This document shows, one piece after another, positions 1 to 64,000 of a stretch of 64,000 nt of DNA. The DNA is taken from the NCBI RefSeq assembly GCF_900155655.1, contig NZ_LT706987.1:1013542-1077541 (forward strand). Direction: 5' to 3'. The stretch's first letter is position 1. Every line of letters begins with the position of its first letter. The DNA is from Prevotella ihumii (GTDB taxonomy: Bacteria > Bacteroidota > Bacteroidia > Bacteroidales > Bacteroidaceae). The position numbers and the translations under genes are program-made. Under the pieces are notes generated by a model. That model had not been told where the DNA came from. It saw nothing but the letters and a program-made list of their open reading frames with translations, and searched no databases.

Positions 1-35
1 TTATTCCAACAATATTGATAATATGTTGATAAATA

Positions 36-67
36 AGTTGGTTTATCAAAAATAATGCTTACCTTTG
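36..67 (+). promoter_or_regulatory. Probable promoter of the RRM gene
   Basis: GTTG at 36-39, 20 bases, then TACCTTTG at 60-67. This fits the Bacteroidetes sigma-70 pattern TTTG-N19-21-TAnnTTTG with one mismatch in the upstream box. It is the best promoter match ahead of the RRM gene and would start the transcript near 75, leaving a leader of about 285 bases. Inferred from pattern only. Confidence 0.45.
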
Positions 68-358
68 CCGCCATAGAAATTTGATGTTTTGTATTGACTC
101 TAATAACAATGCTTTTTCTTCTTTTATAAAGCAGATTTATCATCGTAATGATTCACTCAAAATAAAGTTTCTGATATTCTTGTCTTATCAATGATGAGGA
201 TATATTTAGTGAAACGATGATAAAACGACTTAAAGAGATGTTTTGAACAATAATGTTTTTCTCAGTAGTATCAACCTTTATTCATCTTTTACCTCCTTTT
301 TACAGAAGGATACCCCACAACAGTATTTATTTAAGTTTTAATTTTAAACGCAAAAAAA
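68..358 (+). other. Long non-coding leader upstream of RRM gene
   Basis: No convincing open frame is seen in this 290-base stretch on either strand. If the promoter at 36-67 is used, it is the 5' leader of the RRM mRNA. It ends in an A-rich stretch (cgcaaaaaaaatg) typical of Bacteroidetes start regions rather than a strong Shine-Dalgarno. A regulatory role, as in cold-shock mRNAs, is only an inference. Confidence 0.35.
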
Positions 359-829
359 ATGAACATTTATGTTTCAAACATCAACTTCCGTACAGAGGAA
401 GCAAGTCTAAATCAATTATTCGCTAACTACGGAGAAGTAAATTCAACACGTATCATTACTGACCGTGAAACAGGTCGATCTCGTGGCTTTGGCTTTGTAG
501 AAATGCTCAATGATGAAGAAGGTCAAGCAGCTATTGACGCACTAAATGGTAAAGAATTTGAAGAGAAAGAACTTAACATTAGCGTTGCACGTCCAAGAGA
601 AGAACACAACAACAATCGTGGTGGTTACCAAAGCCGTGGCGGATACAACCGTGGTGGTGGCTATAATCGCAATAACGACCGCGGGGGTTACAATCGTGGC
701 GGGGGTTACAACCGCAACAACGATCGCTATAACGACCGTGGTGGGTACCAAACCCGAGGTGGATACGATCGTAATGAATACCGCAACAGCCGATATAGCA
801 ACGATTTCGAAGGTTTCGACAATAACTAA
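359..829 (+). CDS. RNA-binding protein with RRM domain and Gly/Arg/Tyr/Asn-rich tail
   Basis: A cytoplasmic single-stranded RNA-binding protein of 156 residues. The RRM fills residues 1-80: RNP2 is IYVSNI at 3-8 and RNP1 is RGFGFVEM at 42-49, with the aromatic residues that stack on RNA intact. Residues 83-145 are low-complexity repeats of GGY, RGG and YNRNND type, resembling eukaryotic RGG/GRP tails. Bacteroidetes commonly carry several such RRM proteins, implicated in post-transcriptional control; targets of this one are unknown. It stands alone with its own leader and is followed by a strong terminator at 852-902. Repetitive DNA in the tail gives open frames in other phases, which I regard as shadows. 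Confidence 0.93.
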   Translation: MNIYVSNINFRTEEASLNQLFANYGEVNSTRIITDRETGRSRGFGFVEMLNDEEGQAAIDALNGKEFEEKELNISVARPREEHNNNRGGYQSRGGYNRGGGYNRNNDRGGYNRGGGYNRNNDRYNDRGGYQTRGGYDRNEYRNSRYSNDFEGFDNN

Positions 830-851
830 TTGTTAAGGTCTAAAGCAATAT

Positions 852-902
852 AAAAAAGGAGAATAAGCTTGAAATATCAGTAGCTTATTCTCCTTTTTCT
901 TT
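852..902 (+). terminator. Rho-independent terminator after RRM gene
   Basis: AAAAGGAGAATAAGCT pairs with AGCTTATTCTCCTTTT across a 12-base loop, followed by a T-rich stretch. The symmetrical A and T runs mean it could also end the convergent - strand transcript of the mutarotase-like gene. Confidence 0.85.
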
Positions 903-931
903 TAGTTTTTCCAAGCATTTCCAACCTATGC

Positions 932-1879
932 TTACTTCTGCTTCTTCATTATCAATGGTGGGTCGGTAGTCAACAAAAATACTGTTGCAGCGTGGAATAC
1001 TTGTCCTGGCACAAGTATATCTTTCACCATATTATTCTTGTCGTCAAGTCCCGAATGTATAGGTTGGAACGACACTCCCGTACTCTCCTTTCCATAGGTA
1101 TTCACTTTGAGAGTAGGTTCGTAGGTGTAAACCGTAAGTGCTCTACCGCTTTGCGCATCAAAAAGTATTGCAGCAGGTTTTTGCACTATTGTAGGGTGAC
1201 GCAGTTGGTAAAAATGGTTATATCCTGATGGCAATTGCTTAATACGTGCCCCTATCTCGTGTGGCTGTAAGAAGCAAAGCGGAGTATTTTTAGCACTTTG
1301 CACTTTGCAACTATGTTCGCTTTTATTATCAAACGTATTCACACGATACGAATCTATCCATAAATGCTGTTTCAAAATAGACTTATATTCATCGCCCGAC
1401 AAGTTGAATACAATACCATTAGTCAGTTTGTAAGTAGTAGGACAAGTAGACGATATGCGATAATCAATATCCAACGCATTTTGGTCTGTCAATGTATAAA
1501 CTACCATAAAATTCATTTTCCCTTCAAACTCCTTGCTTTCTTTTTCAGTTACATATCTGAACGAAACCGACTGATTGTCAGCCGAAACCACTTCCCAAGT
1601 TTTATCTGCCAATGAGTTTCTCAATTCGCCACCTACATTTACAAGCGTTGCGCCCAAGTATAGATTGCTTTTATACGCATCTATATTGCTATACCCCTTC
1701 ACTATGGGTTCTAATCTGCCATTCCAATTGTAGGCTTCAAGCGAGACGAGACGTGCCCCATAATTGGTTACAACGGCTTTCATTCCTGAATTGTTGTGGA
1801 GCGTATATTGCTTTATATCTTGCGCATTGGCTGTCAAAACCAACAACAAAGATAAAATAGTTAGCCCGTAGTATTTCAT
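932..1879 (-). CDS. Galactose mutarotase-like secreted protein lacking catalytic residues
   Basis: Member of the aldose 1-epimerase (GalM) fold family, 315 residues from the chosen start, with a signal peptide (MKYYGLTILSLLLVLTANAQ), so probably periplasmic. I start at 1879 rather than the upstream in-frame ATG at 1909, because 1907-1914 reads TATATTTG on this strand, a likely -7 box. The beta-sandwich landmarks NYGARLVSLE and the closing GVSFQP segment are visible. The residues known to do catalysis are not: the usual TNHxYFNL motif reads TNGIVFNL (His to Gly), the NHLHGG region carrying the other His is missing, and the usual LEPQ glutamate reads FQPI (Glu to Gln). It may bind rather than epimerise sugar. 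It converges on the RRM gene. Confidence 0.8.
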   Translation of the reverse strand: MKYYGLTILSLLLVLTANAQDIKQYTLHNNSGMKAVVTNYGARLVSLEAYNWNGRLEPIVKGYSNIDAYKSNLYLGATLVNVGGELRNSLADKTWEVVSADNQSVSFRYVTEKESKEFEGKMNFMVVYTLTDQNALDIDYRISSTCPTTYKLTNGIVFNLSGDEYKSILKQHLWIDSYRVNTFDNKSEHSCKVQSAKNTPLCFLQPHEIGARIKQLPSGYNHFYQLRHPTIVQKPAAILFDAQSGRALTVYTYEPTLKVNTYGKESTGVSFQPIHSGLDDKNNMVKDILVPGQVFHAATVFLLTTDPPLIMKKQK

Positions 1880-2106
1880 TCTTTTTGTTTTTAGGTTCAT
1901 TATATGCAAATATACAAAAAATATTGTAAAAATCTATTTATTCGTAAAAAACTTTTCCTCATTGCGCTTTTATTAAGTATTCATACAATGCTAAGAACAT
2001 TATTATGAGCCAATGGTAGTTCACAAAAAGAACAAAAAAAGAAGCAGCCATACACATCGTATAACACAAATATAACCAACTGAAACACAAATACTTACAA
2101 ATGCTT

Positions 2107-2214
2107 TCCAAAACATATATGTTTTACCCACCCAAACATATATGTATTACCTTGTCAAAGTTAAACTTTGGCGCTGTCAAACATATATGTTTTACTGCTA
2201 AAACATTAATGGTT
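2107..2214. repeat. Intergenic palindrome cluster A
   Basis: Units in order: AAAACATATATGTTTTAC (2110-2127), AAACATATATGTATTA (2134-2149), CAAAGTTAAACTTTGG (2156-2171), CAAACATATATGTTTTAC (2178-2195) and the variant AAAACATTAATGGTT (2200-2214), followed by TAGAACAA near 2238. Same family as the clusters at 15.9, 27.05, 42.2 and 56.9 kb. No gene is seen in this gap (1880-2662); the rest of it holds a small hairpin and the MITE-like element. Confidence 0.85.
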
Positions 2215-2298
2215 CAATTCTCAACAATAGGTAGGTTATAAATAGAACAAAAGCATTAGTCCGAACATATAATGGAGGGTTAAGGTAAAATCGATAAG

Positions 2299-2318
2299 CC
2301 CAAATCGAATGATTTGGG
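2299..2318. other. Small perfect hairpin
   Basis: CCCAAATC, 4-base loop GAAT, GATTTGGG: an 8-bp perfect stem between repeat cluster A and the MITE-like element. No T run follows on either strand, so it is not an obvious terminator. Function unknown. Confidence 0.5.
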
Positions 2319-2362
2319 ATAAGATAAACATAAAAAACGATATAGCTTTTGTGTATAAAAAC

Positions 2363-2627
2363 TATAGGCTGGTTCTATAAATTACCACCGCATATAGTCA
2401 TTAATTTTTTATGAAATACGTTTTGTTATCTTTTGGCTTCTTTTTATATAAAACAGGCTGCGCCTCAACCATTCAAACAAGTTTGTTCGCATTCGGCTTG
2501 CTCCGTTTTGGTTCAAAATGTAAGTTCGTTCAGTCGTGTAGCTCGCTACATTCCTTCACGCTCTTGCATTTTGACCTCAAAAATAAGTTCAAAATCTAAC
2601 AAAGCTAATTTATAGAACCAGCCTATA
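2363..2627. mobile_element. MITE-like element with perfect 22-bp terminal inverted repeats
   Basis: Bases 2363-2384 (beginning TATAGGCTGGTTCTATAAAT) are the exact reverse complement of 2606-2627. The 265-bp unit holds two overlapping open frames of about 60 codons (2411-2599, 2433-2615) with no recognisable protein, so it looks non-autonomous. Outside the right end, TATATCGTTTTT is the complement of AAAAACGATATA at 2334-2345, so the symmetry may extend further with a 20-base interruption on the left. No transposase is encoded and no clear target duplication is seen. Confidence 0.6.
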
Positions 2628-2662
2628 TCGTTTTTCTAAAATATTGTGCGCTAAAAAGCTAC

Positions 2663-3886
2663 TTATTGCGCTGCTTCTTCAGCAGTTTCTTCTTTCGACT
2701 TTGGCAAGATAAGATTTAGAAGAACACCAACAATAGCCGACAAACCAATACCGCTCATAGCAAAATTGCCAATATTCAACATTGCACCACCAATACCAAG
2801 GGTCAATGTTATCGAAATGATAATTGTATTGCGAGTATGGTTAAGGTTTACCTTATGCTGAATAAGATTTTGAACACCCACAGAGGCAATTGTTCCGAAT
2901 AGTAAAAGCATAATACCACCCAATACAGCTGAAGGAATACTCTGCAACAATGCACTCAATTTACCGATAACAGAGAATACTATGGCAGTAGCAGCTGAAA
3001 TACGAATAACCTGAGGGTGGGTAACTTTTGTGATACTCATTGCACCCGTCACTTCGCTATATGTGGTTACAGGAGGGCCTCCAAAGAAACTTGCAGCAAG
3101 ACAAGCCAAGCCATCGCCCAACATAGTGCGGTGAAGTCCTGGTTCTTGTGCAAAGTCTTTGTTTGCCACAGCTCCAACAACATACACATCGCCAATATGC
3201 TCGATGACTGGAGCTATAGCCACAGGTATCATATAGAAGAAAGGTTCCCAAGCAAATTGAGGCAAATGGAAGTCGGATAATGCTGGAGGAAGAGCTATCC
3301 AAGCGGCTGCCTGTACAGGCGCAAAGTCGACCACGCCCATAAAGATGGCAACAATATAGCCTGCCACAATGCCACAAACCACGGGTACTAACTTGATTAA
3401 GCCTTTGCCTAAAGACAATACAAGCACAGCCACAGCAAGCGAGACACAAGCCAAAATCCAATTGGTTTTAGCCATATCCACAGCTGAACTTGACAGCGAA
3501 AGTCCAATAAGGATAATCACAGGTCCAATAACAACAGGGGGAAAGAGGGTTTTAAGCAATCGTTGACCTTGCCAACGAATTAACATCGACATAACGAAGT
3601 AAACCAACGATACGCCAATGATACCTGCCAATGCGCCAGGCATACCCCACTGCTTCGATGCAGCAATGATGGGAGCAATAAATGCGAATGATGAACCCAA
3701 AAAAATAGGAACTTTACCTTTCGTCACTAAATGAAAGATAAAAGTTCCTATACCTGCTGTAAATAACGCTGTTGCGGGGTCTAACCCCACAAGTAAGGGG
3801 ACGAGAACTGTTGCTCCAAAAGCAACAAAAAGAAACTGAACGCCTACTATCGTTCTTCGGAAGGGTGATAAATTTGTTGTGTCCAT
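2663..3886 (-). CDS. uraA: Uracil permease (NCS2 family)
   Basis: Inner-membrane nucleobase:cation symporter, 407 residues, the usual size for UraA-type NCS2 proteins, with about a dozen hydrophobic segments. The family landmarks are clear: an EHIGDVYVVG motif with its substrate-binding Glu, the following GLHRTMLGDGLA segment, and GGPPVTTYSE. These favour uracil (UraA) over xanthine transporters, though specificity from sequence is not certain. Single gene on the - strand; TAATTTTG (complement of 3951-3958) about 70 bases before the start is a probable -7 box. A C-terminal acidic tail (KEETAEEAAQ) follows the last membrane segment. Confidence 0.92.
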   Translation of the reverse strand: MDTTNLSPFRRTIVGVQFLFVAFGATVLVPLLVGLDPATALFTAGIGTFIFHLVTKGKVPIFLGSSFAFIAPIIAASKQWGMPGALAGIIGVSLVYFVMSMLIRWQGQRLLKTLFPPVVIGPVIILIGLSLSSSAVDMAKTNWILACVSLAVAVLVLSLGKGLIKLVPVVCGIVAGYIVAIFMGVVDFAPVQAAAWIALPPALSDFHLPQFAWEPFFYMIPVAIAPVIEHIGDVYVVGAVANKDFAQEPGLHRTMLGDGLACLAASFFGGPPVTTYSEVTGAMSITKVTHPQVIRISAATAIVFSVIGKLSALLQSIPSAVLGGIMLLLFGTIASVGVQNLIQHKVNLNHTRNTIIISITLTLGIGGAMLNIGNFAMSGIGLSAIVGVLLNLILPKSKEETAEEAAQ

Positions 3887-4055
3887 ATTATTAAAGGTGT
3901 ATTATCAAAAGCATAAGACCATTGCCTTAAATTTTGGCTGCAAAATTACAAAAAATATTCCATTCGCTTTATAAGATTTTAATATTTTTTTATAAATTTA
4001 GAAACCTTCTCATTGCGATCTTTTTACAGTATAGCCGACATCTGTAATTTCTTAT

Positions 4056-5072
4056 CTAACCCCTATTCGACTTTAGCAATACATAGATTACCACGGGTGC
4101 CCCAATAAGTGGAGTAACCGCATTGAGTGGCATAATACCATCTTCGCCAGGCAAATAACAAATGATGTTACACAATAAGGCGATAATAGCTCCGCTCAAG
4201 ATAGTAGACGGAAGCAAAAGACGATGATTTTCGGTAGTAAGAATAAGGCGTGCTATATGCGGAACGGCTAAACCTATAAAGGCTATTGGCCCACAAAAAG
4301 CAGTAGTAATGGCTGCCAAAAGCCCTGTAACTACTAAGAGATAATTGCGTACTCGACGAGTGTTAATGCCCAAACTTTCAGCATATTGAGGGCCAAGGAG
4401 TAAGGCGTTAAGGGGTTTCATCAGCAACAACGAACAGAATATGCCTATCGAAACTATGCAGACAAACACAGGGATATGCTCCATAGATACACCACCAAAA
4501 TTGCCAAGTCCCCATATCATATAACTCTTTACACCTTCTTCGGTTGCAAAAAAATTGAGCAAAGATACAACAGACGATGAAACATAGCCCACCATAATTC
4601 CGATAATGAGCAAAAGAATACTGTTGCGAATGATTAAAGAAAAGAAAAATACCAATGCCGTTACTGCCATTGCACCAATAAAAGCAGAAATGAGGATGGC
4701 TAAAAAGCCTGAAACCGAAAACAAAACAGTGGAAATATTGCCGCCTAAAAGCAACATTACCAATGCCACACCTAAGCCAGCACCAGCGTTAATACCAAAC
4801 ACATCGGGTCCAGCAAGAGGGTTGCGAAAAGCTGTTTGCAACATTAAGCCACTTACAGCCAAAGCCCCACCACAAAACATTGCAGTGATGGCTTGTGGAA
4901 GACGATTTTCGAGAACTATGAATTTCCAACTTTCTTTGCCTTCAAACTTACCAAGAACAATATTGAAAACATCATTGAAAGGTATGCGTACCGAACCTAT
5001 ATAAAGATTGAATACGAATAATACCACAATACATAGTGCAAGTAGGAGAAATATACAACTGTCTTTCTTCAT
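4056..5072 (-). CDS. Iron-type ABC transporter permease (FecCD/BtuC family)
   Basis: Inner-membrane permease of 338 residues with about ten hydrophobic segments, typical of the FecCD/BtuC family that moves siderophores, heme or cobalamin with periplasmic binding proteins. Landmarks: NRLPQAITAMFCGGALAVSG near residue 58, the FRNPLAGPDVFG loop, and GPIAFIGLAVPHIARL near 265, which faces the ATPase. It lies 44 bases downstream of the binding-protein gene on the same strand, so the two are an operon. The ATPase partner that normally follows is absent: the next gene is uraA, beyond a 169-base gap. Confidence 0.9.
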   Translation of the reverse strand: MKKDSCIFLLLALCIVVLFVFNLYIGSVRIPFNDVFNIVLGKFEGKESWKFIVLENRLPQAITAMFCGGALAVSGLMLQTAFRNPLAGPDVFGINAGAGLGVALVMLLLGGNISTVLFSVSGFLAILISAFIGAMAVTALVFFFSLIIRNSILLLIIGIMVGYVSSSVVSLLNFFATEEGVKSYMIWGLGNFGGVSMEHIPVFVCIVSIGIFCSLLLMKPLNALLLGPQYAESLGINTRRVRNYLLVVTGLLAAITTAFCGPIAFIGLAVPHIARLILTTENHRLLLPSTILSGAIIALLCNIICYLPGEDGIMPLNAVTPLIGAPVVIYVLLKSNRG

Positions 5073-5116
5073 CTTTAAGAGCGCATTTACGGATTTGAGA
5101 AATAGAGCCTTACACC

Positions 5117-6244
5117 TTATAAATGATGGTAATAGCGCATCTCACCAAGTTTCAAGTCAGGGTGAAAGAGCTGAATAAGGTCTTGTAAAAGCCAATCGGG
5201 ACGCCAGCTTACCTCCTCAAAATAAGGTGTTTTATCAACCATACAACCATAAATTTCACCTGTTTTGAAAGGCTTTAGTGCGGCATACCCAGAGTATTCG
5301 GCCAAGAGAAGCGACTTGTTCATTGTGGTGTAATAGCTCATTATCCAAAAGTCGGCTTGTCCAGCCTTGTCTAACACAGTTTCGAAAGGTAATGCCAAGC
5401 TACCACTCTTTGTATCATTGCTGAAAGCATATTTGCCATTTGCATCTTTATAGAGCAGTCCTACGCTGCTATTACCACCAGGCATATACCACACACTACC
5501 TGTCTTACGGTCGGGAAGAACCGAGCGTGTTTGTTTTGAAGTTTTAGCTTTAGCCTTCAATGCTAAATAGTTGGTTTCCATAACTTTAAACAGAGAGTCT
5601 GCCTTCGCTTCGCAACCAAAGAGAAGACCATAAAATTTCATCCATTCGGCACGACCCAAAGCTGAAGTTTCCATATAGTCGGCACATTCAATAATTGGGA
5701 TTTTCACCTCGTCAAGTTTACCATAACCCCCGCTATTTTCGAATGGCGAGAGGAATAAACCATCGGATTGAATGTCGATAATCTTCTCAATATTAGGCTT
5801 CATTCCATCGCCACAATCGGCAATAGCACCTGGCTTACCTTGCATTTTCAGTCGTTTGTGTACATCGGGGATAAGCATATATTTTGCATCGGCTACACCT
5901 GCAATAGCTTTTTCTTGACCTAACATTTCCAAAAGGTTGGCGTGTGCAGCTGTAAATATCACACTGCGTTTGATAGGAATTTGCACAATTGTACCATCAG
6001 AATGATTTTCTGCCTTCTCAGCATCATTTACCAAATAATAGGTATGCAATATCTCGCCTTCCTTCCACGGATTTTTTAAGCAGACTTTCGTGCCCTCTTC
6101 GGTACGTTCCATCATTATATTCTTTGCATATTTGAACACTAAGGTGCTATCATTTGAAACTTTTTGTGTGCTATCGCTTTGTTTTTGATTACAACTAATC
6201 AAAAAAAATAATATAAAGAGGTAGAATATACTTATTTTACGCAT
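5117..6244 (-). CDS. Iron-type ABC transporter substrate-binding lipoprotein
   Basis: Periplasmic binding protein of class III (BtuF/FepB type), 375 residues. A short hydrophobic leader ends in a lipobox (FFLISC) with Cys18 as the likely lipidated residue. The body shows the two-lobe pattern: VIFTAAHANLLEMLGQEKAIAGV, a middle helix region, then the lobe around AEWMKFYGLLFGCEAKADSLF. It is first of a two-gene operon with the FecCD permease and is divergent from the DASS transporter. Ligand (siderophore, heme or corrinoid) cannot be told from sequence. Confidence 0.87.
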   Translation of the reverse strand: MRKISIFYLFILFFLISCNQKQSDSTQKVSNDSTLVFKYAKNIMMERTEEGTKVCLKNPWKEGEILHTYYLVNDAEKAENHSDGTIVQIPIKRSVIFTAAHANLLEMLGQEKAIAGVADAKYMLIPDVHKRLKMQGKPGAIADCGDGMKPNIEKIIDIQSDGLFLSPFENSGGYGKLDEVKIPIIECADYMETSALGRAEWMKFYGLLFGCEAKADSLFKVMETNYLALKAKAKTSKQTRSVLPDRKTGSVWYMPGGNSSVGLLYKDANGKYAFSNDTKSGSLALPFETVLDKAGQADFWIMSYYTTMNKSLLLAEYSGYAALKPFKTGEIYGCMVDKTPYFEEVSWRPDWLLQDLIQLFHPDLKLGEMRYYHHL

Positions 6245-6376
6245 AATGATAACAAATTTTCTACAAAACTACAAAAAAACTTCCATATAAGTATAAGTTT
6301 GAAAAATTTTTAGTATTTTAGCAAATGTATTATACAAATGACATATTATCGTTAATTCATTTAATTTTTAAACACC

Positions 6377-7843
6377 ATGACTGAGAACGAAACAAATCGA
6401 ATGACAAATCACTTTGAAGCAAAGAAAGTTTGGCAACTTTTAGGCATCGCCTTGGTAACATCAATTGTTTGGAACCTTCCAATTACTGCTTTTGGAATTG
6501 ACGGACTTACGGTAGTACAACAACGCATCATTGCAATTTTTGCGTTTGCAACCCTTGCTTGGCTCACAGAATGTATTCCTGCGTGGGCAACATCATTGGC
6601 GATTATGACAATAATGTGCGTAACGGTTTCGGAAAACTCATTAGAATTTTTCAAAGGTGAAGGAATAGGCGATTTACTTCACTCTAAAGATATTATGGCA
6701 TCGTTTGCCGACCCAATTATAATGTTGTTCTTGGCTGGCTTTATTTTGGCAATCGCCGCATCAAAATCAGGTTTGGACACGTTATTGGCTAAGAATATGA
6801 TTCGCCCATTTGGTAAGAAGAGCGAGAATGTATTGCTTGGTTTCCTCATTATTACGGGTCTTTTCTCTATGTTCATTTCAAATACTGCCACAGCAGCCTT
6901 GATGTTAACTTTCTTGACACCTGTATTTGCGGCTCTTCCTGCGAATGGTAAAGGGCGCATAGCACTCACGATGTCGATACCATTGGCAGCCAATTTGGGC
7001 GGAATGGGTACACCTATCGGAACTCCTCCAAATATGATTGCATTGAAATTTCTCAATGACCCAGAAGGCTTAAATCTTGGTATTGGCTTTGGCGAATGGG
7101 CAATGTTTATGATACCGCTTGTTATCATTATTATTTTCATTGCGTGGCGAATGCTGTTAATATTCTTCCCTTTCAGCAAAAAGACCATCGACTTGGAAAT
7201 TGATGGTGAAATTCATAAGGGTTGGCGTATGTGGGTTGTGATTGCAACATTCGTCGTTACCATCCTTTTATGGGTCATTCCAAGCAAGTTGACAGGCATC
7301 AACACAAACACGGTGGCAATGATTCCGATGGGCGTATTTGCTATTACGGGCGTAATAACAGCAAAAGACTTGCAACAAATAGATTGGAGTGTGATTTGGA
7401 TGGTTGCAGGAGGATTTGCCTTAGGATTAGGAATGAATGGTTCGGGATTGGCCGATGTAGCCATAGAGAGTATTCCATTTGCCAATTGGAGTCCAATAGT
7501 TATTCTCCTTATTTCAGGGCTCATCTGCTATTTCCTCTCTAATTTCATTTCAAATACTGCTACAGCAGCCCTCTTAATGCCTATTTTGGCTGTAGTATGT
7601 AAGGGTATGGGCGACAAGCTTAGCGTGATTGGTGGTACAAGCACAGTGCTCATAGGTATTGCCATTGCAGCTTCTACAGCTATGTGTTTGCCTATCTCTA
7701 CCCCACCTAATGCCATTGCTTACTCAACAGGATTGATTAAGCAGAAAGATATGCTAAAGGCAGGACTTACTTGTGGTATCATTTCACTCGTATTAGGCTA
7801 TATTCTCCTCTTTACCATTGGAGAGCTTCATTTATTGGGATAA
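6377..7843 (+). CDS. DASS/SLC13 family sodium:dicarboxylate (or sulfate) symporter
   Basis: Inner-membrane transporter of 488 residues with many hydrophobic segments. It shows the inverted-repeat pattern of divalent anion:Na+ symporters: two Ser-Asn-Thr motifs (SNTATAALMLTF and SNTATAALLMPI), which in characterised members such as VcINDY bind substrate and sodium, and paired GTPIGTPPN and PISTPPNAI hairpins. Substrate is probably a C4/C5 dicarboxylate such as succinate, but sulfate or phosphate cannot be excluded. A second in-frame ATG eight codons in (MTNHFEAKK) is an alternative start. It is a single gene closed by the hairpin at 7854-7894. Confidence 0.9.
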   Translation: MTENETNRMTNHFEAKKVWQLLGIALVTSIVWNLPITAFGIDGLTVVQQRIIAIFAFATLAWLTECIPAWATSLAIMTIMCVTVSENSLEFFKGEGIGDLLHSKDIMASFADPIIMLFLAGFILAIAASKSGLDTLLAKNMIRPFGKKSENVLLGFLIITGLFSMFISNTATAALMLTFLTPVFAALPANGKGRIALTMSIPLAANLGGMGTPIGTPPNMIALKFLNDPEGLNLGIGFGEWAMFMIPLVIIIIFIAWRMLLIFFPFSKKTIDLEIDGEIHKGWRMWVVIATFVVTILLWVIPSKLTGINTNTVAMIPMGVFAITGVITAKDLQQIDWSVIWMVAGGFALGLGMNGSGLADVAIESIPFANWSPIVILLISGLICYFLSNFISNTATAALLMPILAVVCKGMGDKLSVIGGTSTVLIGIAIAASTAMCLPISTPPNAIAYSTGLIKQKDMLKAGLTCGIISLVLGYILLFTIGELHLLG

Positions 7844-7853
7844 ACTATAATAC

Positions 7854-7894
7854 ACAAAAGCCAACAAGGAGAAACTTGTTGGCTTTTGTTTTTC
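7854..7894 (+). terminator. Strong rho-independent terminator after DASS transporter
   Basis: ACAAAAGCCAACAAG and CTTGTTGGCTTTTGT form a 15-bp perfect stem around a 6-base loop, followed by TTTTT. It lies between convergent genes and may serve both. Confidence 0.92.
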
Positions 7895-8022
7895 AAGCAC
7901 TATTGGACTTGTTTTAAACCCAAATCGGTCATTAGCCCGCAAAGGCTTTTTAAAGCGTTTAGAAGCTATATTGACTACGGATATAAAAACAAGAATGAAG
8001 CCTAAGAACGCATAAGACAATC

Positions 8023-8847
8023 TTAACGCACAGTGATATGGAAACAACCTTGGCGTTTTTCGTACTTTATATAGCAACGCCCTTGTTTTCGCAAATCGTT
8101 AAGCACTTCGCTTAATACCCATTTTAACGTATCGTCACGAACAGGACGAGTAATGGCAGAATACTTATTATAGGCTATATCAAACGTTGTGCCGTAAAGA
8201 TGGCAGCTGTTTTCAGTGGCATTGCCATTGCGTTTCTGAAGTGCAGCAACATCTTCCTTTGTACGAAGCACGCTTGTTACAATAATTTTATTTAAAGGAA
8301 TGTGCTTAATCTGCAGACTATCAAAGAAGTTTCGCCCTATGTCTTGCAACAAAATAGAGGCACGAGGTACAAGATAAGCCACGCTATTATGAAGTTTTTT
8401 TACTTCAAAGAAAGGGTTACTTCCCACATATACCAACTCCTTCTTCCTCGACTCTGCATCTACACGATTTTCAACTGCACGTACTGCATACTTTAATGCC
8501 GACTCTAACTGCACCGATTGAGAGTCAGGGAAGCTCTCATCATAATCCACAACTCCGCGAATACGATGTTTTAAGATTTCACCCTTAGCGTCATAAAATG
8601 TAGTAAGGGGTAAGGGAGATACATAAGATTGTTGCACAACCTTTAGCGAATCGTCTTTTCCGCCATCGATACCAAAAGCAGTTAAAGTTTCAGTTACATT
8701 ATTTTCTATTTGCAGCGAATCGCTATTCAAGCCAGTCTTACCATTTGCAATTGACGGAAACAATAGCCTTACAACAGCAAGACAAGACGTTACTGCCATA
8801 AAACCAAGTAAAAAATTATTTTTTGTTATCTTTCGCTTACTTTTCAT
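8023..8847 (-). CDS. DUF5715 family protein, peptidase M15-like, membrane-anchored
   Basis: 274 residues with an N-terminal membrane anchor or uncleaved signal (FLLGFMAVTSCLAVVRLLF). The C-terminal half matches what is known for DUF5715: ILQDIGRNFFDSL, then IIVTSVLRTKEDVAAL and SCHLYGTTFDIAYN. The last resembles the S-x-H-x-x-G-x-x-x-D zinc-site motif of M15 D-Ala-D-Ala carboxypeptidases (VanY-type), suggesting action on cell-wall peptides, although a complete set of metal ligands is not proven. A TATCTTTG -7 box (complement of 8853-8860) sits just upstream of the start. Confidence 0.75.
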   Translation of the reverse strand: MKSKRKITKNNFLLGFMAVTSCLAVVRLLFPSIANGKTGLNSDSLQIENNVTETLTAFGIDGGKDDSLKVVQQSYVSPLPLTTFYDAKGEILKHRIRGVVDYDESFPDSQSVQLESALKYAVRAVENRVDAESRKKELVYVGSNPFFEVKKLHNSVAYLVPRASILLQDIGRNFFDSLQIKHIPLNKIIVTSVLRTKEDVAALQKRNGNATENSCHLYGTTFDIAYNKYSAITRPVRDDTLKWVLSEVLNDLRKQGRCYIKYEKRQGCFHITVR

Positions 8848-8901
8848 TGGTACAAAGATAGCAATTTTTTAAGATATTCAAGCTATAAGAACTAATATTT
8901 A

Positions 8902-8933
8902 TTTGCGAGGTTCAGCTATTTATATTAACTTTG
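8902..8933 (+). promoter_or_regulatory. Bacteroidetes-type promoter of the phoH-purC-menG operon
   Basis: TTTG at 8902-8905, 20 bases, TAACTTTG at 8926-8933: an exact match to the consensus. The predicted transcript start is within about 10 bases of the phoH GTG codon, so the leader is very short. Confidence 0.8.
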
Positions 8934-8950
8934 CACCATTAATATAATAG

Positions 8951-9910
8951 GTGAAGAAATTGATAGAAAAGCATATTATCCTTGAAGACATTGACCCCGT
9001 AGTATTCTACGGCGTGAGCAACGTGCATTTGCAGATGATAAAATCGCTCTTTCCAAAAGTAAGAATAGTGGCACGCGATAACGTTATTCGAGTATTGGGT
9101 GATGAAGAACAAATAGCAAAGTTGGAAGAAGATGTTGAAAAACTCCGCAAACACATCGTGAGGTATAATACTATCAGTGAAGAGGATATACTCGACATTG
9201 TGAATGGTCGCCAAGCTAAGGCAGACAGCGTAAAAGGAGTATTGGTTTATTCGGTTTCGGGCAGACCTATTAAAAGCCGTTCTGAAAACCAACAACAGCT
9301 TGTTGATGCTTTTAATAAGAATGATATGGTGTTTGCTGTTGGGCCTGCAGGAACAGGTAAGACTTATCTAAGCATTGCCTTGGCAGTAAAAGCATTGAAA
9401 GAGAAATCTATCAAACGAATTATTCTTTCTCGACCCGCAGTAGAGGCAGGCGAAAAGTTAGGCTTTTTGCCAGGAGATATGAAAGATAAGATAGACCCAT
9501 ATCTACAACCGCTTTACGATGCATTGGAAGATATGATACCTACAGTAAAATTGCAAGATATGATGGATAAACATCAAATTCAGATTGCACCGCTTGCCTT
9601 TATGCGTGGACGCACACTGAATGATGCTATCGTTATTCTTGATGAGGCACAAAATACAACTACAGCCCAAATAAGAATGTTTCTCACTCGCTTAGGGTGG
9701 AACTCCAAAATGATAATAACGGGCGATATGACTCAAATAGACCTTCCACACAATCAGAAAAGTGGACTAAAAGAGGCATTAAGCATTCTTTCTAACACGG
9801 AAGGAATTGGAGTTGTAAATCTCGACCAAAAAGATATAGTTAGACATAAGCTTGTTACACGCATCGTTACAGCATACGAGGCGTTCGACAAAGCTAAACA
9901 AGAACAATAA
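8951..9910 (+). CDS. phoH: PhoH-like ATPase
   Basis: Cytoplasmic P-loop ATPase of the PhoH/PhoL family, 319 residues, start codon GTG. Residues 1-100 form the N-terminal extension common in PhoH-like proteins. Walker A is [11 protein letters not shown] near 134 and Walker B is [10 protein letters not shown] near 226, followed by the [13 protein letters not shown] sensor segment. The family is tied to RNA metabolism and phosphate or stress responses; the reaction in vivo is unsettled. It is first in a + strand cluster running to pyrF and is followed after 25 bases by purC. Confidence 0.93.
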
Positions 9911-9935
9911 CAATCGACTCCTAAAAATAAAAAAA

Positions 9936-10886
9936 ATGAAAGCATTGACAAAGACCGAATTCAAGTTCGAAGGACAAAAGAGTGTTTACCACGGCAAAGT
10001 ACGTGATGTTTACGACATCAACGATGACCTTATCGTTATGGTGGCAACCGACCGTATTTCAGCTTTTGATGTAGTTTTGCCTAAAGGTATTCCATTCAAA
10101 GGTCAAGTATTGAACCAAATTGCAGCCAAATTCTTAGACCAAACTACAGATATTTGTCCTAACTGGAAACTTGCTACACCAGACCCAATGGTGACAGTAG
10201 GCTTGAAGTGCGAAGGCTTCAAGGTAGAAATGATTATTCGTTCTATCCTTACAGGTTCGGCTTGGAGAGATTATAAGAATGGCTGCCGTGAGATTTGCGG
10301 TGTTAAACTTCCAGACGGAATGCGTGAAAATGAACGTTTCCCCGAACCAATCATCACTCCTACAACCAAAGCTGACGAAGGTCATGATATGAACATTTCA
10401 AAAGAGGAAATCATTAAACAAGGTATTGTTTCTGAAGAGGATTATAACACAATTGAAGATTGGACACGTAAAATTTTTGCACGTGGACAGGAGATTGCAG
10501 CAAAGCAAGGTCTTATCCTCGTTGATACAAAATATGAATTTGGAAAGCGTGACGGTCAGTGTTATCTCATTGATGAAATTCATACACCAGACTCAAGTCG
10601 CTACTTCTATGCTGAAGGCTATGAAGAAAAATTGGCAAAGGGTGAACCTCAACGTCAGTTGTCAAAAGAGTTTGTGCGTCAATGGTTGATAGAACACAAC
10701 TTTATGAACGAGCCAGGACAAACTATGCCTGAAATTACAGACGAATATGCTGAAAGCGTAAGCGAACGTTACATTGAGTTGTACGAGCATATCACTGGCG
10801 AGAAGTTTGATAAAGCTACTGACAACACAGATATAGCAGCAAGAATAGAAAAGAACGTGAGCGAATACCTTGCAACAAGAAAGTAA
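9936..10886 (+). CDS. purC: Phosphoribosylaminoimidazole-succinocarboxamide synthase (SAICAR synthase)
   Basis: Joins CAIR and aspartate using ATP in de novo purine synthesis. 316 residues from the ATG at 9936; the frame is open back to 9852 but that part overlaps phoH, so it is not used. Landmarks: GKVRDVYDI near 20, [29 protein letters not shown] and [14 protein letters not shown]. The length is that of the longer SAICAR synthases of Bacteroidetes, plants and fungi rather than the 240-residue E. coli type. Part of the phoH-purC-menG run. Confidence 0.96.
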
Positions 10887-10945
10887 AAAGGAATAAGCTC
10901 ATTACCGAAAATAGAATACTTCTAACGGCAAATAAATATTAGCAC

Positions 10946-11680
10946 GTGTATAATCAAGAAAAGATTAAACCTTACAACAGCCAAGAGGAAAAGGGAAAAG
11001 TGGTAGAAGCAATGTTCGACAACATTGCTCCTACCTATGATACACTTAACCATCGCCTTTCGTGGAATATAGACAAAGGGTGGCGAAGAAAAGCTATCCA
11101 ACAGCTCGTGCCTTTCAAGCCTGAAACAATGCTCGACATTGCAACAGGAACTGGCGACTTTGCAATTCTTGCAGCAAAGATGCTGTCTCCTCGTGCGTTG
11201 ATAGGTGCTGATATTTCGGAGGGAATGATGGAGATTGGGCGTGAAAAGGTGAAGAAAGAAGGCTTAGAGGGCGTTATTTCGTTCCAAAAAGAAGATTGTC
11301 TGAACCTTACTTTCCCAACTGACACATTCGATGCCGTTACCGCTGCTTTCGGAATAAGAAACTTTCAAGACCTTGAAAAAGGACTTTCGGAAATGTATCG
11401 TGTATTAAAACAAGGTGGACACTTATGTATCATCGAGCTTACCACGCCCATACATTTCCCAATGCGCCAATTGTTTGGGGTCTACTCTAAAGTTGTACTG
11501 CCGTTCTATGGACGCTTAATTTCAAAGGACAGCAGTGCATACGATTATTTGAACAAGACAATAGCGGCCTTTCCACAAGGAGAGAAGATGATGGAGATAC
11601 TTCGGCGTGCAGGCTTTAGTAAGACTTCGTTCAAACGACTCACCTTCGGAATATGTACAATGTATTTGGCTGAAAAATAA
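10946..11680 (+). CDS. menG: Demethylmenaquinone methyltransferase
   Basis: SAM-dependent C-methyltransferase of the UbiE/MenG family, 244 residues, the last step of menaquinone synthesis; this organism type uses menaquinone, so MenG is preferred to UbiE. Start is GTG at 10946. Motifs: [22 protein letters not shown] near the N-terminus, [17 protein letters not shown] (SAM motif I), [16 protein letters not shown] and the [16 protein letters not shown] end segment. It is 12 bases ahead of aroE and clearly co-transcribed. Confidence 0.94.
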
Positions 11681-11692
11681 ACTAAACGGCTT

Positions 11693-12439
11693 ATGGATAA
11701 ATATGGACTTATAGGTGTTACCTTAGAACATTCGTTTTCAAAAGGTTTTTTCAATGAGAAATTCCAAAACGAAGGTATCGATGCCGAGTATATCAATTAT
11801 GCTATACCGTCAATAGATAACCTCTTAGAAATTCTCAACACCAATACCGAACTTAAAGGGTTAAACGTCACCATTCCATACAAGGAACAAGTGATGAAAT
11901 ATCTTGATGCCATAAGCCCTGAAGCCAAAGCCATTGGAGCTGTTAATGTAATCCGTGTGGAACATAAGGGCAACAAACCTTATCTCAAAGGTTTCAATAG
12001 CGATGTTATAGGCTTCACCCGAAGCATCGAACCATTGCTCGAGCGTTATCACAAAAAGGCATTGATACTTGGTACAGGTGGAGCTGCAAAAGCTGTAAAC
12101 TATGGTCTGAAGTCGTTAGGCATCGAAACTCAATATGTTTCAAGACGACGTTCACTCAATAGTCTTATCTATGATGATATTTCGCCAAAGCTGATAAAAG
12201 AGTTCAACGTAATCATTAACTGCACTCCATTGGGTATGTATCCTAATGTAGAAGAATGTCCAAAGCTGCCTTACGAGGCAATGGACAGCCACACACTCTT
12301 GTACGATTTGCTGTACAACCCTGACGAAACGCTTTTTATGCGTAAAGGTAAGGAACACGGAGCTGTGGTAAAAAACGGATTAGAGATGCTTCTCTTGCAA
12401 GCCTTTGCAAGCTGGGAGTTTTGGAATAGTAAGGATTAA
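11693..12439 (+). CDS. aroE: Shikimate dehydrogenase
   Basis: NADP-dependent reduction of 3-dehydroshikimate to shikimate in aromatic amino-acid synthesis. 248 residues, slightly short for AroE, as usual in Bacteroidetes. Substrate lobe: LEHSFSKGFFNEKF and GLNVTIPYKEQVM with the catalytic Lys. NADP-binding lobe: LGTGGAAKAVNYGLKSLG, then NCTPLGMYPN and the closing NGLEMLLLQA. Follows menG by 12 bases and precedes purM by 32. Confidence 0.95.
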   Translation: MDKYGLIGVTLEHSFSKGFFNEKFQNEGIDAEYINYAIPSIDNLLEILNTNTELKGLNVTIPYKEQVMKYLDAISPEAKAIGAVNVIRVEHKGNKPYLKGFNSDVIGFTRSIEPLLERYHKKALILGTGGAAKAVNYGLKSLGIETQYVSRRRSLNSLIYDDISPKLIKEFNVIINCTPLGMYPNVEECPKLPYEAMDSHTLLYDLLYNPDETLFMRKGKEHGAVVKNGLEMLLLQAFASWEFWNSKD

Positions 12440-12471
12440 AAGGAATAATAAACCAATATATAGTCATAACA

Positions 12472-13635
12472 ATGAATAACAGATACGCAATGCGTGGTGT
12501 AAGCGCAGCAAAAGAAGACGTACACAACGCAATTAAAAACATCGACAAAGGCATTTTTCCACAGGCTTTTTGCAAAATCATTCCCGATGTATTAGGAGGT
12601 GATGAGGAATATTGTAACATTATGCACGCCGATGGTGCGGGTACAAAGTCATCACTTGCTTATATGTACTGGAAAGAAACGGGCGACCTCAATGTATGGA
12701 AAGGCATTGCACAAGATGCCATTGTTATGAATACTGACGACCTCTTGTGCGTAGGAGCAGTAGACAATATCTTGGTTTCATCAACCATTGGACGCAATAA
12801 GATGCTCATTTCGGGTGAAGTAATTTCAGCTATCATCAACGGAACTGACGAATTGCTATCTGAAATGCGAGAAATGGGAATTGGTATCTACCCTACTGGC
12901 GGAGAAACAGCCGACGTGGGCGACCTTGTTCGCACAATTATTGTCGACTCAACAGTAACCTGCCGTATGAAACGTACTGATGTTATAGACAATGCAAATA
13001 TTCGCCCGGGGGATGTGATTGTAGGTTTGAGTTCTACGGGACAAGCTACTTACGAGAAAAAGTATAATGGCGGTATGGGCAGTAATGGTCTTACAAGTGC
13101 GCGCCACGATGTTTTCGCAAAGTATTTAGCAGAAAAATATCCCGAAAGCTTCGACCACGCCGTACCTAACGATTTGGTTTATAGCGGCAAATACAGATTA
13201 GACGACAAGGTAGAGAATAGCCCTATCAACGCAGGCGAATTAGTACTCTCTCCTACTCGCACATACGCACCAGTGATAAAGCGCATTCTTGATGAGCTTC
13301 GTCCTGAAATCCACGGTATGGTACATTGCACAGGGGGCGCACAAACCAAGGTATTACACTTTGTAAACGACAACTGCAAGGTGGTGAAAGACAATATGTT
13401 CCCAGTGCCACCATTGTTCCAAGCCATAAAAGATTGCAGCGGAACAGACTGGAAAGAAATGTATCAGGTGTTCAATATGGGTCACAGAATGGAGATATAT
13501 GTACGTCCGGAAATTGCAGAAAAGGTTATCGCAATCAGCAAGTCGTTTAATATTGATGCCCAAGTGATAGGACACATCGAAGAAGGACAAAAGAGCCTTA
13601 CCATCAAGAGCGAATTTGGAGAATTTAATTATTAA
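12472..13635 (+). CDS. purM: Phosphoribosylformylglycinamidine cyclo-ligase (AIR synthase)
   Basis: Closes the imidazole ring: FGAM + ATP to AIR in purine synthesis. 387 residues, longer than the roughly 345 of E. coli PurM, in keeping with the Bacteroidetes form. Seen: AMRGVSAAKEDVHNAI at the start, the ATP-binding MHADGAGTKSSLAYMYW, AQDAIVMNTDDLLCVGA and PTGGETADVGDLVRT. The C-terminal AIRS_C half includes YAPVIKRIL and HCTGGAQTKV. The divergent family leaves a small chance of another AIR-synthase-related role, but its place in a run that contains purC supports PurM. Confidence 0.88.
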   Translation: MNNRYAMRGVSAAKEDVHNAIKNIDKGIFPQAFCKIIPDVLGGDEEYCNIMHADGAGTKSSLAYMYWKETGDLNVWKGIAQDAIVMNTDDLLCVGAVDNILVSSTIGRNKMLISGEVISAIINGTDELLSEMREMGIGIYPTGGETADVGDLVRTIIVDSTVTCRMKRTDVIDNANIRPGDVIVGLSSTGQATYEKKYNGGMGSNGLTSARHDVFAKYLAEKYPESFDHAVPNDLVYSGKYRLDDKVENSPINAGELVLSPTRTYAPVIKRILDELRPEIHGMVHCTGGAQTKVLHFVNDNCKVVKDNMFPVPPLFQAIKDCSGTDWKEMYQVFNMGHRMEIYVRPEIAEKVIAISKSFNIDAQVIGHIEEGQKSLTIKSEFGEFNY

Positions 13636-13641
13636 TAAAAG

Positions 13642-13688
13642 CAGTCGTTAAGGCAACTGATAAGTTCCCTTAAAAAAGATAACGACTG
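13642..13688 (+). other. Two-part hairpin between purM and prfA
   Basis: CAGTCGTTA at 13642-13650 pairs with TAACGACTG at 13680-13688. Inside, AAGGCAACT and AGTTCCCTT pair around GATA with one mismatch. No T run follows, so it is not a normal terminator. It could be a processing or translation-control element just upstream of the prfA start at 13705. Confidence 0.5.
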
Positions 13689-13704
13689 AAAATAAAAACC
13701 ATAT

Positions 13705-14817
13705 ATGCCAGATAATAATAGTATATTGCAAAAGCTTGACGGCCTTGAGGCTCGCTTTGAAGAAGTTTCTACTTTGATAACCGACCCAGATGTCATTGCT
13801 GACCAGCAAAGATATGTCAAGCTAACAAAGGAATACAAAGACTTGGGCGACATAATGAATGCTCGCAAACGTTATATCAACTGCCTCACTACCATCAGTG
13901 AAGCAAAGGATATAATTACCAATGAGAGCGACCCAGATATGAAGGAAATGGCTCGAATGGAGTTGAGCGAAAATGAGGAACTCCAACCTAAACTGGAAGA
14001 AGAAATCAAGATGTTGCTCGTTCCTAAAGACCCTGAAGATGACAAGAATGTACAGATGGAAATTCGTGCAGGAGCCGGTGGCGATGAGGCTGCCCTCTTT
14101 GCAGGCGACATCTTTAATATGTACAAGCGTTTCTGCGATAAGAAAGGTTGGACTTTAGCCATCACGTCCGTGTCAGAAGGTGCTGTGGGAGGCTTTAAGG
14201 AAATAGACTTTGCTGTTTCGGGCGATGGAGTTTACGGCATATTGAAATATGAATCGGGCGTACACCGTGTGCAGCGTGTACCTTCAACCGATACACAAGG
14301 ACGTATGCAGACATCAGCAGCAACGGTGGCAGTGCTCCCTGAAGCCGACAAGTTTGAGGTAAATATCAATGAAGGCGACATCAAGTGGGACACTTTCCGC
14401 TCAAGTGGTGCAGGTGGTCAGAACGTAAATAAGGTAGAGTCGGGTGTGCGTTTGCGCTATCCTTGGAAGAATCCTAATACAGGCGAGACAGAAGAAATCC
14501 TCATCGAATGTACCGAAACGCGCGACCAACCTAAGAATAAGGAACGTGCATTGTCGCGCCTTCGCACATTCATTTACGACAGAGAGCATCAAAAGTATGT
14601 AGACGATATAGCAAGCAGACGAAAGAGTCTTGTTTCTACGGGCGACCGCTCAGCTAAAATTCGCACCTACAACTATCCACAAGGACGTGTAACCGACCAC
14701 CGCATAGGTTATACCACACACGACTTGCCAAACTTTATGAATGGCGAAATCCAAGATATGATAGATGCACTGACCGTAGCCGAGAATGCTGAAAAGCTGA
14801 AAGAAAACGAATTATAA
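13705..14817 (+). CDS. prfA: Peptide chain release factor 1
   Basis: Ribosomal factor that reads UAA and UAG and releases the peptide. 370 residues, normal length. The GGQ motif that triggers hydrolysis is at 237-239 (SSGAGGQNVNK), where PrmC-type enzymes methylate the Gln. The region that reads the stop codon has Pro-Ser-Thr at 193-195, where E. coli RF1 has Pro-Ala-Thr, and so fits RF1 rather than the SPF of RF2. N-terminal coiled domain 1 spans about 1-110. Its own terminator follows at 14826-14877. Confidence 0.96.
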   Translation: MPDNNSILQKLDGLEARFEEVSTLITDPDVIADQQRYVKLTKEYKDLGDIMNARKRYINCLTTISEAKDIITNESDPDMKEMARMELSENEELQPKLEEEIKMLLVPKDPEDDKNVQMEIRAGAGGDEAALFAGDIFNMYKRFCDKKGWTLAITSVSEGAVGGFKEIDFAVSGDGVYGILKYESGVHRVQRVPSTDTQGRMQTSAATVAVLPEADKFEVNINEGDIKWDTFRSSGAGGQNVNKVESGVRLRYPWKNPNTGETEEILIECTETRDQPKNKERALSRLRTFIYDREHQKYVDDIASRRKSLVSTGDRSAKIRTYNYPQGRVTDHRIGYTTHDLPNFMNGEIQDMIDALTVAENAEKLKENEL

Positions 14818-14825
14818 TATAAGGG

Positions 14826-14877
14826 AATGCAGCTAAAGTAGTTTGATAATCAACTACTTTAACTGCATTTTTTTTAT
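14826..14877 (+). terminator. Rho-independent terminator after prfA
   Basis: ATGCAGCTAAAGTAGTT pairs with AACTACTTTAACTGCAT with one mismatch, around a short loop, followed by a run of eight or more T. Confidence 0.92.
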
Positions 14878-14921
14878 CTAATAAATTAAGATTTTACACC
14901 TTATATAAATATATCAGAACG

Positions 14922-15746
14922 ATGAACAGACAAGAATTAGTAGCACAGATATTCGCTAAGAAATCGTTTCTTTGCGTAGGTTTAGACACCGACCTTAACA
15001 AAATCCCCCCTCACCTCCTAAAAGAAGAAAATCCTATCTTTGCGTTCAATAAGCAAATTATAGATGCAACCGCCCCTTACTGCGTAGCTTATAAGCCTAA
15101 CCTTGCATTTTACGAATGTTATGGTTCGAAGGGCATCATTGCTTTTGAACAGACTGTAACTTACCTCAAAGAAAACTATCCTCACCACTTCATCATCGCT
15201 GATGCAAAGCGTGGCGACATAGGCAACACATCGAAGATGTACGCACAAACTTTCTTTGAAGAGTACGACCTCGACTCACTCACCGTTGCTCCTTATATGG
15301 GTGAAGACTCGGTAAAGCCATTCTTAGAATATGAAGGTAAATGGGTTATCCTCCTTGCACTGACAAGCAACAAGGGAAGCCACGATTTCCAATTGTGCGA
15401 GGACAAAGAGGGAGTTCGCTTATTCGAAAAAGTAATCAAAAAGTCGCAAGAATGGGGCACTCCCAACAATCTAATGTACGTTGTAGGTGCAACCCAAGGT
15501 TCTATGTTTACCGATATTCGCCGCATAGCTCCCGAAAGTTTCCTCCTTGTTCCTGGCGTAGGTGCACAAGGTGGCAGCTTGCAAGAGGTGTGCAAGTACG
15601 GCATTATAAAAGATTGCGGACTATTGGTAAATTCTTCACGTGGCATCATCTATGCAAGCAAGGAGGAAAGCTTTGCAGAAGTAGCTGCACAAAAGGCTAA
15701 AGAATTGCAAGAAGAGATGGCTATCGAACTCGATAAGTTGGCATAA
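14922..15746 (+). CDS. pyrF: Orotidine 5'-phosphate decarboxylase (long type)
   Basis: Decarboxylates OMP to UMP, the last step of pyrimidine synthesis. 274 residues, the longer bacterial type found in Bacteroidetes, Mycobacterium and Myxococcus rather than the 230-residue E. coli form. Catalytic motif [15 protein letters not shown] is near 90, with its Lys-Asp network. [14 protein letters not shown] at the start and [10 protein letters not shown] / [11 protein letters not shown] near the end bind the phosphate. Separated from prfA by a terminator, so it has its own promoter. The intergenic repeat cluster B follows. Confidence 0.95.
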
Positions 15747-15860
15747 AACTCTGTTTTAAAGTTGAGTATAAAAAGAAGAATAGAACAATCTAAAATAGCT
15801 AACAAACATGCTGCTTTAGATTTATAAACAACTGACATACAACAACTTACATATACACTT

Positions 15861-15948
15861 GTAAAACATATATGTTTGACACCCCAAAACATATATGTTT
15901 TACCCTCTCAAAGTTCAACTTTGGGAACTCCAAACATCAATGTTTTGC
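15861..15948. repeat. Intergenic palindrome cluster B
   Basis: Units: GTAAAACATATATGTTTGAC (15861-15880), AAAACATATATGTTTTAC (15886-15903), CAAAGTTCAACTTTGG (15909-15924) and CAAACATCAATGTTTTGC (15931-15948), with TAGAACAA near 15997. The 362-base gap 15747-16108 between pyrF and the HD gene holds only this cluster; no gene is seen. Confidence 0.87.
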
Positions 15949-16108
15949 TTTTCAAAGATTGATGTATAAAAAGCAATTGTTCGGTTATGGAAAAATAGAA
16001 CAATAACTAACGATGGCAAAAAGATTGTATTGAAGATAAGAAAACTGCATCTAAAAGAAGTGAAAAGTTTTACCTTATTATATACAGATACGAGAAAAAA
16101 GACGCACA

Positions 16109-17329
16109 ATGAATGAATGTAAAATTATAAGCGACCCAGTTTTTGGGTTTATCAAAATACCAAGAGGCTTGCTCTTGGACATTGTTAAGCACCCTTTGAT
16201 GCAACGCCTCACTCGAATAAAGCAATTGGGCTTAGCATCAGTGGTTTATCCTGGGGCTCAACACACTCGCTTCCAACATTCATTGGGCGCATTCCATCTG
16301 ATGAGCGAAGCCATTCTTTCGCTCCAACAAAAAGGGATATTCATTTTCGATAGCGAGGCTGAAGCCATTCAGGCAGCCATATTAATGCACGATATAGGAC
16401 ACGGTCCATTCTCACACGTACTTGAAAATACCCTCATTAAAGGCATTTCGCACGAAGAAATATCGCTGATGTTAATGGATAAAATCAATCACGATATGAA
16501 TGGAGCATTGACCCTTGCTATCAAGATATTCAAGAACGAATACCCCAAACGTTTTCTACACCAACTCATTAGTAGTCAGTTGGATATGGACAGAATGGAC
16601 TACCTCCGCCGTGATAGTTTCTTTACGGGTGTAACCGAAGGAGTGATTGGGTCGGCACGCATTATTAAGATGCTCAATGTGGTAGACGATGCTTTGGTGG
16701 TTGATGCAAAAGGCATCTACTCTATCGAGAACTATCTCACCTCACGCCGTTTGATGTATTGGCAAGTATATCTACACAAAACCACCGTGGGTTATGAAAA
16801 GATATTGGTTAATGTGCTACTCCGCGCCAAAGCACTTATTCGCCAAGGCGAGCAATTATTTGCCCCTCCTGCCCTCGCCTATTTCCTTGAAAATGAAGTA
16901 GATGCTGCTTTCTTCAAATCACATACAGAGGCATTAGACCATTATATTCAGTTAGACGATAACGATGTATGGAGTACGATAAAGGAATGGACAAAAAGTA
17001 AGGATAAAATACTGTCGCTTTTAGCTTCCGACTTTATCAATCGCCAACTTTTCAAGGTTGAAATCCACGATGAACCTATTTCAACCCAAGCCATTGACGA
17101 CTGCAAGCAGACGCTCAGTAAAGCCTTAGGGATAGCCATTGACGACACAAAATATCTGATGGGAATAGACACCATTCAGAAAGATATGTATGATGTAAAC
17201 GACGACCACATTAGCATTTTGTCAAAGGATGGTACGTTAAAAGATATTGCAGAAGCGTCCGAACTTCTCAATGTGGAACTTCTTTCCAAAAAAATTCGTA
17301 AATATTACTTTTGTTATCATCGTATCTAA
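16109..17329 (+). CDS. HD-domain phosphohydrolase
   Basis: Cytoplasmic metal-dependent HD-superfamily protein, 406 residues, of the COG1078 group related to dNTP triphosphohydrolases. The metal ligands are visible: HTRFQHSLGAFHLM (first His), ILMHDIGHGPFSH (HD pair) and SQLDMDRMDYLRRDSFFTG (Asp and the substrate loop). Substrate is unknown; dGTP hydrolysis, as in distant relatives such as SAMHD1, is possible but unproven. It lies ahead of the lpx genes, but a probable -7 box (17341-17348) separates them. Confidence 0.88.
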   Translation: MNECKIISDPVFGFIKIPRGLLLDIVKHPLMQRLTRIKQLGLASVVYPGAQHTRFQHSLGAFHLMSEAILSLQQKGIFIFDSEAEAIQAAILMHDIGHGPFSHVLENTLIKGISHEEISLMLMDKINHDMNGALTLAIKIFKNEYPKRFLHQLISSQLDMDRMDYLRRDSFFTGVTEGVIGSARIIKMLNVVDDALVVDAKGIYSIENYLTSRRLMYWQVYLHKTTVGYEKILVNVLLRAKALIRQGEQLFAPPALAYFLENEVDAAFFKSHTEALDHYIQLDDNDVWSTIKEWTKSKDKILSLLASDFINRQLFKVEIHDEPISTQAIDDCKQTLSKALGIAIDDTKYLMGIDTIQKDMYDVNDDHISILSKDGTLKDIAEASELLNVELLSKKIRKYYFCYHRI

Positions 17330-17340
17330 CAAAAGTTTGC

Positions 17341-17348
17341 TATCTTTG
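17341..17348 (+). promoter_or_regulatory. Probable -7 box of the lpx operon
   Basis: TATCTTTG, 30 bases before lpxD. No good TTTG lies at the usual 19-21 base spacing (the nearest is about 27 away), so the upstream element is uncertain. Confidence 0.45.
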
Positions 17349-17378
17349 CAGATATAAGCTATCATGATATAATAGAAT

Positions 17379-18419
17379 ATGGAATTTACCGCAAAACAAA
17401 TCGCACAGTTCATACAAGGTAGTGTGGAAGGTGATGAAAATACAACGATTAACACCTTTGCTAAGATTGAAGAAGGTAGAGCAGGCGCAATATCTTTCCT
17501 TGCAAACCCTAAATATACACATTATCTGTATGATACAGAGTGTTCTATCGTTCTCGTAGACGAAAGCATCAATATAGATAAACCTACCAAAGCTACGCTC
17601 ATCAGAGTGAAAAACGCACGCGATTGTGTTGCAAAATTGCTCCAACTCTATGAGAATATGAAGCCTAAAAGGCAAGGAATTGATACCTTAGCTTTTGTTT
17701 CTCCTAAAGCTACAATTGGTGAGAATGTATATATCGGAGCTTTTGCTTATATTGGCGACAACGTAGTGATAGGCGATGGCACTCAGATTTACCCACACGC
17801 CACCATTATGGAAAACATTTCTATAGGTTGCAATTGTATTATCTATCCTAACGTTAGCATCTACCACGGAACTAAGATTGGCAACAATGTCATTCTCCAT
17901 TCGGGTTGTGTAGTTGGTGCAGATGGCTTCGGCTTTGCTCCAAATGCAGACACTAATAGTTACGACAAGATACCACAAATAGGTATTGTAACCATTGAAG
18001 ACGATGTAGAAATTGGCGCAAATACGTGTATCGACCGCTCAACAATGGGTAGCACCTACATACGCAAGGGCGTAAAACTTGATAATCTTGTGCAGATAGC
18101 GCACAATACCGACATAGGATCGAACACTGTGATGAGTGCTCAAGTAGGAATTGCAGGCTCTACCAAGGTGGGAGAATGGTGTATGTTCGGCGGTCAAGTG
18201 GGCTTAGCTGGACATATAAAAATAGGTAATAAGGTCTTCTTAGGCGCACAGTCTGGAATTATCAGCAACCTTAAAGACGAACAGTCGCTTATGGGAAGCC
18301 CTGCTATCGAACCACGTAACTTCTTCAAGTCGCAAGCTATTTTTAAGCGACTTCCAGAGATGTATAAAGAAATTGACACACTAAAAAAAGAAATAGAAGA
18401 ACTGAAAAAGAATAAATAA
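17379..18419 (+). CDS. lpxD: UDP-3-O-(3-hydroxyacyl)glucosamine N-acyltransferase
   Basis: Third step of lipid A synthesis: transfers a 3-hydroxyacyl chain from ACP to the 2-amino group of UDP-acyl-GlcN. 346 residues. N-terminal uridine-binding domain (about 1-100, with [15 protein letters not shown]), then the left-handed beta-helix of hexapeptide repeats, with [13 protein letters not shown] and the catalytic-His region [11 protein letters not shown] near 240. A short C-terminal coiled helix ends in [11 protein letters not shown]. Five bases before lpxC/fabZ. Confidence 0.95.
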
Positions 18420-18424
18420 GATAT

Positions 18425-19813
18425 ATGGAAACAGCAAAACAGAAAACACTAAAGGGGAGTTTCTCGCTCTTTGGCAAAGGCTTACACACAGGTCTAAGTC
18501 TTACTGTTACTTTTAATCCTGCTCCAGACAACACGGGTTATAAAATACAACGTATAGACCTGGAAGGTCAACCTATTATAGACGCTATTGCAGAAAACGT
18601 AATCGACACACAGCGTGGAACGGTAATTGCAAAGGGCGAAGCACGTGTGAGTACTATCGAACACGGATTGGCTGCCCTCTATGCAATGGGAATAGACAAC
18701 TGTCTTATTCAAATCAATGGTCCTGAATTTCCTATCCTTGATGGCTCTGCAATAATGTACGTAGAGAAGATTAACGAAGTTGGAATTGTTGAACAGAACA
18801 CACCAAAGGATTATTACATCATTCGTAAGAAGATGGAATATAAAGATGCCAATGGCAGTGTGATTACCATTCTTCCTGACGAACATTTCTCTATCACAGC
18901 AATGTGTTCGTTCGATTCAAAGTTTATTAGCAGTCAGTTTGCAACGTTAGATAATATTGATAAGTTCGCAAAAGAGATTGCCCCTGCCCGCACATTCGTA
19001 TTTGTACGCGACATTATGCCATTGTTACAGGCTAATCTCATCAAAGGTGGCGACTTAGACAATGCTATTGTAATTTACGAAAGACAGGTAGAGCAGGAAA
19101 CACTCGACCAGTTGGCAGACCTCCTTCGTGTACCACGTATGGACGCATCGCAAATAGGATATATCCAAACCAAACCTTTGATGTGGGATAATGAATGTAC
19201 ACGCCACAAGTTGTTAGACATCATTGGCGACGTGGCATTGATTGGTAAACCTATCAAAGGTCGCATCGTGGCTACTCGCCCTGGTCACACAGTAAACAAC
19301 AAGTTTGCCCGAATGATACGCAAAGACATTCGCAAACACAAAATACAAGCACCTATCTATGACCCAAACGAAGAGCCTTTAATGGACAATATTCGCATTA
19401 GAGAGTTACTTCCACACCGCTACCCTATGCAGCTGATTGACAAAGTTATAGCTATGGGTTCAAATAGCATTGTCGGTGTTAAAAACATCACAGCCAACGA
19501 ACCGTTCTTCCAAGGTCATTTCCCACAAGAACCTACTATGCCAGGGGTGCTTCAGATTGAAGCAATGGCGCAGTGTGGCGGTTTGTTGGTATTATCGCGA
19601 TTGGAAGAGCCTGAACGATGGTCTACCTATTTCTTAAAGATAGACAATGTAAAGTTCCGCCAGAAGGTTACACCAGGTGACACCCTACTCTTCCGTGTCG
19701 AACTTTTAGGTCCTGTGCGTCACGACATCAGCTCAATGAGAGGCTATATATTTGTTGGCGACACCGTAGTGGCTGAAGCAACATTTACAGCCCAAATAGT
19801 AAAAAATAAGTAA
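18425..19813 (+). CDS. lpxC/fabZ: Bifunctional LpxC deacetylase / FabZ dehydratase
   Basis: Fusion typical of Bacteroidetes, 462 residues. LpxC half (about 1-300) is the zinc-dependent UDP-3-O-acyl-GlcNAc deacetylase, the committed step to lipid A; zinc-site segments STIEHGLAALYA and NECTRHKLLDIIGD are visible, the latter with the His and Asp ligands. FabZ half (about 320-462) is a hotdog-fold 3-hydroxyacyl-ACP dehydratase with the LLPHRYPMQLIDKV start and the active-site GHFPQEPTMPGVLQIEAMAQ. The fusion couples the branch between membrane fatty acid and lipid A synthesis. Gap to lpxA is 14 bases. Confidence 0.96.
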   Translation: METAKQKTLKGSFSLFGKGLHTGLSLTVTFNPAPDNTGYKIQRIDLEGQPIIDAIAENVIDTQRGTVIAKGEARVSTIEHGLAALYAMGIDNCLIQINGPEFPILDGSAIMYVEKINEVGIVEQNTPKDYYIIRKKMEYKDANGSVITILPDEHFSITAMCSFDSKFISSQFATLDNIDKFAKEIAPARTFVFVRDIMPLLQANLIKGGDLDNAIVIYERQVEQETLDQLADLLRVPRMDASQIGYIQTKPLMWDNECTRHKLLDIIGDVALIGKPIKGRIVATRPGHTVNNKFARMIRKDIRKHKIQAPIYDPNEEPLMDNIRIRELLPHRYPMQLIDKVIAMGSNSIVGVKNITANEPFFQGHFPQEPTMPGVLQIEAMAQCGGLLVLSRLEEPERWSTYFLKIDNVKFRQKVTPGDTLLFRVELLGPVRHDISSMRGYIFVGDTVVAEATFTAQIVKNK

Positions 19814-19827
19814 TTATAGATATTGAA

Positions 19828-20598
19828 ATGAATAATATTAGTCCATTAGCATTTGTGCATCCTAATGCAAAATTAGGTGATGGAAACATTATAGGTCCGT
19901 TTTGTTACATTGACGACAATACGGTTATTGGCAATAACAACAATCTACTCAATAGCGTAACCATTCACACAGGAGCACGTATTGGCGATAATAACGAGTT
20001 CTTCCCTGGAGCAAGCATCTCTACTAAACCACAAGATTTGAAGTTTAAAGGCGAAGTAACGACTTGTGAAATTGGCAATAACAACTCTATTCGTGAAAAT
20101 GTTACCATCTCACGTGGCACAGCTTCAAAGGGAAAAACCATTGTAGGGAGCAATAACTTGTTGATGGAGAATATGCACATTGCACACGATTGTATCATTG
20201 GGTCGAATATTATCATTGGCAATTCTACAAAGTTGGCAGGTGAAGTAACAGTAGAAGATTTTGCAATCATCTCAGCAGCAGTGCTTTGTCACCAATTTTG
20301 CAACATTGGACGCAATGTGATGATACAAGGCGGAAGCAGATTTTCACAAGACATACCTCCATATATAATTGCTGGGCGTGACCCTATTCGCTATATGGGG
20401 CTCAATTTGGTAGGCTTACGCCGTAAAGGTTTTTCTAATGAACAGATAGACCAAATTCATAATGCTTACAGATTGCTTTATGGAGAAGGCACACGAGAAG
20501 AAAACATTCAAAAGATAAAGGAAACTATGCCTTTAACGACTGAAATTGAACACATTATAGAGTTTGTCCAAGCTTCTTCACGTGGTATTATTAAATAA
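19828..20598 (+). CDS. lpxA: UDP-N-acetylglucosamine acyltransferase
   Basis: First step of lipid A synthesis: 3-hydroxyacyl transfer from ACP to UDP-GlcNAc. 256 residues, standard length. Hexapeptide-repeat beta-helix through about 185, with the catalytic His in the NMHIAHDCIIGSN segment near 115-125, then the C-terminal helical domain starting LVGLRRKGFSNEQID. Last of the lpxD-lpxC/fabZ-lpxA operon; miaA follows after 38 bases. Confidence 0.96.
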   Translation: MNNISPLAFVHPNAKLGDGNIIGPFCYIDDNTVIGNNNNLLNSVTIHTGARIGDNNEFFPGASISTKPQDLKFKGEVTTCEIGNNNSIRENVTISRGTASKGKTIVGSNNLLMENMHIAHDCIIGSNIIIGNSTKLAGEVTVEDFAIISAAVLCHQFCNIGRNVMIQGGSRFSQDIPPYIIAGRDPIRYMGLNLVGLRRKGFSNEQIDQIHNAYRLLYGEGTREENIQKIKETMPLTTEIEHIIEFVQASSRGIIK

Positions 20599-20636
20599 AT
20601 GGTGAAAGCTAACTCATAGTCTTAAACTATTTTATT

Positions 20637-21536
20637 TTGAAGAAACAAACCCTCATTGTTATAACTGGTCCTACGGGAGTGGGGAAAACCGAACTCGCAC
20701 TCCGTATGGCTGAACATCTTTCAGTACCTATTGTCAATGCTGATTCGCGTCAGATTTATGCGGAATTGCCAATAGGTACTGCTGCTCCTACCCCCGAACA
20801 ACTCAAGCGTGTAAAACATTACTTTGTGGGTAGCCATAGCGTTACCGACTACTATTCTGCAAGTATGTATGAGCAGGATGTACTCAGCATTCTGGCGGCT
20901 CACCCTCAGTCTAACTTTCTTCTTTCTGGTGGCTCAATGATGTATATTGATGCTGTTTGCAACGGCATTGATGACATTCCAACCATAAAAGACGAAATTC
21001 GCACGTTGATGATGCAACGCTATGAAGAGGAAGGACTTGAACCTTTATGCGACGAACTTAGAAAGCTTGACCCTGAATATTGGGAAATAGTAGACCGAAA
21101 GAACCATCGTCGTGTTATTCACGCTTTAGAAATATGCCATCAAACAGGCAAGACCTATACTTCATTCCGTACCAATGAGAAGAAAGAAAGACCCTTTGAT
21201 GTGATAAAGATAGGACTAAACCGTGAGCGTGAAGAACTTTACCACCGCATCAACCAACGTACACTGCAAATGATAGCCGATGGTATCATTGAGGAAGCAA
21301 AAGAGATGTACAAATATAGACATCTTAATGCGCTGAACACGGTAGGCTACAAAGAAATGTTTGAGTATCTTGATGGACTTACAACACTCGATGAAACCAT
21401 CTTTAAGCTGCAAAGCAACACACGCAGATATGCACGCAAACAACTCACTTGGTTCAAAAAAGACGCCCAAATGAGATGGTTCAACCCCGATAACATTGAA
21501 GAAATATTAAATTATACCACATCTCTGCTTGCATAA
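20637..21536 (+). CDS. miaA: tRNA dimethylallyltransferase
   Basis: Adds the isopentenyl group to A37 of tRNAs reading UNN codons. 299 residues. I take the TTG at 20637 as start, since [20 protein letters not shown] follows directly and no ATG lies between it and the P-loop. Other motifs: [16 protein letters not shown] (substrate Asp), [14 protein letters not shown], and the RNA-binding [12 protein letters not shown] with [11 protein letters not shown] near the end. Probably reads through from lpxA. Confidence 0.94.
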
Positions 21537-21549
21537 ACAAGTTATTTCT

Positions 21550-21557
21550 TACTTTTG
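21550..21557 (+). promoter_or_regulatory. Probable -7 box ahead of PBP1A gene
   Basis: TACTTTTG, 45 bases before the PBP start and just past the miaA stop. The upstream element is weak (CTTG at about the right place). Confidence 0.4.
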
Positions 21558-21602
21558 TAGTTTAAGAAGTAGCGAAGCAAAGCTATATAAGCAAACATCT
21601 AA

Positions 21603-24140
21603 ATGAAAACTATTATCAAATTCTTCAAGAATATCTGTAAAGGATTTATCAATTTCTTTCCTTGGTACGTTCGACTTTATAAAGGTCGTGCGTGGTACAC
21701 AAAGGGATTAATAGGCATTGTTTCATTTTTTGTTTCTATCTTTCTGTTCTTTGGAATGGTAGATATTAACTTCTTGTGGCTTTTTGGTAAGTCGCCAGGA
21801 TTTGCAGAAATACAAACTCCACCTACATACGCAGCTTCAGAAATATATAGTGCCGACTCGGTATTGATAGGCAAATATTTCAAAGAAAACAGAAGTCCAG
21901 TAAACTACAATGAGGTAACTCCCGACTTTTGGAATGCACTCATTAGCACTGAAGACGAACGCTTTTATAGTCATTTTGGTGTTGACTTTATGGGTATTGG
22001 AGGTGCTGTAAAAGACGCAGTTACACGTGATGGCGCACGTGGAGCTTCAACTATTACACAACAATTAGCCAAAAATATGTTTCGTCTACGCAACAAAGAA
22101 TATTCTGGCATCTTAGGTCGTGTTCCTGGTTTGCGTATGCTTATCGTGAAAGCTAAGGAGTGGATTATGGCATACAAGATAGAGCTACTTTACTCAAAAG
22201 AAGAAATTCTAACAATGTATGCCAATACCGTAGACTTTGGAAACAACTCGTTTGGTATCAAGATAGCTGCACGTACTTACTTCAATAAATTGCCTAAAAA
22301 CCTCACAACCAATGAGGCTGCAACGCTTGTTGGTATGCTGAAAGCCACAACTTATTACAACCCTATTTCCAATCCAACCAACTCTTTTGGAAGACGAAAC
22401 ACTGTGTTGTACAATATGGTAACTCACAATTTGTTGAGCAAAGACAAGTATGACGTACTATCAAAACAGCCTATTAGACTTGATGTTCATTATGAAGAAA
22501 ACTACGATGGACGCTGCCAATACTTCAGAGAATACGTTGCCGATTACCTAAAAGATTGGGCAAAAGACAACGATTACGACCTCTATAGCAGTGGTTTAAA
22601 GATATATACCACCATCGACACCCATATGCAGAAGTATGCAGAAGAAGCTGCAACAAAGCAAATGCGCAAGATACAGCACGACTTCGACAACCATTGGCGA
22701 GGTCAAGACCCTTGGCGTGATGAGAATGGAAACCTTGTTCCAGGCTTCATAGAAGGCATTGCCGAGCGTCAACCGTTCTACAAAGCTCTTGTAAGAAAGT
22801 ACCCTAACCAGCCCGATAGCGTGTTGTACTACATCAACAAACCACACAAAGTAAAGCTATTCGACTTTGAAAAAGGAACAATAGAGAAAGAAATGTCGTC
22901 AATGGACTCTATCCGATATATGGTGAAGTTTATGCACTGCTCTATGGTTGCTATGGAACCACAAACAGGAGCTGTACGAGCTTGGGTAGGAGACATAGAC
23001 TTTAAGTCGTGGAAGTATGATAAGGTAACGGCTCAACGTCAGCCCGGCTCTACTTTCAAACTATTTGTTTATTCAGAAGCGATGAACCAAGGCTTAGCTC
23101 CTTGCGACAAACGCCGAGACGAGTATATAAGTATGCAGGTGTTAGACAAGAAGACTGGAATAATGAAAACTTGGACACCACGCAATGCCAATGGCAATTA
23201 TTCAGGCGATTCCATCACCTTAAAGGCAGGTTTTGCTCGAAGTGTCAATACAATAGCTGTGCGTTTAGGTCAGGAAATGGGTATCAAAAACATTATTCGC
23301 ACCGCACAAGATATGGGTATAAAGAGCCCATTGGAAAACGAACCTTCATTGGCATTAGGTTCGAGCGACGTTAACTTGTTAGAGATGACCAATGCTTATT
23401 GCACTGTAGCTAACGATGGCGAGTTTCACGAACCTGTAGTTGTAACAAAGATATTGGACCAGAAAGGCAACGAAGTTTATGTAGGGCCGACCGAAACCAA
23501 ACAAGTGTTACCATACAAGAGTGCTTTCTTTATGCAAGAACTCTTAAAAGGGGGCTTAACAGAACCAAGTGGTACAAGTCGCACGCTCAATCAATACATC
23601 TTCAAAGACACCGATTGGGGAGGAAAGACAGGAACTTCTAACAATCACTCTGATGCGTGGTTTATGGCAGTAAGTCCAAACCTTGTTGTTGGAGCGTGGG
23701 TAGGTGGCGAATACCGCAGTATCCATTTCCGAACAGGAGCATTAGGACAAGGTTCTAAAACAGCACTTCCGCTCTGTGGAAACTTTATCTATGCACTTAT
23801 GTGCGACAAAGCTTTCCAAAAGTATCACGCTAAATGGACAATAAATCCTGAAGAAGAAATAGAACCTTCGATGTATGATTGCCAATCGCACGTTACATCT
23901 ACTCAGTTGCCTGACAGCTTGTTATACTATTATCAACAACAACGTAGAAACGCACGCCAACAAAGCGAAGGCGAAGATGAGGAAAACAATAATTCAGAAG
24001 AGGACGGAATGGGAAACGAGGAAAACCCCATAACTGCCCCGTCGGAAAACAACAGGCAAAATCAGCCAAACCCAAATACACCGAATAGGAATACCCCCAC
24101 ACACGCTCCTAAACCAAGGATAGAACCTGTGGAGATTTAA
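21603..24140 (+). CDS. mrcA: Class A penicillin-binding protein (PBP1A type)
   Basis: Bifunctional peptidoglycan glycosyltransferase/transpeptidase, 845 residues, anchored by one N-terminal membrane helix (about 36-58). Glycosyltransferase domain: ALISTEDERFYSHFG near 112 with the catalytic Glu, and GASTITQQLAKN near 148. Transpeptidase domain: SxxK at Ser483-Lys486 (RQPGSTFK), SVN at 547-549 and KTGT starting at 675. The last 70 residues are acidic, then Asn/Pro-rich, low-complexity. One base separates its stop from the helicase ATG. Confidence 0.95.
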   Translation: MKTIIKFFKNICKGFINFFPWYVRLYKGRAWYTKGLIGIVSFFVSIFLFFGMVDINFLWLFGKSPGFAEIQTPPTYAASEIYSADSVLIGKYFKENRSPVNYNEVTPDFWNALISTEDERFYSHFGVDFMGIGGAVKDAVTRDGARGASTITQQLAKNMFRLRNKEYSGILGRVPGLRMLIVKAKEWIMAYKIELLYSKEEILTMYANTVDFGNNSFGIKIAARTYFNKLPKNLTTNEAATLVGMLKATTYYNPISNPTNSFGRRNTVLYNMVTHNLLSKDKYDVLSKQPIRLDVHYEENYDGRCQYFREYVADYLKDWAKDNDYDLYSSGLKIYTTIDTHMQKYAEEAATKQMRKIQHDFDNHWRGQDPWRDENGNLVPGFIEGIAERQPFYKALVRKYPNQPDSVLYYINKPHKVKLFDFEKGTIEKEMSSMDSIRYMVKFMHCSMVAMEPQTGAVRAWVGDIDFKSWKYDKVTAQRQPGSTFKLFVYSEAMNQGLAPCDKRRDEYISMQVLDKKTGIMKTWTPRNANGNYSGDSITLKAGFARSVNTIAVRLGQEMGIKNIIRTAQDMGIKSPLENEPSLALGSSDVNLLEMTNAYCTVANDGEFHEPVVVTKILDQKGNEVYVGPTETKQVLPYKSAFFMQELLKGGLTEPSGTSRTLNQYIFKDTDWGGKTGTSNNHSDAWFMAVSPNLVVGAWVGGEYRSIHFRTGALGQGSKTALPLCGNFIYALMCDKAFQKYHAKWTINPEEEIEPSMYDCQSHVTSTQLPDSLLYYYQQQRRNARQQSEGEDEENNNSEEDGMGNEENPITAPSENNRQNQPNPNTPNRNTPTHAPKPRIEPVEI

Positions 24141-24141
24141 A

Positions 24142-25896
24142 ATGGCAAGCAGAGGCATTGATATTAAGCACATAGACTTGGACAACGAAGAGTTTCAACA
24201 AGCTCTTCAAGTTGTCCAATTCACCCATAACTCGCTTTTCCTCACAGGCAAAGCTGGCACAGGTAAGTCCACATTCTTGCGCTATATCACTGCCACAACA
24301 AAGAAAAAATACGTAGTACTTGCCCCAACAGGTATTGCAGCCATCAATGCTGGAGGCGTAACCCTGCATAGCTTTTTCAAGCTCCCTTTCCACCCCCTAT
24401 TGCCCAATGACGTGCGCTATTCGGCACGTAACATTAGAAACACGCTGAAATACAACAGCGAAAAATGCAAACTCTTGCGCGAACTCGACCTTATTATTAT
24501 AGACGAGATAAGTATGGTTCGTGCAGAAATTATCGACTTTATAGACAAGGTTCTCCGCATTTACAATCGCAATATGCGCGAACCTTTTGGTGGCAAACAG
24601 CTCTTATTGGTAGGCGATATTTACCAACTTGAACCCGTGTTGAAGGAAGAAGACCGCCAACTCCTTCAACCTTTCTACCCCAGCGGCTACTTCTTCGATG
24701 CCAAAGTGTTCCAACACTACCCCTTAGTGAGCATCGAATTAAGAAAAGTATATCGACAATCCGACCCCAACTTTATTTCTATCTTAGACCATATTCGTGT
24801 CAATCAAATTACCGACACCGACCTACAACGCTTGAATACTCGTGTAACAACCGAAAAACAAGCAAAGAGCGAGGGCGATAGTTTGGCAATAACCCTTTCC
24901 ACACGCCGTGATACCGTAGATTGGATTAACAATAAAGAGTTAGAAAACCTCTCTGGCGAAGTCATAACCCTATATGGCAATATTACAGGCGAGTTTCCTG
25001 AAAGCAGTTTACCCACACCAATAGAACTCTCTATCAAGGTAGGGGCGCACATTATGTTTATCAAGAACGATGTGGAAAAACAATGGGTAAACGGAACATT
25101 AGGAATTATCATTGGCATTGACGAGGAAGCGGGCATTCTTTACGTTAGAACCGAAGATGGCGAAGACCTACAAGTGCAACGTAAATTGTGGGAAAACATT
25201 CGCTATACCTTCAACGAAGTAGAGCAAAAAATAGAAGAAGAACAAATAGGAACTTATGTGCAATACCCCATAAAGTTAGCTTGGGCAATTACCGTACACA
25301 AAAGTCAAGGGCTAACGTTCAAGAATGTTGACATCGATTTTAGTGGTGGTGTGTTTGCAAGCGGCCAAACCTATGTAGCCCTGTCGCGTTGTACAAGTCT
25401 TGAAGGCATCACGCTACACAAGCCCATTAGCCGTAGAGATGTATTTGTAAAAGCAGAAGTAACCAACTTTGCCAAACATTACAACAACAACCAAACTTTG
25501 CAAACAGCACTAAAACAAAGCAAAGCCGACAAGGAATATTATGATGCTGCACGTGCCTTCGATAAAGGTAATTTTGATGCCTTTCTGCACAATTTCTTCT
25601 TAGCTATCCATAGCAGATACGACATAGAAAAGCCTGTGGTAAAACGTTACTTGCGCAAGAAACTCAGCACTATAAATGCACTGAAAGCAGAAAATAAGGT
25701 CTTAAAAGCCGAACATAAAAAACAGCAAGCCTACTTAAAAAAGTTGGCGACCGAATATGTACTAATGGCAAAAGACTGCGAACGTGAAGGTATGCGAGAG
25801 GCGGCTGCTAACAACTATAAGAAAGCACTTGAGCTATGCCCTGAACACGTTATAGCGCAAAAACGCCTCAAGGCTTTACAAGCTAAAGACAAGTAG
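24142..25896 (+). CDS. PIF1/RecD-like superfamily 1 DNA helicase
   Basis: 584-residue cytoplasmic ATPase. Walker A is GKAGTGKSTFLRY near 36, Walker B IIIDEISMVRAE near 119, then GDIYQLEPV and the C-terminal helicase motif WAITVHKSQGLTF with YVALSRCTSLEGI. This is the layout of PIF1-like proteins of Bacteroidetes, which unwind DNA 5' to 3'. After the helicase core, residues 440-584 are helical and rich in Lys/Ala with a possible coiled coil and a TPR-like unit (REAAANNYKKALELCPEH). It directly abuts the PBP gene. Role in repair or replication is inferred. Confidence 0.88.
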   Translation: MASRGIDIKHIDLDNEEFQQALQVVQFTHNSLFLTGKAGTGKSTFLRYITATTKKKYVVLAPTGIAAINAGGVTLHSFFKLPFHPLLPNDVRYSARNIRNTLKYNSEKCKLLRELDLIIIDEISMVRAEIIDFIDKVLRIYNRNMREPFGGKQLLLVGDIYQLEPVLKEEDRQLLQPFYPSGYFFDAKVFQHYPLVSIELRKVYRQSDPNFISILDHIRVNQITDTDLQRLNTRVTTEKQAKSEGDSLAITLSTRRDTVDWINNKELENLSGEVITLYGNITGEFPESSLPTPIELSIKVGAHIMFIKNDVEKQWVNGTLGIIIGIDEEAGILYVRTEDGEDLQVQRKLWENIRYTFNEVEQKIEEEQIGTYVQYPIKLAWAITVHKSQGLTFKNVDIDFSGGVFASGQTYVALSRCTSLEGITLHKPISRRDVFVKAEVTNFAKHYNNNQTLQTALKQSKADKEYYDAARAFDKGNFDAFLHNFFLAIHSRYDIEKPVVKRYLRKKLSTINALKAENKVLKAEHKKQQAYLKKLATEYVLMAKDCEREGMREAAANNYKKALELCPEHVIAQKRLKALQAKDK

Positions 25897-25947
25897 ATTG
25901 CAGCTCTAACACTCATATTCCCTACCCAAAAATTAAATAACAATGAT

Positions 25948-26493
25948 ATGAAACATTTACTTCATAAAATACACGTAAACACATTAATATCTGCAACTTA
26001 CATTCTCTTTTCTATAGTCTTTATAAGTTGCAATGGGCACAATACTGCCACGCCTTCTGATGGCGACACCGTAGCTGCCGAAGTGTTTGCCCCTCACGTT
26101 CAAGACACCCTTATTCCCATCAATCTGAATAAGATAACCAACTTGCGTTTTCCAAAGTATAAAATTATAAAAGAAACGCCCATCATTCCCGATACCATTT
26201 CGTTAGCGATGGACGAGGAAAACGTTTCAGGAGGCAACTATTCAGCTATACTTAATTTTGATACCATCCCAAGCAAAACATTCTATGCCTCTATAGATGA
26301 AATAGCTAAAACCGATAGCTGTTGGAGCATCAATAAGTTTGCTTACACCTATAAACGAAAAGACCACAAAGGCGGACTTTACACTATCTCGTTTAGCAAA
26401 GGAAGTATGCAAATACTTGTAACCCATATCAATGCCGACTTGGTAGTGCCTGAAAAGAAGACAGAAGAACCAAAGAAAAAGAAACGTAAGTAA
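25948..26493 (+). CDS. Unknown lipoprotein
   Basis: 181 residues. A hydrophobic leader ends in the lipobox FISC, so it is likely exported and lipid-anchored. The mature part has no domain I recognise; it contains an acidic middle and a Lys-rich end (KKTEEPKKKKRK). It follows the helicase by 51 bases on the same strand and may be co-transcribed. Conserved hypothetical in my reading; no function assigned. Confidence 0.75.
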   Translation: MKHLLHKIHVNTLISATYILFSIVFISCNGHNTATPSDGDTVAAEVFAPHVQDTLIPINLNKITNLRFPKYKIIKETPIIPDTISLAMDEENVSGGNYSAILNFDTIPSKTFYASIDEIAKTDSCWSINKFAYTYKRKDHKGGLYTISFSKGSMQILVTHINADLVVPEKKTEEPKKKKRK

Positions 26494-26560
26494 AAGGTGC
26501 TAATACCTGTCACAAATTATAACAACAAATATTATTCACCCCCAAAAACAAGAAAAACGT

Positions 26561-26890
26561 ATGGCTGACAAAGAATTTGAAGCAATTTGGAAACAAAACA
26601 AGAACAAAGTTTTAGCCAACGATGAGGAGTATCAGCGCATACTTAAAAGCTATACGCAATGGAATTGGGTTGACTATGTTGTGCTCATAGGCGGTTTTGT
26701 TATCGCTGAAAACTTTGCGCAATCCTTCCAACTTGATTCGCTCTTAGTCTATCTTATAGCTATTGTCGGTATGCTGCTTATTTGGTTAGGCTATCGACTC
26801 ATAAAAGGCCGATTGGTAGGTAGAAAGACATTAAAAGAAATAGAACAGAAGGTAAAAGAAAGGTATCACAATACTTTAAACACCCAATAA
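26561..26890 (+). CDS. Small membrane protein of unknown function
   Basis: 109 residues. A charged N-terminal 37 residues lead to two hydrophobic segments (VDYVVLIGGFVIAENFAQ and LLVYLIAIVGMLLIWLGY), then a basic amphipathic tail. No family recognised. Follows the lipoprotein by 67 bases. Confidence 0.72.
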   Translation: MADKEFEAIWKQNKNKVLANDEEYQRILKSYTQWNWVDYVVLIGGFVIAENFAQSFQLDSLLVYLIAIVGMLLIWLGYRLIKGRLVGRKTLKEIEQKVKERYHNTLNTQ

Positions 26891-27022
26891 GCTCAATAGC
26901 ATAGTTGCATTGAAAGGCAATAACGCATACAGCGTATTCGCTTTTGTTCGATTATTCCAAATAGCAATACTTCTTCACCCTAACAATTATGTTCTAAATT
27001 CAAGAGTATCTGCCTTACCCTA

Positions 27023-27108
27023 CAAAACATATAGGTCTGACACTCCCAAAGTTGAACTTTAACCGCGCCAAAGTTCAACTTTGGGAGTGTCAACGTTGAT
27101 GTTTAGCT
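27023..27108. repeat. Intergenic palindrome cluster C with 53-nt perfect hairpin
   Basis: Degenerate unit AAAACATATAGG (27023-27034), then a 22-bp perfect inverted repeat: 27039-27060 and 27070-27091 around a 9-base loop AACCGCGCC. Each arm contains the CAAAGTTGAACTTT core. A further AACGTTGATGTTTAGC unit follows, and TTGTTCTATTC occurs near 27180. The 590-base gap 26891-27480 holds only this and the promoter region of the carboxylase genes (TATTTTTG at 27401-27408); no gene is seen. Confidence 0.85.
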
Positions 27109-27480
27109 TTCTTAAAGTATACACTACAATAAATAACTGATAACCAATAGATTGCAAAAACCAAAAATAAAGAATAAGATTGTTCTATTCTTCACATTCA
27201 GACACTATAATGACAACCTATTATTTGTCCTTTTTCAGAATAATATGCAAGCATTCTTATTAACTCAAAGACAAAGAACAAACAAAATTAAAGGCGTATA
27301 GACCGTATATAAAATGCAGCTTTTTTACAATTCAAAAATGTAGCTTCAGACCTTAACAAACTTTAAAGACGATACGGAGATAATTTCGTCTTTTTTTTCG
27401 TATTTTTGCACGATATTTAGTGGGAACATTATATTCCTATACTTCGAATAGAACAAGAAAAAGAATAAAATACACTTTTT

Positions 27481-29046
27481 ATGAGTAAGCAAACTGAAAA
27501 AATCAAAGAGCTCGTAGCTAAAAGAGAGCAAGCTCGCTTGGGTGGTGGCGAAAAGGCTATCGAGAAGCAGCACGCTCGTGGTAAATATACTGCACGTGAG
27601 CGCATTGAAATGTTAGTAGACAAAGGTAGTTTTGAGGAATACGATATGTTCAAACTGCACCGCTGCCACAACTTTGGAATGGAGAAGAAACAATACTTTG
27701 GCGATGGTGTAGTGGCAGGTTCTGCAACTATTGATGGTCGCTTGGTATATGTTTATGCTCAAGACTTTACAGTAAATGGTGGTTCGCTTTCAGAGACTAT
27801 GGCGCAAAAAATCTGTAAAATTATGGATATGGCTATGGTTAATGGTGCACCTGTTATCTGTATGAACGACTCGGGCGGTGCTCGTATCCAAGAAGGTATC
27901 ACCTCTTTGGCAGGTTATGCTGAAATTTTTGAACGCAATATTCTTGCATCGGGCGTTATCCCACAGATTTCAAGCATTCTTGGTCCTTGTGCTGGTGGTG
28001 CGGTTTACTCGCCTGCACTTACCGACTTCATCATTATGAAGGAAGATACAAGTTATATGTTCCTTACAGGTCCTAAGGTTGTAAAGACCGTAACAGGCGA
28101 AGATATTGATGCTGAAGGACTTGGCGGTGCAAGTGTCCACGCTACAAAGAGTGGTGTAACAGGTTTCACAGCTAAGACAGAGGAAGAAGCAATGGACGTT
28201 ATCAAGACTTTGCTTTCTTATATTCCATCTAACAACCGTGAAGAAGCACCACGTGTAGAGTGCACCGACCCTATTGATCGCAAGGAAGACTTATTGAACG
28301 AAATTATCCCTGACGACCCTAATCAGGCATACGATATGTATAAGGTGATTAAGGCTGTTACCGACAATGGCGAGTTCTTTGAAGTACAACCTAAGTTTGC
28401 TAAGAACATTATCACAGGTTTTGCCCGCTTCAATGGTCAAAGTGTAGGTATCGTGGCTAATCAGCCATCGGCTTACGCTGGTGTTCTTGATGCCAATGCC
28501 AGTCGCAAGGGCGCACGCTTTGTTCGTTTCTGCGATGCTTTCAATATTCCTATTGTTTCGCTTGTTGACGTTCCTGGCTTCCTCCCAGGTACAGGTCAGG
28601 AGTACAACGCTGTAATTCTTCATGGTGCACAATTGCTCTACGCATACGGCGAGGCTACTGTGCCAAAGATTACCATAACCCTCCGCAAGAGCTATGGTGG
28701 TTCGCATATCGTTATGGGCTGCAAGCAATTGCGTTCAGACCTCAACTATGCTTGGCCAAGTTCTGAAATTGCAGTTATGGGGGCTTCGGGTGCTGTTGCT
28801 GTGCTTTGTGGAAAAGAGGCTAAAGCTGTGAAAGATGCAGGCGGCGACGTGAAACAATTCCTTGCCGAGAAGGAAGAAGAGTACACAGAAAAGTTTGCAA
28901 ATCCTTATCAAGCAGCACAATATGGCTATATTGATGATGTGATTGAGCCTCGCAATACTCGGTTCCGCATCTGCCGTGGTTTGGCACAGTTGGCAAATAA
29001 GAAACAAGACTTGCCTGCCAAGAAGCATGGTTGTATGCCAATGTAA
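27481..29046 (+). CDS. mmdA: Acyl-CoA carboxylase carboxyltransferase subunit (methylmalonyl-CoA decarboxylase alpha / propionyl-CoA carboxylase beta)
   Basis: 521-residue crotonase-fold carboxyltransferase that moves CO2 between biotin on the carrier protein and (propionyl/methylmalonyl)-CoA. Seen: the DSGGARIQEG oxyanion segment near 124, GPCAGGAVYSPALTDF, the GLGGASVHATKSGV loop, and in the second half VDVPGFLPGTGQEYN and ITLRKSYGGSHIVMG. Followed by a 49-residue protein and a biotin carrier, the Bacteroidetes arrangement linked to the succinate-propionate pathway. Whether it works as decarboxylase, transcarboxylase or carboxylase depends on partners not present here. Confidence 0.9.
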   Translation: MSKQTEKIKELVAKREQARLGGGEKAIEKQHARGKYTARERIEMLVDKGSFEEYDMFKLHRCHNFGMEKKQYFGDGVVAGSATIDGRLVYVYAQDFTVNGGSLSETMAQKICKIMDMAMVNGAPVICMNDSGGARIQEGITSLAGYAEIFERNILASGVIPQISSILGPCAGGAVYSPALTDFIIMKEDTSYMFLTGPKVVKTVTGEDIDAEGLGGASVHATKSGVTGFTAKTEEEAMDVIKTLLSYIPSNNREEAPRVECTDPIDRKEDLLNEIIPDDPNQAYDMYKVIKAVTDNGEFFEVQPKFAKNIITGFARFNGQSVGIVANQPSAYAGVLDANASRKGARFVRFCDAFNIPIVSLVDVPGFLPGTGQEYNAVILHGAQLLYAYGEATVPKITITLRKSYGGSHIVMGCKQLRSDLNYAWPSSEIAVMGASGAVAVLCGKEAKAVKDAGGDVKQFLAEKEEEYTEKFANPYQAAQYGYIDDVIEPRNTRFRICRGLAQLANKKQDLPAKKHGCMPM

Positions 29047-29075
29047 TTTAGGGTATCACAAATAAAATACAGATA

Positions 29076-29225
29076 ATGAGCGATAATAAATATGCGGCTA
29101 TTGCAATGGCACTCTACGAGTTTGCTGGCAATAACGTTCACGACATCGAATCAGGTATCATTACAATCCAACCTAAGCAGACCCTTTGGAATGCTAAGTT
29201 TGAGATTATGACCAAGAAACCATAA
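29076..29225 (+). CDS. Small 49-residue protein between carboxyltransferase and biotin carrier
   Basis: Open frame from ATG at 29076 to TAA at 29225: MSDNKYAAIAMALYEFAGNN at the start and a basic end (KFEIMTKKP). It is 29 bases after mmdA and 5 before the biotin-carrier ATG, so it must be translated from the same message. Sizes and spacing recall the short subunits (OadG/MmdD-like) of sodium-pump decarboxylases, but there is no membrane helix, so that link is by position only. Confidence 0.7.
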   Translation: MSDNKYAAIAMALYEFAGNNVHDIESGIITIQPKQTLWNAKFEIMTKKP

Positions 29226-29230
29226 GACAA

Positions 29231-29659
29231 ATGAAAGAATTCAAATATACAATAGACGGCAAAGAATATAATGTCGCAATTGGCAATATCAGCGAAGACA
29301 ACATTGCTGAAGTTACAGTAAACGGCGAGGAGTTCAAAGTGCAGATGGAAAAACCTGCTGAACCTGAAAAGAAAAAGGTAGAGTTGGGCAAACCTATTGC
29401 CGACAATGGTGGCGACAACGCTGCTTCTGCTGCGAACGTAAACACATCGAATGCTGTTAAAGCTCCACTTCCTGGTACTATCACTTCTATAGAAGTAGCA
29501 ATAGGTCAGGAAGTTAAGGCTGGCGATACACTCGTTGTGCTCGAAGCAATGAAGATGCAGAACAACATTGAAGCTGAAAAAGACGGCAAAGTAACAGCAG
29601 TTGTTGTGAAAGTTGGTCAAGCTGTTCTTGAAGACGAACCTCTTGTTGTAGTAGAATAA
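29231..29659 (+). CDS. mmdC: Biotin carboxyl carrier protein of the acyl-CoA carboxylase
   Basis: 142 residues. C-terminal biotinyl domain with the EAMKM motif; its Lys is the biotin attachment site, about 35 residues from the end as usual. The centre is an Ala/Asn-rich flexible linker, and the N-terminal 60 residues (MKEFKYTIDGKEYNVAIG) form the small beta domain seen in MmdC/OadA-C type carriers. Last of the three-gene set, closed by the hairpin at 29680-29727. Confidence 0.93.
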   Translation: MKEFKYTIDGKEYNVAIGNISEDNIAEVTVNGEEFKVQMEKPAEPEKKKVELGKPIADNGGDNAASAANVNTSNAVKAPLPGTITSIEVAIGQEVKAGDTLVVLEAMKMQNNIEAEKDGKVTAVVVKVGQAVLEDEPLVVVE

Positions 29660-29679
29660 GCAACTATATCAACATAATA

Positions 29680-29727
29680 AAACCGCTATCCACAAGATAA
29701 AATCTATAGGATAGCGGTTTTTTTTAT
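29680..29727 (+). terminator. Rho-independent terminator after biotin carrier gene
   Basis: AACCGCTATCC and GGATAGCGGTT form an 11-bp perfect stem, followed by a run of eight T. Confidence 0.93.
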
Positions 29728-29748
29728 TTGTAAATTTTGGCGTATAGG

Positions 29749-29874
29749 TCAAAAAACATCTTCAGATATTATTGTGAGTTCGTCTATAAGAGAACGTAAC
29801 ACTCTTGCAGCCTTAAGTCTTGGATTTAGAGTAATATATCTTCGTATGATTTGCTTCATATGGTATTGGCACAT
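29749..29874 (-). CDS. Possible 41-residue ORF or gene remnant
   Basis: ATG at 29874 to TGA at 29749; the peptide starts MCQYHMKQIIRRYITLNPRL. The frame is open 22 codons further back without another ATG (KVKLRDTSN...), up to the end of the phytase-like gene. Composition is protein-like (helical, basic) but I know no family. It could be a truncated remnant or chance. Confidence 0.25.
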   Translation of the reverse strand: MCQYHMKQIIRRYITLNPRLKAARVLRSLIDELTIISEDVF

Positions 29875-29938
29875 TTGTATTTTATAATGAGAAAACTCAC
29901 GAAATAATTTTGCGTTAGAAGTATCTCTGAGTTTGACT

Positions 29939-30940
29939 TTACTCCTTTATAATAATTGTTCGAAACCAATCGCGCAATACTCCGCCATATTGGTTTTGAC
30001 TATCGGCACAAAGTAATAATACTTGTGAGCCTTCGCACAATTTAGGTCCTAAACATATACCTTCATAATTGGCAAAGTCTTGATGTAATAGGGTTATAGC
30101 TGTACTCCACTCCGTCAACAAATGCTTTTCTAAAGGCGTATTGTGAGCAGTTTCTGCTGAAAAAGTTGGTGTAACACAATATAGTTTATTGTAAACACGT
30201 GAGCCAAGTTTCGATTTCGAAACATAAAGTTCACGCTCTAAAACTAAGAGTTTACCACTATCTAAGGCTACTAAGTCGGCAACGCCCATAGCAAAACTTT
30301 GCCCTTCTTTTCGTGTTCGTGGTTTATCCATCACATAAAGAAATTCTGCTATTGACGCTAAAGAACTGTCGAAAGCCAATAGGCGCAATTTATTACAGAC
30401 ATTATTTGTAGCAGTAGCTTGCATACCATCTGCAGGGAGGGTGCTTTCGGTAGTTGTCCAATAAAGTTTTGTATGTGGATTATAAGTTAAAGACTCTAAC
30501 CCATAAGCAGCCGTTGCCGACTTAAACAGCGATGGTAGCGCAAGTTCTACGCCTGTCAACTGCCCATTACGGTCGTACTCTTTCACACTATTATCCGCTT
30601 CACGAGCGATAAAAAACGTATTTCGTTGAGGAATAAAAGCTATTCCCTCTTCGTCTTGATTGGAATCGGTGGAAGGATAGAAACCGTTCGCTACTACATT
30701 CTGAATATCACCTTTAAGACTATCAATGTCAATGGTAAACAAAAAGTAGCCACTCTTTTCAGCTTTATCAGATACTACTGCATATTGATTGCTTCCTATA
30801 TACGCAATTCCGCTATAATTTCCCTTAGGTACAGAATGTGGGAAATGATGTTGTGGATGCAATTTCATCACTCTTGGCACTGACTGACCAAAAGTGAACA
30901 AAGAAATAAGTAACAAAAGTGTGATAAAAAAATGTCGCAT
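29939..30940 (-). CDS. Secreted phytase-like esterase-family protein
   Basis: 333 residues from the ATG at 30940, which begins a signal peptide (MRHFFITLLLLISLFTFG). The upstream in-frame start at 30967 lies in the terminator of gmd, so I reject it. The body fits the phytase-like beta-propeller family (Pfam 13449): YSGIAYIGSNQYAVVSD near the start, DEEGIAFIPQRNTFFIARE, YGLESLTYNP and FANYEGICLGP. Members are annotated as esterase-like; substrate is unknown. Stands alone. Confidence 0.8.
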   Translation of the reverse strand: MRHFFITLLLLISLFTFGQSVPRVMKLHPQHHFPHSVPKGNYSGIAYIGSNQYAVVSDKAEKSGYFLFTIDIDSLKGDIQNVVANGFYPSTDSNQDEEGIAFIPQRNTFFIAREADNSVKEYDRNGQLTGVELALPSLFKSATAAYGLESLTYNPHTKLYWTTTESTLPADGMQATATNNVCNKLRLLAFDSSLASIAEFLYVMDKPRTRKEGQSFAMGVADLVALDSGKLLVLERELYVSKSKLGSRVYNKLYCVTPTFSAETAHNTPLEKHLLTEWSTAITLLHQDFANYEGICLGPKLCEGSQVLLLCADSQNQYGGVLRDWFRTIIIKE

Positions 30941-30952
30941 TACATTGTAAAC

Positions 30953-30983
30953 AAAAAAAGAGCACAACGAAAAGGTTGCGCTC
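30953..30983 (-). terminator. Rho-independent terminator after gmd
   Basis: On the - strand GAGCGCAAC, loop CTTTTC, GTTGTGCTC, then TTTTTTTG. It ends the manC-gmd transcript just before the phytase-like start at 30940. Confidence 0.88.
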
Positions 30984-31042
30984 TCATTAATAAATCATAG
31001 TAAAAAAGTGATGAAAAGTTTTTTTCTTCACCCAATATCTTA

Positions 31043-32128
31043 TTATTCAGGGAGTTGTGCCTTCAAGTAGAGTTTCTTAACAAACTTCATATCGTATTCT
31101 ACCATCAGCTTAACCAACTCTTTGAAACTGGTTTTTCGTGGGTTCCAACCCAATTTTGTTTTTGCCTTAGTAGGGTCGCCAAGAAGTTGTTCCACGTCAG
31201 CAGGACGGAAGTATTTAGGGTCTACTTCTACAAGTACCTCGCCTGTAGCTTTATTAATGCCCTTTTCGTCTACTCCTTCACCTTTCCATTCTAATTCAAT
31301 GCCTGCTTGCTTGAATGCTTCGGTACAAAATTCACGCACAGTGTACATCTCTCCTGTTGCAATAACATAGTCTTCAGGCTCAGACTGCTGGAGCATCAAC
31401 CACATACATTCCACATAGTCTTTTGCATAACCCCAATCGCGACGTGCACCAAGGTTGCCCAAATACAACTTATCTTGCAACCCCTGTGCTATGCGAGCTG
31501 CAGCTAAGGTAATCTTACGTGTTACGAAATTTTCGCCACGACGCTCGCTTTCGTGATTGAACAATATACCATTGCAGCAGAACATATCGTATGACTCGCG
31601 ATAATTCTTTATAATCCAAAAACCATAGAGCTTAGCAACAGAATATGGAGAACGTGGATAGAAAGGCGTAGTTTCCTTCTGTGGAACTTCTTGCACCTTA
31701 CCAAAGAGTTCGGAAGTAGATGCTTGATAGATTTTACAACTTTTTTCAAATCCACAAATACGAACAGCCTCCAACAAACGAAGCACGCCAACAGCATCTG
31801 TGTCGGCTGTATATTCAGGCACATCAAAACTTACTTTAACGTGACTTTGAGCTGCTAAATTGTAAATTTCAGTTGGTTTCACCTCGCCAATAATGCGGAT
31901 AAGTGAAGAAGAGTCTGTCATATCTGCCCAATGTAGATTGACCAATCGCTCTTTCTTCATATCTCGTACCCATTCGTCAAGATACAAATGTTCTATTCTG
32001 CCTGTATTGAATGAAGAACTACGGCGCAATAAGCCGTGAACTTCGTATCCTTTTTCAATCAGGAACTCTGCTAAGTAGCTTCCGTCCTGACCTGTAATAC
32101 CTGTAATAAGTGCTATTTTCTTTTCCAT
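31043..32128 (-). CDS. gmd: GDP-mannose 4,6-dehydratase
   Basis: Converts GDP-mannose to GDP-4-keto-6-deoxymannose, the precursor of GDP-fucose and related deoxysugars. 361 residues, cytoplasmic extended SDR. Seen: [21 protein letters not shown] (NADP-binding), [13 protein letters not shown], the catalytic [19 protein letters not shown], and [17 protein letters not shown]. Lies 74 bases after manC, so the two are probably co-transcribed and feed surface-glycan fucose. The reductase fcl is not in the window. Confidence 0.96.
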
Positions 32129-32202
32129 TTTATCTATGTATGCTTCCCTTTCTATGAAGCTTTTTTCACCTTTATAATATATGTTTTTGCACAGAGCAAT
32201 CG

Positions 32203-33270
32203 TTATTTTTCACCTGCAAATTGTTTGATACGCTGCTCTTCAGAGAGTTGACAAATAAGCAATGTATTCCCTTTTTCAGCTACGATGTAACCATCAAGCC
32301 CCTGTATGACCACTTTCTTTTCGTCTGTAGTATGAACGATGCAGTTTTTACTATCAAACACTTGTATGTTCTCACCTATCAGTGCATTACCAAAGAAATC
32401 TTTCTGTGATTGTACGTGTAACGAGCCCCAAGTTCCTAAATCGCTCCAACCAAAGTCAGCAGGCGAAACAAATATCTCTTCTGTTTTCTCCATAATGGCA
32501 TAGTCTACCGAAATGCTTTCACATTCAGGATAAACTTTGTTAATCATAGCCTGTTCTTCAGCTGTACCAAGGACATTGGTTATGTTTTCAAAAATACGAG
32601 CAATGCAAGGTTGATAAATGCGGAAAGCATTAACAATGGTTGAAACATTCCAAATAAAAATGCCTGCATTCCAATAGAAACTCTTTTGACTAATATACTT
32701 TTTTGCAGTCTCTAAGTCAGGTTTCTCACGGAACTTATCAACACGGAATATCTCTTTATTGCGTGCAGAAGGTGCTGTGAGGTCGGCTTGAATATAACCA
32801 TATCCCGTCTCGGGACGTGTTGGCTTCATACCAAGGGTTACAATAGCATCTGTTTCAGAAGTAAATTTCAAACAGTTTTTAATAACTCTTCTAAACTCTT
32901 CTTGGTCAGTAACAATATGGTCGCTTGGAGTTACAACGATATTAGCTTTGGGGTCTGTCTTCTTAATTCGAAAGCTAACATACGCAATGCAAGGAGCTGT
33001 ATTGCGGCGACAAGGCTCGCTCAAGATATTTCCAATAGGAATATCAGGCAATTGTTCGTGAACTATATCGACATATCGTTCGTTTGTCACTACCCAAACA
33101 TTCTCTGGATTGGTAATTCCTTTAAAACGATCGTAGGTCAATTGCATCAACGACTTACCTACACCAAGCACGTCAATAAACTGCTTGGGCTTTTCAACAG
33201 TGCTCATCGGCCAAAATCGACTGCCAACACCGCCTGCCATAATTACGAGATGATTGTTATTGTGCATCAT
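32203..33270 (-). CDS. manC: Mannose-1-phosphate guanylyltransferase
   Basis: Makes GDP-mannose from mannose-1-phosphate and GTP. 355 residues: the nucleotidyltransferase domain only, without the isomerase domain of bifunctional ManC/AlgA proteins. Seen: [23 protein letters not shown] (GTP-binding loop), [29 protein letters not shown] and [19 protein letters not shown] at 33300-33307 (TATATTTG on this strand) is a likely -7 box. Supplies substrate to the following gmd. Confidence 0.95.
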
Positions 33271-33374
33271 ATATTAATCTTAGGTAATATTTATTTCTGC
33301 AAATATACAAATAAAAACTAAATAAATTGGTTAACCTTATCACTTTATTTGCAAATATCTAATAGAAAGAATAA

Positions 33375-33704
33375 TCAAAATAGACTTAAACTATTATCCT
33401 CTATTGGTTTAGGCTTTTCTCCTTCTTCCTTATCATCTAAAAGCAACAAGTAAAGCTGTTGCGAATTCTTATTCTCTGCATTCAACCGATAAATACCCCT
33501 GCGTGGAGATTCTATCATAGAATTTCTATCTTTGCTCATTTTTCTTAGATAATTTTGCACATATTTGTAAACCTCACTACTATCAATAGGTGTGAAAAAT
33601 GAATTGCAAGCATTGAAAACATTACGTGCAATATGTTGAACAGATAGACCATCGCTACCCGCTTCTATAAGTATTCGCAATATTTCTTTATCGTAGTAAT
33701 TCAT
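33375..33704 (-). CDS. Small winged-helix-like protein, unknown function
   Basis: 109 residues from the ATG at 33704 (MNYYDKEILRILIEAGSDGL). I prefer this over an upstream start, which would overlap the terminator at 33711-33745. The N-terminal 80 residues predict a helix-rich DNA-binding-like fold: ILRILIEAG-LSVQHIARNVFNA-VYKYVQNYLRKM, then a basic hairpin RRGIYRL. The C-terminus is acidic. Probably a small transcriptional or nucleoid protein; targets unknown. Confidence 0.65.
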   Translation of the reverse strand: MNYYDKEILRILIEAGSDGLSVQHIARNVFNACNSFFTPIDSSEVYKYVQNYLRKMSKDRNSMIESPRRGIYRLNAENKNSQQLYLLLLDDKEEGEKPKPIEDNSLSLF

Positions 33705-33710
33705 AGTATC

Positions 33711-33745
33711 AAAAAAGAGTCTATACACTAAATACAGACTCCTCT
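33711..33745 (-). terminator. Terminator after winged-helix gene 33767-34045
   Basis: On the - strand GAGTCTGTATTTAGTGTATAGACTC followed by TTTTTT. The hairpin sits just upstream of the ATG at 33704. Confidence 0.75.
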
Positions 33746-33766
33746 CTTTATTGTTGTTTCAAGGGA

Positions 33767-34045
33767 TTAAGCTAAAACCACCTTGCTTTCTTCATTCTTT
33801 ACTTTGCCTTCTTTTAACAGCCAACCAATGCCTAAAAATGTATCTTCAATGCTAATAGAAGCCATTTCTGAAATTTCAGCAGCTGAAAGTGCACATTTAG
33901 CAGCTGCTAAAGCATTATACACATCGCCTGCTCGAAAGCCTACATTCTCAGGGCTAAAGTCTGTTGTAGATATTTCCGTTGAAACCATCTTCTTCGTTGG
34001 TGTCTTCTTTGTTGCCTTTGCAGCAACAGTTTTTTTCTCTGCCAT
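33767..34045 (-). CDS. Winged-helix DUF2582-type protein
   Basis: 92 residues. A Lys/Thr/Ala-rich, histone-tail-like N-terminus (about 1-25, KKTVAAKATKKTPTKK) precedes a compact winged-helix domain: FRAGDVYNALAAAK, LSAAEISEMASI and FLGIGWLLKEGKV. This matches the Bacteroidetes family of small winged-helix proteins (DUF2582). Role unknown, likely nucleic-acid binding. Confidence 0.8.
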   Translation of the reverse strand: MAEKKTVAAKATKKTPTKKMVSTEISTTDFSPENVGFRAGDVYNALAAAKCALSAAEISEMASISIEDTFLGIGWLLKEGKVKNEESKVVLA

Positions 34046-34201
34046 ATTTTTAAATTCTACTCAAGTCAAAATAACAATTTGCTATTATATTATGCAAAGA
34101 TACACCAATTATTTTGAGAATTAGAATTTATTAATAGAAAAATTATCTACTGACTCTATTAAAAGAAACCAAATGCTTTTTTATTGATTTATATCAACAG
34201 A

Positions 34202-35962
34202 TTAAGATTTCAAGTCCAACTTTAACTCCAATTCTTCCAATTGCTTATCTGCAATTGTTGAAGGTGCATCAAGCATAACATCACGTCCGCTATTGTTTTT
34301 AGGGAATGCTATCACATCACGAATAGAGTCTAAGCCTGCCATAATACTAACATAACGATCGAGACCAAAAGCAATACCAGCGTGTGGAGGTGCACCATAT
34401 TTGAATGCATTCATCAAGAAGCCAAATTGTTCTTGTGCCTGTTCTTTGGTAAAGCCAAGTACTTCGAACATCTTTTCTTGCAAAGCTGTATCGTGAATAC
34501 GGATAGAACCGCCACCAACTTCAATACCATTACATACAAAGTCGTAAGCCTTAGCACGTACTTGTTCTGGGTGTTCGTCAAGCAAATGCAAGTCGTCAGG
34601 ATTTGGCATTGTGAATGGGTGGTGTGTAGCCATCAATCGTTGTTCTTCATCACTCCACTCAAACAATGGGAAGTCAACAATCCAAAGACATTTAAACACA
34701 TTCTTATCGCGCAAGCCCAAACGATTACCCATTTCCAAACGAAGTGAGCATAGCTGTACACGGGTCTTATTTGCCTTATCACCAGACAAAATAAGCACCA
34801 AGTCACCATCTTTTGCACCTGTTGTTTCCTTCACCTTCTGCAATTGTTCAGCTGTAAAGAACTTATCAATAGAACTCTTTACTTCGCCATCAGCACCATA
34901 CTTAATGAATACCAGGCCATTAGCACCTACTTGTGGACGTTTCACAAAGTCTGTCAATTCATTGAGCTGCTTGCGGCTGTAGTCTGCACAACCAGGTACG
35001 ACAATACCACCGATATATTCTGCTTCATTGAATACAGAGAACTCTGAAGTACCCTTCAATTCATCCATCAATTCCACAAACTCCATACCGAAACGCACAT
35101 CTGGTTTGTCAGAGCCATAACGCTTCATTGCCTCGTGCCAAGTCATTTGCTCTAACTGCTCTGGCAATTCTATGCCTCTGATTTCTTTGAATAAATGGCG
35201 AGCCATATCTTCAAAAACCTTGAGTACGTCTTCTTGATCTACATACGACATTTCGCAGTCGATTTGCGTAAACTCAGGTTGACGGTCAGCACGCAAGTCT
35301 TCATCACGGAAACACTTAGCTATCTGGAAGTAACGGTCGAAACCGCCCACCATCAACAATTGCTTCAAGGTCTGTGGACTTTGTGGCAAAGCATAGAACT
35401 GCCCTGGGTTCATACGTGAAGGCACAACAAAGTCGCGTGCACCCTCTGGAGTAGAACCAATAAGAATAGGTGTTTCTACTTCTATGAAGTTGAGATTGTC
35501 CAAGAAGTTGCGAATTAATATGGTCATTCTATGGCGAAGTTCCAAATTACTACGCACTGCTGGACGGCGCAAATCCAAGTATCTATATTTCATACGGAGG
35601 TCGTCTCCACCGTCTGTATTGTCTTCTATTGTAAATGGAGGCGTTTCCGATGCACTCAATACATTGAGTTCCTTAGCGATAATTTCAATATCGCCTGTTG
35701 GTATTTTATTATTCTTACTCTGTCGTTCGTTTACAATTCCTTTTACTTGAATACAATATTCACGTCCAAGTTTGTTAGCTTCTTCACAAAGCTCTGCATT
35801 ATCCGACTCGTTAAAAACAATCTGTGTAATGCCATAACGATCGCGAATATCTACGAACGTCATACCACCCATCTTACGTGCACGCTGTACCCAACCTGCA
35901 AGTACTACTTCTGTACCAGCATCAGTCAAGCGTAACTCTCCACAAGTTCTTGTTCGATACAT
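34202..35962 (-). CDS. aspS: Aspartyl-tRNA synthetase
   Basis: Class II synthetase, 586 residues, bacterial type. N-terminal OB-fold anticodon domain ([23 protein letters not shown]), catalytic motif 2 ([19 protein letters not shown]) and motif 3 ([15 protein letters not shown]) at the C-terminus. The middle GAD domain (about 290-400) marks the bacterial form. A TACCTTTG box (complement of 35992-35999) is 30 bases upstream. Stands alone on the - strand. Confidence 0.97.
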
Positions 35963-36045
35963 AATATCTAATTTTAATATTTTTCTTCTTGCAAAGGTAC
36001 AATTTTTTTGCGAGAATGAATAAAAGAGATGGCTATTATTAAGTA

Positions 36046-36080
36046 TAAAAACAAAAGCACCGCTCTAAATTAAGCGATGC
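36046..36080 (-). terminator. Rho-independent terminator after beta-barrel gene
   Basis: On the - strand GCATCGCT, loop TAATTTAG region, AGCGGTGC, then TTTTGTTTTT; one G-U pair in the stem. Confidence 0.8.
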
Positions 36081-36108
36081 CTTATTGTTTTATAAAAATC
36101 TTTTAGGA

Positions 36109-36717
36109 TTAGAGGTCGAACTTGTAACCAAGTGTCAACTGGAATACGCTGTTCTTAGACTTACCTACTTCGAATGCATTAGTTACACCAAAGTTGTAAC
36201 GAGCGTCAAGCTGGAAGTTAGCATATTCGTAAGAGATACCTACTGGAATAGAGAAATCGAATGCTTTTACTTTATCGAGGTCTGCATCCTTGTTACCCTT
36301 AGCGATAGGAGTATTAACGTCTGTATTGAGTTTGCTGCTTACCTTGAAACCTGGCTGAATACCGAGCTTAACTGCCAAGCCTTTAACAACATAAACGTTA
36401 GCCATAATTGGAACATTTACATAGTCAAGCTTAACTGTGTTTGTAACTTTTGACTTCAAGGGGTTAGATGCAACTTCGTACTTGTTACCTTGCATAGAAT
36501 AAAGAACGCCACCGCTAATAGAGAAAATATCAGAAACCTGATACTCACCTTCAACACCTACTGCCAAACCAATACGTGGATCAGCCTTTTCCGTATCTGT
36601 AAGCATTGCAACGTTCATACCAATCTTTGGTTGAAGGTTAAATGAACCTACTGCGTGTTGTGCATAAGCACCAACCGATGCGAGCATTACTGCTGCCATG
36701 AGAATTAATTTCTTCAT
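36109..36717 (-). CDS. Outer-membrane beta-barrel protein (porin family, PF13568-like)
   Basis: 202 residues with a cleavable signal (MKKLILMAAVMLASVGAYA). The rest is alternating amphipathic strands: FNLQPKIGMNVAML, IGLAVGVEGEYQ, FSISGGVLYSMQ, and it ends in VFQLTLGYKFDL with the C-terminal aromatic/hydrophobic strand expected of barrel insertion. Predicted as an 8-strand barrel in the outer membrane. Ligand unknown. Confidence 0.87.
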   Translation of the reverse strand: MKKLILMAAVMLASVGAYAQHAVGSFNLQPKIGMNVAMLTDTEKADPRIGLAVGVEGEYQVSDIFSISGGVLYSMQGNKYEVASNPLKSKVTNTVKLDYVNVPIMANVYVVKGLAVKLGIQPGFKVSSKLNTDVNTPIAKGNKDADLDKVKAFDFSIPVGISYEYANFQLDARYNFGVTNAFEVGKSKNSVFQLTLGYKFDL

Positions 36718-36895
36718 TTTTTTGAGTTTTAAATTATTACTTTAATAGTTGTTATTCACAATCTTAATGCAAATATATCTACTATTCAATTCACGTGCAA
36801 ATATTTTACATCAAAAAATGTAATAAAACGTTAAAATTAAAGATTTACCGTCCAAATATAGCAAAAAATACGACGTAGGGATAGAATTTTAAACA

Positions 36896-37423
36896 TTAAG
36901 TCCAAGTTATTACCATTGCATATTTATCGTTCATCGTAATACGAAGGGGTACAAATTGGTGCCCTAACAATATTATATCGTGCTGCAATAGTTCGGCTTT
37001 TTCTGTTAACAAGTCTATTTTAGCATCTTGAAAACCAAGATGATAAGCAGAAAAAAGTTTATAAATAGCTTCTTTAGCGCACCATACTTTCAGCAAATCG
37101 TCTGTTGCTGTATAGCTCTCATCGGCACGCAACAATCGATGAGCCACTCTATGTATTCTATCTGAAACATATTCTATGTCGATGCCTACACTATGTTTTT
37201 TAGAAAGCAAAATGGCTAAAAAACCTTTTGTATGGGTGATGCTTATATTATAATAAGGTATAAGGGGCTTCCCGTCTGCATTATGGTTTATCTCTACTTC
37301 ATAGCCCAACATTGCTTTTAGCAATTCAGCAGCTCCACAGCGTTCCTCTGCTCTCCCTACCCCAATTTCGCATATACCAAGCTGTATATCATCGAAAACT
37401 TGCGCAATACTACACAACTCCAT
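36896..37423 (-). CDS. 4'-phosphopantetheinyl transferase superfamily protein
   Basis: 175 residues. Motifs of the Sfp/AcpS superfamily: SVGIDIEYVSDR near 91 with the Mg-binding Asp/Glu, and WCAKEAIYKLFS near 130 (WxxKEA). It would transfer phosphopantetheine from CoA to a carrier protein. It overlaps the 3' end of gldE by 14 bases, so the genes are translationally linked. The carrier it modifies cannot be told; housekeeping ACP is possible. Confidence 0.85.
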   Translation of the reverse strand: MELCSIAQVFDDIQLGICEIGVGRAEERCGAAELLKAMLGYEVEINHNADGKPLIPYYNISITHTKGFLAILLSKKHSVGIDIEYVSDRIHRVAHRLLRADESYTATDDLLKVWCAKEAIYKLFSAYHLGFQDAKIDLLTEKAELLQHDIILLGHQFVPLRITMNDKYAMVITWT

Positions 37424-38711
37424 TCATCGTCACTTTTATTTTACTAATGCGAAGATTATCTATCTCGGTTATCTCAAAAATGAAGTCATTGAATACTATT
37501 TTTTCATTCAGCGTAGGAAAATCGCCTTTTATCTCTAACAATAAACCTGCCAAAGAGTCGGCTTCACCTTGTACTTGGCTAAACGTATCATCGTCCAATC
37601 CCAATACTTTCGTAAAGTCGCCGATCGTTGTTTTGCCCTCAAAAAGATATTGGTTAGTCGCCAATTTGGTGAACATCTTTTCATCTTCATCAAACTCGTC
37701 GTTTATCTCACCCACGATTTCTTCCATAATATCTTCGAGCGTAACAAGTCCGCTTGTTCCTCCAAACTCGTCCACAACAATGGCAATATGCACCTTATTG
37801 TCTTGAAACTCACGCAAAAGGTCGTCTATTTTCTTTGTTTCAGGCACAAAATATGGAGGACGAATAAGACTTTGCCAACGGAAAGTAGCAGGTTTATTCA
37901 AGTGTGGCAAAAGGTCTTTTATGTAAAGTATGCCTCGAATATTATCTGCATTGTCTTGATAAACAGGTATGCGCGAATAATTATTCTCCACAATACATTG
38001 TATCACATCAGCAAACGATGAACGAATATCAAGGTCTACAATATCTTGTCGAGAGGTCATCACCTCCTTTGCGGTTTCGTCAACAAAGCGAATAATGCCT
38101 TGCAACATCTTTGCTTCGTTCTTTATTTCATTCTTATTGGTCAGCTCCAACGCCTGCTCTAAGTCGTCCATAGAGAGTTGTCTACTCTCTTTTTGCACCA
38201 TTTTTTCAGCCAATGCGCTACTTTTCAACAAGATGTTTTCAACACCCCAAAACAGCTTTCTACATACCATAATGCCTCGTACCGCACGGCGACAAAAGTT
38301 CAAAGGATTAATGCTGCTGTACACCTTAGGCATAATTTCGCCAAAAAGCAACAGGAGAAAGGTAAGCAAAACGGTAACACACAATATTTCCAACCACGCT
38401 ACATTGAACACACAAACTTTGCTCAACACGTAATTGGAAAGCATAATGATTGTAACATTCACTAAGTTGTTGAGAATAAGAATGGTAGCCAACGTTCGTT
38501 CACTATCCGCACGAAGCAATTCGATATGCTTATCAGTAGTTCTTCTTTCGGGTTCTAACTTATCAATATCGTTTGGCGTAAGACTAAAAAAGGCTATTTC
38601 CGAACCGCTTGCAAAGCCAGATAATAATAGCAATAAAGCGGCCAATACAGCCGCTAAAAACACACCTATGGTAGGTGTATGAAATTCTACGTATGTAGAT
38701 AAATCTATCAT
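37410..38711 (-). CDS. gldE: GldE-like CNNM/CBS membrane protein
   Basis: 433 residues. Layout is that of the hemolysin/CorC (CNNM, UPF0053) family: an N-terminal CNNM domain with four membrane helices (about 10-160), two CBS repeats (about 215-335, with VMTSRQDIVDLDI and GGTSGLVTLEDIMEEIVGEI), and a C-terminal CorC/HlyC transporter-associated domain (QYLFEGKTTIGDF). Placement between ssb and a PPTase is characteristic of Bacteroidetes gldE. Gliding is not expected in Prevotella, so the role is probably Mg/Co ion-related. Confidence 0.88.
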   Translation of the reverse strand: MIDLSTYVEFHTPTIGVFLAAVLAALLLLLSGFASGSEIAFFSLTPNDIDKLEPERRTTDKHIELLRADSERTLATILILNNLVNVTIIMLSNYVLSKVCVFNVAWLEILCVTVLLTFLLLLFGEIMPKVYSSINPLNFCRRAVRGIMVCRKLFWGVENILLKSSALAEKMVQKESRQLSMDDLEQALELTNKNEIKNEAKMLQGIIRFVDETAKEVMTSRQDIVDLDIRSSFADVIQCIVENNYSRIPVYQDNADNIRGILYIKDLLPHLNKPATFRWQSLIRPPYFVPETKKIDDLLREFQDNKVHIAIVVDEFGGTSGLVTLEDIMEEIVGEINDEFDEDEKMFTKLATNQYLFEGKTTIGDFTKVLGLDDDTFSQVQGEADSLAGLLLEIKGDFPTLNEKIVFNDFIFEITEIDNLRISKIKVTMNGVV

Positions 38712-38723
38712 TGAGCTTATAGT

Positions 38724-39140
38724 TTAGAAAGGTAAACCTTTACTTTCACTCTGCTCATTTTCTTCTTCAGACTGAGCAGATGCAGTATTTTCGGTTGCCA
38801 CATCAGCTTTCTTGGGAGCAGCAAGCCATTCTAAGCAGTCTGCATATATCTCCGTTACCATTCGTCGCATACCCTTCTTATCGTCAAAACTACGATAACG
38901 CACACGTCCTTCTATATATACCTTATCGCCTTTGTGAATATATTTCTCTGCATACTTGGCTAACCCTTTGAACAACACGATGTTGTGCCAATCGGTATGA
39001 TCGGGTACAACAGTACCATTGGGCAATGTGTATCCTCGCTCTGTTGTTGCCAAAGAGAAAGAAGCCACACACTGGTCAGCATCATAATAGTGCACTTCAG
39101 GTTCTTTACCCACATGCCCGATTAACATCACCTTGTTCAT
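38724..39140 (-). CDS. ssb: Single-stranded DNA-binding protein
   Basis: 138 residues. OB-fold through about 105: MNKVMLIGHVGKEPEVHYYD, ASFSLATTERGY, DWHNIVLFKGLAKYAEKYIHKGDKVYIEGRVRYRS in separate strands. The acidic tail ends in SKGLPF rather than the common DDDIPF, but keeps the final Pro-Phe that binds partner proteins. Twelve bases before gldE. Confidence 0.95.
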   Translation of the reverse strand: MNKVMLIGHVGKEPEVHYYDADQCVASFSLATTERGYTLPNGTVVPDHTDWHNIVLFKGLAKYAEKYIHKGDKVYIEGRVRYRSFDDKKGMRRMVTEIYADCLEWLAAPKKADVATENTASAQSEEENEQSESKGLPF

Positions 39141-39183
39141 AGCAGTATAGTTTTAAAGTATGAAAACAGGAAAAAATATATTC

Positions 39184-39720
39184 TTACTTCCACATTCCTA
39201 AGTAGCGGAAGTTAAAGTTTTTACCTTTAGCAGATGGGAATTGGCTGCGACTATCCACTCTATCTTTCAAGTAGTCGATAATGCGGTTGTAGCAATCGAG
39301 GCCTGAAATAGACTTACACTGTGCCACAAAACGAGTATCACGATATTCGTGCTTACCAGTAGCAGCCACAAATACCACACGCTTAAAATCTAACGAACCT
39401 TCATACCATCCGTCACGCTCTTCGGTAAGGTGCATCAGCACAGGATTTTCTTTACGCATCATTGTATCATTACTGCGTACAGCCTTTTTCTGCTTGAAAT
39501 CCATCATTGAAGCAGCTTCGGTCTTGATAATGATAAAGTAAATACGAGGACGCACCTTATATCGCTTTGGATAATAAACATCGCTTTCAGCATACTGACG
39601 AATATCGTCTTCGAGCTCTGGTGTGAGCATAATATCGGGTATGGAAGCAAGAAAATCTAAAGCTTGTTCAACATTATAAACTAATGTCTCGTTATCGAAA
39701 TATCTTAAATATAAATTCAT
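39184..39720 (-). CDS. Conserved Bacteroidetes protein of unknown function
   Basis: 178 residues from the ATG at 39720. The frame is open further up but runs through the neighbouring tRNA-Gly gene, so that part is not coding. Starts MNLYLRYFDNETLVYNVEQA. Seen: acidic N-terminal helices (DFLASIPDIMLTPELEDDIRQY), a beta-rich middle (RPRIYFIIIKTEA, RVVFVAATGKHEYRD) and a basic Phe/Tyr-rich end. No function assigned. Upstream of ssb by 43 bases. Confidence 0.78.
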   Translation of the reverse strand: MNLYLRYFDNETLVYNVEQALDFLASIPDIMLTPELEDDIRQYAESDVYYPKRYKVRPRIYFIIIKTEAASMMDFKQKKAVRSNDTMMRKENPVLMHLTEERDGWYEGSLDFKRVVFVAATGKHEYRDTRFVAQCKSISGLDCYNRIIDYLKDRVDSRSQFPSAKGKNFNFRYLGMWK

Positions 39721-39757
39721 TAAGTTATCGTATGTTTCTCTATAAAAAATAAAAATG

Positions 39758-39830
39758 AGCGGAAAACGAGACTCGAACTCGCGACCCCAACCTTGGCAAG
39801 GTTGTGCTCTACCAACTGAGCTATTTCCGC
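39758..39830 (-). tRNA. tRNA-Gly (GCC), copy 1
   Basis: 73 bases on the - strand, GCGGAAATAGCTCAGTTGG at the 5' end; acceptor stem GCGGAAA/TTTCCGC with T discriminator. Anticodon loop TTGCCAA gives GCC. CCA is not encoded. Identical to the second copy at 40109-40181. Confidence 0.97.
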
Positions 39831-39860
39831 AGTAGAGTAAGAAATGTCTTACTGAAAAAG

Positions 39861-39944
39861 TGAAGAGGAGGAGACTCGAACTCCCACGAAGCAATTTTCA
39901 CTACCCCCTCAAAGTAGCGCGTCTACCAATTCCGCCACCTCTCC
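39861..39944 (-). tRNA. tRNA-Leu (GAG)
   Basis: 84 bases with the long variable arm of type II tRNAs. Acceptor GGAGAGG/CCTCTTC; anticodon loop TTGAGGG gives GAG. Confidence 0.95.
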
Positions 39945-39975
39945 AAATATTGTCAATATTCGTATATAAGCAATG

Positions 39976-40056
39976 TGCCCAGAACAGGACTCGAACCTGC
40001 ACGTTATAAACACACGCACCTGAAACGTGCGCGTCTACCAATTCCGCCACCTGGGC
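39976..40056 (-). tRNA. tRNA-Leu (CAG)
   Basis: 81 bases, type II. Acceptor GCCCAGG/TCTGGGC; anticodon loop TTCAGGT gives CAG. Confidence 0.95.
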
Positions 40057-40108
40057 AAAGTAGTTGAGAAAACAGGTCTCAATTTTTACTTATATCAGAA
40101 TTTCAAAG

Positions 40109-40181
40109 AGCGGAAAACGAGACTCGAACTCGCGACCCCAACCTTGGCAAGGTTGTGCTCTACCAACTGAGCTATTTCCGC
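40109..40181 (-). tRNA. tRNA-Gly (GCC), copy 2
   Basis: 73 bases, identical over its length to copy 1 at 39758-39830. Confidence 0.97.
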
Positions 40182-40211
40182 AATAAAAACATTTCGCTTA
40201 ATGTTTAATGG

Positions 40212-40285
40212 TCGGGGCGACAGGATTCGAACCTGCGACCACCTGGTCCCAAACCAGGCGCGCTACCGGACTGCGCTACACCCCG
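40212..40285 (-). tRNA. tRNA-Pro (TGG)
   Basis: 74 bases. Acceptor CGGGGTG/CGCCCCG; anticodon loop TTTGGGA gives TGG. First gene of the five-tRNA operon (Pro-Gly-Leu-Leu-Gly). Confidence 0.96.
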
Positions 40286-40350
40286 CTGCTTTTCTTCATT
40301 TAACAGCTTTAAGTTTTTCAAAGAACTGCATCATTTCTGAATTGCGAGTG

Positions 40351-40382
40351 CAAAGTTAGCGCATTATTTTCATTCCACCAAA
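40351..40382 (-). promoter_or_regulatory. Promoter of the tRNA operon
   Basis: On the - strand TTTG (complement of 40379-40382), 20 bases, TAACTTTG (complement of 40351-40358): an exact consensus match 65 bases before tRNA-Pro. The rest of the gap 40286-40651 is AT-rich with no gene seen. Confidence 0.85.
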
Positions 40383-40651
40383 TATTTTTAGAAGTTTTTT
40401 TGCAAGAAAAATCTATATTTTGTCCTTTATTATTACTATATTCCTAATTCTTAATTAGTTAGATAAAATAAAAAAATAACATAGAGAAGCATCTTTTTCA
40501 CCTCAGCTCTTCCTTCCTATCATTTTTAGCAGAAAAGCAAGTGATATTTTTATGCTGAATATTCAGATAAAACAATACAACGCAGGAAATAAGAATGATG
40601 ATAAAAGAAAAAATAAAAGCTGTGCGTCTTATTTTCGCTTATTATATATAA

Positions 40652-42032
40652 CAATAGTTCGTTAAAATTTGAGATAATTGCTACGCAGCTTTCCTCTGCC
40701 AGCCAAAGAGTTCTTTGATAGTATGACTAATTAACTTTCGGTTCGGTATGCTCCGACACCTGTCGAAAATTAATTTTGCAATGTATGTGCTCGCTATGAG
40801 CTCCTTGAAAGAAGCCATGGAATACGGTAGCCCGTTTTCCTTCATCATCACCTTTGCCACATTCTGTGATGCGAATGATGCGTTGTAGGAGAAGTCCAAC
40901 TGATTCTTGTGCCTTGCCTGGCAATGCGCGAGTCCGGTATACTGCTTGGCATCGCGGAAGCAAAACTCGATTTGGAATCTTGAGCGGTATGTGCGCAACA
41001 CTTCCTCACCTGATATGGATGTCTTTGTAGAGAAGAAAAGTTTGTGCTTGCCGTTCGGCATCACCCAAATGACAAGACGCACTTTCTGCTTCAGTGCCTT
41101 TGAATAGGCGATGAGTGTGTAAGCTGTGCCTTCAAGTCCTTCGATATGCATCTTCGCCATACGCATGAGGTCGAGTTTCTTGTAATTGATTTTCCCGTCA
41201 AGTGTTTTGGGACGCCCGGGCTTATTGGAACGAGGTCCCGTGTACACATAGTATAGGCTCGCCGTATCCCTGAAACGGCTGACAAGATGAAAGCCTTGCT
41301 CCTTGATTCCCTCCACAAACGGACGGATAGAGAAGAAAGCATCAGCGACAACAATATCGGTGACCTTCAACAATTCTTTCCTGTAGCGTTTGATGACGGC
41401 AATGTAATGCTGCACAAGAGTCATGCTACGCAGTTTCAACTCTCTTGTAGAAGGGGTTTGATGGGCACGAAGCATCATACAGTTGTTGGCGTAGACATCG
41501 ACAAGGGCAAGTCCCATGATTTCAAGTCCGTGTTTCATGGAACCTGCACAGCCGGACCAGAAAGTACCAACATGCGGAGTCTTCTTGCCTGACTTACTGA
41601 TGTAGCTCGGATCTATGGCTATAGCCAGCAGTCCGTCCATGTTCAGATAACGCTGGGAAAGGTAGAGGTTGAACTTAACCCAGTTGATGCACTTAGCCCG
41701 GCTGCGGTTGAAATTCGTTCTGTAGGTCTGCTCGCAATGGGTGCCGTAACGCTCCATTTGAGTGAAATTTATCTTTCTTTGTATCGCCATGTACAATAAG
41801 AGTATTTCCAAGAGTAGATTCTCAAAAGTTTTGCCTAATTTTGCAGATGAGCTTTTGATGGCATCTCTGCAGATTTCTGTATATTGGTCGAGTGGTTCTG
41901 ATGTCATTTGCTTTATGTTTTTGCTACTATAAAGTTACTGATAATCAGCCACTTGGCCAAATTTTATTAGTTATATTAAGTTAATTAACTCTCTCATTTT
42001 CAAACGATTACGTTGGAATTAACGAAGTATTG
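40652..42032 (-). mobile_element. IS4-family insertion sequence, copy 1
   Basis: 1381 bp. Terminal inverted repeats CAATAGTTCGTTAA (left) and the complement of TTAACGAAGTATTG (right), 14 bp with one mismatch. Flanked by a 6-bp target duplication ATATAA (40646-40651 and 42033-42038). One transposase gene on the - strand. Differs from copy 2 (48334-49714) at five bases by my comparison. Confidence 0.93.
40681..41907 (-). CDS. IS4-family transposase, copy 1
   Basis: 408-residue DDE transposase, full length. First Asp in AIAIDPSYISKSG, second in IVVADAFFSIRP, and Glu in the YREK signature YRSRFQIEFCFRDAKQ (spacing Y-2-R-3-E-6-K, diagnostic of IS4). Compared with copy 2 it has Leu for Ile, Met for Thr and Ser for Ala at three places, none at a catalytic site. 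Probably functional. Confidence 0.95.
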   Translation of the reverse strand: MTSEPLDQYTEICRDAIKSSSAKLGKTFENLLLEILLLYMAIQRKINFTQMERYGTHCEQTYRTNFNRSRAKCINWVKFNLYLSQRYLNMDGLLAIAIDPSYISKSGKKTPHVGTFWSGCAGSMKHGLEIMGLALVDVYANNCMMLRAHQTPSTRELKLRSMTLVQHYIAVIKRYRKELLKVTDIVVADAFFSIRPFVEGIKEQGFHLVSRFRDTASLYYVYTGPRSNKPGRPKTLDGKINYKKLDLMRMAKMHIEGLEGTAYTLIAYSKALKQKVRLVIWVMPNGKHKLFFSTKTSISGEEVLRTYRSRFQIEFCFRDAKQYTGLAHCQARHKNQLDFSYNASFASQNVAKVMMKENGLPYSMASFKELIASTYIAKLIFDRCRSIPNRKLISHTIKELFGWQRKAA

Positions 42033-42160
42033 ATATAAGGTGTGAAATAAAAAGCAGGCTAAACTATCTGCTCTTAGGGATTAACTCCCAAGTGGGCTTG
42101 AATATTGTTCTAAATACGAAGTGGCAAACATGCAAGCGCAATAGATAGATGTTTGAAAAG

Positions 42161-42222
42161 CAAAACATATATGTATGGGGTTGTCAAAGTTGAACTTTGG
42201 GAGCGCAAAACATATATGTTTA
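42161..42222. repeat. Intergenic palindrome cluster D
   Basis: CAAAACATATATGTATG (42161-42177), CAAAGTTGAACTTTGG (42185-42200), CAAAACATATATGTTTA (42206-42222), with TTGTTCTA near 42105. It lies between the IS4 copy and the first integrase, just outside the likely left end of the mobile element. Confidence 0.85.
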
Positions 42223-42360
42223 TGCTGCAACTAATCAACGAAAATGAAGAAATATTGAAGTTGGTGTAAACTGACTGATAATGAGCAGGAAACGGAATAA
42301 TTTGCATAGAAATTCCCTTTTCAAAAAAGGCAGGTATATGCAGATTTAAGCAGAAGTTCA

Positions 42361-42396
42361 GTTACCAAAACGTTACCCGATTTCGTCATAGGTAAC
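42361..42396. promoter_or_regulatory. Cluster of GTTACC/GGTAAC motifs near left end
   Basis: GTTACC at 42361 and 42372 and GGTAAC at 42391. The same hexamers recur near the right end (GGTAAC 56752, GTTACC 56844, GGTAAC 56869). Such short repeats at both ends resemble arm-type recombinase sites. The rest of 42033-42519 holds only cluster D and the integrase promoter (TAATTTTG at 42493-42500). Confidence 0.35.
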
Positions 42397-42519
42397 GATG
42401 AAGTAATGTTCAGTAACTGAATTATTTTCGCTCGTGTGGCTGTTGCTGCGGTCGGCAGTTTTCTGCATAAGTGATGAACGCTTTGAAATTGGTAATTTTG
42501 CCACAAAACATCAAAGCGT

Positions 42520-43749
42520 ATGAAAACAGAAAAGATGAAGGTGTTGCTCTACCTCAAAAAGAGCGGACTTGACAAGTCGGGTAAGGCTCCGATTATGGGA
42601 CGCATTACCATTGGGCGTTCCATCGCCCAGTTCAGTTGTAAGCTCTCCTGCAATCCTGACTTGTGGAATCCCCGTGAGAGCAGAATGGACGGAAAAAGTC
42701 GTGAGGCGGTGGAGGTGAATGGCAGGTTGGAGAACTTGCTGCTGTCCATTCAGTCAGCCTATCAGTCTTTGCTTGCAAGAGGTTGCCCATTTGACGCAAC
42801 CGATGTGAAGGAACAGTTTCAAGGCAGTGTGCAGACACGGTGCATGCTCATCGAAAGGCTTGATATGCTCATAAAGGAGAAAGAAAGTCATGTCGGTGTA
42901 GACATCAGAAAAGAGTCAATGGCAAGCTATCACTCCACGAGAATCCACTTGCAGGGGTTCATCCAAGCGAAGTATAAGGTTTCTGACTTAGCCCTCTCAC
43001 AACTGACAGAGAACTTCATCCATGAGTTTCAGCAGTACTTCTTGGGAGAGTGTGGATTTCAGGAAAGCTCATTCTACAATGTCGCCACCCATCTGAAAAC
43101 GGTATGCAGGCTGGCTTACCGTGAGGGGGTGGCAGATATTCTGCTTTTCGACAAAGTCAAAATCAGCAAGGGTAACAAGAAACTCCCCAAAGCACTTGAC
43201 AGAGGGGCATTTGAGAAGTTAAAGGCTCTCCACTTTGAGGACTTGGAGGAGGAAATGGAAACGGCAAGGGATATTTTCCTCTTTGCCTGTTATACGGGTG
43301 CTGCATATTGTGATTTGATGGAACTGGACAAGTCCCATCTTGTGCGTGATGACGAGGGTAGCCTTTGGCTGAAGTTCAACCGTCAGAAGACAGGTGTGCC
43401 TTGTCGTGTTAAACTGCTGCCCGAAGCCATATGGCTGATGGAGAAGCTCCACAGCGATGAAAGGGAAACATTGCTCCCTTTCATGGGATATGCCACTTAC
43501 CAATCTTATTTGAAGGCCCTGCGGCTTCGTGCAGGCATCTCGTTTCCTTTTACCACACATACAGCAAGGCACACATTTGCCACGCTCATCACGCTTGAAC
43601 AGGGTGTCCCCATTGAGACCGTGAGTAAGATGCTGGGGCATTCCAACGTGAGCATGACCGAGCGTTATGCAAAGGTAACGCCGCAGAAACTTTTTGAGGA
43701 ATTCGACCGTTTCCTTTCTTTCACTGAAGATATGCAGTTGGCTATCTAA
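42520..43749 (+). CDS. Tyrosine recombinase (integrase), first of tandem pair
   Basis: 409 residues: N-terminal arm-binding domain, a SAM-like core-binding domain (about 100-215), then the catalytic domain. HTARHTFATLI supplies the His-x-x-Arg, MLGHSNVSMTERYAKV the last His and the nucleophile Tyr. The first catalytic Arg position reads CYTGAAYCDLMEL, with Ala in its place, as in IntDOT-type Bacteroides integrases. Presumed to integrate and excise the element. An imperfect hairpin AACGCTTTGA / TCAAAGCGTA overlaps the start region. Confidence 0.93.
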   Translation: MKTEKMKVLLYLKKSGLDKSGKAPIMGRITIGRSIAQFSCKLSCNPDLWNPRESRMDGKSREAVEVNGRLENLLLSIQSAYQSLLARGCPFDATDVKEQFQGSVQTRCMLIERLDMLIKEKESHVGVDIRKESMASYHSTRIHLQGFIQAKYKVSDLALSQLTENFIHEFQQYFLGECGFQESSFYNVATHLKTVCRLAYREGVADILLFDKVKISKGNKKLPKALDRGAFEKLKALHFEDLEEEMETARDIFLFACYTGAAYCDLMELDKSHLVRDDEGSLWLKFNRQKTGVPCRVKLLPEAIWLMEKLHSDERETLLPFMGYATYQSYLKALRLRAGISFPFTTHTARHTFATLITLEQGVPIETVSKMLGHSNVSMTERYAKVTPQKLFEEFDRFLSFTEDMQLAI

Positions 43750-43810
43750 TCCTTATTAAGTCATTTGATTTCTTATCTATTCATTTAATTAACTTCAAAC
43801 CACCAAGACA

Positions 43811-45130
43811 ATGAGAAGTACATTCAAGATACTATTCTATATCAACAGACAGAAGACAAAGGCAGACGGCAATACCGCCATTCTCTGCCGTATCACCATA
43901 GACGGAAAGAATACCGCCATTACCACAGGAGAAGAGTGTAAATTCTCCGAGTGGAACACCAAGCAGGGTTTGACGACTGACAGGAAGACCAATCAAAGAA
44001 TCAGCGAGTTCAGGGATTTGGTAGAGCAAACCTATCGGGACATACTGACGGGGGATGGAGTGGTAAGCGTGGAACTTATCAAAAACCGCTTGCAAGGTAT
44101 TGCCACCAATCCCACCACGCTCCTTGCCATGAGCAGGGCGGAACTGCAATCCGTCAAAGAGTCAGTAGGCAAGTCAAGGGCAGAGGGAACTTATCTGAAC
44201 CTGTTCCATTCTGACAGAAATCTCCGTGAGTTTGTCGAAAACAAAGGAGTGCAGGACATACCCATCGGAACAATTACGGAAGACTTGTTTGAGGAATACC
44301 GCTTCTTCCTCAAAAAGCGTGGCTATGCAGCACCTACCATCAACCGCCATCTCTGTTGGCTGAGCAGGTTGATGTTTCGTGCGGTCAGCCAAAGGATAAT
44401 CCGCTGCAATCCGTTTGAGAACGCCAAATACGAGAAGGAGGACAGGAAGATACGCTTCCTGCAAAAGAGCGAAGTCACCAAACTTGTGGCAATGAAGATG
44501 AATGACAGGGAAACAGAGTTGGCACGGCTGATGTTTGTCTTTTCCTGCTTCACAGGGTTGGCTATCTCGGATATGGAGAATTTGGAATACAGGCATTTCC
44601 AGACGGCAGCGGACGGACAGCAGTATATAAGAAAGGAACGTCAGAAGACCAAGGTTGAGTTCATCGTGCCGTTACATCCCATAGCTGAAGCCATCATCAG
44701 CCATTGTAGGAAAGAGCAGGAAAGAAGCGAGGAACATCTGATGGTGAAAGAAAAGGGCGACCGCCTTGTCTTTCACCGTGATTGCAGCCGTAGTGTCATG
44801 GATACCAAGCTGAGCATCGTGGGAAAGGCTTGCGGTATCAGAGAGCGTTTGTCCTACCACATGGCTCGTCACACATTCGGCACGATGAGTCTGAGCGCAG
44901 GAATCCCTATCGAGAGTATAGCCAAGATGATGGGACACGCCTCCATATCAAGCACTCAAATTTATGCGCAGGTGACGGATAGTAAGATTTCGGAGGACAT
45001 GGACAGGCTTATCGCCAGGTACAAGGCGAAGGACAAAAATACCGTAAATGCAGATGTGGAAGCAACAACAGACACAAAGACAATTCCCTTTGCTGTCAAT
45101 TCAAATGGCAGAAAGGAGGAAACGGCATGA
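43811..45130 (+). CDS. Tyrosine recombinase (integrase), second of tandem pair
   Basis: 439 residues. Arm-binding N-terminus, core-binding domain around 115-210, catalytic domain with YHMARHTFGTM (His-x-x-Arg), MMGHASISSTQIYAQV (His and Tyr). As in the first integrase, the Arg I position reads FTGLAISDMENL, without the Arg. The C-terminal tail after the Tyr is unusually long (about 45 residues). It follows the first integrase by 61 bases; the stop overlaps the next start (ATGA). Confidence 0.92.
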   Translation: MRSTFKILFYINRQKTKADGNTAILCRITIDGKNTAITTGEECKFSEWNTKQGLTTDRKTNQRISEFRDLVEQTYRDILTGDGVVSVELIKNRLQGIATNPTTLLAMSRAELQSVKESVGKSRAEGTYLNLFHSDRNLREFVENKGVQDIPIGTITEDLFEEYRFFLKKRGYAAPTINRHLCWLSRLMFRAVSQRIIRCNPFENAKYEKEDRKIRFLQKSEVTKLVAMKMNDRETELARLMFVFSCFTGLAISDMENLEYRHFQTAADGQQYIRKERQKTKVEFIVPLHPIAEAIISHCRKEQERSEEHLMVKEKGDRLVFHRDCSRSVMDTKLSIVGKACGIRERLSYHMARHTFGTMSLSAGIPIESIAKMMGHASISSTQIYAQVTDSKISEDMDRLIARYKAKDKNTVNADVEATTDTKTIPFAVNSNGRKEETA

Positions 45131-45546
45131 ATACGAGCTATAAATCAAAAACAAAGACCAGCACGGACAATAATCGCAGTTACTTTGATTGGGGTTGCAA
45201 TATGCAAGTCATCCGCAAGGGAATCGGAGACATAGCCATGACGGAGGGAGAACTTACAAGGTTCTTCGGAGTAACGTGGAGAAAACTTAATCATAGACTG
45301 CAAACACTTATGAAATCCTCCACCTTGCATCCCGATGAGAGGGGTGCAGGTGAAGAGCCTGTTTTCATCAGCGGACAATTGAAAGGCTATGCGCCACTCT
45401 ATCCGCTTCCTATCATCATTGCCCTGTCCTTTCTGTTGGACAGCACGGAAGCACATTTGTTCAGAAAGTACATCAGTAGAAAATTGCAGGCAGAGACTGC
45501 CATTGTAACGCCAATCTTCCTGTTGAGCAATACCAAGAACCGATGA
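45127..45546 (+). CDS. Small conserved mobile-element protein of unknown function
   Basis: 139 residues starting in an ATGA overlap with the second integrase, so translation is coupled. Basic N-terminus, then MTEGELTRFFGVTWRKLNHRLQTLMKS in an HTH-like pattern, then helices. Probably a DNA-binding accessory to integration. I do not know a named family. Confidence 0.72.
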   Translation: MNTSYKSKTKTSTDNNRSYFDWGCNMQVIRKGIGDIAMTEGELTRFFGVTWRKLNHRLQTLMKSSTLHPDERGAGEEPVFISGQLKGYAPLYPLPIIIALSFLLDSTEAHLFRKYISRKLQAETAIVTPIFLLSNTKNR

Positions 45547-45578
45547 ATATATTTCCTTTTTTTTCACCGATATTATCC

Positions 45579-45672
45579 TACTACATAACTACAATATGAG
45601 GTAATATAGTGAAAGAAAAGGATTAGAATGTAGTTAGAAATTATCCTACATGTTACTACTTTTTGACTACAT
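45579..45672. repeat. TACTAC/TGTAG direct and inverted repeats
   Basis: TACTACATAACTACA (45579-45593), ATGTAGTTAG (45628-45637), CCTACATGTTACTAC (45645-45659), GACTACAT (45665-45672). The same word recurs in the iteron-like array at 53189-53280. No gene lies in 45547-45725. Confidence 0.5.
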
Positions 45673-45725
45673 ATTAATGTTGAAATATTTTCAAATAAAC
45701 TCTATTGTGGTATTGTGTATAATTA

Positions 45726-47379
45726 GGGTCTGCTGAATTATTATCTTTTCACCGACAGAGGGTAGCAGACATAGACCCTCATAGTGACAATAATGATGAA
45801 AAAACGCCAGATTTCGGTCAGGGCAAGACAAAGTTCCTTCAGGAACTTCATCACGTTTTTAACGAAGTAGCACATTCCTGTCCAGCATCGTGCTGTATCT
45901 GGAAGCTTGGCTCTTATGTCATTGGCTCGATAGATTCTCTTGCCAGTACCGAATGAGCATTCGATTTCATTGCGTTCCCCGATGGCTTTGGCCATTCTGG
46001 ATTTCATCTCATCTGAAGGAGAATCCTTCGGTGGTCGCCCTAACGGTTTGCAGTATGAATGGATTTCAAAATCCTCAAGTATATCTCGGTTTGACCTGTT
46101 CAGGTAAATCTTATCCGCAAGGATGGTGGCCGGAAGATAGCCGAAGCGTTCTTTGAAAAGTTGAATCTGTAGCAAGAGGTCCTGGCTTTCGTTGTAGGCA
46201 TCCCAACTGTGGTGGTCGATGAACGTATAGCCCTCGACTATGCTTGCACCTATCTTGGCCCCGAACTCAGTCCTTGCCTTAGCCTTTCCACGGACAATGG
46301 CACGGACGTGTGGCTGAAAGATGCTCAGTATGCGGTTTGCACAAGTATGAGTCTTTGATCTGTACATCTCCTCCTGCTGATGGTACATCTTGAGGATGGC
46401 AGTCAAGGTGCGTTTCTCATATAGGAATAGGCTCTCGTAGTACGTCTTGTTCTTTGCAAGCAAGTTCATTAAGATGCGGATATCCTTGCGCAAGTGGTTG
46501 AGCATCAACCCGATAGTATCACGCACCATCTTGCCTTTCTTCTTGGCTTTCTTGACAAGTTGAAGGTATGCCTGACGTGCATGCTTGTAGTTCGTTCGTG
46601 GCTTGTGCAGCTCAAACATATCGCACACCTTTATAATATAATCGGTAACCTTGCGGCAACCATCATGTATTATATCAACGTCAACAGGATAACGCATCTC
46701 TGCATCGGCACAGGTAGCATCAATCTTCAGCACTCCCTTGTGCTCGCGACCTTTTGAGTCGGTGAAGGAAGCGGCATTCGGATCCTCTGGTTTTAGAGTC
46801 GGTGGTTCCTCATCATTCTTCTTCGCCTCTTCTTCCTCACGCTTGCGTTTCTCTACAAGAAGGCGCTTCTGCTTGTCGAGAAGCTTGACTGTCATCTTGT
46901 TTAGTTCTTCCTCTGAGATTCGCTTGCGTATCGTGACGAATAGGCTTGGGTCGAATATAGGCTTGTCGGTGAACCCATGCAATCCACAAAAGTACTGCAT
47001 ATAGGGACTCTCTCTGATAATCTCGATGGTCTCGACATCACTTAGGTTTAGTTTGTGCTTGATAATCATTGCGCCGAGAATCATGCGTGCCGGCTTGTTC
47101 CCTGCACCTTTCTTCTGATTGTCCAACCTTGAGTTGTATTCCTTCTCAAGTTCTGTCCATGGAAGAAGGTCACCGAGAGCCACCCATCGGTTTGTCTTGT
47201 CCAACTCATCAAGGGATGAGCGGAGCAAACCGAGGTCAAGTTGCTTGTATTTTGGAGCGTAAAACTTCATCTTGCTATGGATTTAACTATATAAAGGTAC
47301 GATTTTTTTGTTAAACAAACAAAGAAATAAAGTTATATAAACTTAAATATCAGAGAGTTATAAATTATTCAGTAAACAC
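45726..47379 (-). mobile_element. IS5/IS1182-type insertion sequence
   Basis: 1654 bp. Left end GGGTCTGCTGAATTATT and right end (complement) GTGTTTACTGAATAATT match at 13 of 17. Flanked by TAATTA on both sides (45720-45725, 47380-47385), taken as a 6-bp target duplication. One transposase gene on the - strand whose stop codon lies within 20 bases of the left end. Confidence 0.82.
45741..47270 (-). CDS. IS5/IS1182-type transposase
   Basis: 509 residues, full length. N-terminal DUF772-type domain (KPARMILGAMIIKHKLNLSD, PYMQYFCGLHGF), a Lys/Glu-rich insert near 130-150, then the DDE domain: VLKIDATCADAEMRYP (first Asp), LADKIYLNRSNRDIL (second Asp) and NEIECSFGTGKRIYRAND (Glu). The C-terminus is hydrophobic. 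Probably active, since the frame and ends are intact. Confidence 0.9.
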   Translation of the reverse strand: MKFYAPKYKQLDLGLLRSSLDELDKTNRWVALGDLLPWTELEKEYNSRLDNQKKGAGNKPARMILGAMIIKHKLNLSDVETIEIIRESPYMQYFCGLHGFTDKPIFDPSLFVTIRKRISEEELNKMTVKLLDKQKRLLVEKRKREEEEAKKNDEEPPTLKPEDPNAASFTDSKGREHKGVLKIDATCADAEMRYPVDVDIIHDGCRKVTDYIIKVCDMFELHKPRTNYKHARQAYLQLVKKAKKKGKMVRDTIGLMLNHLRKDIRILMNLLAKNKTYYESLFLYEKRTLTAILKMYHQQEEMYRSKTHTCANRILSIFQPHVRAIVRGKAKARTEFGAKIGASIVEGYTFIDHHSWDAYNESQDLLLQIQLFKERFGYLPATILADKIYLNRSNRDILEDFEIHSYCKPLGRPPKDSPSDEMKSRMAKAIGERNEIECSFGTGKRIYRANDIRAKLPDTARCWTGMCYFVKNVMKFLKELCLALTEIWRFFIIIVTMRVYVCYPLSVKR

Positions 47380-47430
47380 TAATTAAGGGACGGTATTTGA
47401 TGACGCATTTCAGACCATAACACGGTTGCT

Positions 47431-47594
47431 GTAACTATTCAGCGGTTATTAAAGTTGAATATCAGCAACTTATAAGCACAACATTGTGGTTAAAAACCTC
47501 AAAATGACATTATTCGCTTGATTTTGTTTATATCTAATTCTGTAACTTGCTGATAATCAATGATAATTTATATGCCTTACCGCTGAATAGTTAC
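47431..47594. repeat. Inverted repeat pair, MITE- or remnant-like
   Basis: GTAACTATTCAGCGGT at 47431-47446 is the exact reverse complement of 47579-47594. Inside each arm, a second imperfect match (ATCAGCAACTTA / TAACTTGCTGAT) extends the symmetry. Total span 164 bp with no gene. Possibly a non-autonomous element or an IS remnant between the IS5-type IS and the lipoprotein genes. Confidence 0.55.
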
Positions 47595-47638
47595 ACGTGC
47601 TGCTCTGCAGTTAAATTTTCAAAAAAAATGGAAAAATA

Positions 47639-47670
47639 ATTGTTTGCTTTGTTTTTTATTGTTATCTTTG
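47639..47670 (+). promoter_or_regulatory. Promoter of the lipoprotein pair
   Basis: ATTG at 47639-47642, 20 bases, TATCTTTG at 47663-47670. The -7 box matches the consensus; the upstream box has one mismatch. A strong GGAGG (47691-47695) follows, 10 bases before the ATG at 47706. Confidence 0.7.
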
Positions 47671-47705
47671 GCGCGAAATACAATTTTTGAGGAGGAATGA
47701 TTTTT

Positions 47706-48308
47706 ATGAAATATGTTTTTATTTCGATATTAACAATTCTTTTGGTTAGTTGTCAAGAAGAAGACGCTAATCATCTTTTGCGTTATTCCATGAAAGATGG
47801 AATGATTTTGTATACACAAGAAGATGTGTGTAATTATGAAAGCGCAAACTCTTTTTTAAATGCAGAGAGCAATTTTAGAAAAAAGCCCGAAGATGTCGTA
47901 ATAAATCAAGACTCTAAGAAAGATTCGACATATGGATATGACGAAATATTGTCAGTTTCTTGGGAAAGAGCAAAATTTGGGAAATGGATAGAAAAATATA
48001 ATTTGGACAAAAAAAAGACATATTTTGTGCAAACCATTAAAGTTATTAAACTTATTCCGTCTTCTGGTGAATATGCTCTAACAGAAGGTTTCTATAATGA
48101 TTATAATAAAGATTCTATTGGAGTAAATCTAAATACAGGGAAGAGGGGATTCATTGTTTCTTCTAGCAACACAAATGGTAGATATGAAGCGTATACTATT
48201 ATGAAAAAGATTGGATATGATGATAATGGAAACAGTGTCGGTTTTTACTATCCAATTAAACCATCAAATATTAAATGGAAATATTTTAAAATCAAAACAA
48301 TATGGTGA
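47706..48308 (+). CDS. Lipoprotein of unknown function, first of pair
   Basis: 200 residues from the ATG at 47706; an in-frame ATG at 47697 touches the Shine-Dalgarno GGAGG at 47691-47695 and is less likely. Leader KYVFISILTILLVSCQ is a clear lipobox, so it is exported and lipidated. The mature part is charged, with YGYDEILSVSWERAKFG and a C-terminal YYPIKPSNIKWKYFKI that resembles the end of the second lipoprotein (FIPYTPQNLVWQYVLN), hinting at paralogy. AT-rich compared with neighbours. Stop overlaps the next start (TGATG), so the pair is translationally coupled. Function unknown. Confidence 0.72.
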   Translation: MKYVFISILTILLVSCQEEDANHLLRYSMKDGMILYTQEDVCNYESANSFLNAESNFRKKPEDVVINQDSKKDSTYGYDEILSVSWERAKFGKWIEKYNLDKKKTYFVQTIKVIKLIPSSGEYALTEGFYNDYNKDSIGVNLNTGKRGFIVSSSNTNGRYEAYTIMKKIGYDDNGNSVGFYYPIKPSNIKWKYFKIKTIW

Positions 48309-48333
48309 TGAAAAAACTTTTCTTATTATCAAT

Positions 48334-49714
48334 CAATAGTTCGTTAAAATTTGAGATAATTGCTACGCAGCTTTCCTCTGCCAGCCAAAGAGTTCTTTGA
48401 TAGTATGACTAATTAACTTTCGGTTCGGTATGCTCCGACACCTGTCGAAAATTAATTTTGCAATGTATGTGCTCGCTATGAGCTCCTTGAAAGAAGCCAT
48501 GGAATACGGTAGCCCGTTTTCCTTCATCATCACCTTTGCCACATTCTGTGATGCGAATGATGCGTTGTAGGAGAAGTCCAACTGATTCTTGTGCCTTGCC
48601 TGGCAATGCGCGAGTCCGGTATACTGCTTGGCATCGCGGAAGCAAAACTCGATTTGGAATCTTGAGCGGTATGTGCGCAACACTTCCTCACCTGATATGG
48701 CTGTCTTTGTAGAGAAGAAAAGTTTGTGCTTGCCGTTCGGCATCACCCAAATGACAAGACGCACTTTCTGCTTCAGTGCCTTTGAATAGGCGATGAGTGT
48801 GTAAGCTGTGCCTTCAAGTCCTTCGATATGCATCTTCGCCATACGCGTGAGGTCGAGTTTCTTGTAATTGATTTTCCCGTCAAGTGTTTTGGGACGCCCG
48901 GGCTTATTGGAACGAGGTCCCGTGTACACATAGTATAGGCTCGCCGTATCCCTGAAACGGCTGACAAGATGAAAGCCTTGCTCCTTGATTCCCTCCACAA
49001 ACGGACGGATAGAGAAGAAAGCATCAGCGACAACAATATCGGTGACCTTCAACAATTCTTTCCTGTAGCGTTTGATGACGGCAATGTAATGCTGCACAAG
49101 AGTCATGCTACGCAGTTTCAACTCTCTTGTAGAAGGGGTTTGATGGGCACGAAGCATCATACAGTTGTTGGCGTAGACATCGACAAGGGCAAGTCCCATA
49201 ATTTCAATGCCGTGTTTCATGGAACCTGCACAGCCGGACCAGAAAGTACCAACATGCGGAGTCTTCTTGCCTGACTTACTGATGTAGCTCGGATCTATGG
49301 CTATAGCCAGCAGTCCGTCCATGTTCAGATAACGCTGGGAAAGGTAGAGGTTGAACTTAACCCAGTTGATGCACTTAGCCCGGCTGCGGTTGAAATTCGT
49401 TCTGTAGGTCTGCTCGCAATGGGTGCCGTAACGCTCCATTTGAGTGAAATTTATCTTTCTTTGTATCGCCATGTACAATAAGAGTATTTCCAAGAGTAGA
49501 TTCTCAAAAGTTTTGCCTAATTTTGCAGATGAGCTTTTGATGGCATCTCTGCAGATTTCTGTATATTGGTCGAGTGGTTCTGATGTCATTTGCTTTATGT
49601 TTTTGCTACTATAAAGTTACTGATAATCAGCCACTTGGCCAAATTTTATTAGTTATATTAAGTTAATTAACTCTCTCATTTTCAAACGATTACGTTGGAA
49701 TTAACGAAGTATTG
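48334..49714 (-). mobile_element. IS4-family insertion sequence, copy 2
   Basis: 1381 bp, same ends as copy 1 (CAATAGTTCG... and ...CGAAGTATTG). Target duplication ATCAAT at 48328-48333 and 49715-49720. It lies inside the signal-peptide region of the second lipoprotein gene. Same orientation as copy 1, 6.3 kb away. Confidence 0.94.
48363..49589 (-). CDS. IS4-family transposase, copy 2
   Basis: 408 residues, full length, with the same DDE and YREK residues as copy 1. Three residue differences from copy 1, all outside the catalytic set. Confidence 0.95.
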   Translation of the reverse strand: MTSEPLDQYTEICRDAIKSSSAKLGKTFENLLLEILLLYMAIQRKINFTQMERYGTHCEQTYRTNFNRSRAKCINWVKFNLYLSQRYLNMDGLLAIAIDPSYISKSGKKTPHVGTFWSGCAGSMKHGIEIMGLALVDVYANNCMMLRAHQTPSTRELKLRSMTLVQHYIAVIKRYRKELLKVTDIVVADAFFSIRPFVEGIKEQGFHLVSRFRDTASLYYVYTGPRSNKPGRPKTLDGKINYKKLDLTRMAKMHIEGLEGTAYTLIAYSKALKQKVRLVIWVMPNGKHKLFFSTKTAISGEEVLRTYRSRFQIEFCFRDAKQYTGLAHCQARHKNQLDFSYNASFASQNVAKVMMKENGLPYSMASFKELIASTYIAKLIFDRCRSIPNRKLISHTIKELFGWQRKAA

Positions 49715-50413
49715 ATCAATTATGGCTTTTGCCATATCAGTAACATCATGTACTAACGATTCACAAGACGAATTGGTTTCAAATGGTACTGCATTATCAA
49801 AGCGAACTGCAGAAGATGCAAATACAGTGATTACGGACAAAGGTGAGTTGATTCACCTTGAAGACACAACTGTATACACGGCTAAACTTTCTGACTTTAT
49901 TTCAACTACTAATTCTGAGCCCGACGCTTGGAGTTCCAATCAAACACGAGCTTCAAACGATTCGTATCCCAAGAAAATAACGGTAAAAGGGTTTGATCGC
50001 AAAGAACAATTTGGTGGGTATAAAAAAATGATTTTTTCAGATGCAGAAAAATATGGTTTATACAAAGGCAGTATATATTTAGTATGCTTTTATAAGATAT
50101 ATAAAGACTTAGCCCAAAGTAACAATGAGAGTATTAAACCTAGAAACTATAACACAAACCCAGATGATGTTGCAATGGGATGGGCACCAGATGAATATGA
50201 CAAAAACGGTAAATTAATAAAAGGCTTCACAAATACAACGAATAGTATAAATGGTTTTGTAACAGCATCAACCATCTTACGTTATGTGAAGTGTGACATA
50301 AGTGGGGCTTCTTATGATAGATTTATCCCTTATACTCCTCAAAATTTAGTTTGGCAGTATGTTTTAAACTATTCTGAGAGTTGGGATTAATTAGATATTT
50401 ATGTAAGGATTAA

Positions 50414-50460
50414 TGTATAAAAAATGATATTTGTATTTTTACGAATATCATTTTTTATAC
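50414..50460 (+). terminator. Terminator after lipoprotein pair
   Basis: GTATAAAAAATGATATT pairs with the complement AATATCATTTTTTATAC around a short loop; nearly perfect 17-bp stem, with a U-rich 3' arm. Confidence 0.8.
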
Positions 50461-50479
50461 AACCTGTTTCGTAATAGTT

Positions 50480-50563
50480 TTATAAAATTAAAGTAATCGT
50501 CTGAATTAAGTCCTCATTCATAGTGTAAGCCTCGTACTCCTTTCCTTTATGCTCAAACACCAC
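50480..50563 (-). pseudogene. Short C-terminal-like remnant
   Basis: A 27-residue frame (GTG at 50563, TAA at 50480): VVFEHKGKEYEAYTMNEDLI then a hydrophobic end. It reads like the C-terminus of a small mobile-element protein but has no proper start. The rest of the gap 50391-50709 shows only the terminator. Confidence 0.25.
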
Positions 50564-50709
50564 ATTTAATTATCCACATATTATGTTTGCAGGAAGACTG
50601 TCAAGAGTCGTTGCATTTTAATTGCAGCTTTTATCGCCTCAAAACACTATAAATAAGACGACTTCGTTCGGATGTTACATACGGAGGATTCTCCTTGATT
50701 TATTTTCCA

Positions 50710-50997
50710 TCACTTATAATTATCTTCCAACATCTTCTCCAAATCCGAAGCCTTGTAGAGAATCTTCCCTGCAAATTGTGTGTAGGGAATAATTCTCCTG
50801 TCCCGATAGTCTTGCAAGGTGCGAGGGCTGATATACAGCCGCTCGCATACTTCCTTACCCGTCAGGAAATGCTCACCGCCAAACAGCGGTTTGTGTGTCT
50901 GTGCCACTTCCTTTATCCGTCTGTTCACTCCCTCAACTGCGGAGAGCACCACCAGCATATCGTCCGCATCCATGTTCAAGTCTCTTACCTGTTCCAT
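50710..50997 (-). CDS. Excisionase-like helix-turn-helix protein
   Basis: 95 residues. N-terminal helix, then the MerR/Xis-type winged helix: LTGKEVCERLYISPRTLQDY (helix-turn-helix), RDRRIIPYTQFAGKILYKASDLEKML (wing). Such proteins in Bacteroides mobile elements act in excision and its control. It is downstream of the related gene 51023-51310, 25 bases away, likely one transcript. Confidence 0.85.
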   Translation of the reverse strand: MEQVRDLNMDADDMLVVLSAVEGVNRRIKEVAQTHKPLFGGEHFLTGKEVCERLYISPRTLQDYRDRRIIPYTQFAGKILYKASDLEKMLEDNYK

Positions 50998-51022
50998 ATT
51001 TCTCTTTCCTTATTTGTTATTT

Positions 51023-51310
51023 TTAAATTTGTCTTTTCGATTTATCCGATTTGGTTTGGAGCAATAGCTCCACATCCTCACGCCTGTAATAGCACTTATG
51101 CCCGATTTGCGAGAAAGGCAACACACCTGTATCCCGATGGTGCTGCAATGTGCGCTTGCTGATGTTAAGCAACTTGCATACATCACCGTTGTGCAGCCAA
51201 TCGGTGTGCTTGCTTTGTTCCCCGAATACCTTGTGGCAGGTCTCGGCAAGACAGAGAATCTCATTCTTGAGCCTTGTCCAATTTGAATCCGTAATGATAA
51301 AATATCCCAT
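51023..51310 (-). CDS. Helix-turn-helix (excisionase family) protein
   Basis: 95 residues from the ATG at 51310 (MGYFIITDSNWTRLKNEI); an upstream TTG-initiated frame is possible but unneeded. HTH: WLHNGDVCKLLNISKRTLQHH, wing DTGVLPFSQIGHKCYYRREDVELLL. Paralogous in plan to 50710-50997. Probably a recombination directionality factor or regulator. Confidence 0.85.
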   Translation of the reverse strand: MGYFIITDSNWTRLKNEILCLAETCHKVFGEQSKHTDWLHNGDVCKLLNISKRTLQHHRDTGVLPFSQIGHKCYYRREDVELLLQTKSDKSKRQI

Positions 51311-51543
51311 AGTTTTATAATTGTTTTGTTTGTAATTCCGTCTTATTGGTATTGACAATACCTTTGCCTGTTCTGCGTTTCACCGCACGTTTATGCCTGC
51401 AAAAATATGATGAGTTTGTCATACTTCAAAGCAGCAGGGAACAGCAGGGAAATATCGGGAATTTCAAGGAAAAGCTAACGCATTTTATCGGCAGCCGTTT
51501 GCACCTTCTTACCCTGTTTTCTTCTTTCACCGTCCGTTGGGTA

Positions 51544-51574
51544 CAAAGATACGGTGATGCATCTCCTATTCAAT
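51544..51574 (-). promoter_or_regulatory. Promoter of the excisionase-like genes
   Basis: On the - strand ATTG (complement of 51571-51574), 19 bases, TATCTTTG (complement of 51544-51551). It gives a leader of about 230 bases. The region 51311-51901 holds no other supported gene; the + strand 136-codon frame at 51346-51756 lacks protein-like composition. Confidence 0.6.
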
Positions 51575-51901
51575 CGTTTTTCGCCCAAGTGGCAGCTTGT
51601 GGCACTCTTGGTGTAAACAAACGCTACCTTATTTCTGTGCTGATACTATTGTTTGCAATATCGGTGCAGAATACCGCATACATGCGCAAAAGGTACACTC
51701 CTGCCTCTGCCTTTTCTTGTTATTTTATCATCTTCTTTGACTTAGTTTTAGTTTAAATCAGTCTTTTCTCTCTCTATTTCCATAAAAATCCATGAGAAAT
51801 TCATAGCCAATGAGTGCAACATTATGCAAGCACTCCCCGAATGCTTGGAACTTTCCCATTCTCTTCGTAACTTCACTCTTGGAAACCAAACCAAGCAGAT
51901 A

Positions 51902-53005
51902 ATGAAAAAGAATGCAGATAAAGGCAAATCGGAGGGCGAAAACAATATGCCCAAGCAAAGGAAGACTTCCTCAAAAAACGGTGAGATAGAAACCTATCTT
52001 TCCTCTCGCTATGAGTTCAGATACAACACGGTGTTGGGAAGAACTGAATACAGGGACAAGGACGATACTCACTTCTCAAAAGTGGGTCGCTATGAAATCA
52101 ACACGCTCCGCAGGGAACTTGACAACGATGTGGGGATTATCACATCTTCCGACAACCTCTATTCCATCATCGAGAGCAGCTTCTCGCCACGCATCAACCC
52201 CATACAAGAGTATTTCAAAGCGTTGCCCTTGCTGGATATAGGCAGTAGTTGTAGTAACACTAACGAATACAATAGTTGCCGCAATGCTTCCTCCCTTTCA
52301 CTGAAAGCCATTCCTGACTTGGCAAGTTGCGTAGTTGTTCGCAACTCTGACAAGTGGCTGCCGTACCTTACTAAATGGCTCGTAGCAGTGGTTGCCAATG
52401 CCATGGATAACCGTGAGTGCCGTAACCATACCTGTCTTGTACTAACAGGCGAGCAGGGCAAGTTCAAGACAACGTTCCTTGACTTGCTTTGTCCTCCTGC
52501 TTTGCATGGTTACAGCTACACGGGCAAGATATATCCGCAGGAGAAGGACACACTTACCTATATCGGGCAAAACCTCATCGTAAACATCGACGACCAACTT
52601 AAAGCCCTCAACAAGCGTGACGAGAACGAACTGAAAAACCTCATCACCTGCCCGATGGTCAAGTATCGTATGCCCTATGATAAATATGTGGAGGAACACC
52701 CCCACTTGGCAAGTTTCGTGGCATCGGTAAACGGCAACGACTTTCTTACAGACCCTACAGGAAGCAGACGCTTCCTGCCCTTTGAAGTGCTTTCCATAAA
52801 TATTGAGAGAGCAAAAGCTATCTCGATGGACAATGTTTATGCGGAAGCCAAAGCCCTGTTAAAGTTAGGTTTTCGCTATTGGTTTGATGATGACGAGATT
52901 GCCGAACTATATAGAGAGAGTGAAGACTTTCAAGTACAAACTGCAGAGATGGAGCTTTTGTTGCGTTGTTTTAAAAGCCAACGGAGGATGAAAGTTATTC
53001 GTTAA
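51902..53005 (+). CDS. VapE-like helicase/primase-associated protein, N-terminal part (frameshifted)
   Basis: VirE/VapE-family P-loop protein. I start at 51902; 51947 (preceded by GGAGGG) is equally possible. About 367 residues. Seen: EIETYLSSRYEFRYNTVLGRTEYRD, RINPIQEYFKALP, P-loop-like LTGEQGKFKTTFLDLL, IDDQLKALNKRDENELKNLI and TGSRRFLPFEVLSI. The end KSQRRMKVIR looks out of frame: reading minus one from TTTTAAAAGCC gives KPTEDESYSL leading into the next frame. So the natural gene is probably one, split here by a single-base loss in an A run or a sequencing error. Confidence 0.75.
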   Translation: MKKNADKGKSEGENNMPKQRKTSSKNGEIETYLSSRYEFRYNTVLGRTEYRDKDDTHFSKVGRYEINTLRRELDNDVGIITSSDNLYSIIESSFSPRINPIQEYFKALPLLDIGSSCSNTNEYNSCRNASSLSLKAIPDLASCVVVRNSDKWLPYLTKWLVAVVANAMDNRECRNHTCLVLTGEQGKFKTTFLDLLCPPALHGYSYTGKIYPQEKDTLTYIGQNLIVNIDDQLKALNKRDENELKNLITCPMVKYRMPYDKYVEEHPHLASFVASVNGNDFLTDPTGSRRFLPFEVLSINIERAKAISMDNVYAEAKALLKLGFRYWFDDDEIAELYRESEDFQVQTAEMELLLRCFKSQRRMKVIR

Positions 53006-53205
53006 TGACCACTACGGAGATACTCACTTATTTGGGTATTTATACTCACCAATCACTTGTTGCCAAGCGTATGGGCGAAGCCTTGAAGAAAGCAGGATAC
53101 ATAAAGGTGAGCAAACGAAGAAACGGAGGTAGCCCCATCTATGTCTACAAAATTAGGAAAATCTTGCCCTGCCCGCTCCTTAAAACTTGTAGTAGCCAAA
53201 TGTAG
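53005..53205 (+). CDS. VapE C-terminal part in shifted frame
   Basis: 66 residues starting MTTTEILTYLGIYTHQSLVA, then KRMGEALKKAGYIKVSKRRNGG; this is a winged-helix tail of the VapE type. Its ATG overlaps the upstream stop (TAATG), so coupled re-initiation could make a separate peptide. I regard it as the severed end of the upstream gene. Confidence 0.7.
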   Translation: MTTTEILTYLGIYTHQSLVAKRMGEALKKAGYIKVSKRRNGGSPIYVYKIRKILPCPLLKTCSSQM

Positions 53206-53280
53206 TAGAATGTGTAGTATTGTCTTATACTACAAAGTAACACTGATTATCAATCACTTATCACAAAATAGTATGTAGTA
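53189..53280. repeat. Iteron-like TGTAGTA repeats, candidate replication origin
   Basis: GTAGTA at 53189, 53202, 53214 and 53275 and TACTAC (inverted) at 53228. The first four are 12-14 bases apart, about one helical turn. They lie between the VapE-like gene and the primase-like gene. This is the layout of an iteron origin, inferred only. Confidence 0.45.
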
Positions 53281-53387
53281 AGAAGAAAGATGAAAAAGTT
53301 TGGAGGGGGAAAACTTTGGAAACAGTAAAACCATAAAAACAGACAAATATAAATAATTATCATTCAACCCATTAAAGTATCAAAGCA

Positions 53388-54392
53388 ATGAAAGAAGAAG
53401 ATTTATCACGCATCAAGCAATACCCCATCGTGGAGTATCTTGAAAGGAAAGGCATCAAGCCTGTACGTAGGACACCTTCCTATGTGCTGTACCGCTCACC
53501 ACTCAGAGAGGAAACGCATCCGAGTTTTAAGGTGGACACACAGAAGAACCTCTGGATAGACTATGCCGAAGGTAGGGGCGGAAGTATCATTGACCTCTGT
53601 ATGCGTTTGGAGAGCTGCACGCTATCGGAAGCCATTTGCCGTTTGGAACAAAACGCTTCCGATAATATAACATATAGTTCTCGTAAAGACTTCGTGCCAA
53701 ATAATTCCCAGCCTGTGATGGCTGTAAATGGAGCAAGGAGACTGATAGAAATATCAGACACCCTGCCACCACATTTGCAGGAATATCTTACGAAGGAACG
53801 CTGCATTGACATGGAAAAGGCTATACCTTTCCTCAAATGTATCAGCTATGAGGTAAGGAGCAGACTCTATCAAGCCATCGGCTATGCTAATCTCTCTGGC
53901 GGCTATGAGCTTCGTGACGACAAGACGTTCAAGGGAACGATAGCTCCGAAGGACATTACTCTGATATTTACGGACAAACAGACAAAACACGCAATAGACA
54001 AGCCACTGCCTGTATGCGTGTTTGAGGGCTTTATGGACTTCCTCTCCTTTCTTTCAATGAAAGAGGAGATAGCCAGCCACTGCCTTGTGATGAACTCCGT
54101 GAGCAATGTGGCAAGGACAGTTCGCTATCTGAACGATCAACACCTGCCCCATATCCTTGCCTTCCTTGACAATGATGAAGCAGGGCGAAGGGCTACTAAC
54201 GATTTCATCAGAGCTGGTTTCAAGGTGGAGGATATGTCCCGATATTACAAGGACTTCAAAGACCTCAACGAGTTTCATGTCAGCCGTATGCGTAAACAGG
54301 AGCAGCAGAAAGTGCAGGAACGGATACGGATGTCGGTTAAAGAACAAAATCAAAACATGAAATCAAAACAAGTCAAACATAAAATGAGATAA
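53388..54392 (+). CDS. DnaG-like primase with toprim domain
   Basis: 334 residues. N-terminal fold of the CHC2 type (IVEYLERKGI, HPSFKV, GRGGSIIDL), but the zinc ligands are lost: SPLREE replaces CPFHxE, and WIDYAEGRGG the CxxCG pair. Toprim: Glu213 in FEGFMDF and Asp261/Asp263 in LDNDEAGRRA. Such proteins are common in Bacteroides mobilizable elements and may prime the transferred strand. Ends with a Lys/Gln-rich tail. Confidence 0.87.
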   Translation: MKEEDLSRIKQYPIVEYLERKGIKPVRRTPSYVLYRSPLREETHPSFKVDTQKNLWIDYAEGRGGSIIDLCMRLESCTLSEAICRLEQNASDNITYSSRKDFVPNNSQPVMAVNGARRLIEISDTLPPHLQEYLTKERCIDMEKAIPFLKCISYEVRSRLYQAIGYANLSGGYELRDDKTFKGTIAPKDITLIFTDKQTKHAIDKPLPVCVFEGFMDFLSFLSMKEEIASHCLVMNSVSNVARTVRYLNDQHLPHILAFLDNDEAGRRATNDFIRAGFKVEDMSRYYKDFKDLNEFHVSRMRKQEQQKVQERIRMSVKEQNQNMKSKQVKHKMR

Positions 54393-54426
54393 AAACATAG
54401 AAAAGCAAAAAGTCAGTAACGAGGGA

Positions 54427-54855
54427 ATGAAGAATACAATCCATTCCGACAAGCAGTATTTTGGACTAAATCAGATAGAAAATTCGTCTGAACATATCAT
54501 TGCCGAACTTCGGGCAAGGAAAGCAAGACTTATTCAAGAGCCTAACGAACAGAACACAGAGAACACTACGCACTCTGAACCTGCGCAGCATACAGAGAAC
54601 GCAACCGTTCAAAGGCGCATCAGTGCCAAGATGAGAAGGGAAACGCTCGAAGCCTACAAGCAAACCTACCTTGTCCCAACAAGACTGAGCAACCGAAAGG
54701 CGGTCTATCTGAGCCGAGAAACGCAGGAGCGTGCCGACTTCATCGTGCGCAGATTGGGCGACAGGGGCAGCAACCTTTCAAGTTTCGTGGAAAACATCGT
54801 GCGCCTCCATCTGGAGGAGTATGGTGAAGACATAGAGAAATGGAGGAGATTGTAA
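54427..54855 (+). CDS. DUF3408 family mobilization-region protein
   Basis: 142 residues. A variable, polar N-terminus (about 1-75), then the conserved C-terminal domain: YKQTYLVPTRLSNRKAVYLSRETQERA, FIVRRLGDRGSNLSSFVENIVRLHLEEY, in a ribbon-helix-helix-like pattern. DUF3408 proteins are typical neighbours of relaxases in Bacteroidetes. Likely DNA-binding. Confidence 0.83.
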   Translation: MKNTIHSDKQYFGLNQIENSSEHIIAELRARKARLIQEPNEQNTENTTHSEPAQHTENATVQRRISAKMRRETLEAYKQTYLVPTRLSNRKAVYLSRETQERADFIVRRLGDRGSNLSSFVENIVRLHLEEYGEDIEKWRRL

Positions 54856-55063
54856 ATCACAGGAAAAGGGTCGAGGACTTTTGGGAAAAGGGGCTATTAT
54901 TCCACTCAAAACCCTCAACCCTTTTTTAGAGAACATAGCAACAGAAATTGGTCAAACATACTGAATGATGGGAACACCACGAACGCAGTTAAACACAGAA
55001 TGCGCGGCATTTACTTTTCTGCAGCAAAACGCCTTGTGCGTAAACGTTTCGTTAGCTGATATT

Positions 55064-55123
55064 GCAAGACGTCAGTTTGTACCCACAAACTGCTCTTGCT
55101 CCCCTCGTCAGACTGTCGGGGAG
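55064..55123. other. Candidate oriT (paired hairpins upstream of mob genes)
   Basis: CAGTTTGT (55073-55080) and ACAAACTG (55085-55092) around ACCC, nested in GCAAGA / TCTTGC; then CTCCCC (55099-55104) and GGGGAG (55118-55123). Such paired inverted repeats directly upstream of mobC-mobA are where oriT lies in Bacteroides mobilizable elements. The 362-base gap 54856-55217 contains no gene. Nick site not identified. Confidence 0.45.
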
Positions 55124-55217
55124 ATTAGACCGTAATCACTACGTTCTCATCGGTCAGCATTCAGAAATTAAGCAACAACAAATCATCTATAATGATTAAC
55201 TCTTAAAGGAAACTTAT

Positions 55218-55643
55218 ATGAATAGATACAAAGGAAAAGCTGCCCGATGGCAGTCAAAGGATAAGGAAGAACAGCGGATGAACAAGACAGAGTTCATCAA
55301 GATAAGATGCACCTTAGAGGAGAAGCATCGTATCAAGTCAAAAGCGGAAAGTACAGGGCGGAAGTTCTCAGAGTACTGCCGTGAGATACTCCTTAACGGA
55401 GAAGTAACAGCTGTTCCCAAGATGACAGACAATGAGAGGGAAGCCATTGCCATTCTTCAACATACAGGAAGGTTCTACGGGCAGGTTTCCAATCTCATCA
55501 AGCTCAAGGACGAGGATTGGCTACATATCACCAAGAACCTTTCGCTATGTGCCAAAGAGGCATTTAAGCGGTTTTACGACCCGCATTTTCGTGTGGATGA
55601 TGAGGTATATAAGGTCTTAAATCTAACAAGAAATGATAGGTAA
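55218..55643 (+). CDS. mobC: MobC-type mobilization accessory protein
   Basis: 141 residues. Basic N-terminus, then the ribbon-helix-helix-like EFIKIRCTLEEKHRIKSKAESTGRKFSEYCREILLNG split across strand and helices, and helical RFYGQVSNLIKLKDEDW. This is the relaxosome protein that helps the relaxase bind oriT. Overlaps mobA by 11 bases. Confidence 0.85.
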   Translation: MNRYKGKAARWQSKDKEEQRMNKTEFIKIRCTLEEKHRIKSKAESTGRKFSEYCREILLNGEVTAVPKMTDNEREAIAILQHTGRFYGQVSNLIKLKDEDWLHITKNLSLCAKEAFKRFYDPHFRVDDEVYKVLNLTRNDR

Positions 55644-56694
55644 ATGCAAGGCGATAGCGCACGGAAGCACAGCTTTGGACTATATTTTCAGGGAAGGCAA
55701 ACTCGGTAGTCGGCTTGCATTCCACAATCTTTGCAGCAGAGATCCAAAGACCATCTACGAGGAAATGAAAGTAGTCAGCGATTACAACAGCCGTTGCAGG
55801 AACAAGTTTCTCCGTATCGAAATCGGCATCGCACCGCAGGACGAGAAAAAACTGCCCGTGTCCGAACTGATGCGGATCGCCCATTTGTTTGCCAAGCTAA
55901 TGGGACTTGACAACCATCAATGGGTGGCGGTAACGCACAAGGACACTGACAACACACACATTCACATCATTGCCAACCGCATCAGTCTGTACGGAGAAGT
56001 CTATGATACCACTTTTGTGAGCAACAGGGCAGCAAGGATGGCGGAGGAAATCAGTCGGGAGAAAGGCTTGACCATCGCAAAGGAGGTCAAGGCGAAAAAG
56101 CAGCATCAGGAGCCAAAAGCCAGTCCAATAAGAGAGCAGACAAAACAGCAAGTACAACAAATCTGCTATGCCCTGCTTGACAAGTACAAAGGTATAGGTA
56201 TCACCAGGCATTCCATGTTCCTTTACGAGTTGAACAAGAACGGCATCACCATAGAGCGTATGAAGAACAAGCAGGGCAAGGTCTATGGCTTGAAGTTCTC
56301 ATTTGGTGGACAATCGTTCAAGGCTTCCGAAATCGGCAGGGAGTTCGGCTACCATTCCTTGCAGAAGAACTTTGAAACAACCAACAAGGAAGAATCAAGG
56401 AAACCACATCTAACAGTACAAGAGCCAACAGACAAGAACAAATATCCCGATACAGGTTATCAACTCATACCTCCAAGCCGCTCCTCAATTTCACGAGACA
56501 ATGACACACCACAAGTGCAGAATCCCATTGGTGCGGTGGCAGACACCATCGTTAGCGCAGCCGATGAAGTTGTGGAAGAGTTAGGCGATTTGATTACACC
56601 TACTACGCAAGGCAATGACTATGTCGAAGCTGCATGGCAGCGCAAACTCAGATACCAAGCTAACAGAAAGAAGAAACGTGGAAGGGGATTATAA
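55633..56694 (+). CDS. mobA: Relaxase (MobA/VirD2-like, Pfam 03432)
   Basis: 353 residues. HUH endonuclease: the metal-binding histidines in VTHKDTDNTHIHIIANRI near 97, and Tyr17 (ALDYIFREGK) as the likely nucleophile that attaches to nicked DNA. The region after 190 is helical, with a basic end. Together with mobC, enough to be mobilised by a helper conjugative element. Confidence 0.92.
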   Translation: MIGKCKAIAHGSTALDYIFREGKLGSRLAFHNLCSRDPKTIYEEMKVVSDYNSRCRNKFLRIEIGIAPQDEKKLPVSELMRIAHLFAKLMGLDNHQWVAVTHKDTDNTHIHIIANRISLYGEVYDTTFVSNRAARMAEEISREKGLTIAKEVKAKKQHQEPKASPIREQTKQQVQQICYALLDKYKGIGITRHSMFLYELNKNGITIERMKNKQGKVYGLKFSFGGQSFKASEIGREFGYHSLQKNFETTNKEESRKPHLTVQEPTDKNKYPDTGYQLIPPSRSSISRDNDTPQVQNPIGAVADTIVSAADEVVEELGDLITPTTQGNDYVEAAWQRKLRYQANRKKKRGRGL

Positions 56695-56740
56695 CTCACG
56701 CCTGAACAAAATGCAGAAAGAAGAATATCTCATTAAAAAT

Positions 56741-56789
56741 GCTTGTTATTCGGTAACAAAGTATTATCTTTGCAAACGGAATAACAAGC
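56741..56789 (+). promoter_or_regulatory. Promoter inside an 11-bp inverted repeat, no gene after it
   Basis: GCTTGTTATTC at 56741-56751 and GAATAACAAGC at 56779-56789 are perfect inverted repeats. Between them: TATCTTTG at 56765-56772 with CTTG 19 bases upstream. It resembles a self-repressed toxin-antitoxin or regulator promoter, but no ORF with a good start follows before 57150. Possibly a remnant. The + strand frame 56615-56959 overlaps mobA and is not supported. Confidence 0.45.
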
Positions 56790-56919
56790 GTTCTTTGTTA
56801 GGCAGAAAGCAGCGAAGCCAAGTAGCTCGCTCGTTTCCAAATCGTTACCTGTTTAGTTATACCAACAAGGTAACTTCTTTATTTTCAGATAGATATATTT
56901 TTATAATTATCTTGGAATG

Positions 56920-56938
56920 CAAAACATATATGTTTTAC
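56920..56938. repeat. Intergenic palindrome unit E
   Basis: CAAAACATATATGTTTTAC, with TTGTTCTATTC at about 57010. One unit of the intergenic family, just beyond the right end of the mobile element. The rest of 56695-57149 holds no supported gene. Confidence 0.85.
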
Positions 56939-57149
56939 AAAGCATCTATAAACCTTTGATTATCAAGGATTTAAATTTTAGCAAAACAATCTTTTGATCT
57001 TTTCGCAGTTTGTTCTATTCTTCCCCTACCCCACAATGTTCTATTGGTTATTACAAACAAAAAAGAGCTTTAACAACCCATTTGGTTTATCAAAGCTCTC
57101 TTATTCTTTGTTTTTCCTATACCTTAATTTATAGGGTTGGGAGAGAATA

Positions 57150-57833
57150 CTATCTACACCCCGTTTTTTCTACTTCTACCCCTTCGGTAGTCAGCATAAC
57201 AACCTTTCCATCATATTTTGCTTCAAAATAAGGTGGTTCTTCACGCAGCGAAATGCTATCATACTTGAATGGTGTTACGAGTGTATCGTTGCCATCGGGC
57301 AATACTAAACCTAATTTGCCATCAAGTTGGGCTATGATAGGCATTGTGCGAAGGTCGTCCACATACACATAGCAAGTACGCAAAAACTCATATTTAGGCG
57401 AAAGAAGGGTGTTGCCGTGATAGTCGAGTATTCCAAACTTGCCGTCCTCTTCTATCACCTTATGATATTGTATATAGGTATCGCGCAATATATTGAGATA
57501 ACGTACAATGCGGCGCTTATCATTGATTAGGGTCACAAGAAATTCGTACGTATCAGAGTAATTTGCCATTGCACGCGCCAAAACGAGCTTGAAATCTAAC
57601 CCGTCTAACACTTTTCTATTCAAGTCAATGTAAAGTGCTATGGCTCTTTCCTTATCTTCTAAGGACATACTTTGTAGTGTTTCTTCAAATCGAAGCATGT
57701 GTTCCTTCGACCCTCTCATCGCTTTTATGTAGCGATGTATCTGTCGTTCCATTTCCTTACAAGCAAAATGGCGTATCTGAAGTTCTTCTATAGGGTCAGC
57801 ATAATTGTTTATTATGTTTTGATAGTCGGTCAT
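57150..57833 (-). CDS. WG-repeat-like protein of unknown function
   Basis: 227 residues, no signal peptide. Residues 1-135 are helical (YIKAMRGSKEHMLRFEETL, LILR-type heptads); 140-220 show WG-like repeats: GKFGILDYHGNTLLSPKYEF, GKLGLVLPDGNDTLVTPFKYDS and GKVVMLTTEGVEVE. Such repeats are common in Bacteroidetes, function unknown. Follows the secreted protein 57853-58263 by 19 bases on the same strand. Confidence 0.75.
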   Translation of the reverse strand: MTDYQNIINNYADPIEELQIRHFACKEMERQIHRYIKAMRGSKEHMLRFEETLQSMSLEDKERAIALYIDLNRKVLDGLDFKLVLARAMANYSDTYEFLVTLINDKRRIVRYLNILRDTYIQYHKVIEEDGKFGILDYHGNTLLSPKYEFLRTCYVYVDDLRTMPIIAQLDGKLGLVLPDGNDTLVTPFKYDSISLREEPPYFEAKYDGKVVMLTTEGVEVEKTGCR

Positions 57834-57852
57834 AAGCAGTCCTCCATTGTTT

Positions 57853-58263
57853 TTAATAAATCTTTTTCAATAAGTAGTTCAATCCGTTAAGTTGTTCTTC
57901 CCACATTATTATTTTATTCTCCACCTTTTTTACATCAAGGTTTTGGTTCAATTCATCCGAGTCGCGTTGCTGCTTTAACAATGTTATGTATTGCGTTACT
58001 AATTCTATTTTCTTTTGGATGGTCTTTTTCTTAGGGTAGCCATACTTATTTACTTCCAACTGATATTGGTCGGATACGGCATTAATAGCATCGCCCACCT
58101 GCTGATACCTTGCCAACCACTCCTGATACATAGGGCTTACGGTAAGGTTTTTTAGGTTAGACACATTCACAGGCGTTGCTTCTATCCGCTCTATAGTGCT
58201 TTGTGCAGCTGCCATCATCGAGAGTGACAGACAGGCTACTAATACTAAATATTTTGATTTCAT
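57853..58263 (-). CDS. Secreted helical protein of unknown function
   Basis: 136 residues with a clear signal peptide (MKSKYLVLVACLSLSMMAAA). The mature part is helical and charged, with a possible coiled coil (KIELVTQYITLLKQQRDSDE). No family recognised. First gene of a two-gene unit with 57150-57833. Confidence 0.75.
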   Translation of the reverse strand: MKSKYLVLVACLSLSMMAAAQSTIERIEATPVNVSNLKNLTVSPMYQEWLARYQQVGDAINAVSDQYQLEVNKYGYPKKKTIQKKIELVTQYITLLKQQRDSDELNQNLDVKKVENKIIMWEEQLNGLNYLLKKIY

Positions 58264-58382
58264 ATTATCCTCCTTTTATTTTGTTCATCTTATAATTGCA
58301 AATATAAATGAAATTACGGAAGATACCAAATCTTTTTTTGTAATTTTGTAGTTCTAATTCAAAAATAGGCATACCCGTACAG

Positions 58383-61229
58383 ATGGATAATAGAAGAATA
58401 AAAGCAGACGAATATATAGAGGTAAAAGGAGCTAAGGTGAACAACTTAGCCAATATAGATGTGAAAATTCCTCGCAACAACTTTGTTGTCGTTGCCGGAG
58501 TATCGGGTTCGGGTAAGTCGTCGTTGGCTTTTGACACGCTTTACGCCGAAGGGCAACGCCGCTATGTGGAGAGTTTGTCGGCATACGCTCGCCAATTCTT
58601 AGGCAGAATGGCAAAACCTGAGGTAGATTTCATTAAGGGACTTCCCCCTGCTATTGCCATCGAACAGAAAGTTATCTCGCGCAATCCTCGTTCTACAGTG
58701 GGCACCTCAACCGAGATTTACGAATATATGCGCTTGCTCTTTGCACGCATAGGGCGCACATATAGTCCTAAAAGCGGTATGGAGGTGAAGCAACATACTG
58801 TAGAAGATGTGATAGAGAAGGCGCAAAGCTATTCTAAGGGAACAAAGTTTTGCGTACTTGCCCCACTCCACCTTAACGAGGGGCGTACCATTGCTACACA
58901 ATTGGAGATGGAAGTGCAAGAGGGGTATGCTCGAATTTTTGTCAACGGCGAGATTGTACGAATAGAAGACTGGTTGGAAACGCATCGTGACGATAGCGAA
59001 ACCAATGCTGAAGATATTTGTTTGGTAATCGACCGTATGTCGGTAGACGATGCTAAGGAAACCATCTCTCGTCTTACCGACTCTTGCGAAACGGCTTTCT
59101 ATGAGGGCGATGGTGTACTGAAACTTGTCTTTATGCCATCTAATATCATCTACGAGTTTTCTACTCGCTTTGAGGCAGATGGCATTAAGTTTAAAGAACC
59201 TAACGACAATATGTTTTCATTCAATTCGCCTCTCGGTGCTTGTCCTACCTGTGAGGGTTTTGGACGTGTAATGGGCATTGACGAACGTTTGGTTATCCCT
59301 AATTCTTCGCTTTCGGTTTACGAGGGTTGTGTGCAGTGTTGGCACGGCGATAAGATGAAAACGTGGCAAGAAGATTTCTGCCGACGTGCAGCAAAGGACA
59401 ATTTCCCCATATTCAAGCCCTACTTTGAACTTACCAAAAAAGAGAAGCAACAGTTGTGGCACGGCTTACCAAGCGAGGCGAAACAACCTTTATCAGAGCG
59501 CATTTGTATAGACTCGTTCTTCGCAATGGTAAAGGAGAACCAATACAAAATTCAGTATCGTGTGATGTTGAGCCGTTATCAGGGTAAAACAACTTGCCCT
59601 GACTGCCACGGAACACGATTGAAAAAAGAAGCTACGTGGGTTAAAATCAACGGAATGGCAATAACCGACTTGGTGGAAATGCCTATCGGAAAGCTGAAAG
59701 AGTGGTTTGACAATATAGAATTGACCGAACACGAACAAGGTGTAAGTCGCCGTTTGATGCTCGAAATTAATAATCGCTTACAATTCTTGCTTGATGTGGG
59801 ATTGGGCTATCTTACACTCAATCGCCAATCCAACACATTGAGTGGTGGCGAAAGTCAACGCATCAATCTTACAACATCGTTAGGCTCGTCGCTTGTGGGG
59901 TCGCTCTATATTTTAGATGAACCAAGTATCGGACTTCATAGTCGTGATACCGACCGTCTTATCCACGTACTGAAAGAGTTGCAAGCCATAGGCAACACGG
60001 TTGTAGTGGTGGAACACGATGAAGAAATCATACGCACGGCAGACTATCTTGTCGATGTTGGACCTGATGCAGGCAGATTGGGCGGACGCATTGTGTACGA
60101 TGGGAAAGTGCCTGAGATAAACGATAAGAACCGAAATGAGCTGATAGCTGCCCACCCCGAGTCGTACACCATAAAGTATTTGACAGGCAACGAAATCATA
60201 GAAGTACCTAAGAGTAGACGTTCGTGGAATAGGTCTATCCAACTGAAAGGTTGTCGAATGAACAATCTTAAAGGATTGGACGCTACTTTTCCGCTCAATG
60301 CGTTCACGGTAGTGACGGGTGTTAGCGGTAGTGGGAAGTCGTCGCTCGTTAAAGGAACTTTGTATCCTGCATTGAAAAGACGGCTTGACGAAGTGGCTGA
60401 CATCCCTGGCGAGTATAGTTCAATGACAGGAGATGTTGACCAAATAAAGCACGTTGAGTTTGTGGATCAAAATCCTATAGGTAAGAGCACACGTTCTAAT
60501 CCAGCTACATACGTGAAGGCATACGATGAAATTCGTAAACTTTTTGCCGACCAACCATTAGCAAAACAGTTGGGCTTTACACCTCAGTTCTTCTCATTTA
60601 ATGTAGAAGGAGGACGTTGTGAGGAATGTAAGGGAGCAGGAGTTATCACCATAGAGATGCAGTTTATGGCAGACTTGCTTTTAGCGTGTGAAGAATGTCA
60701 CGGCAAACGTTTCAAGCGTGAGGTGTTAGATGTGCAGTTTCAAGGAAAAAACATCAATGAGGTGTTGGATTTAACTGTATCTGAAGCCATACAATTCTTT
60801 GGTAAGCATAAGAAAAAGGCCATCGTTGACCGCTTAAAGCCTTTAGAAGATGTGGGATTGGGTTATATAAAATTAGGGCAAAGTTCGTCTACGCTTTCGG
60901 GTGGAGAGAACCAACGTGTGAAATTGGCTTACTTCATAGGACAAGAAAAGCAAGAGCCATCGCTCTTTATCTTTGACGAGCCTACCACAGGTTTGCATTT
61001 CCACGACATCAAACGTCTATTGAAAGCCTTCGATGCGTTGATAGCAAAAGGCCATTCGGTGCTTGTTATTGAGCACAATATGGACGTGATAAAATGTGCA
61101 GACTACATCTTAGACATTGGTCCTGAAGGAGGTGAAGAGGGCGGAAGATTGGCTGCTTGTGGCACTCCAGAAGAGATTACAAAAAACAAAGATAGCATTA
61201 CAGGTAAGTTTCTTGCCGAAAAGTTATAA
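58383..61229 (+). CDS. uvrA: Excinuclease ABC subunit A
   Basis: DNA damage sensor of nucleotide excision repair, 948 residues. Two ABC ATPase modules: Walker [17 protein letters not shown] near 39 and [17 protein letters not shown] near 645; signatures [11 protein letters not shown] near 486 and [14 protein letters not shown] near 838. Zinc-binding cysteines: [19 protein letters not shown], and the C-terminal CEECKGAG / CEECHGKRF. Full length. A TAATTTTG box (58341-58348) lies 35 bases before the ATG. Confidence 0.97.
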
Positions 61230-61259
61230 GACAACTCAATAGCTCTAAGAAACAAAAAG

Positions 61260-61294
61260 CCCTCATTGCTAAGGTAAGACCTTGACAATGAGGG
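61260..61294. terminator. Terminator between uvrA and ahpF (convergent)
   Basis: CCCTCATTG at 61260-61268 pairs with CAATGAGGG at 61286-61294. A short A run on one side and T-rich on the other; probably works in both directions. Confidence 0.7.
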
Positions 61295-61337
61295 TAAACT
61301 TTATCAAATTATGTCACATCAAAAAACTTATACTTGC

Positions 61338-62900
61338 TTATGAAATAATGCCTCGGAGACGGTCATCAAAGGCAGAGAGAGCTGCTTTTGCACCTTCGCC
61401 CATTGCCACAACTATTTGCTTGTAAGGTACGTTGGTTACATCGCCTGCAGCGTAAACACCTGGAATTGAAGTGCGGCAGAACTCGTCAACGTTAATTTCA
61501 CCTCGTGGAGTAAGCTTCAATTCTTCCTTAAAAGGATCGCTATTTGCAGCAAGACCAATCTGTACAAACACACCATCGAAGTTGTAATCTTTTTCTTCTT
61601 CGGTCAGTCTGTCCTTTACTGTAAGGGCAGTAAGTTTAGTTCCGTCACCCTTAACATTGGTAGTTTGAGCGTTCTTAAATATCTGTAAGTTGGTCAAGCT
61701 CTGTGCTTTCTCTTGCAAAACGGTATCGGCACGTAGCGTATCACCAAACTCAAATACGGTAACTTTATTACAAATACCAGAAAGATCGATAGCTGCCTCA
61801 AGTCCTGAGTTGCCTCCACCAATCACAGCCACGTTCTTTCCTTTATAGAAAGGTCCGTCGCAGTGTTGACAGAAATGAATACCGTGACCGATGTACTTCT
61901 CTTCATCGCCTACATTAAGTCGACGCCAATTTGCACCAGTTGCAATAATTACGGCAGGAGCTTTAAACACTTCACCTCCCTTTACACTTATCGCTTTCAG
62001 TGCATCATTAAGTTTTACGCTTGTAATTTTACGATGTTCGAACAGCTCAATAGGGTAAGTATTGAGGTGTGTTTTAAGGTCGGAAGCAAGTTGTGTTCCC
62101 GTTGTTTCAGGAACCGAAATAAGGTTCTGAATACCCGTAGTATCGTTCACCTGACCACCAATACGTTCGGCTACCAAACCTACACGCAAGCCCTTACGAG
62201 CCGAATAGATGGCAGCTGAAGCACCAGCAGGTCCACCGCCAATGACAACGACATCAAATTTGCGCTCGATAGGTTCAATGTTTTCGTCTGTCTGACTTCC
62301 TACTGCATCTTCTAATTCTTGAAGTAAAACACCTAAATCACCACGTCCTACGTGTAGCGACTTACCATTGCAGTAAACAGCAGGTACGCCTTGAATGTTA
62401 AGATTGCTCACCTCTGTTTGGAAAACTCCACCATCTACCATTTCGTGCTTGATGTTGGGATTGATGAGCGACATAAGATTGAGTGCCTGAACCACATCGG
62501 GACAATTGGTACACGTAAGTGAAACGTATGTAGAAAGTGATATTTCACCCTTCAACGACTTAATTCGGCGTTGTATAGTTTCGTCGGGGATATTCTTTCC
62601 TTGTCCGTCTGTGTTTAATATAGCGAGCAATAACGATGTAAACTCGTGTCCGTTAGGAATACCACGAAAACGTATGCCCGTTGGGTTGTTATCCTTTAAA
62701 ATATCGAAGTGGAATTGCTTATCGTCTACTTCTGTGTATTCTACGCTTAAATGTTCTGATGTTGAAGTGAAATCGTTTAAGAAATCTTTCAGCTCAGTTG
62801 CGTTTTTATCTTCTTTGTTGTATGTTGCTGCAAGCGTAATGCTTGACTTTAAGGTTGAGAAAATTCCCTTTACCTGCTCTAATATATTTTTATCTAACAT
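61338..62900 (-). CDS. ahpF: Alkyl hydroperoxide reductase subunit F
   Basis: FAD/NADH disulfide reductase that recharges AhpC. 520 residues: N-terminal double-thioredoxin domain (CTNCPDVV with the CxxC pair, near 134), then the TrxR-like domain with VVIGGGPAGASAAIYSARKG, active-site CQHCDGPF, and VIGGGNSGLEAAIDL. Ends with the FAD motif GVYAAGDVTNVPYKQIVVAMGEG. Paired with ahpC 292 bases upstream; a hairpin lies between. Confidence 0.96.
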   Translation of the reverse strand: MLDKNILEQVKGIFSTLKSSITLAATYNKEDKNATELKDFLNDFTSTSEHLSVEYTEVDDKQFHFDILKDNNPTGIRFRGIPNGHEFTSLLLAILNTDGQGKNIPDETIQRRIKSLKGEISLSTYVSLTCTNCPDVVQALNLMSLINPNIKHEMVDGGVFQTEVSNLNIQGVPAVYCNGKSLHVGRGDLGVLLQELEDAVGSQTDENIEPIERKFDVVVIGGGPAGASAAIYSARKGLRVGLVAERIGGQVNDTTGIQNLISVPETTGTQLASDLKTHLNTYPIELFEHRKITSVKLNDALKAISVKGGEVFKAPAVIIATGANWRRLNVGDEEKYIGHGIHFCQHCDGPFYKGKNVAVIGGGNSGLEAAIDLSGICNKVTVFEFGDTLRADTVLQEKAQSLTNLQIFKNAQTTNVKGDGTKLTALTVKDRLTEEEKDYNFDGVFVQIGLAANSDPFKEELKLTPRGEINVDEFCRTSIPGVYAAGDVTNVPYKQIVVAMGEGAKAALSAFDDRLRGIIS

Positions 62901-62945
62901 TTTTCAGTGCGTTATGTAGGAATGAAGTCTATATCATAGAAAAAT

Positions 62946-63015
62946 CTCTTGCTCATCTGTTACTTCCGAATGCTCTCCACTCAAGGGTAAGACTTCGAAG
63001 ACAGGAGAGCAAGAG
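62946..63015 (-). terminator. Hairpin between ahpC and ahpF, possible attenuator
   Basis: CTCTTGCTC (62946-62954) and GAGCAAGAG (63007-63015) form a stem; inside it CTCTCC and GGAGAG and GACTTCGAAG. On the - strand it is followed by ATTTTTC. It may terminate part of the ahpC transcripts before ahpF. No gene is seen in 62901-63192. Confidence 0.55.
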
Positions 63016-63192
63016 ACTATCCATAATGTTTTGTTTTTGTGATGATTTGAAACTGATCTACAAGATAATTATATTTTCTAATATGCTATGGAAAGAGAGA
63101 AATTCTTATACTTTTTAGTTTCAAATATGTAAACTCTGTCTTGGTATTATACAACGATAACACCAAGAAGAGTTGTTTATTATTGAATAGAA

Positions 63193-63759
63193 TTAAATTT
63201 TACCTACGAGATCAATGCTTGGTTTCAATGTTTCAGCACCTTCGTTCCACTTTGCAGGACAAACTTCACCAGGGTGAGAAGCTACGAATTGTGCAGCCTT
63301 AACTTTGCGTACAAGTTCGTCAGCGTTACGACCAATGCTGTTATCTTGAATTTCAGCCAACTTAATCTTGCCTTCTGGGTCAACGAGGAATGTACCACGA
63401 TAAGCCAAACCTTCATCTTCTTTGTAAACACCGAAGCCCTTAGCCAATACTGCGAGTGGGTCTGCAAGCATTGCATAGTTAATCTTCTGAATGCTTTCTG
63501 ATGCGTCAAACCAAGCCTTATGTACAAAGTGAGTATCGCAACTTACAGAGAACACCTCTACACCCATACCCTTCAACTCTTCATACTTAGCTGCAAGGTC
63601 AACCAACTCAGTAGGACAAACAAATGTAAAGTCAGCTGGGTAGAAGAAGAAGATAGCCCACTTGCCCTTGATGTCTTCAGATGAAACTGTTTTAAATTCA
63701 CCGTTTTGGAATGCCTGAACTTTAAATTCAGGAAGATTTGCATTGATAATTGTTTCCAT
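63193..63759 (-). CDS. ahpC: Alkyl hydroperoxide reductase subunit C (peroxiredoxin)
   Basis: 188-residue typical 2-Cys peroxiredoxin. Peroxidatic Cys in FFYPADFTFVCPTELVDLA near 50; resolving Cys in HPGEVCPAKWNEGAETLKP near 168. Works with AhpF to reduce peroxides using NADH. Upstream of ahpF on the same strand; the superoxide dismutase gene is next, so the three form an oxidative-stress block. Confidence 0.97.
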   Translation of the reverse strand: METIINANLPEFKVQAFQNGEFKTVSSEDIKGKWAIFFFYPADFTFVCPTELVDLAAKYEELKGMGVEVFSVSCDTHFVHKAWFDASESIQKINYAMLADPLAVLAKGFGVYKEDEGLAYRGTFLVDPEGKIKLAEIQDNSIGRNADELVRKVKAAQFVASHPGEVCPAKWNEGAETLKPSIDLVGKI

Positions 63760-63886
63760 ATTACTTATTTTTCTTTTATCAGACTACTTGGTGTCTTGCC
63801 CTCGAATAGCACTAACCAAACTATATCGCCGGCAAGCTTACCTCGCAGTCTTTTATTGTTATTGTTTGATTTATTAATATTTGCTT

Positions 63887-64000
63887 TTACTTAAGTCTAC
63901 TTTCAACAACTTTCCAATCTACTATCTGCCACGCAGCAGCGATGTGATCAGCGCGTTTGTTCTGATAATCAAGATAGTAAGCGTGTTCCCAGACATCCAT
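63887..64000 (-). CDS. sodB: Superoxide dismutase, C-terminal part
   Basis: Partial gene running off the window. The visible 37 residues [20 protein letters not shown] and following contain the Fe/Mn-SOD signature DVWEHAYY, with metal-binding Asp and His. Stop TAA at 63887-63889. Which metal it uses cannot be told. Confidence 0.95.

Follow-up and report, generated by a model that had tools for sequence, protein, structure and literature searches.

The chromosome of Prevotella ihumii carries a dispersed intergenic element built around a row of about four short palindromes, strictly phased at about 22.5 bp and accompanied by a leader that resembles two IHF sites. Extrapolating from 51 arrays in 0.98 Mb gives about 170 per genome. 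The best explanation, to which we give a probability of roughly 45%, is that the palindromes are dyad sites on double-stranded DNA for a dimeric protein that would act with an IHF-like protein to organise or insulate the chromosome. Phasing, layout, constraint on the units, intergenic position and the use of different words in relatives are observed directly, as are fewer close array pairs than chance predicts in two of three genomes.

Arrays in the 64-kb window

The window, the whole 64,000-nucleotide stretch of P. ihumii DNA that was analysed, contains the following features, in which A and B denote palindromic units of two types, with words AAACATATATGTTT and CAAAGTTNAACTTTG.

2111..2214, + strand: array 1, with A 2111-2124, A 2134-2147, B 2156-2170, A 2179-2192 and a degenerate A 2201-2214
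2236..2251, + strand: right-hand TAGAACAA box of array 1, degenerate, 4 mismatches
15774..15789, + strand: left terminal box of array 2, AGAAGAATAGAACAAT, 1 mismatch
15864..15945, + strand: array 2, with A 15864-15877, A 15887-15900, B 15909-15923 and a variant A 15932-15945 (2 mismatches)
15989..16004, + strand: right terminal box of array 2, GGAAAAATAGAACAAT, exact
27025..27105, - strand: array 3, with a degenerate A 27025-27038, B 27047-27061, B 27069-27083 and a unit of another type 27091-27105 (by eye)
27179..27194, - strand: terminal box of array 3, ATTGTTCTATTCTTCA on the + strand
42105..42112, - strand: tail box core of array 4, TTGTTCTA (by eye)
42141..42221, - strand: larger part of array 4, with a degenerate unit 42141-42154, A 42163-42176, B 42185-42199 and A 42208-42221
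42222..56921, no strand: 14.7-kb insert apparently splitting array 4, end points deduced from the order of the array parts
42520-43749, 48363-49589 and 55633-56694: genes of the insert, encoding a tyrosine recombinase, a 408-aa ORF and a relaxase
56922..56935, - strand: detached first unit A of array 4
56949..56973, - strand: leader of array 4, two facing exact matches to the IHF consensus
57009..57024, - strand: terminal box of array 4, TTTGTTCTATTCTTCC on the + strand

A preliminary description of the window had listed five palindrome clusters. Arrays do stand at 2.1, 15.9, 27.05 and 42.2 kb, but the fifth site, at 56.9 kb, has one A and no B. This site seems to supply the first unit, leader and end box that the 42.2-kb array lacks, cut off from the rest by the 14.7-kb insert: four units and a tail box lie at 42.1-42.2 kb and the remaining parts at 56.9-57.0 kb, all in one orientation. 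The separation of 5-8 bases between palindromes given in that description is wrong: the gaps, derived from the centre spacings, are 7-9 bp. A CRISPR reading was rejected on the same gaps, which are set against the long unique spacers of such loci. The TTGTTCTA/TAGAACAA words were indeed seen close to the palindromes at the window sites, and the eight reported copies of AACATATATGT were recovered on the + strand (14 on both strands, with a mean of 0.03 in shuffles). The statement that no copy lies inside a gene agrees with the wider sample, about 0.98 Mb of the P. ihumii chromosome, in which 0/53 array entries fall in genes called by a simple coding-score script without annotation; the 56.9-kb copy, however, overlaps an uncalled 114-aa ORF at 56615-56959.

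Abundance and range of the palindromic words

In the 3.32-Mb P. ihumii genome, whose contig C1 includes the window, there are 354 copies of word A at up to one mismatch, compared with 4 of its reversed control, and 140 exact matches to word B, compared with 0. Enrichment beyond base composition, on which the preliminary description depended, is therefore strong, and the arrays that it noticed are genuine and form a bigger family than first noted, although details have had to be corrected. Word A occurs at 0-10 copies, the control level, in each of 250 further family genomes, 16 of them from the same genus, and word B at no more than one per genome across 397 other genomes of the genus; both sets are samples of larger groups. 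Since these counts are at background, the two words are confined to the host species or to a narrow group outside the samples. Among the records searched, from which closer ones may be missing, the nearest named relative was Prevotella aurantiaca, with 80% identity in an HD-domain protein. Carriage of the arrays by phages or plasmids was considered and rejected: one exact two-unit pattern gave 0 matches in the viral_contigs collection, and the 2.1-kb array gave no match among plasmids. One exact pattern also gave 0 matches in genome_contigs, from which the source record itself is possibly excluded.

Layout of the elements

Of the 53 entries of the sample, one is a lone unit and another is the latter part of an array interrupted by an insertion sequence (IS), which leaves 51 arrays. 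Among palindrome centres up to 80 bp apart, 334 of 344 distances fall at 22-24, 44-46 or 67-69 bp, and adjacent centres are mostly 22, 22.5 or 23 bp apart. Of the 48 chains with three or more units, 18 read AABA and 9 AABAA, the two most frequent orders; BABB, ABAB, BBAB, BABA and BAAB are among the rarer ones. Alignment of 21 class-1 elements delimits a conserved block of approximately 232 bp, running from about -90 to +142 relative to the first unit, beyond which conservation is at background. Its parts are, in order, a 16-bp box GGAARAAYAGAACAAT with the core TAGAACAAT, a linker, the leader, the array, a tail and a second box in the same orientation, so that the box forms a direct repeat at the two ends. 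Arrays that begin with B have flanks unlike those of class 1.

Three minor features of the repeats were also seen. One unit is replaced by another dyad type, AACATTGATGTT, in two arrays (C1 756241 and 1003198); a second dispersed repeat, with the words CCCAAATCGGTCGTTAG and GTTTAGCGAGCTAAAC, adjoins some arrays, for example at the right flanks at C1 298.4, 365.7 and 481.5 kb; and a period scan of P. ihumii gave an additional group of matches at period 18.

Conservation of the units

Across 28 class-1 A-A-B-A elements the units depart from the consensus by 3-8%, the spacers by 25-37%, the leader by 39% and the linker by 55%, figures that flatter the units, which themselves served to find the elements. 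For this reason an unfiltered look was taken beside 83 A-B pairs: the next unit is present with up to 2 mismatches in 79.5% of cases past B and 61.5% past A, compared with 0.1% of 3000 random places. The dyads thus appear to be selectively kept. Whole elements of the same set have a median pairwise identity of 0.58 (maximum 0.74), and because they, their spacers, leader and linker are strongly diverged around nearly invariant units, the copies are old or diverse.

Changes within A units are one-sided in 73 cases and two-sided in 10, of which 2 keep the pair; 1.5 two-sided changes are expected, and earlier, larger two-sided figures, taken from fixed columns, were partly misalignment. This small excess, together with negative folding z-scores in the 14 elements tested, is what would favour RNA elements in which the units are transcribed hairpins. 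Both strands, however, give low z-scores (-1.0 to -6.6 and -0.6 to -5.4), an outcome to be expected of repeated palindromes. The palindromes are almost or entirely loopless, unit variants are mostly one-sided, and Rfam at the gathering threshold finds five tRNAs as its only matches in the window. We regard the RNA explanation as very improbable. The suggestion in the preliminary description of binding arrays for a dyad-recognising protein fares better: strict phasing, mostly one-sided variants and near-invariant units among decayed spacers all favour it, with the binder itself putative.

Position relative to genes and to one another

Such sites might alternatively serve as operators for a global transcription factor controlling a large regulon, and phased dyads do resemble multi-operator regions. 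Arrays are also slightly over-represented in divergent gaps (19/53, P=0.045), as regulation would give, which is a counterpoint to the docking-array reading. Against this, 8/53 lie in convergent gaps, and only 2 of 63 facing gene starts are within 100 bp of an array, with median distances of 397 bp in tandem and 393 bp in divergent gaps; these distances are to genes rather than to transcription starts and cover gaps with both neighbours within 1500 bp. The 105 neighbour genes recur little, in families of 5, 4, 3, 2, 2 and 2; judged by position, the family of five lies in copies of one IS, that of four includes the transposase of the window and that of three its recombinase. We therefore find global operators improbable.

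Two 408-aa ORFs of the window, 40681-41907 and 48363-49589, share a strand, and Pfam identifies the first as a DDE transposase; the genes lying closest to arrays include this transposase and three relatives from elsewhere.

Arrays tend to keep apart. Expectations were obtained by random placement in intergenic gaps, after removal of entries shorter than 35 bp (1/53 in P. ihumii, 2/31 in the Prevotella genome G331 and 5/32 in G322) and of the second half of the IS-split P. ihumii array. No pair closer than 3 kb remains among 51 arrays in P. ihumii (5.1 expected, P=0.004), 29 in G331 (4.9, P=0.001) or 27 in G322 (1.8, P=0.13), so that avoidance is clear in the first two genomes and non-significant in the third. 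When all entries are kept there is one pair in each (P=0.016, 0.009 and 0.22, respectively), that of P. ihumii being the single array split by an IS. Below 5 kb, P. ihumii has 1 pair where 10 are expected and G331 has 3 where 9.8 are expected. Overall spacing is irregular, with a CV of 1.04 in P. ihumii. The distance of arrays from gene starts, taken with the scarcity of close pairs, favours chromosome organisation over promoter control, but scarce close pairs suit transposition immunity equally well, and the two are not separable here.

Element ends and target sites

The ends of Mu and Tn7 carry transposase sites of about 22 bp. The arrays might likewise belong to non-autonomous mobile elements, with the units as transposase sites, bursts in each species and target immunity spacing the copies. 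The sharply bounded element of about 232 bp, the few close pairs, the words that differ between species, the inverted-like ends seen by eye in G331 and the predominance of unshared array-bearing gene ends (8 shared and 27 in one genome only for P. ihumii and G331; 3 and 29 for P. ihumii and G322) are all in keeping with this. The ends in P. ihumii are not: they are direct rather than inverted repeats, and the 17 of 28 class-1 elements with both boxes show no target-site duplication (0 at k of at least 3). The 28 G331 elements yield 1 match at k=3, where 1.66 are expected, 2 at k=4, where 0.82 are expected, and nothing at greater k. Nor does any end box clearly stand alone: of 70 box matches, 59 lie within 250 bp of arrays, and the other 11 comprise four in insertion-split arrays and seven with two mismatches (2 in the reversed control). 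Divergence of the copies outside the units also counts against mobility of this kind, and on balance we think the mobile-element account unlikely, though the likeliest alternative to the docking arrays.

Two specific forms were discarded. Classification as a MITE was rejected for want of target-site duplications in the 17 P. ihumii and 28 G331 elements and on account of the direct class-1 end repeats, and a cassette or attachment-site origin, suggested by the direct end boxes, for want of clear solitary boxes.

BrickBuilt elements of Porphyromonas gingivalis (PMC4596501) are described as always intergenic, with a 23-nt periodicity and a leader and tail, much as here. They differ in consisting of spacerless head-to-tail direct repeats (1 to 22.8), in numbering 19 copies and in having IS5-like inverted ends, and they are classed as a MITE; the ends of the P. 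ihumii class-1 element are direct.

The leader and comparison with REP elements

The leader resembles two facing IHF-consensus sites, YAANNNNTTGATW and WATCAANNNNTTR. The consensus applied is that of E. coli, a weak point of the comparison. Exact matches within 60 bp of the array edge were found for 17/52 arrays in P. ihumii, 15/29 in G331 and 3/27 in G322, compared with 1.7-2.1% of random intergenic places; the exact signal is therefore weak in G322. With up to one mismatch the counts rise to 38/52, 26/29 and 20/27 (22-23% at random), and in other species 7/17 arrays have such a match, a modest excess over 15%. The P. ihumii genome has eight matches to PF00216, the HU/IHF family.

In E. coli, the intergenic BIME, RIP and RIB elements are many-copy mosaics of REP palindromes and an IHF site. 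An IHF-consensus site such as that of RIB and RIP appears to be present in the P. ihumii element too (17/52 exact versus 1.7%), and the mosaic-plus-IHF-site layout is shared. The P. ihumii arrays differ in being strictly 22.5-bp phased and in belonging to a genome without a Y1-type transposase, and they are best read as resembling the E. coli REP/IHF mosaics in layout while not being members of them.

REP elements mobilised by a RAYT had been proposed in the preliminary description, and high-copy intergenic palindromes are what such a system would leave. Within the reach of the Y1_Tnp model, PF01797, the search contradicts this, with no match in P. ihumii (G000) or in seven close relatives (G322, G331, G651, G578, G624, G559 and G553). 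Of the 14 genomes searched, four (G365, G308, G440 and G676) do have the domain, but arrays do not need it, since it is missing from the former; three of the four (G308, G440 and G365) show 22-bp arrays, so that a RAYT link may hold in some genomes. For P. ihumii we hold RAYT mobilisation to be extremely improbable. The GTAG/CGTC REP families (PMC3733652) are reported to be likewise short high-copy palindromes, but those of P. ihumii lie in fixed, phased rows with some four units each.

Related arrays in other Prevotella

A sequence-agnostic scan for four 16-bp units with direct or inverted similarity at periods of 15-40 (score at least 0.60) gave 20 matches when applied to 600 kb from six further members of the genus, of which 12 had period 22; in 80 named loci there were 11, 5 of these at period 22. 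From 100 kb of E. coli, of which only 6.9 kb is intergenic, it gave none. In a run with shuffled controls, the shuffled sequence gave 5 matches over ten groups, one at period 22. Some matches are plain direct repeats without dyads. In the run with these controls G587 and G676 had no period-22 array and G005 had one weak match, equalled by its shuffled control. Arrays with a 22-bp period are common among Prevotella, though not universal.

Nine anchor matches in a 100-kb stretch of G331 include eight in a common element of about 190 bp, with four 17-bp units (AAAACCTATTGTTTTGC, AAAAGCGGCTCTTTTGC, AAAAGCGTAGGTTTTGC and a fourth) separated by 5-bp gaps and with ends TGTAAATATTTTT and TTATCTTTACA. 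These ends are short and, by eye, inverted-like, the element opening with TGTAAATA and closing with TATCTTTACA. Units in G322 are of the type CAAACGTGCGAAGAATG; consensus lines for G331 and G322 mix overlapping and inverted anchors (40, 97), so the unit words were taken from copies and divergences are not quoted. The 49 matches to a related word in G559 are, among the matches listed, mostly AAAAGCTTAGCTTTTGC, whose 13-bp core is one symmetric change from B of P. ihumii.

The preliminary description knew of no named Bacteroidetes family of this kind, but there is probably one. PINSR, described by Naito et al. (PMC4755523), measures 188 bp and lies between genes; two P. intermedia strains have 177 and 184 copies, with about three quarters of the sites in common. 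It also occurs in P. nigrescens, P. falsenii and P. disiens, and is reported to be of unknown function and to have no terminal inverted repeats. The G331 element, with its like internal design, is probably PINSR and G331 a likely PINSR host, as judged by description and not by sequence, and the reported lack of terminal inverted repeats fits uneasily with the inverted-like G331 ends. As described there, PINSR resembles the P. ihumii element in being short and intergenic (0/53 in genes here), in copy number (about 180, compared with about 170 here by extrapolation) and in lacking terminal inverted repeats, the P. ihumii end boxes being direct; the probable PINSR of G331 also has four phased units and an IHF-like leader. 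The P. ihumii element differs in length (about 232 bp in 21 aligned copies, compared with 188 bp) and in its unit words: with the G331 word AAAAGCGTAGGTTTTGC as a proxy, at up to 2 mismatches, there are 0 forward and 2 reverse matches in P. ihumii and 154 and 152 in G331. One exact copy of the PINSR-like G331 word is nevertheless present in P. ihumii (G000:C1:1729031-1729047). The prior descriptions found relevant were PINSR, two P. gingivalis papers and one REP paper, and the family may have been described under a different name; papers listed for the words themselves were, by title, all from other contexts.

Sites were also compared between species. In the pyrF-HD gap the best period is 22 in 6 of 67 other loci (five score at least 0.62, L162 0.53); these loci come from two collections, perhaps with some genomes twice, and sharing between P. 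ihumii and G322 there was ascertained. Since 6/67 is about the genome-wide occupancy, sharing at this gap proves nothing alone. With it excluded, array-bearing gene ends coincide between P. ihumii and G331 in 8/14 cases (P=0.0005). For long gaps only, the figures are 7/12 (P=0.07) for this pair, P=0.16 for P. ihumii and G322 and P=0.06 for G322 and G331, and the pooled Mantel-Haenszel odds are 3.9 (P=0.003), an estimate in which neither the gene ends nor the species pairs are independent of one another. The evidence for sites shared between species is no more than suggestive.

A proposed protein-docking device

In the docking-array reading that we prefer, a putative dimeric DNA-binding protein would sit on each unit, so that about four dimers would lie side by side, one per 22.5 bp or so, and an IHF- or HU-type protein would bend the leader beside them. 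Such a complex would mark intergenic DNA at about 170 places, usually several kb apart. By analogy with the mosaics of REP and IHF sites in E. coli, it would most likely serve to organise the chromosome or to insulate transcription units from one another, and less likely to control single promoters. Some related species share the layout but have other unit words. The difference in words could reflect an early burst in each lineage followed by selection on the units, or coordinated change driven by a changing binder.

A wider version, which we advance tentatively and think rather unlikely, is that many Prevotella lineages have their own dialect of one device: about four 22-bp-phased dyads beside an IHF-like leader, repeated between genes at 100-300 sites that seldom come within a few kb of one another, with words rewritten together to follow one fast-evolving binder, the whole organising or insulating the chromosome. 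PINSR has so far been an orphan repeat. If its layout is common to families with different words, comparison would show what matters (22-bp phase, unit symmetry, IHF-like leader, spacing), and a shared layout would provide bait for catching the binding protein. If the word has changed coherently at more than 100 scattered loci, this would be a remarkable example either of co-evolution between sites and their protein or of recurrent bursts on which selection then acted strongly, and the arrays perhaps represent an unrecognised way to organise or mark a chromosome. The species-private words would make good species markers.

Insertions at arrays

An IS with the ends GTAAGCATCCAATATTAGCC lies within A palindromes in 4 of the 17 copies for which both ends were found (G000:C1 372150, 451886, 659104 and 916784, loci L035, L039, L049 and L062), while arrays make up 0.4% of the sample. 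Three of the four are flanked on both sides by CATATATG. Three related genes, including the tyrosine recombinase of the window, are nearest neighbours of arrays (C1 389783, 495362 and 1056061), and on the strength of these recombinase-family neighbours the arrays may serve as landing sites for mobilisable elements.
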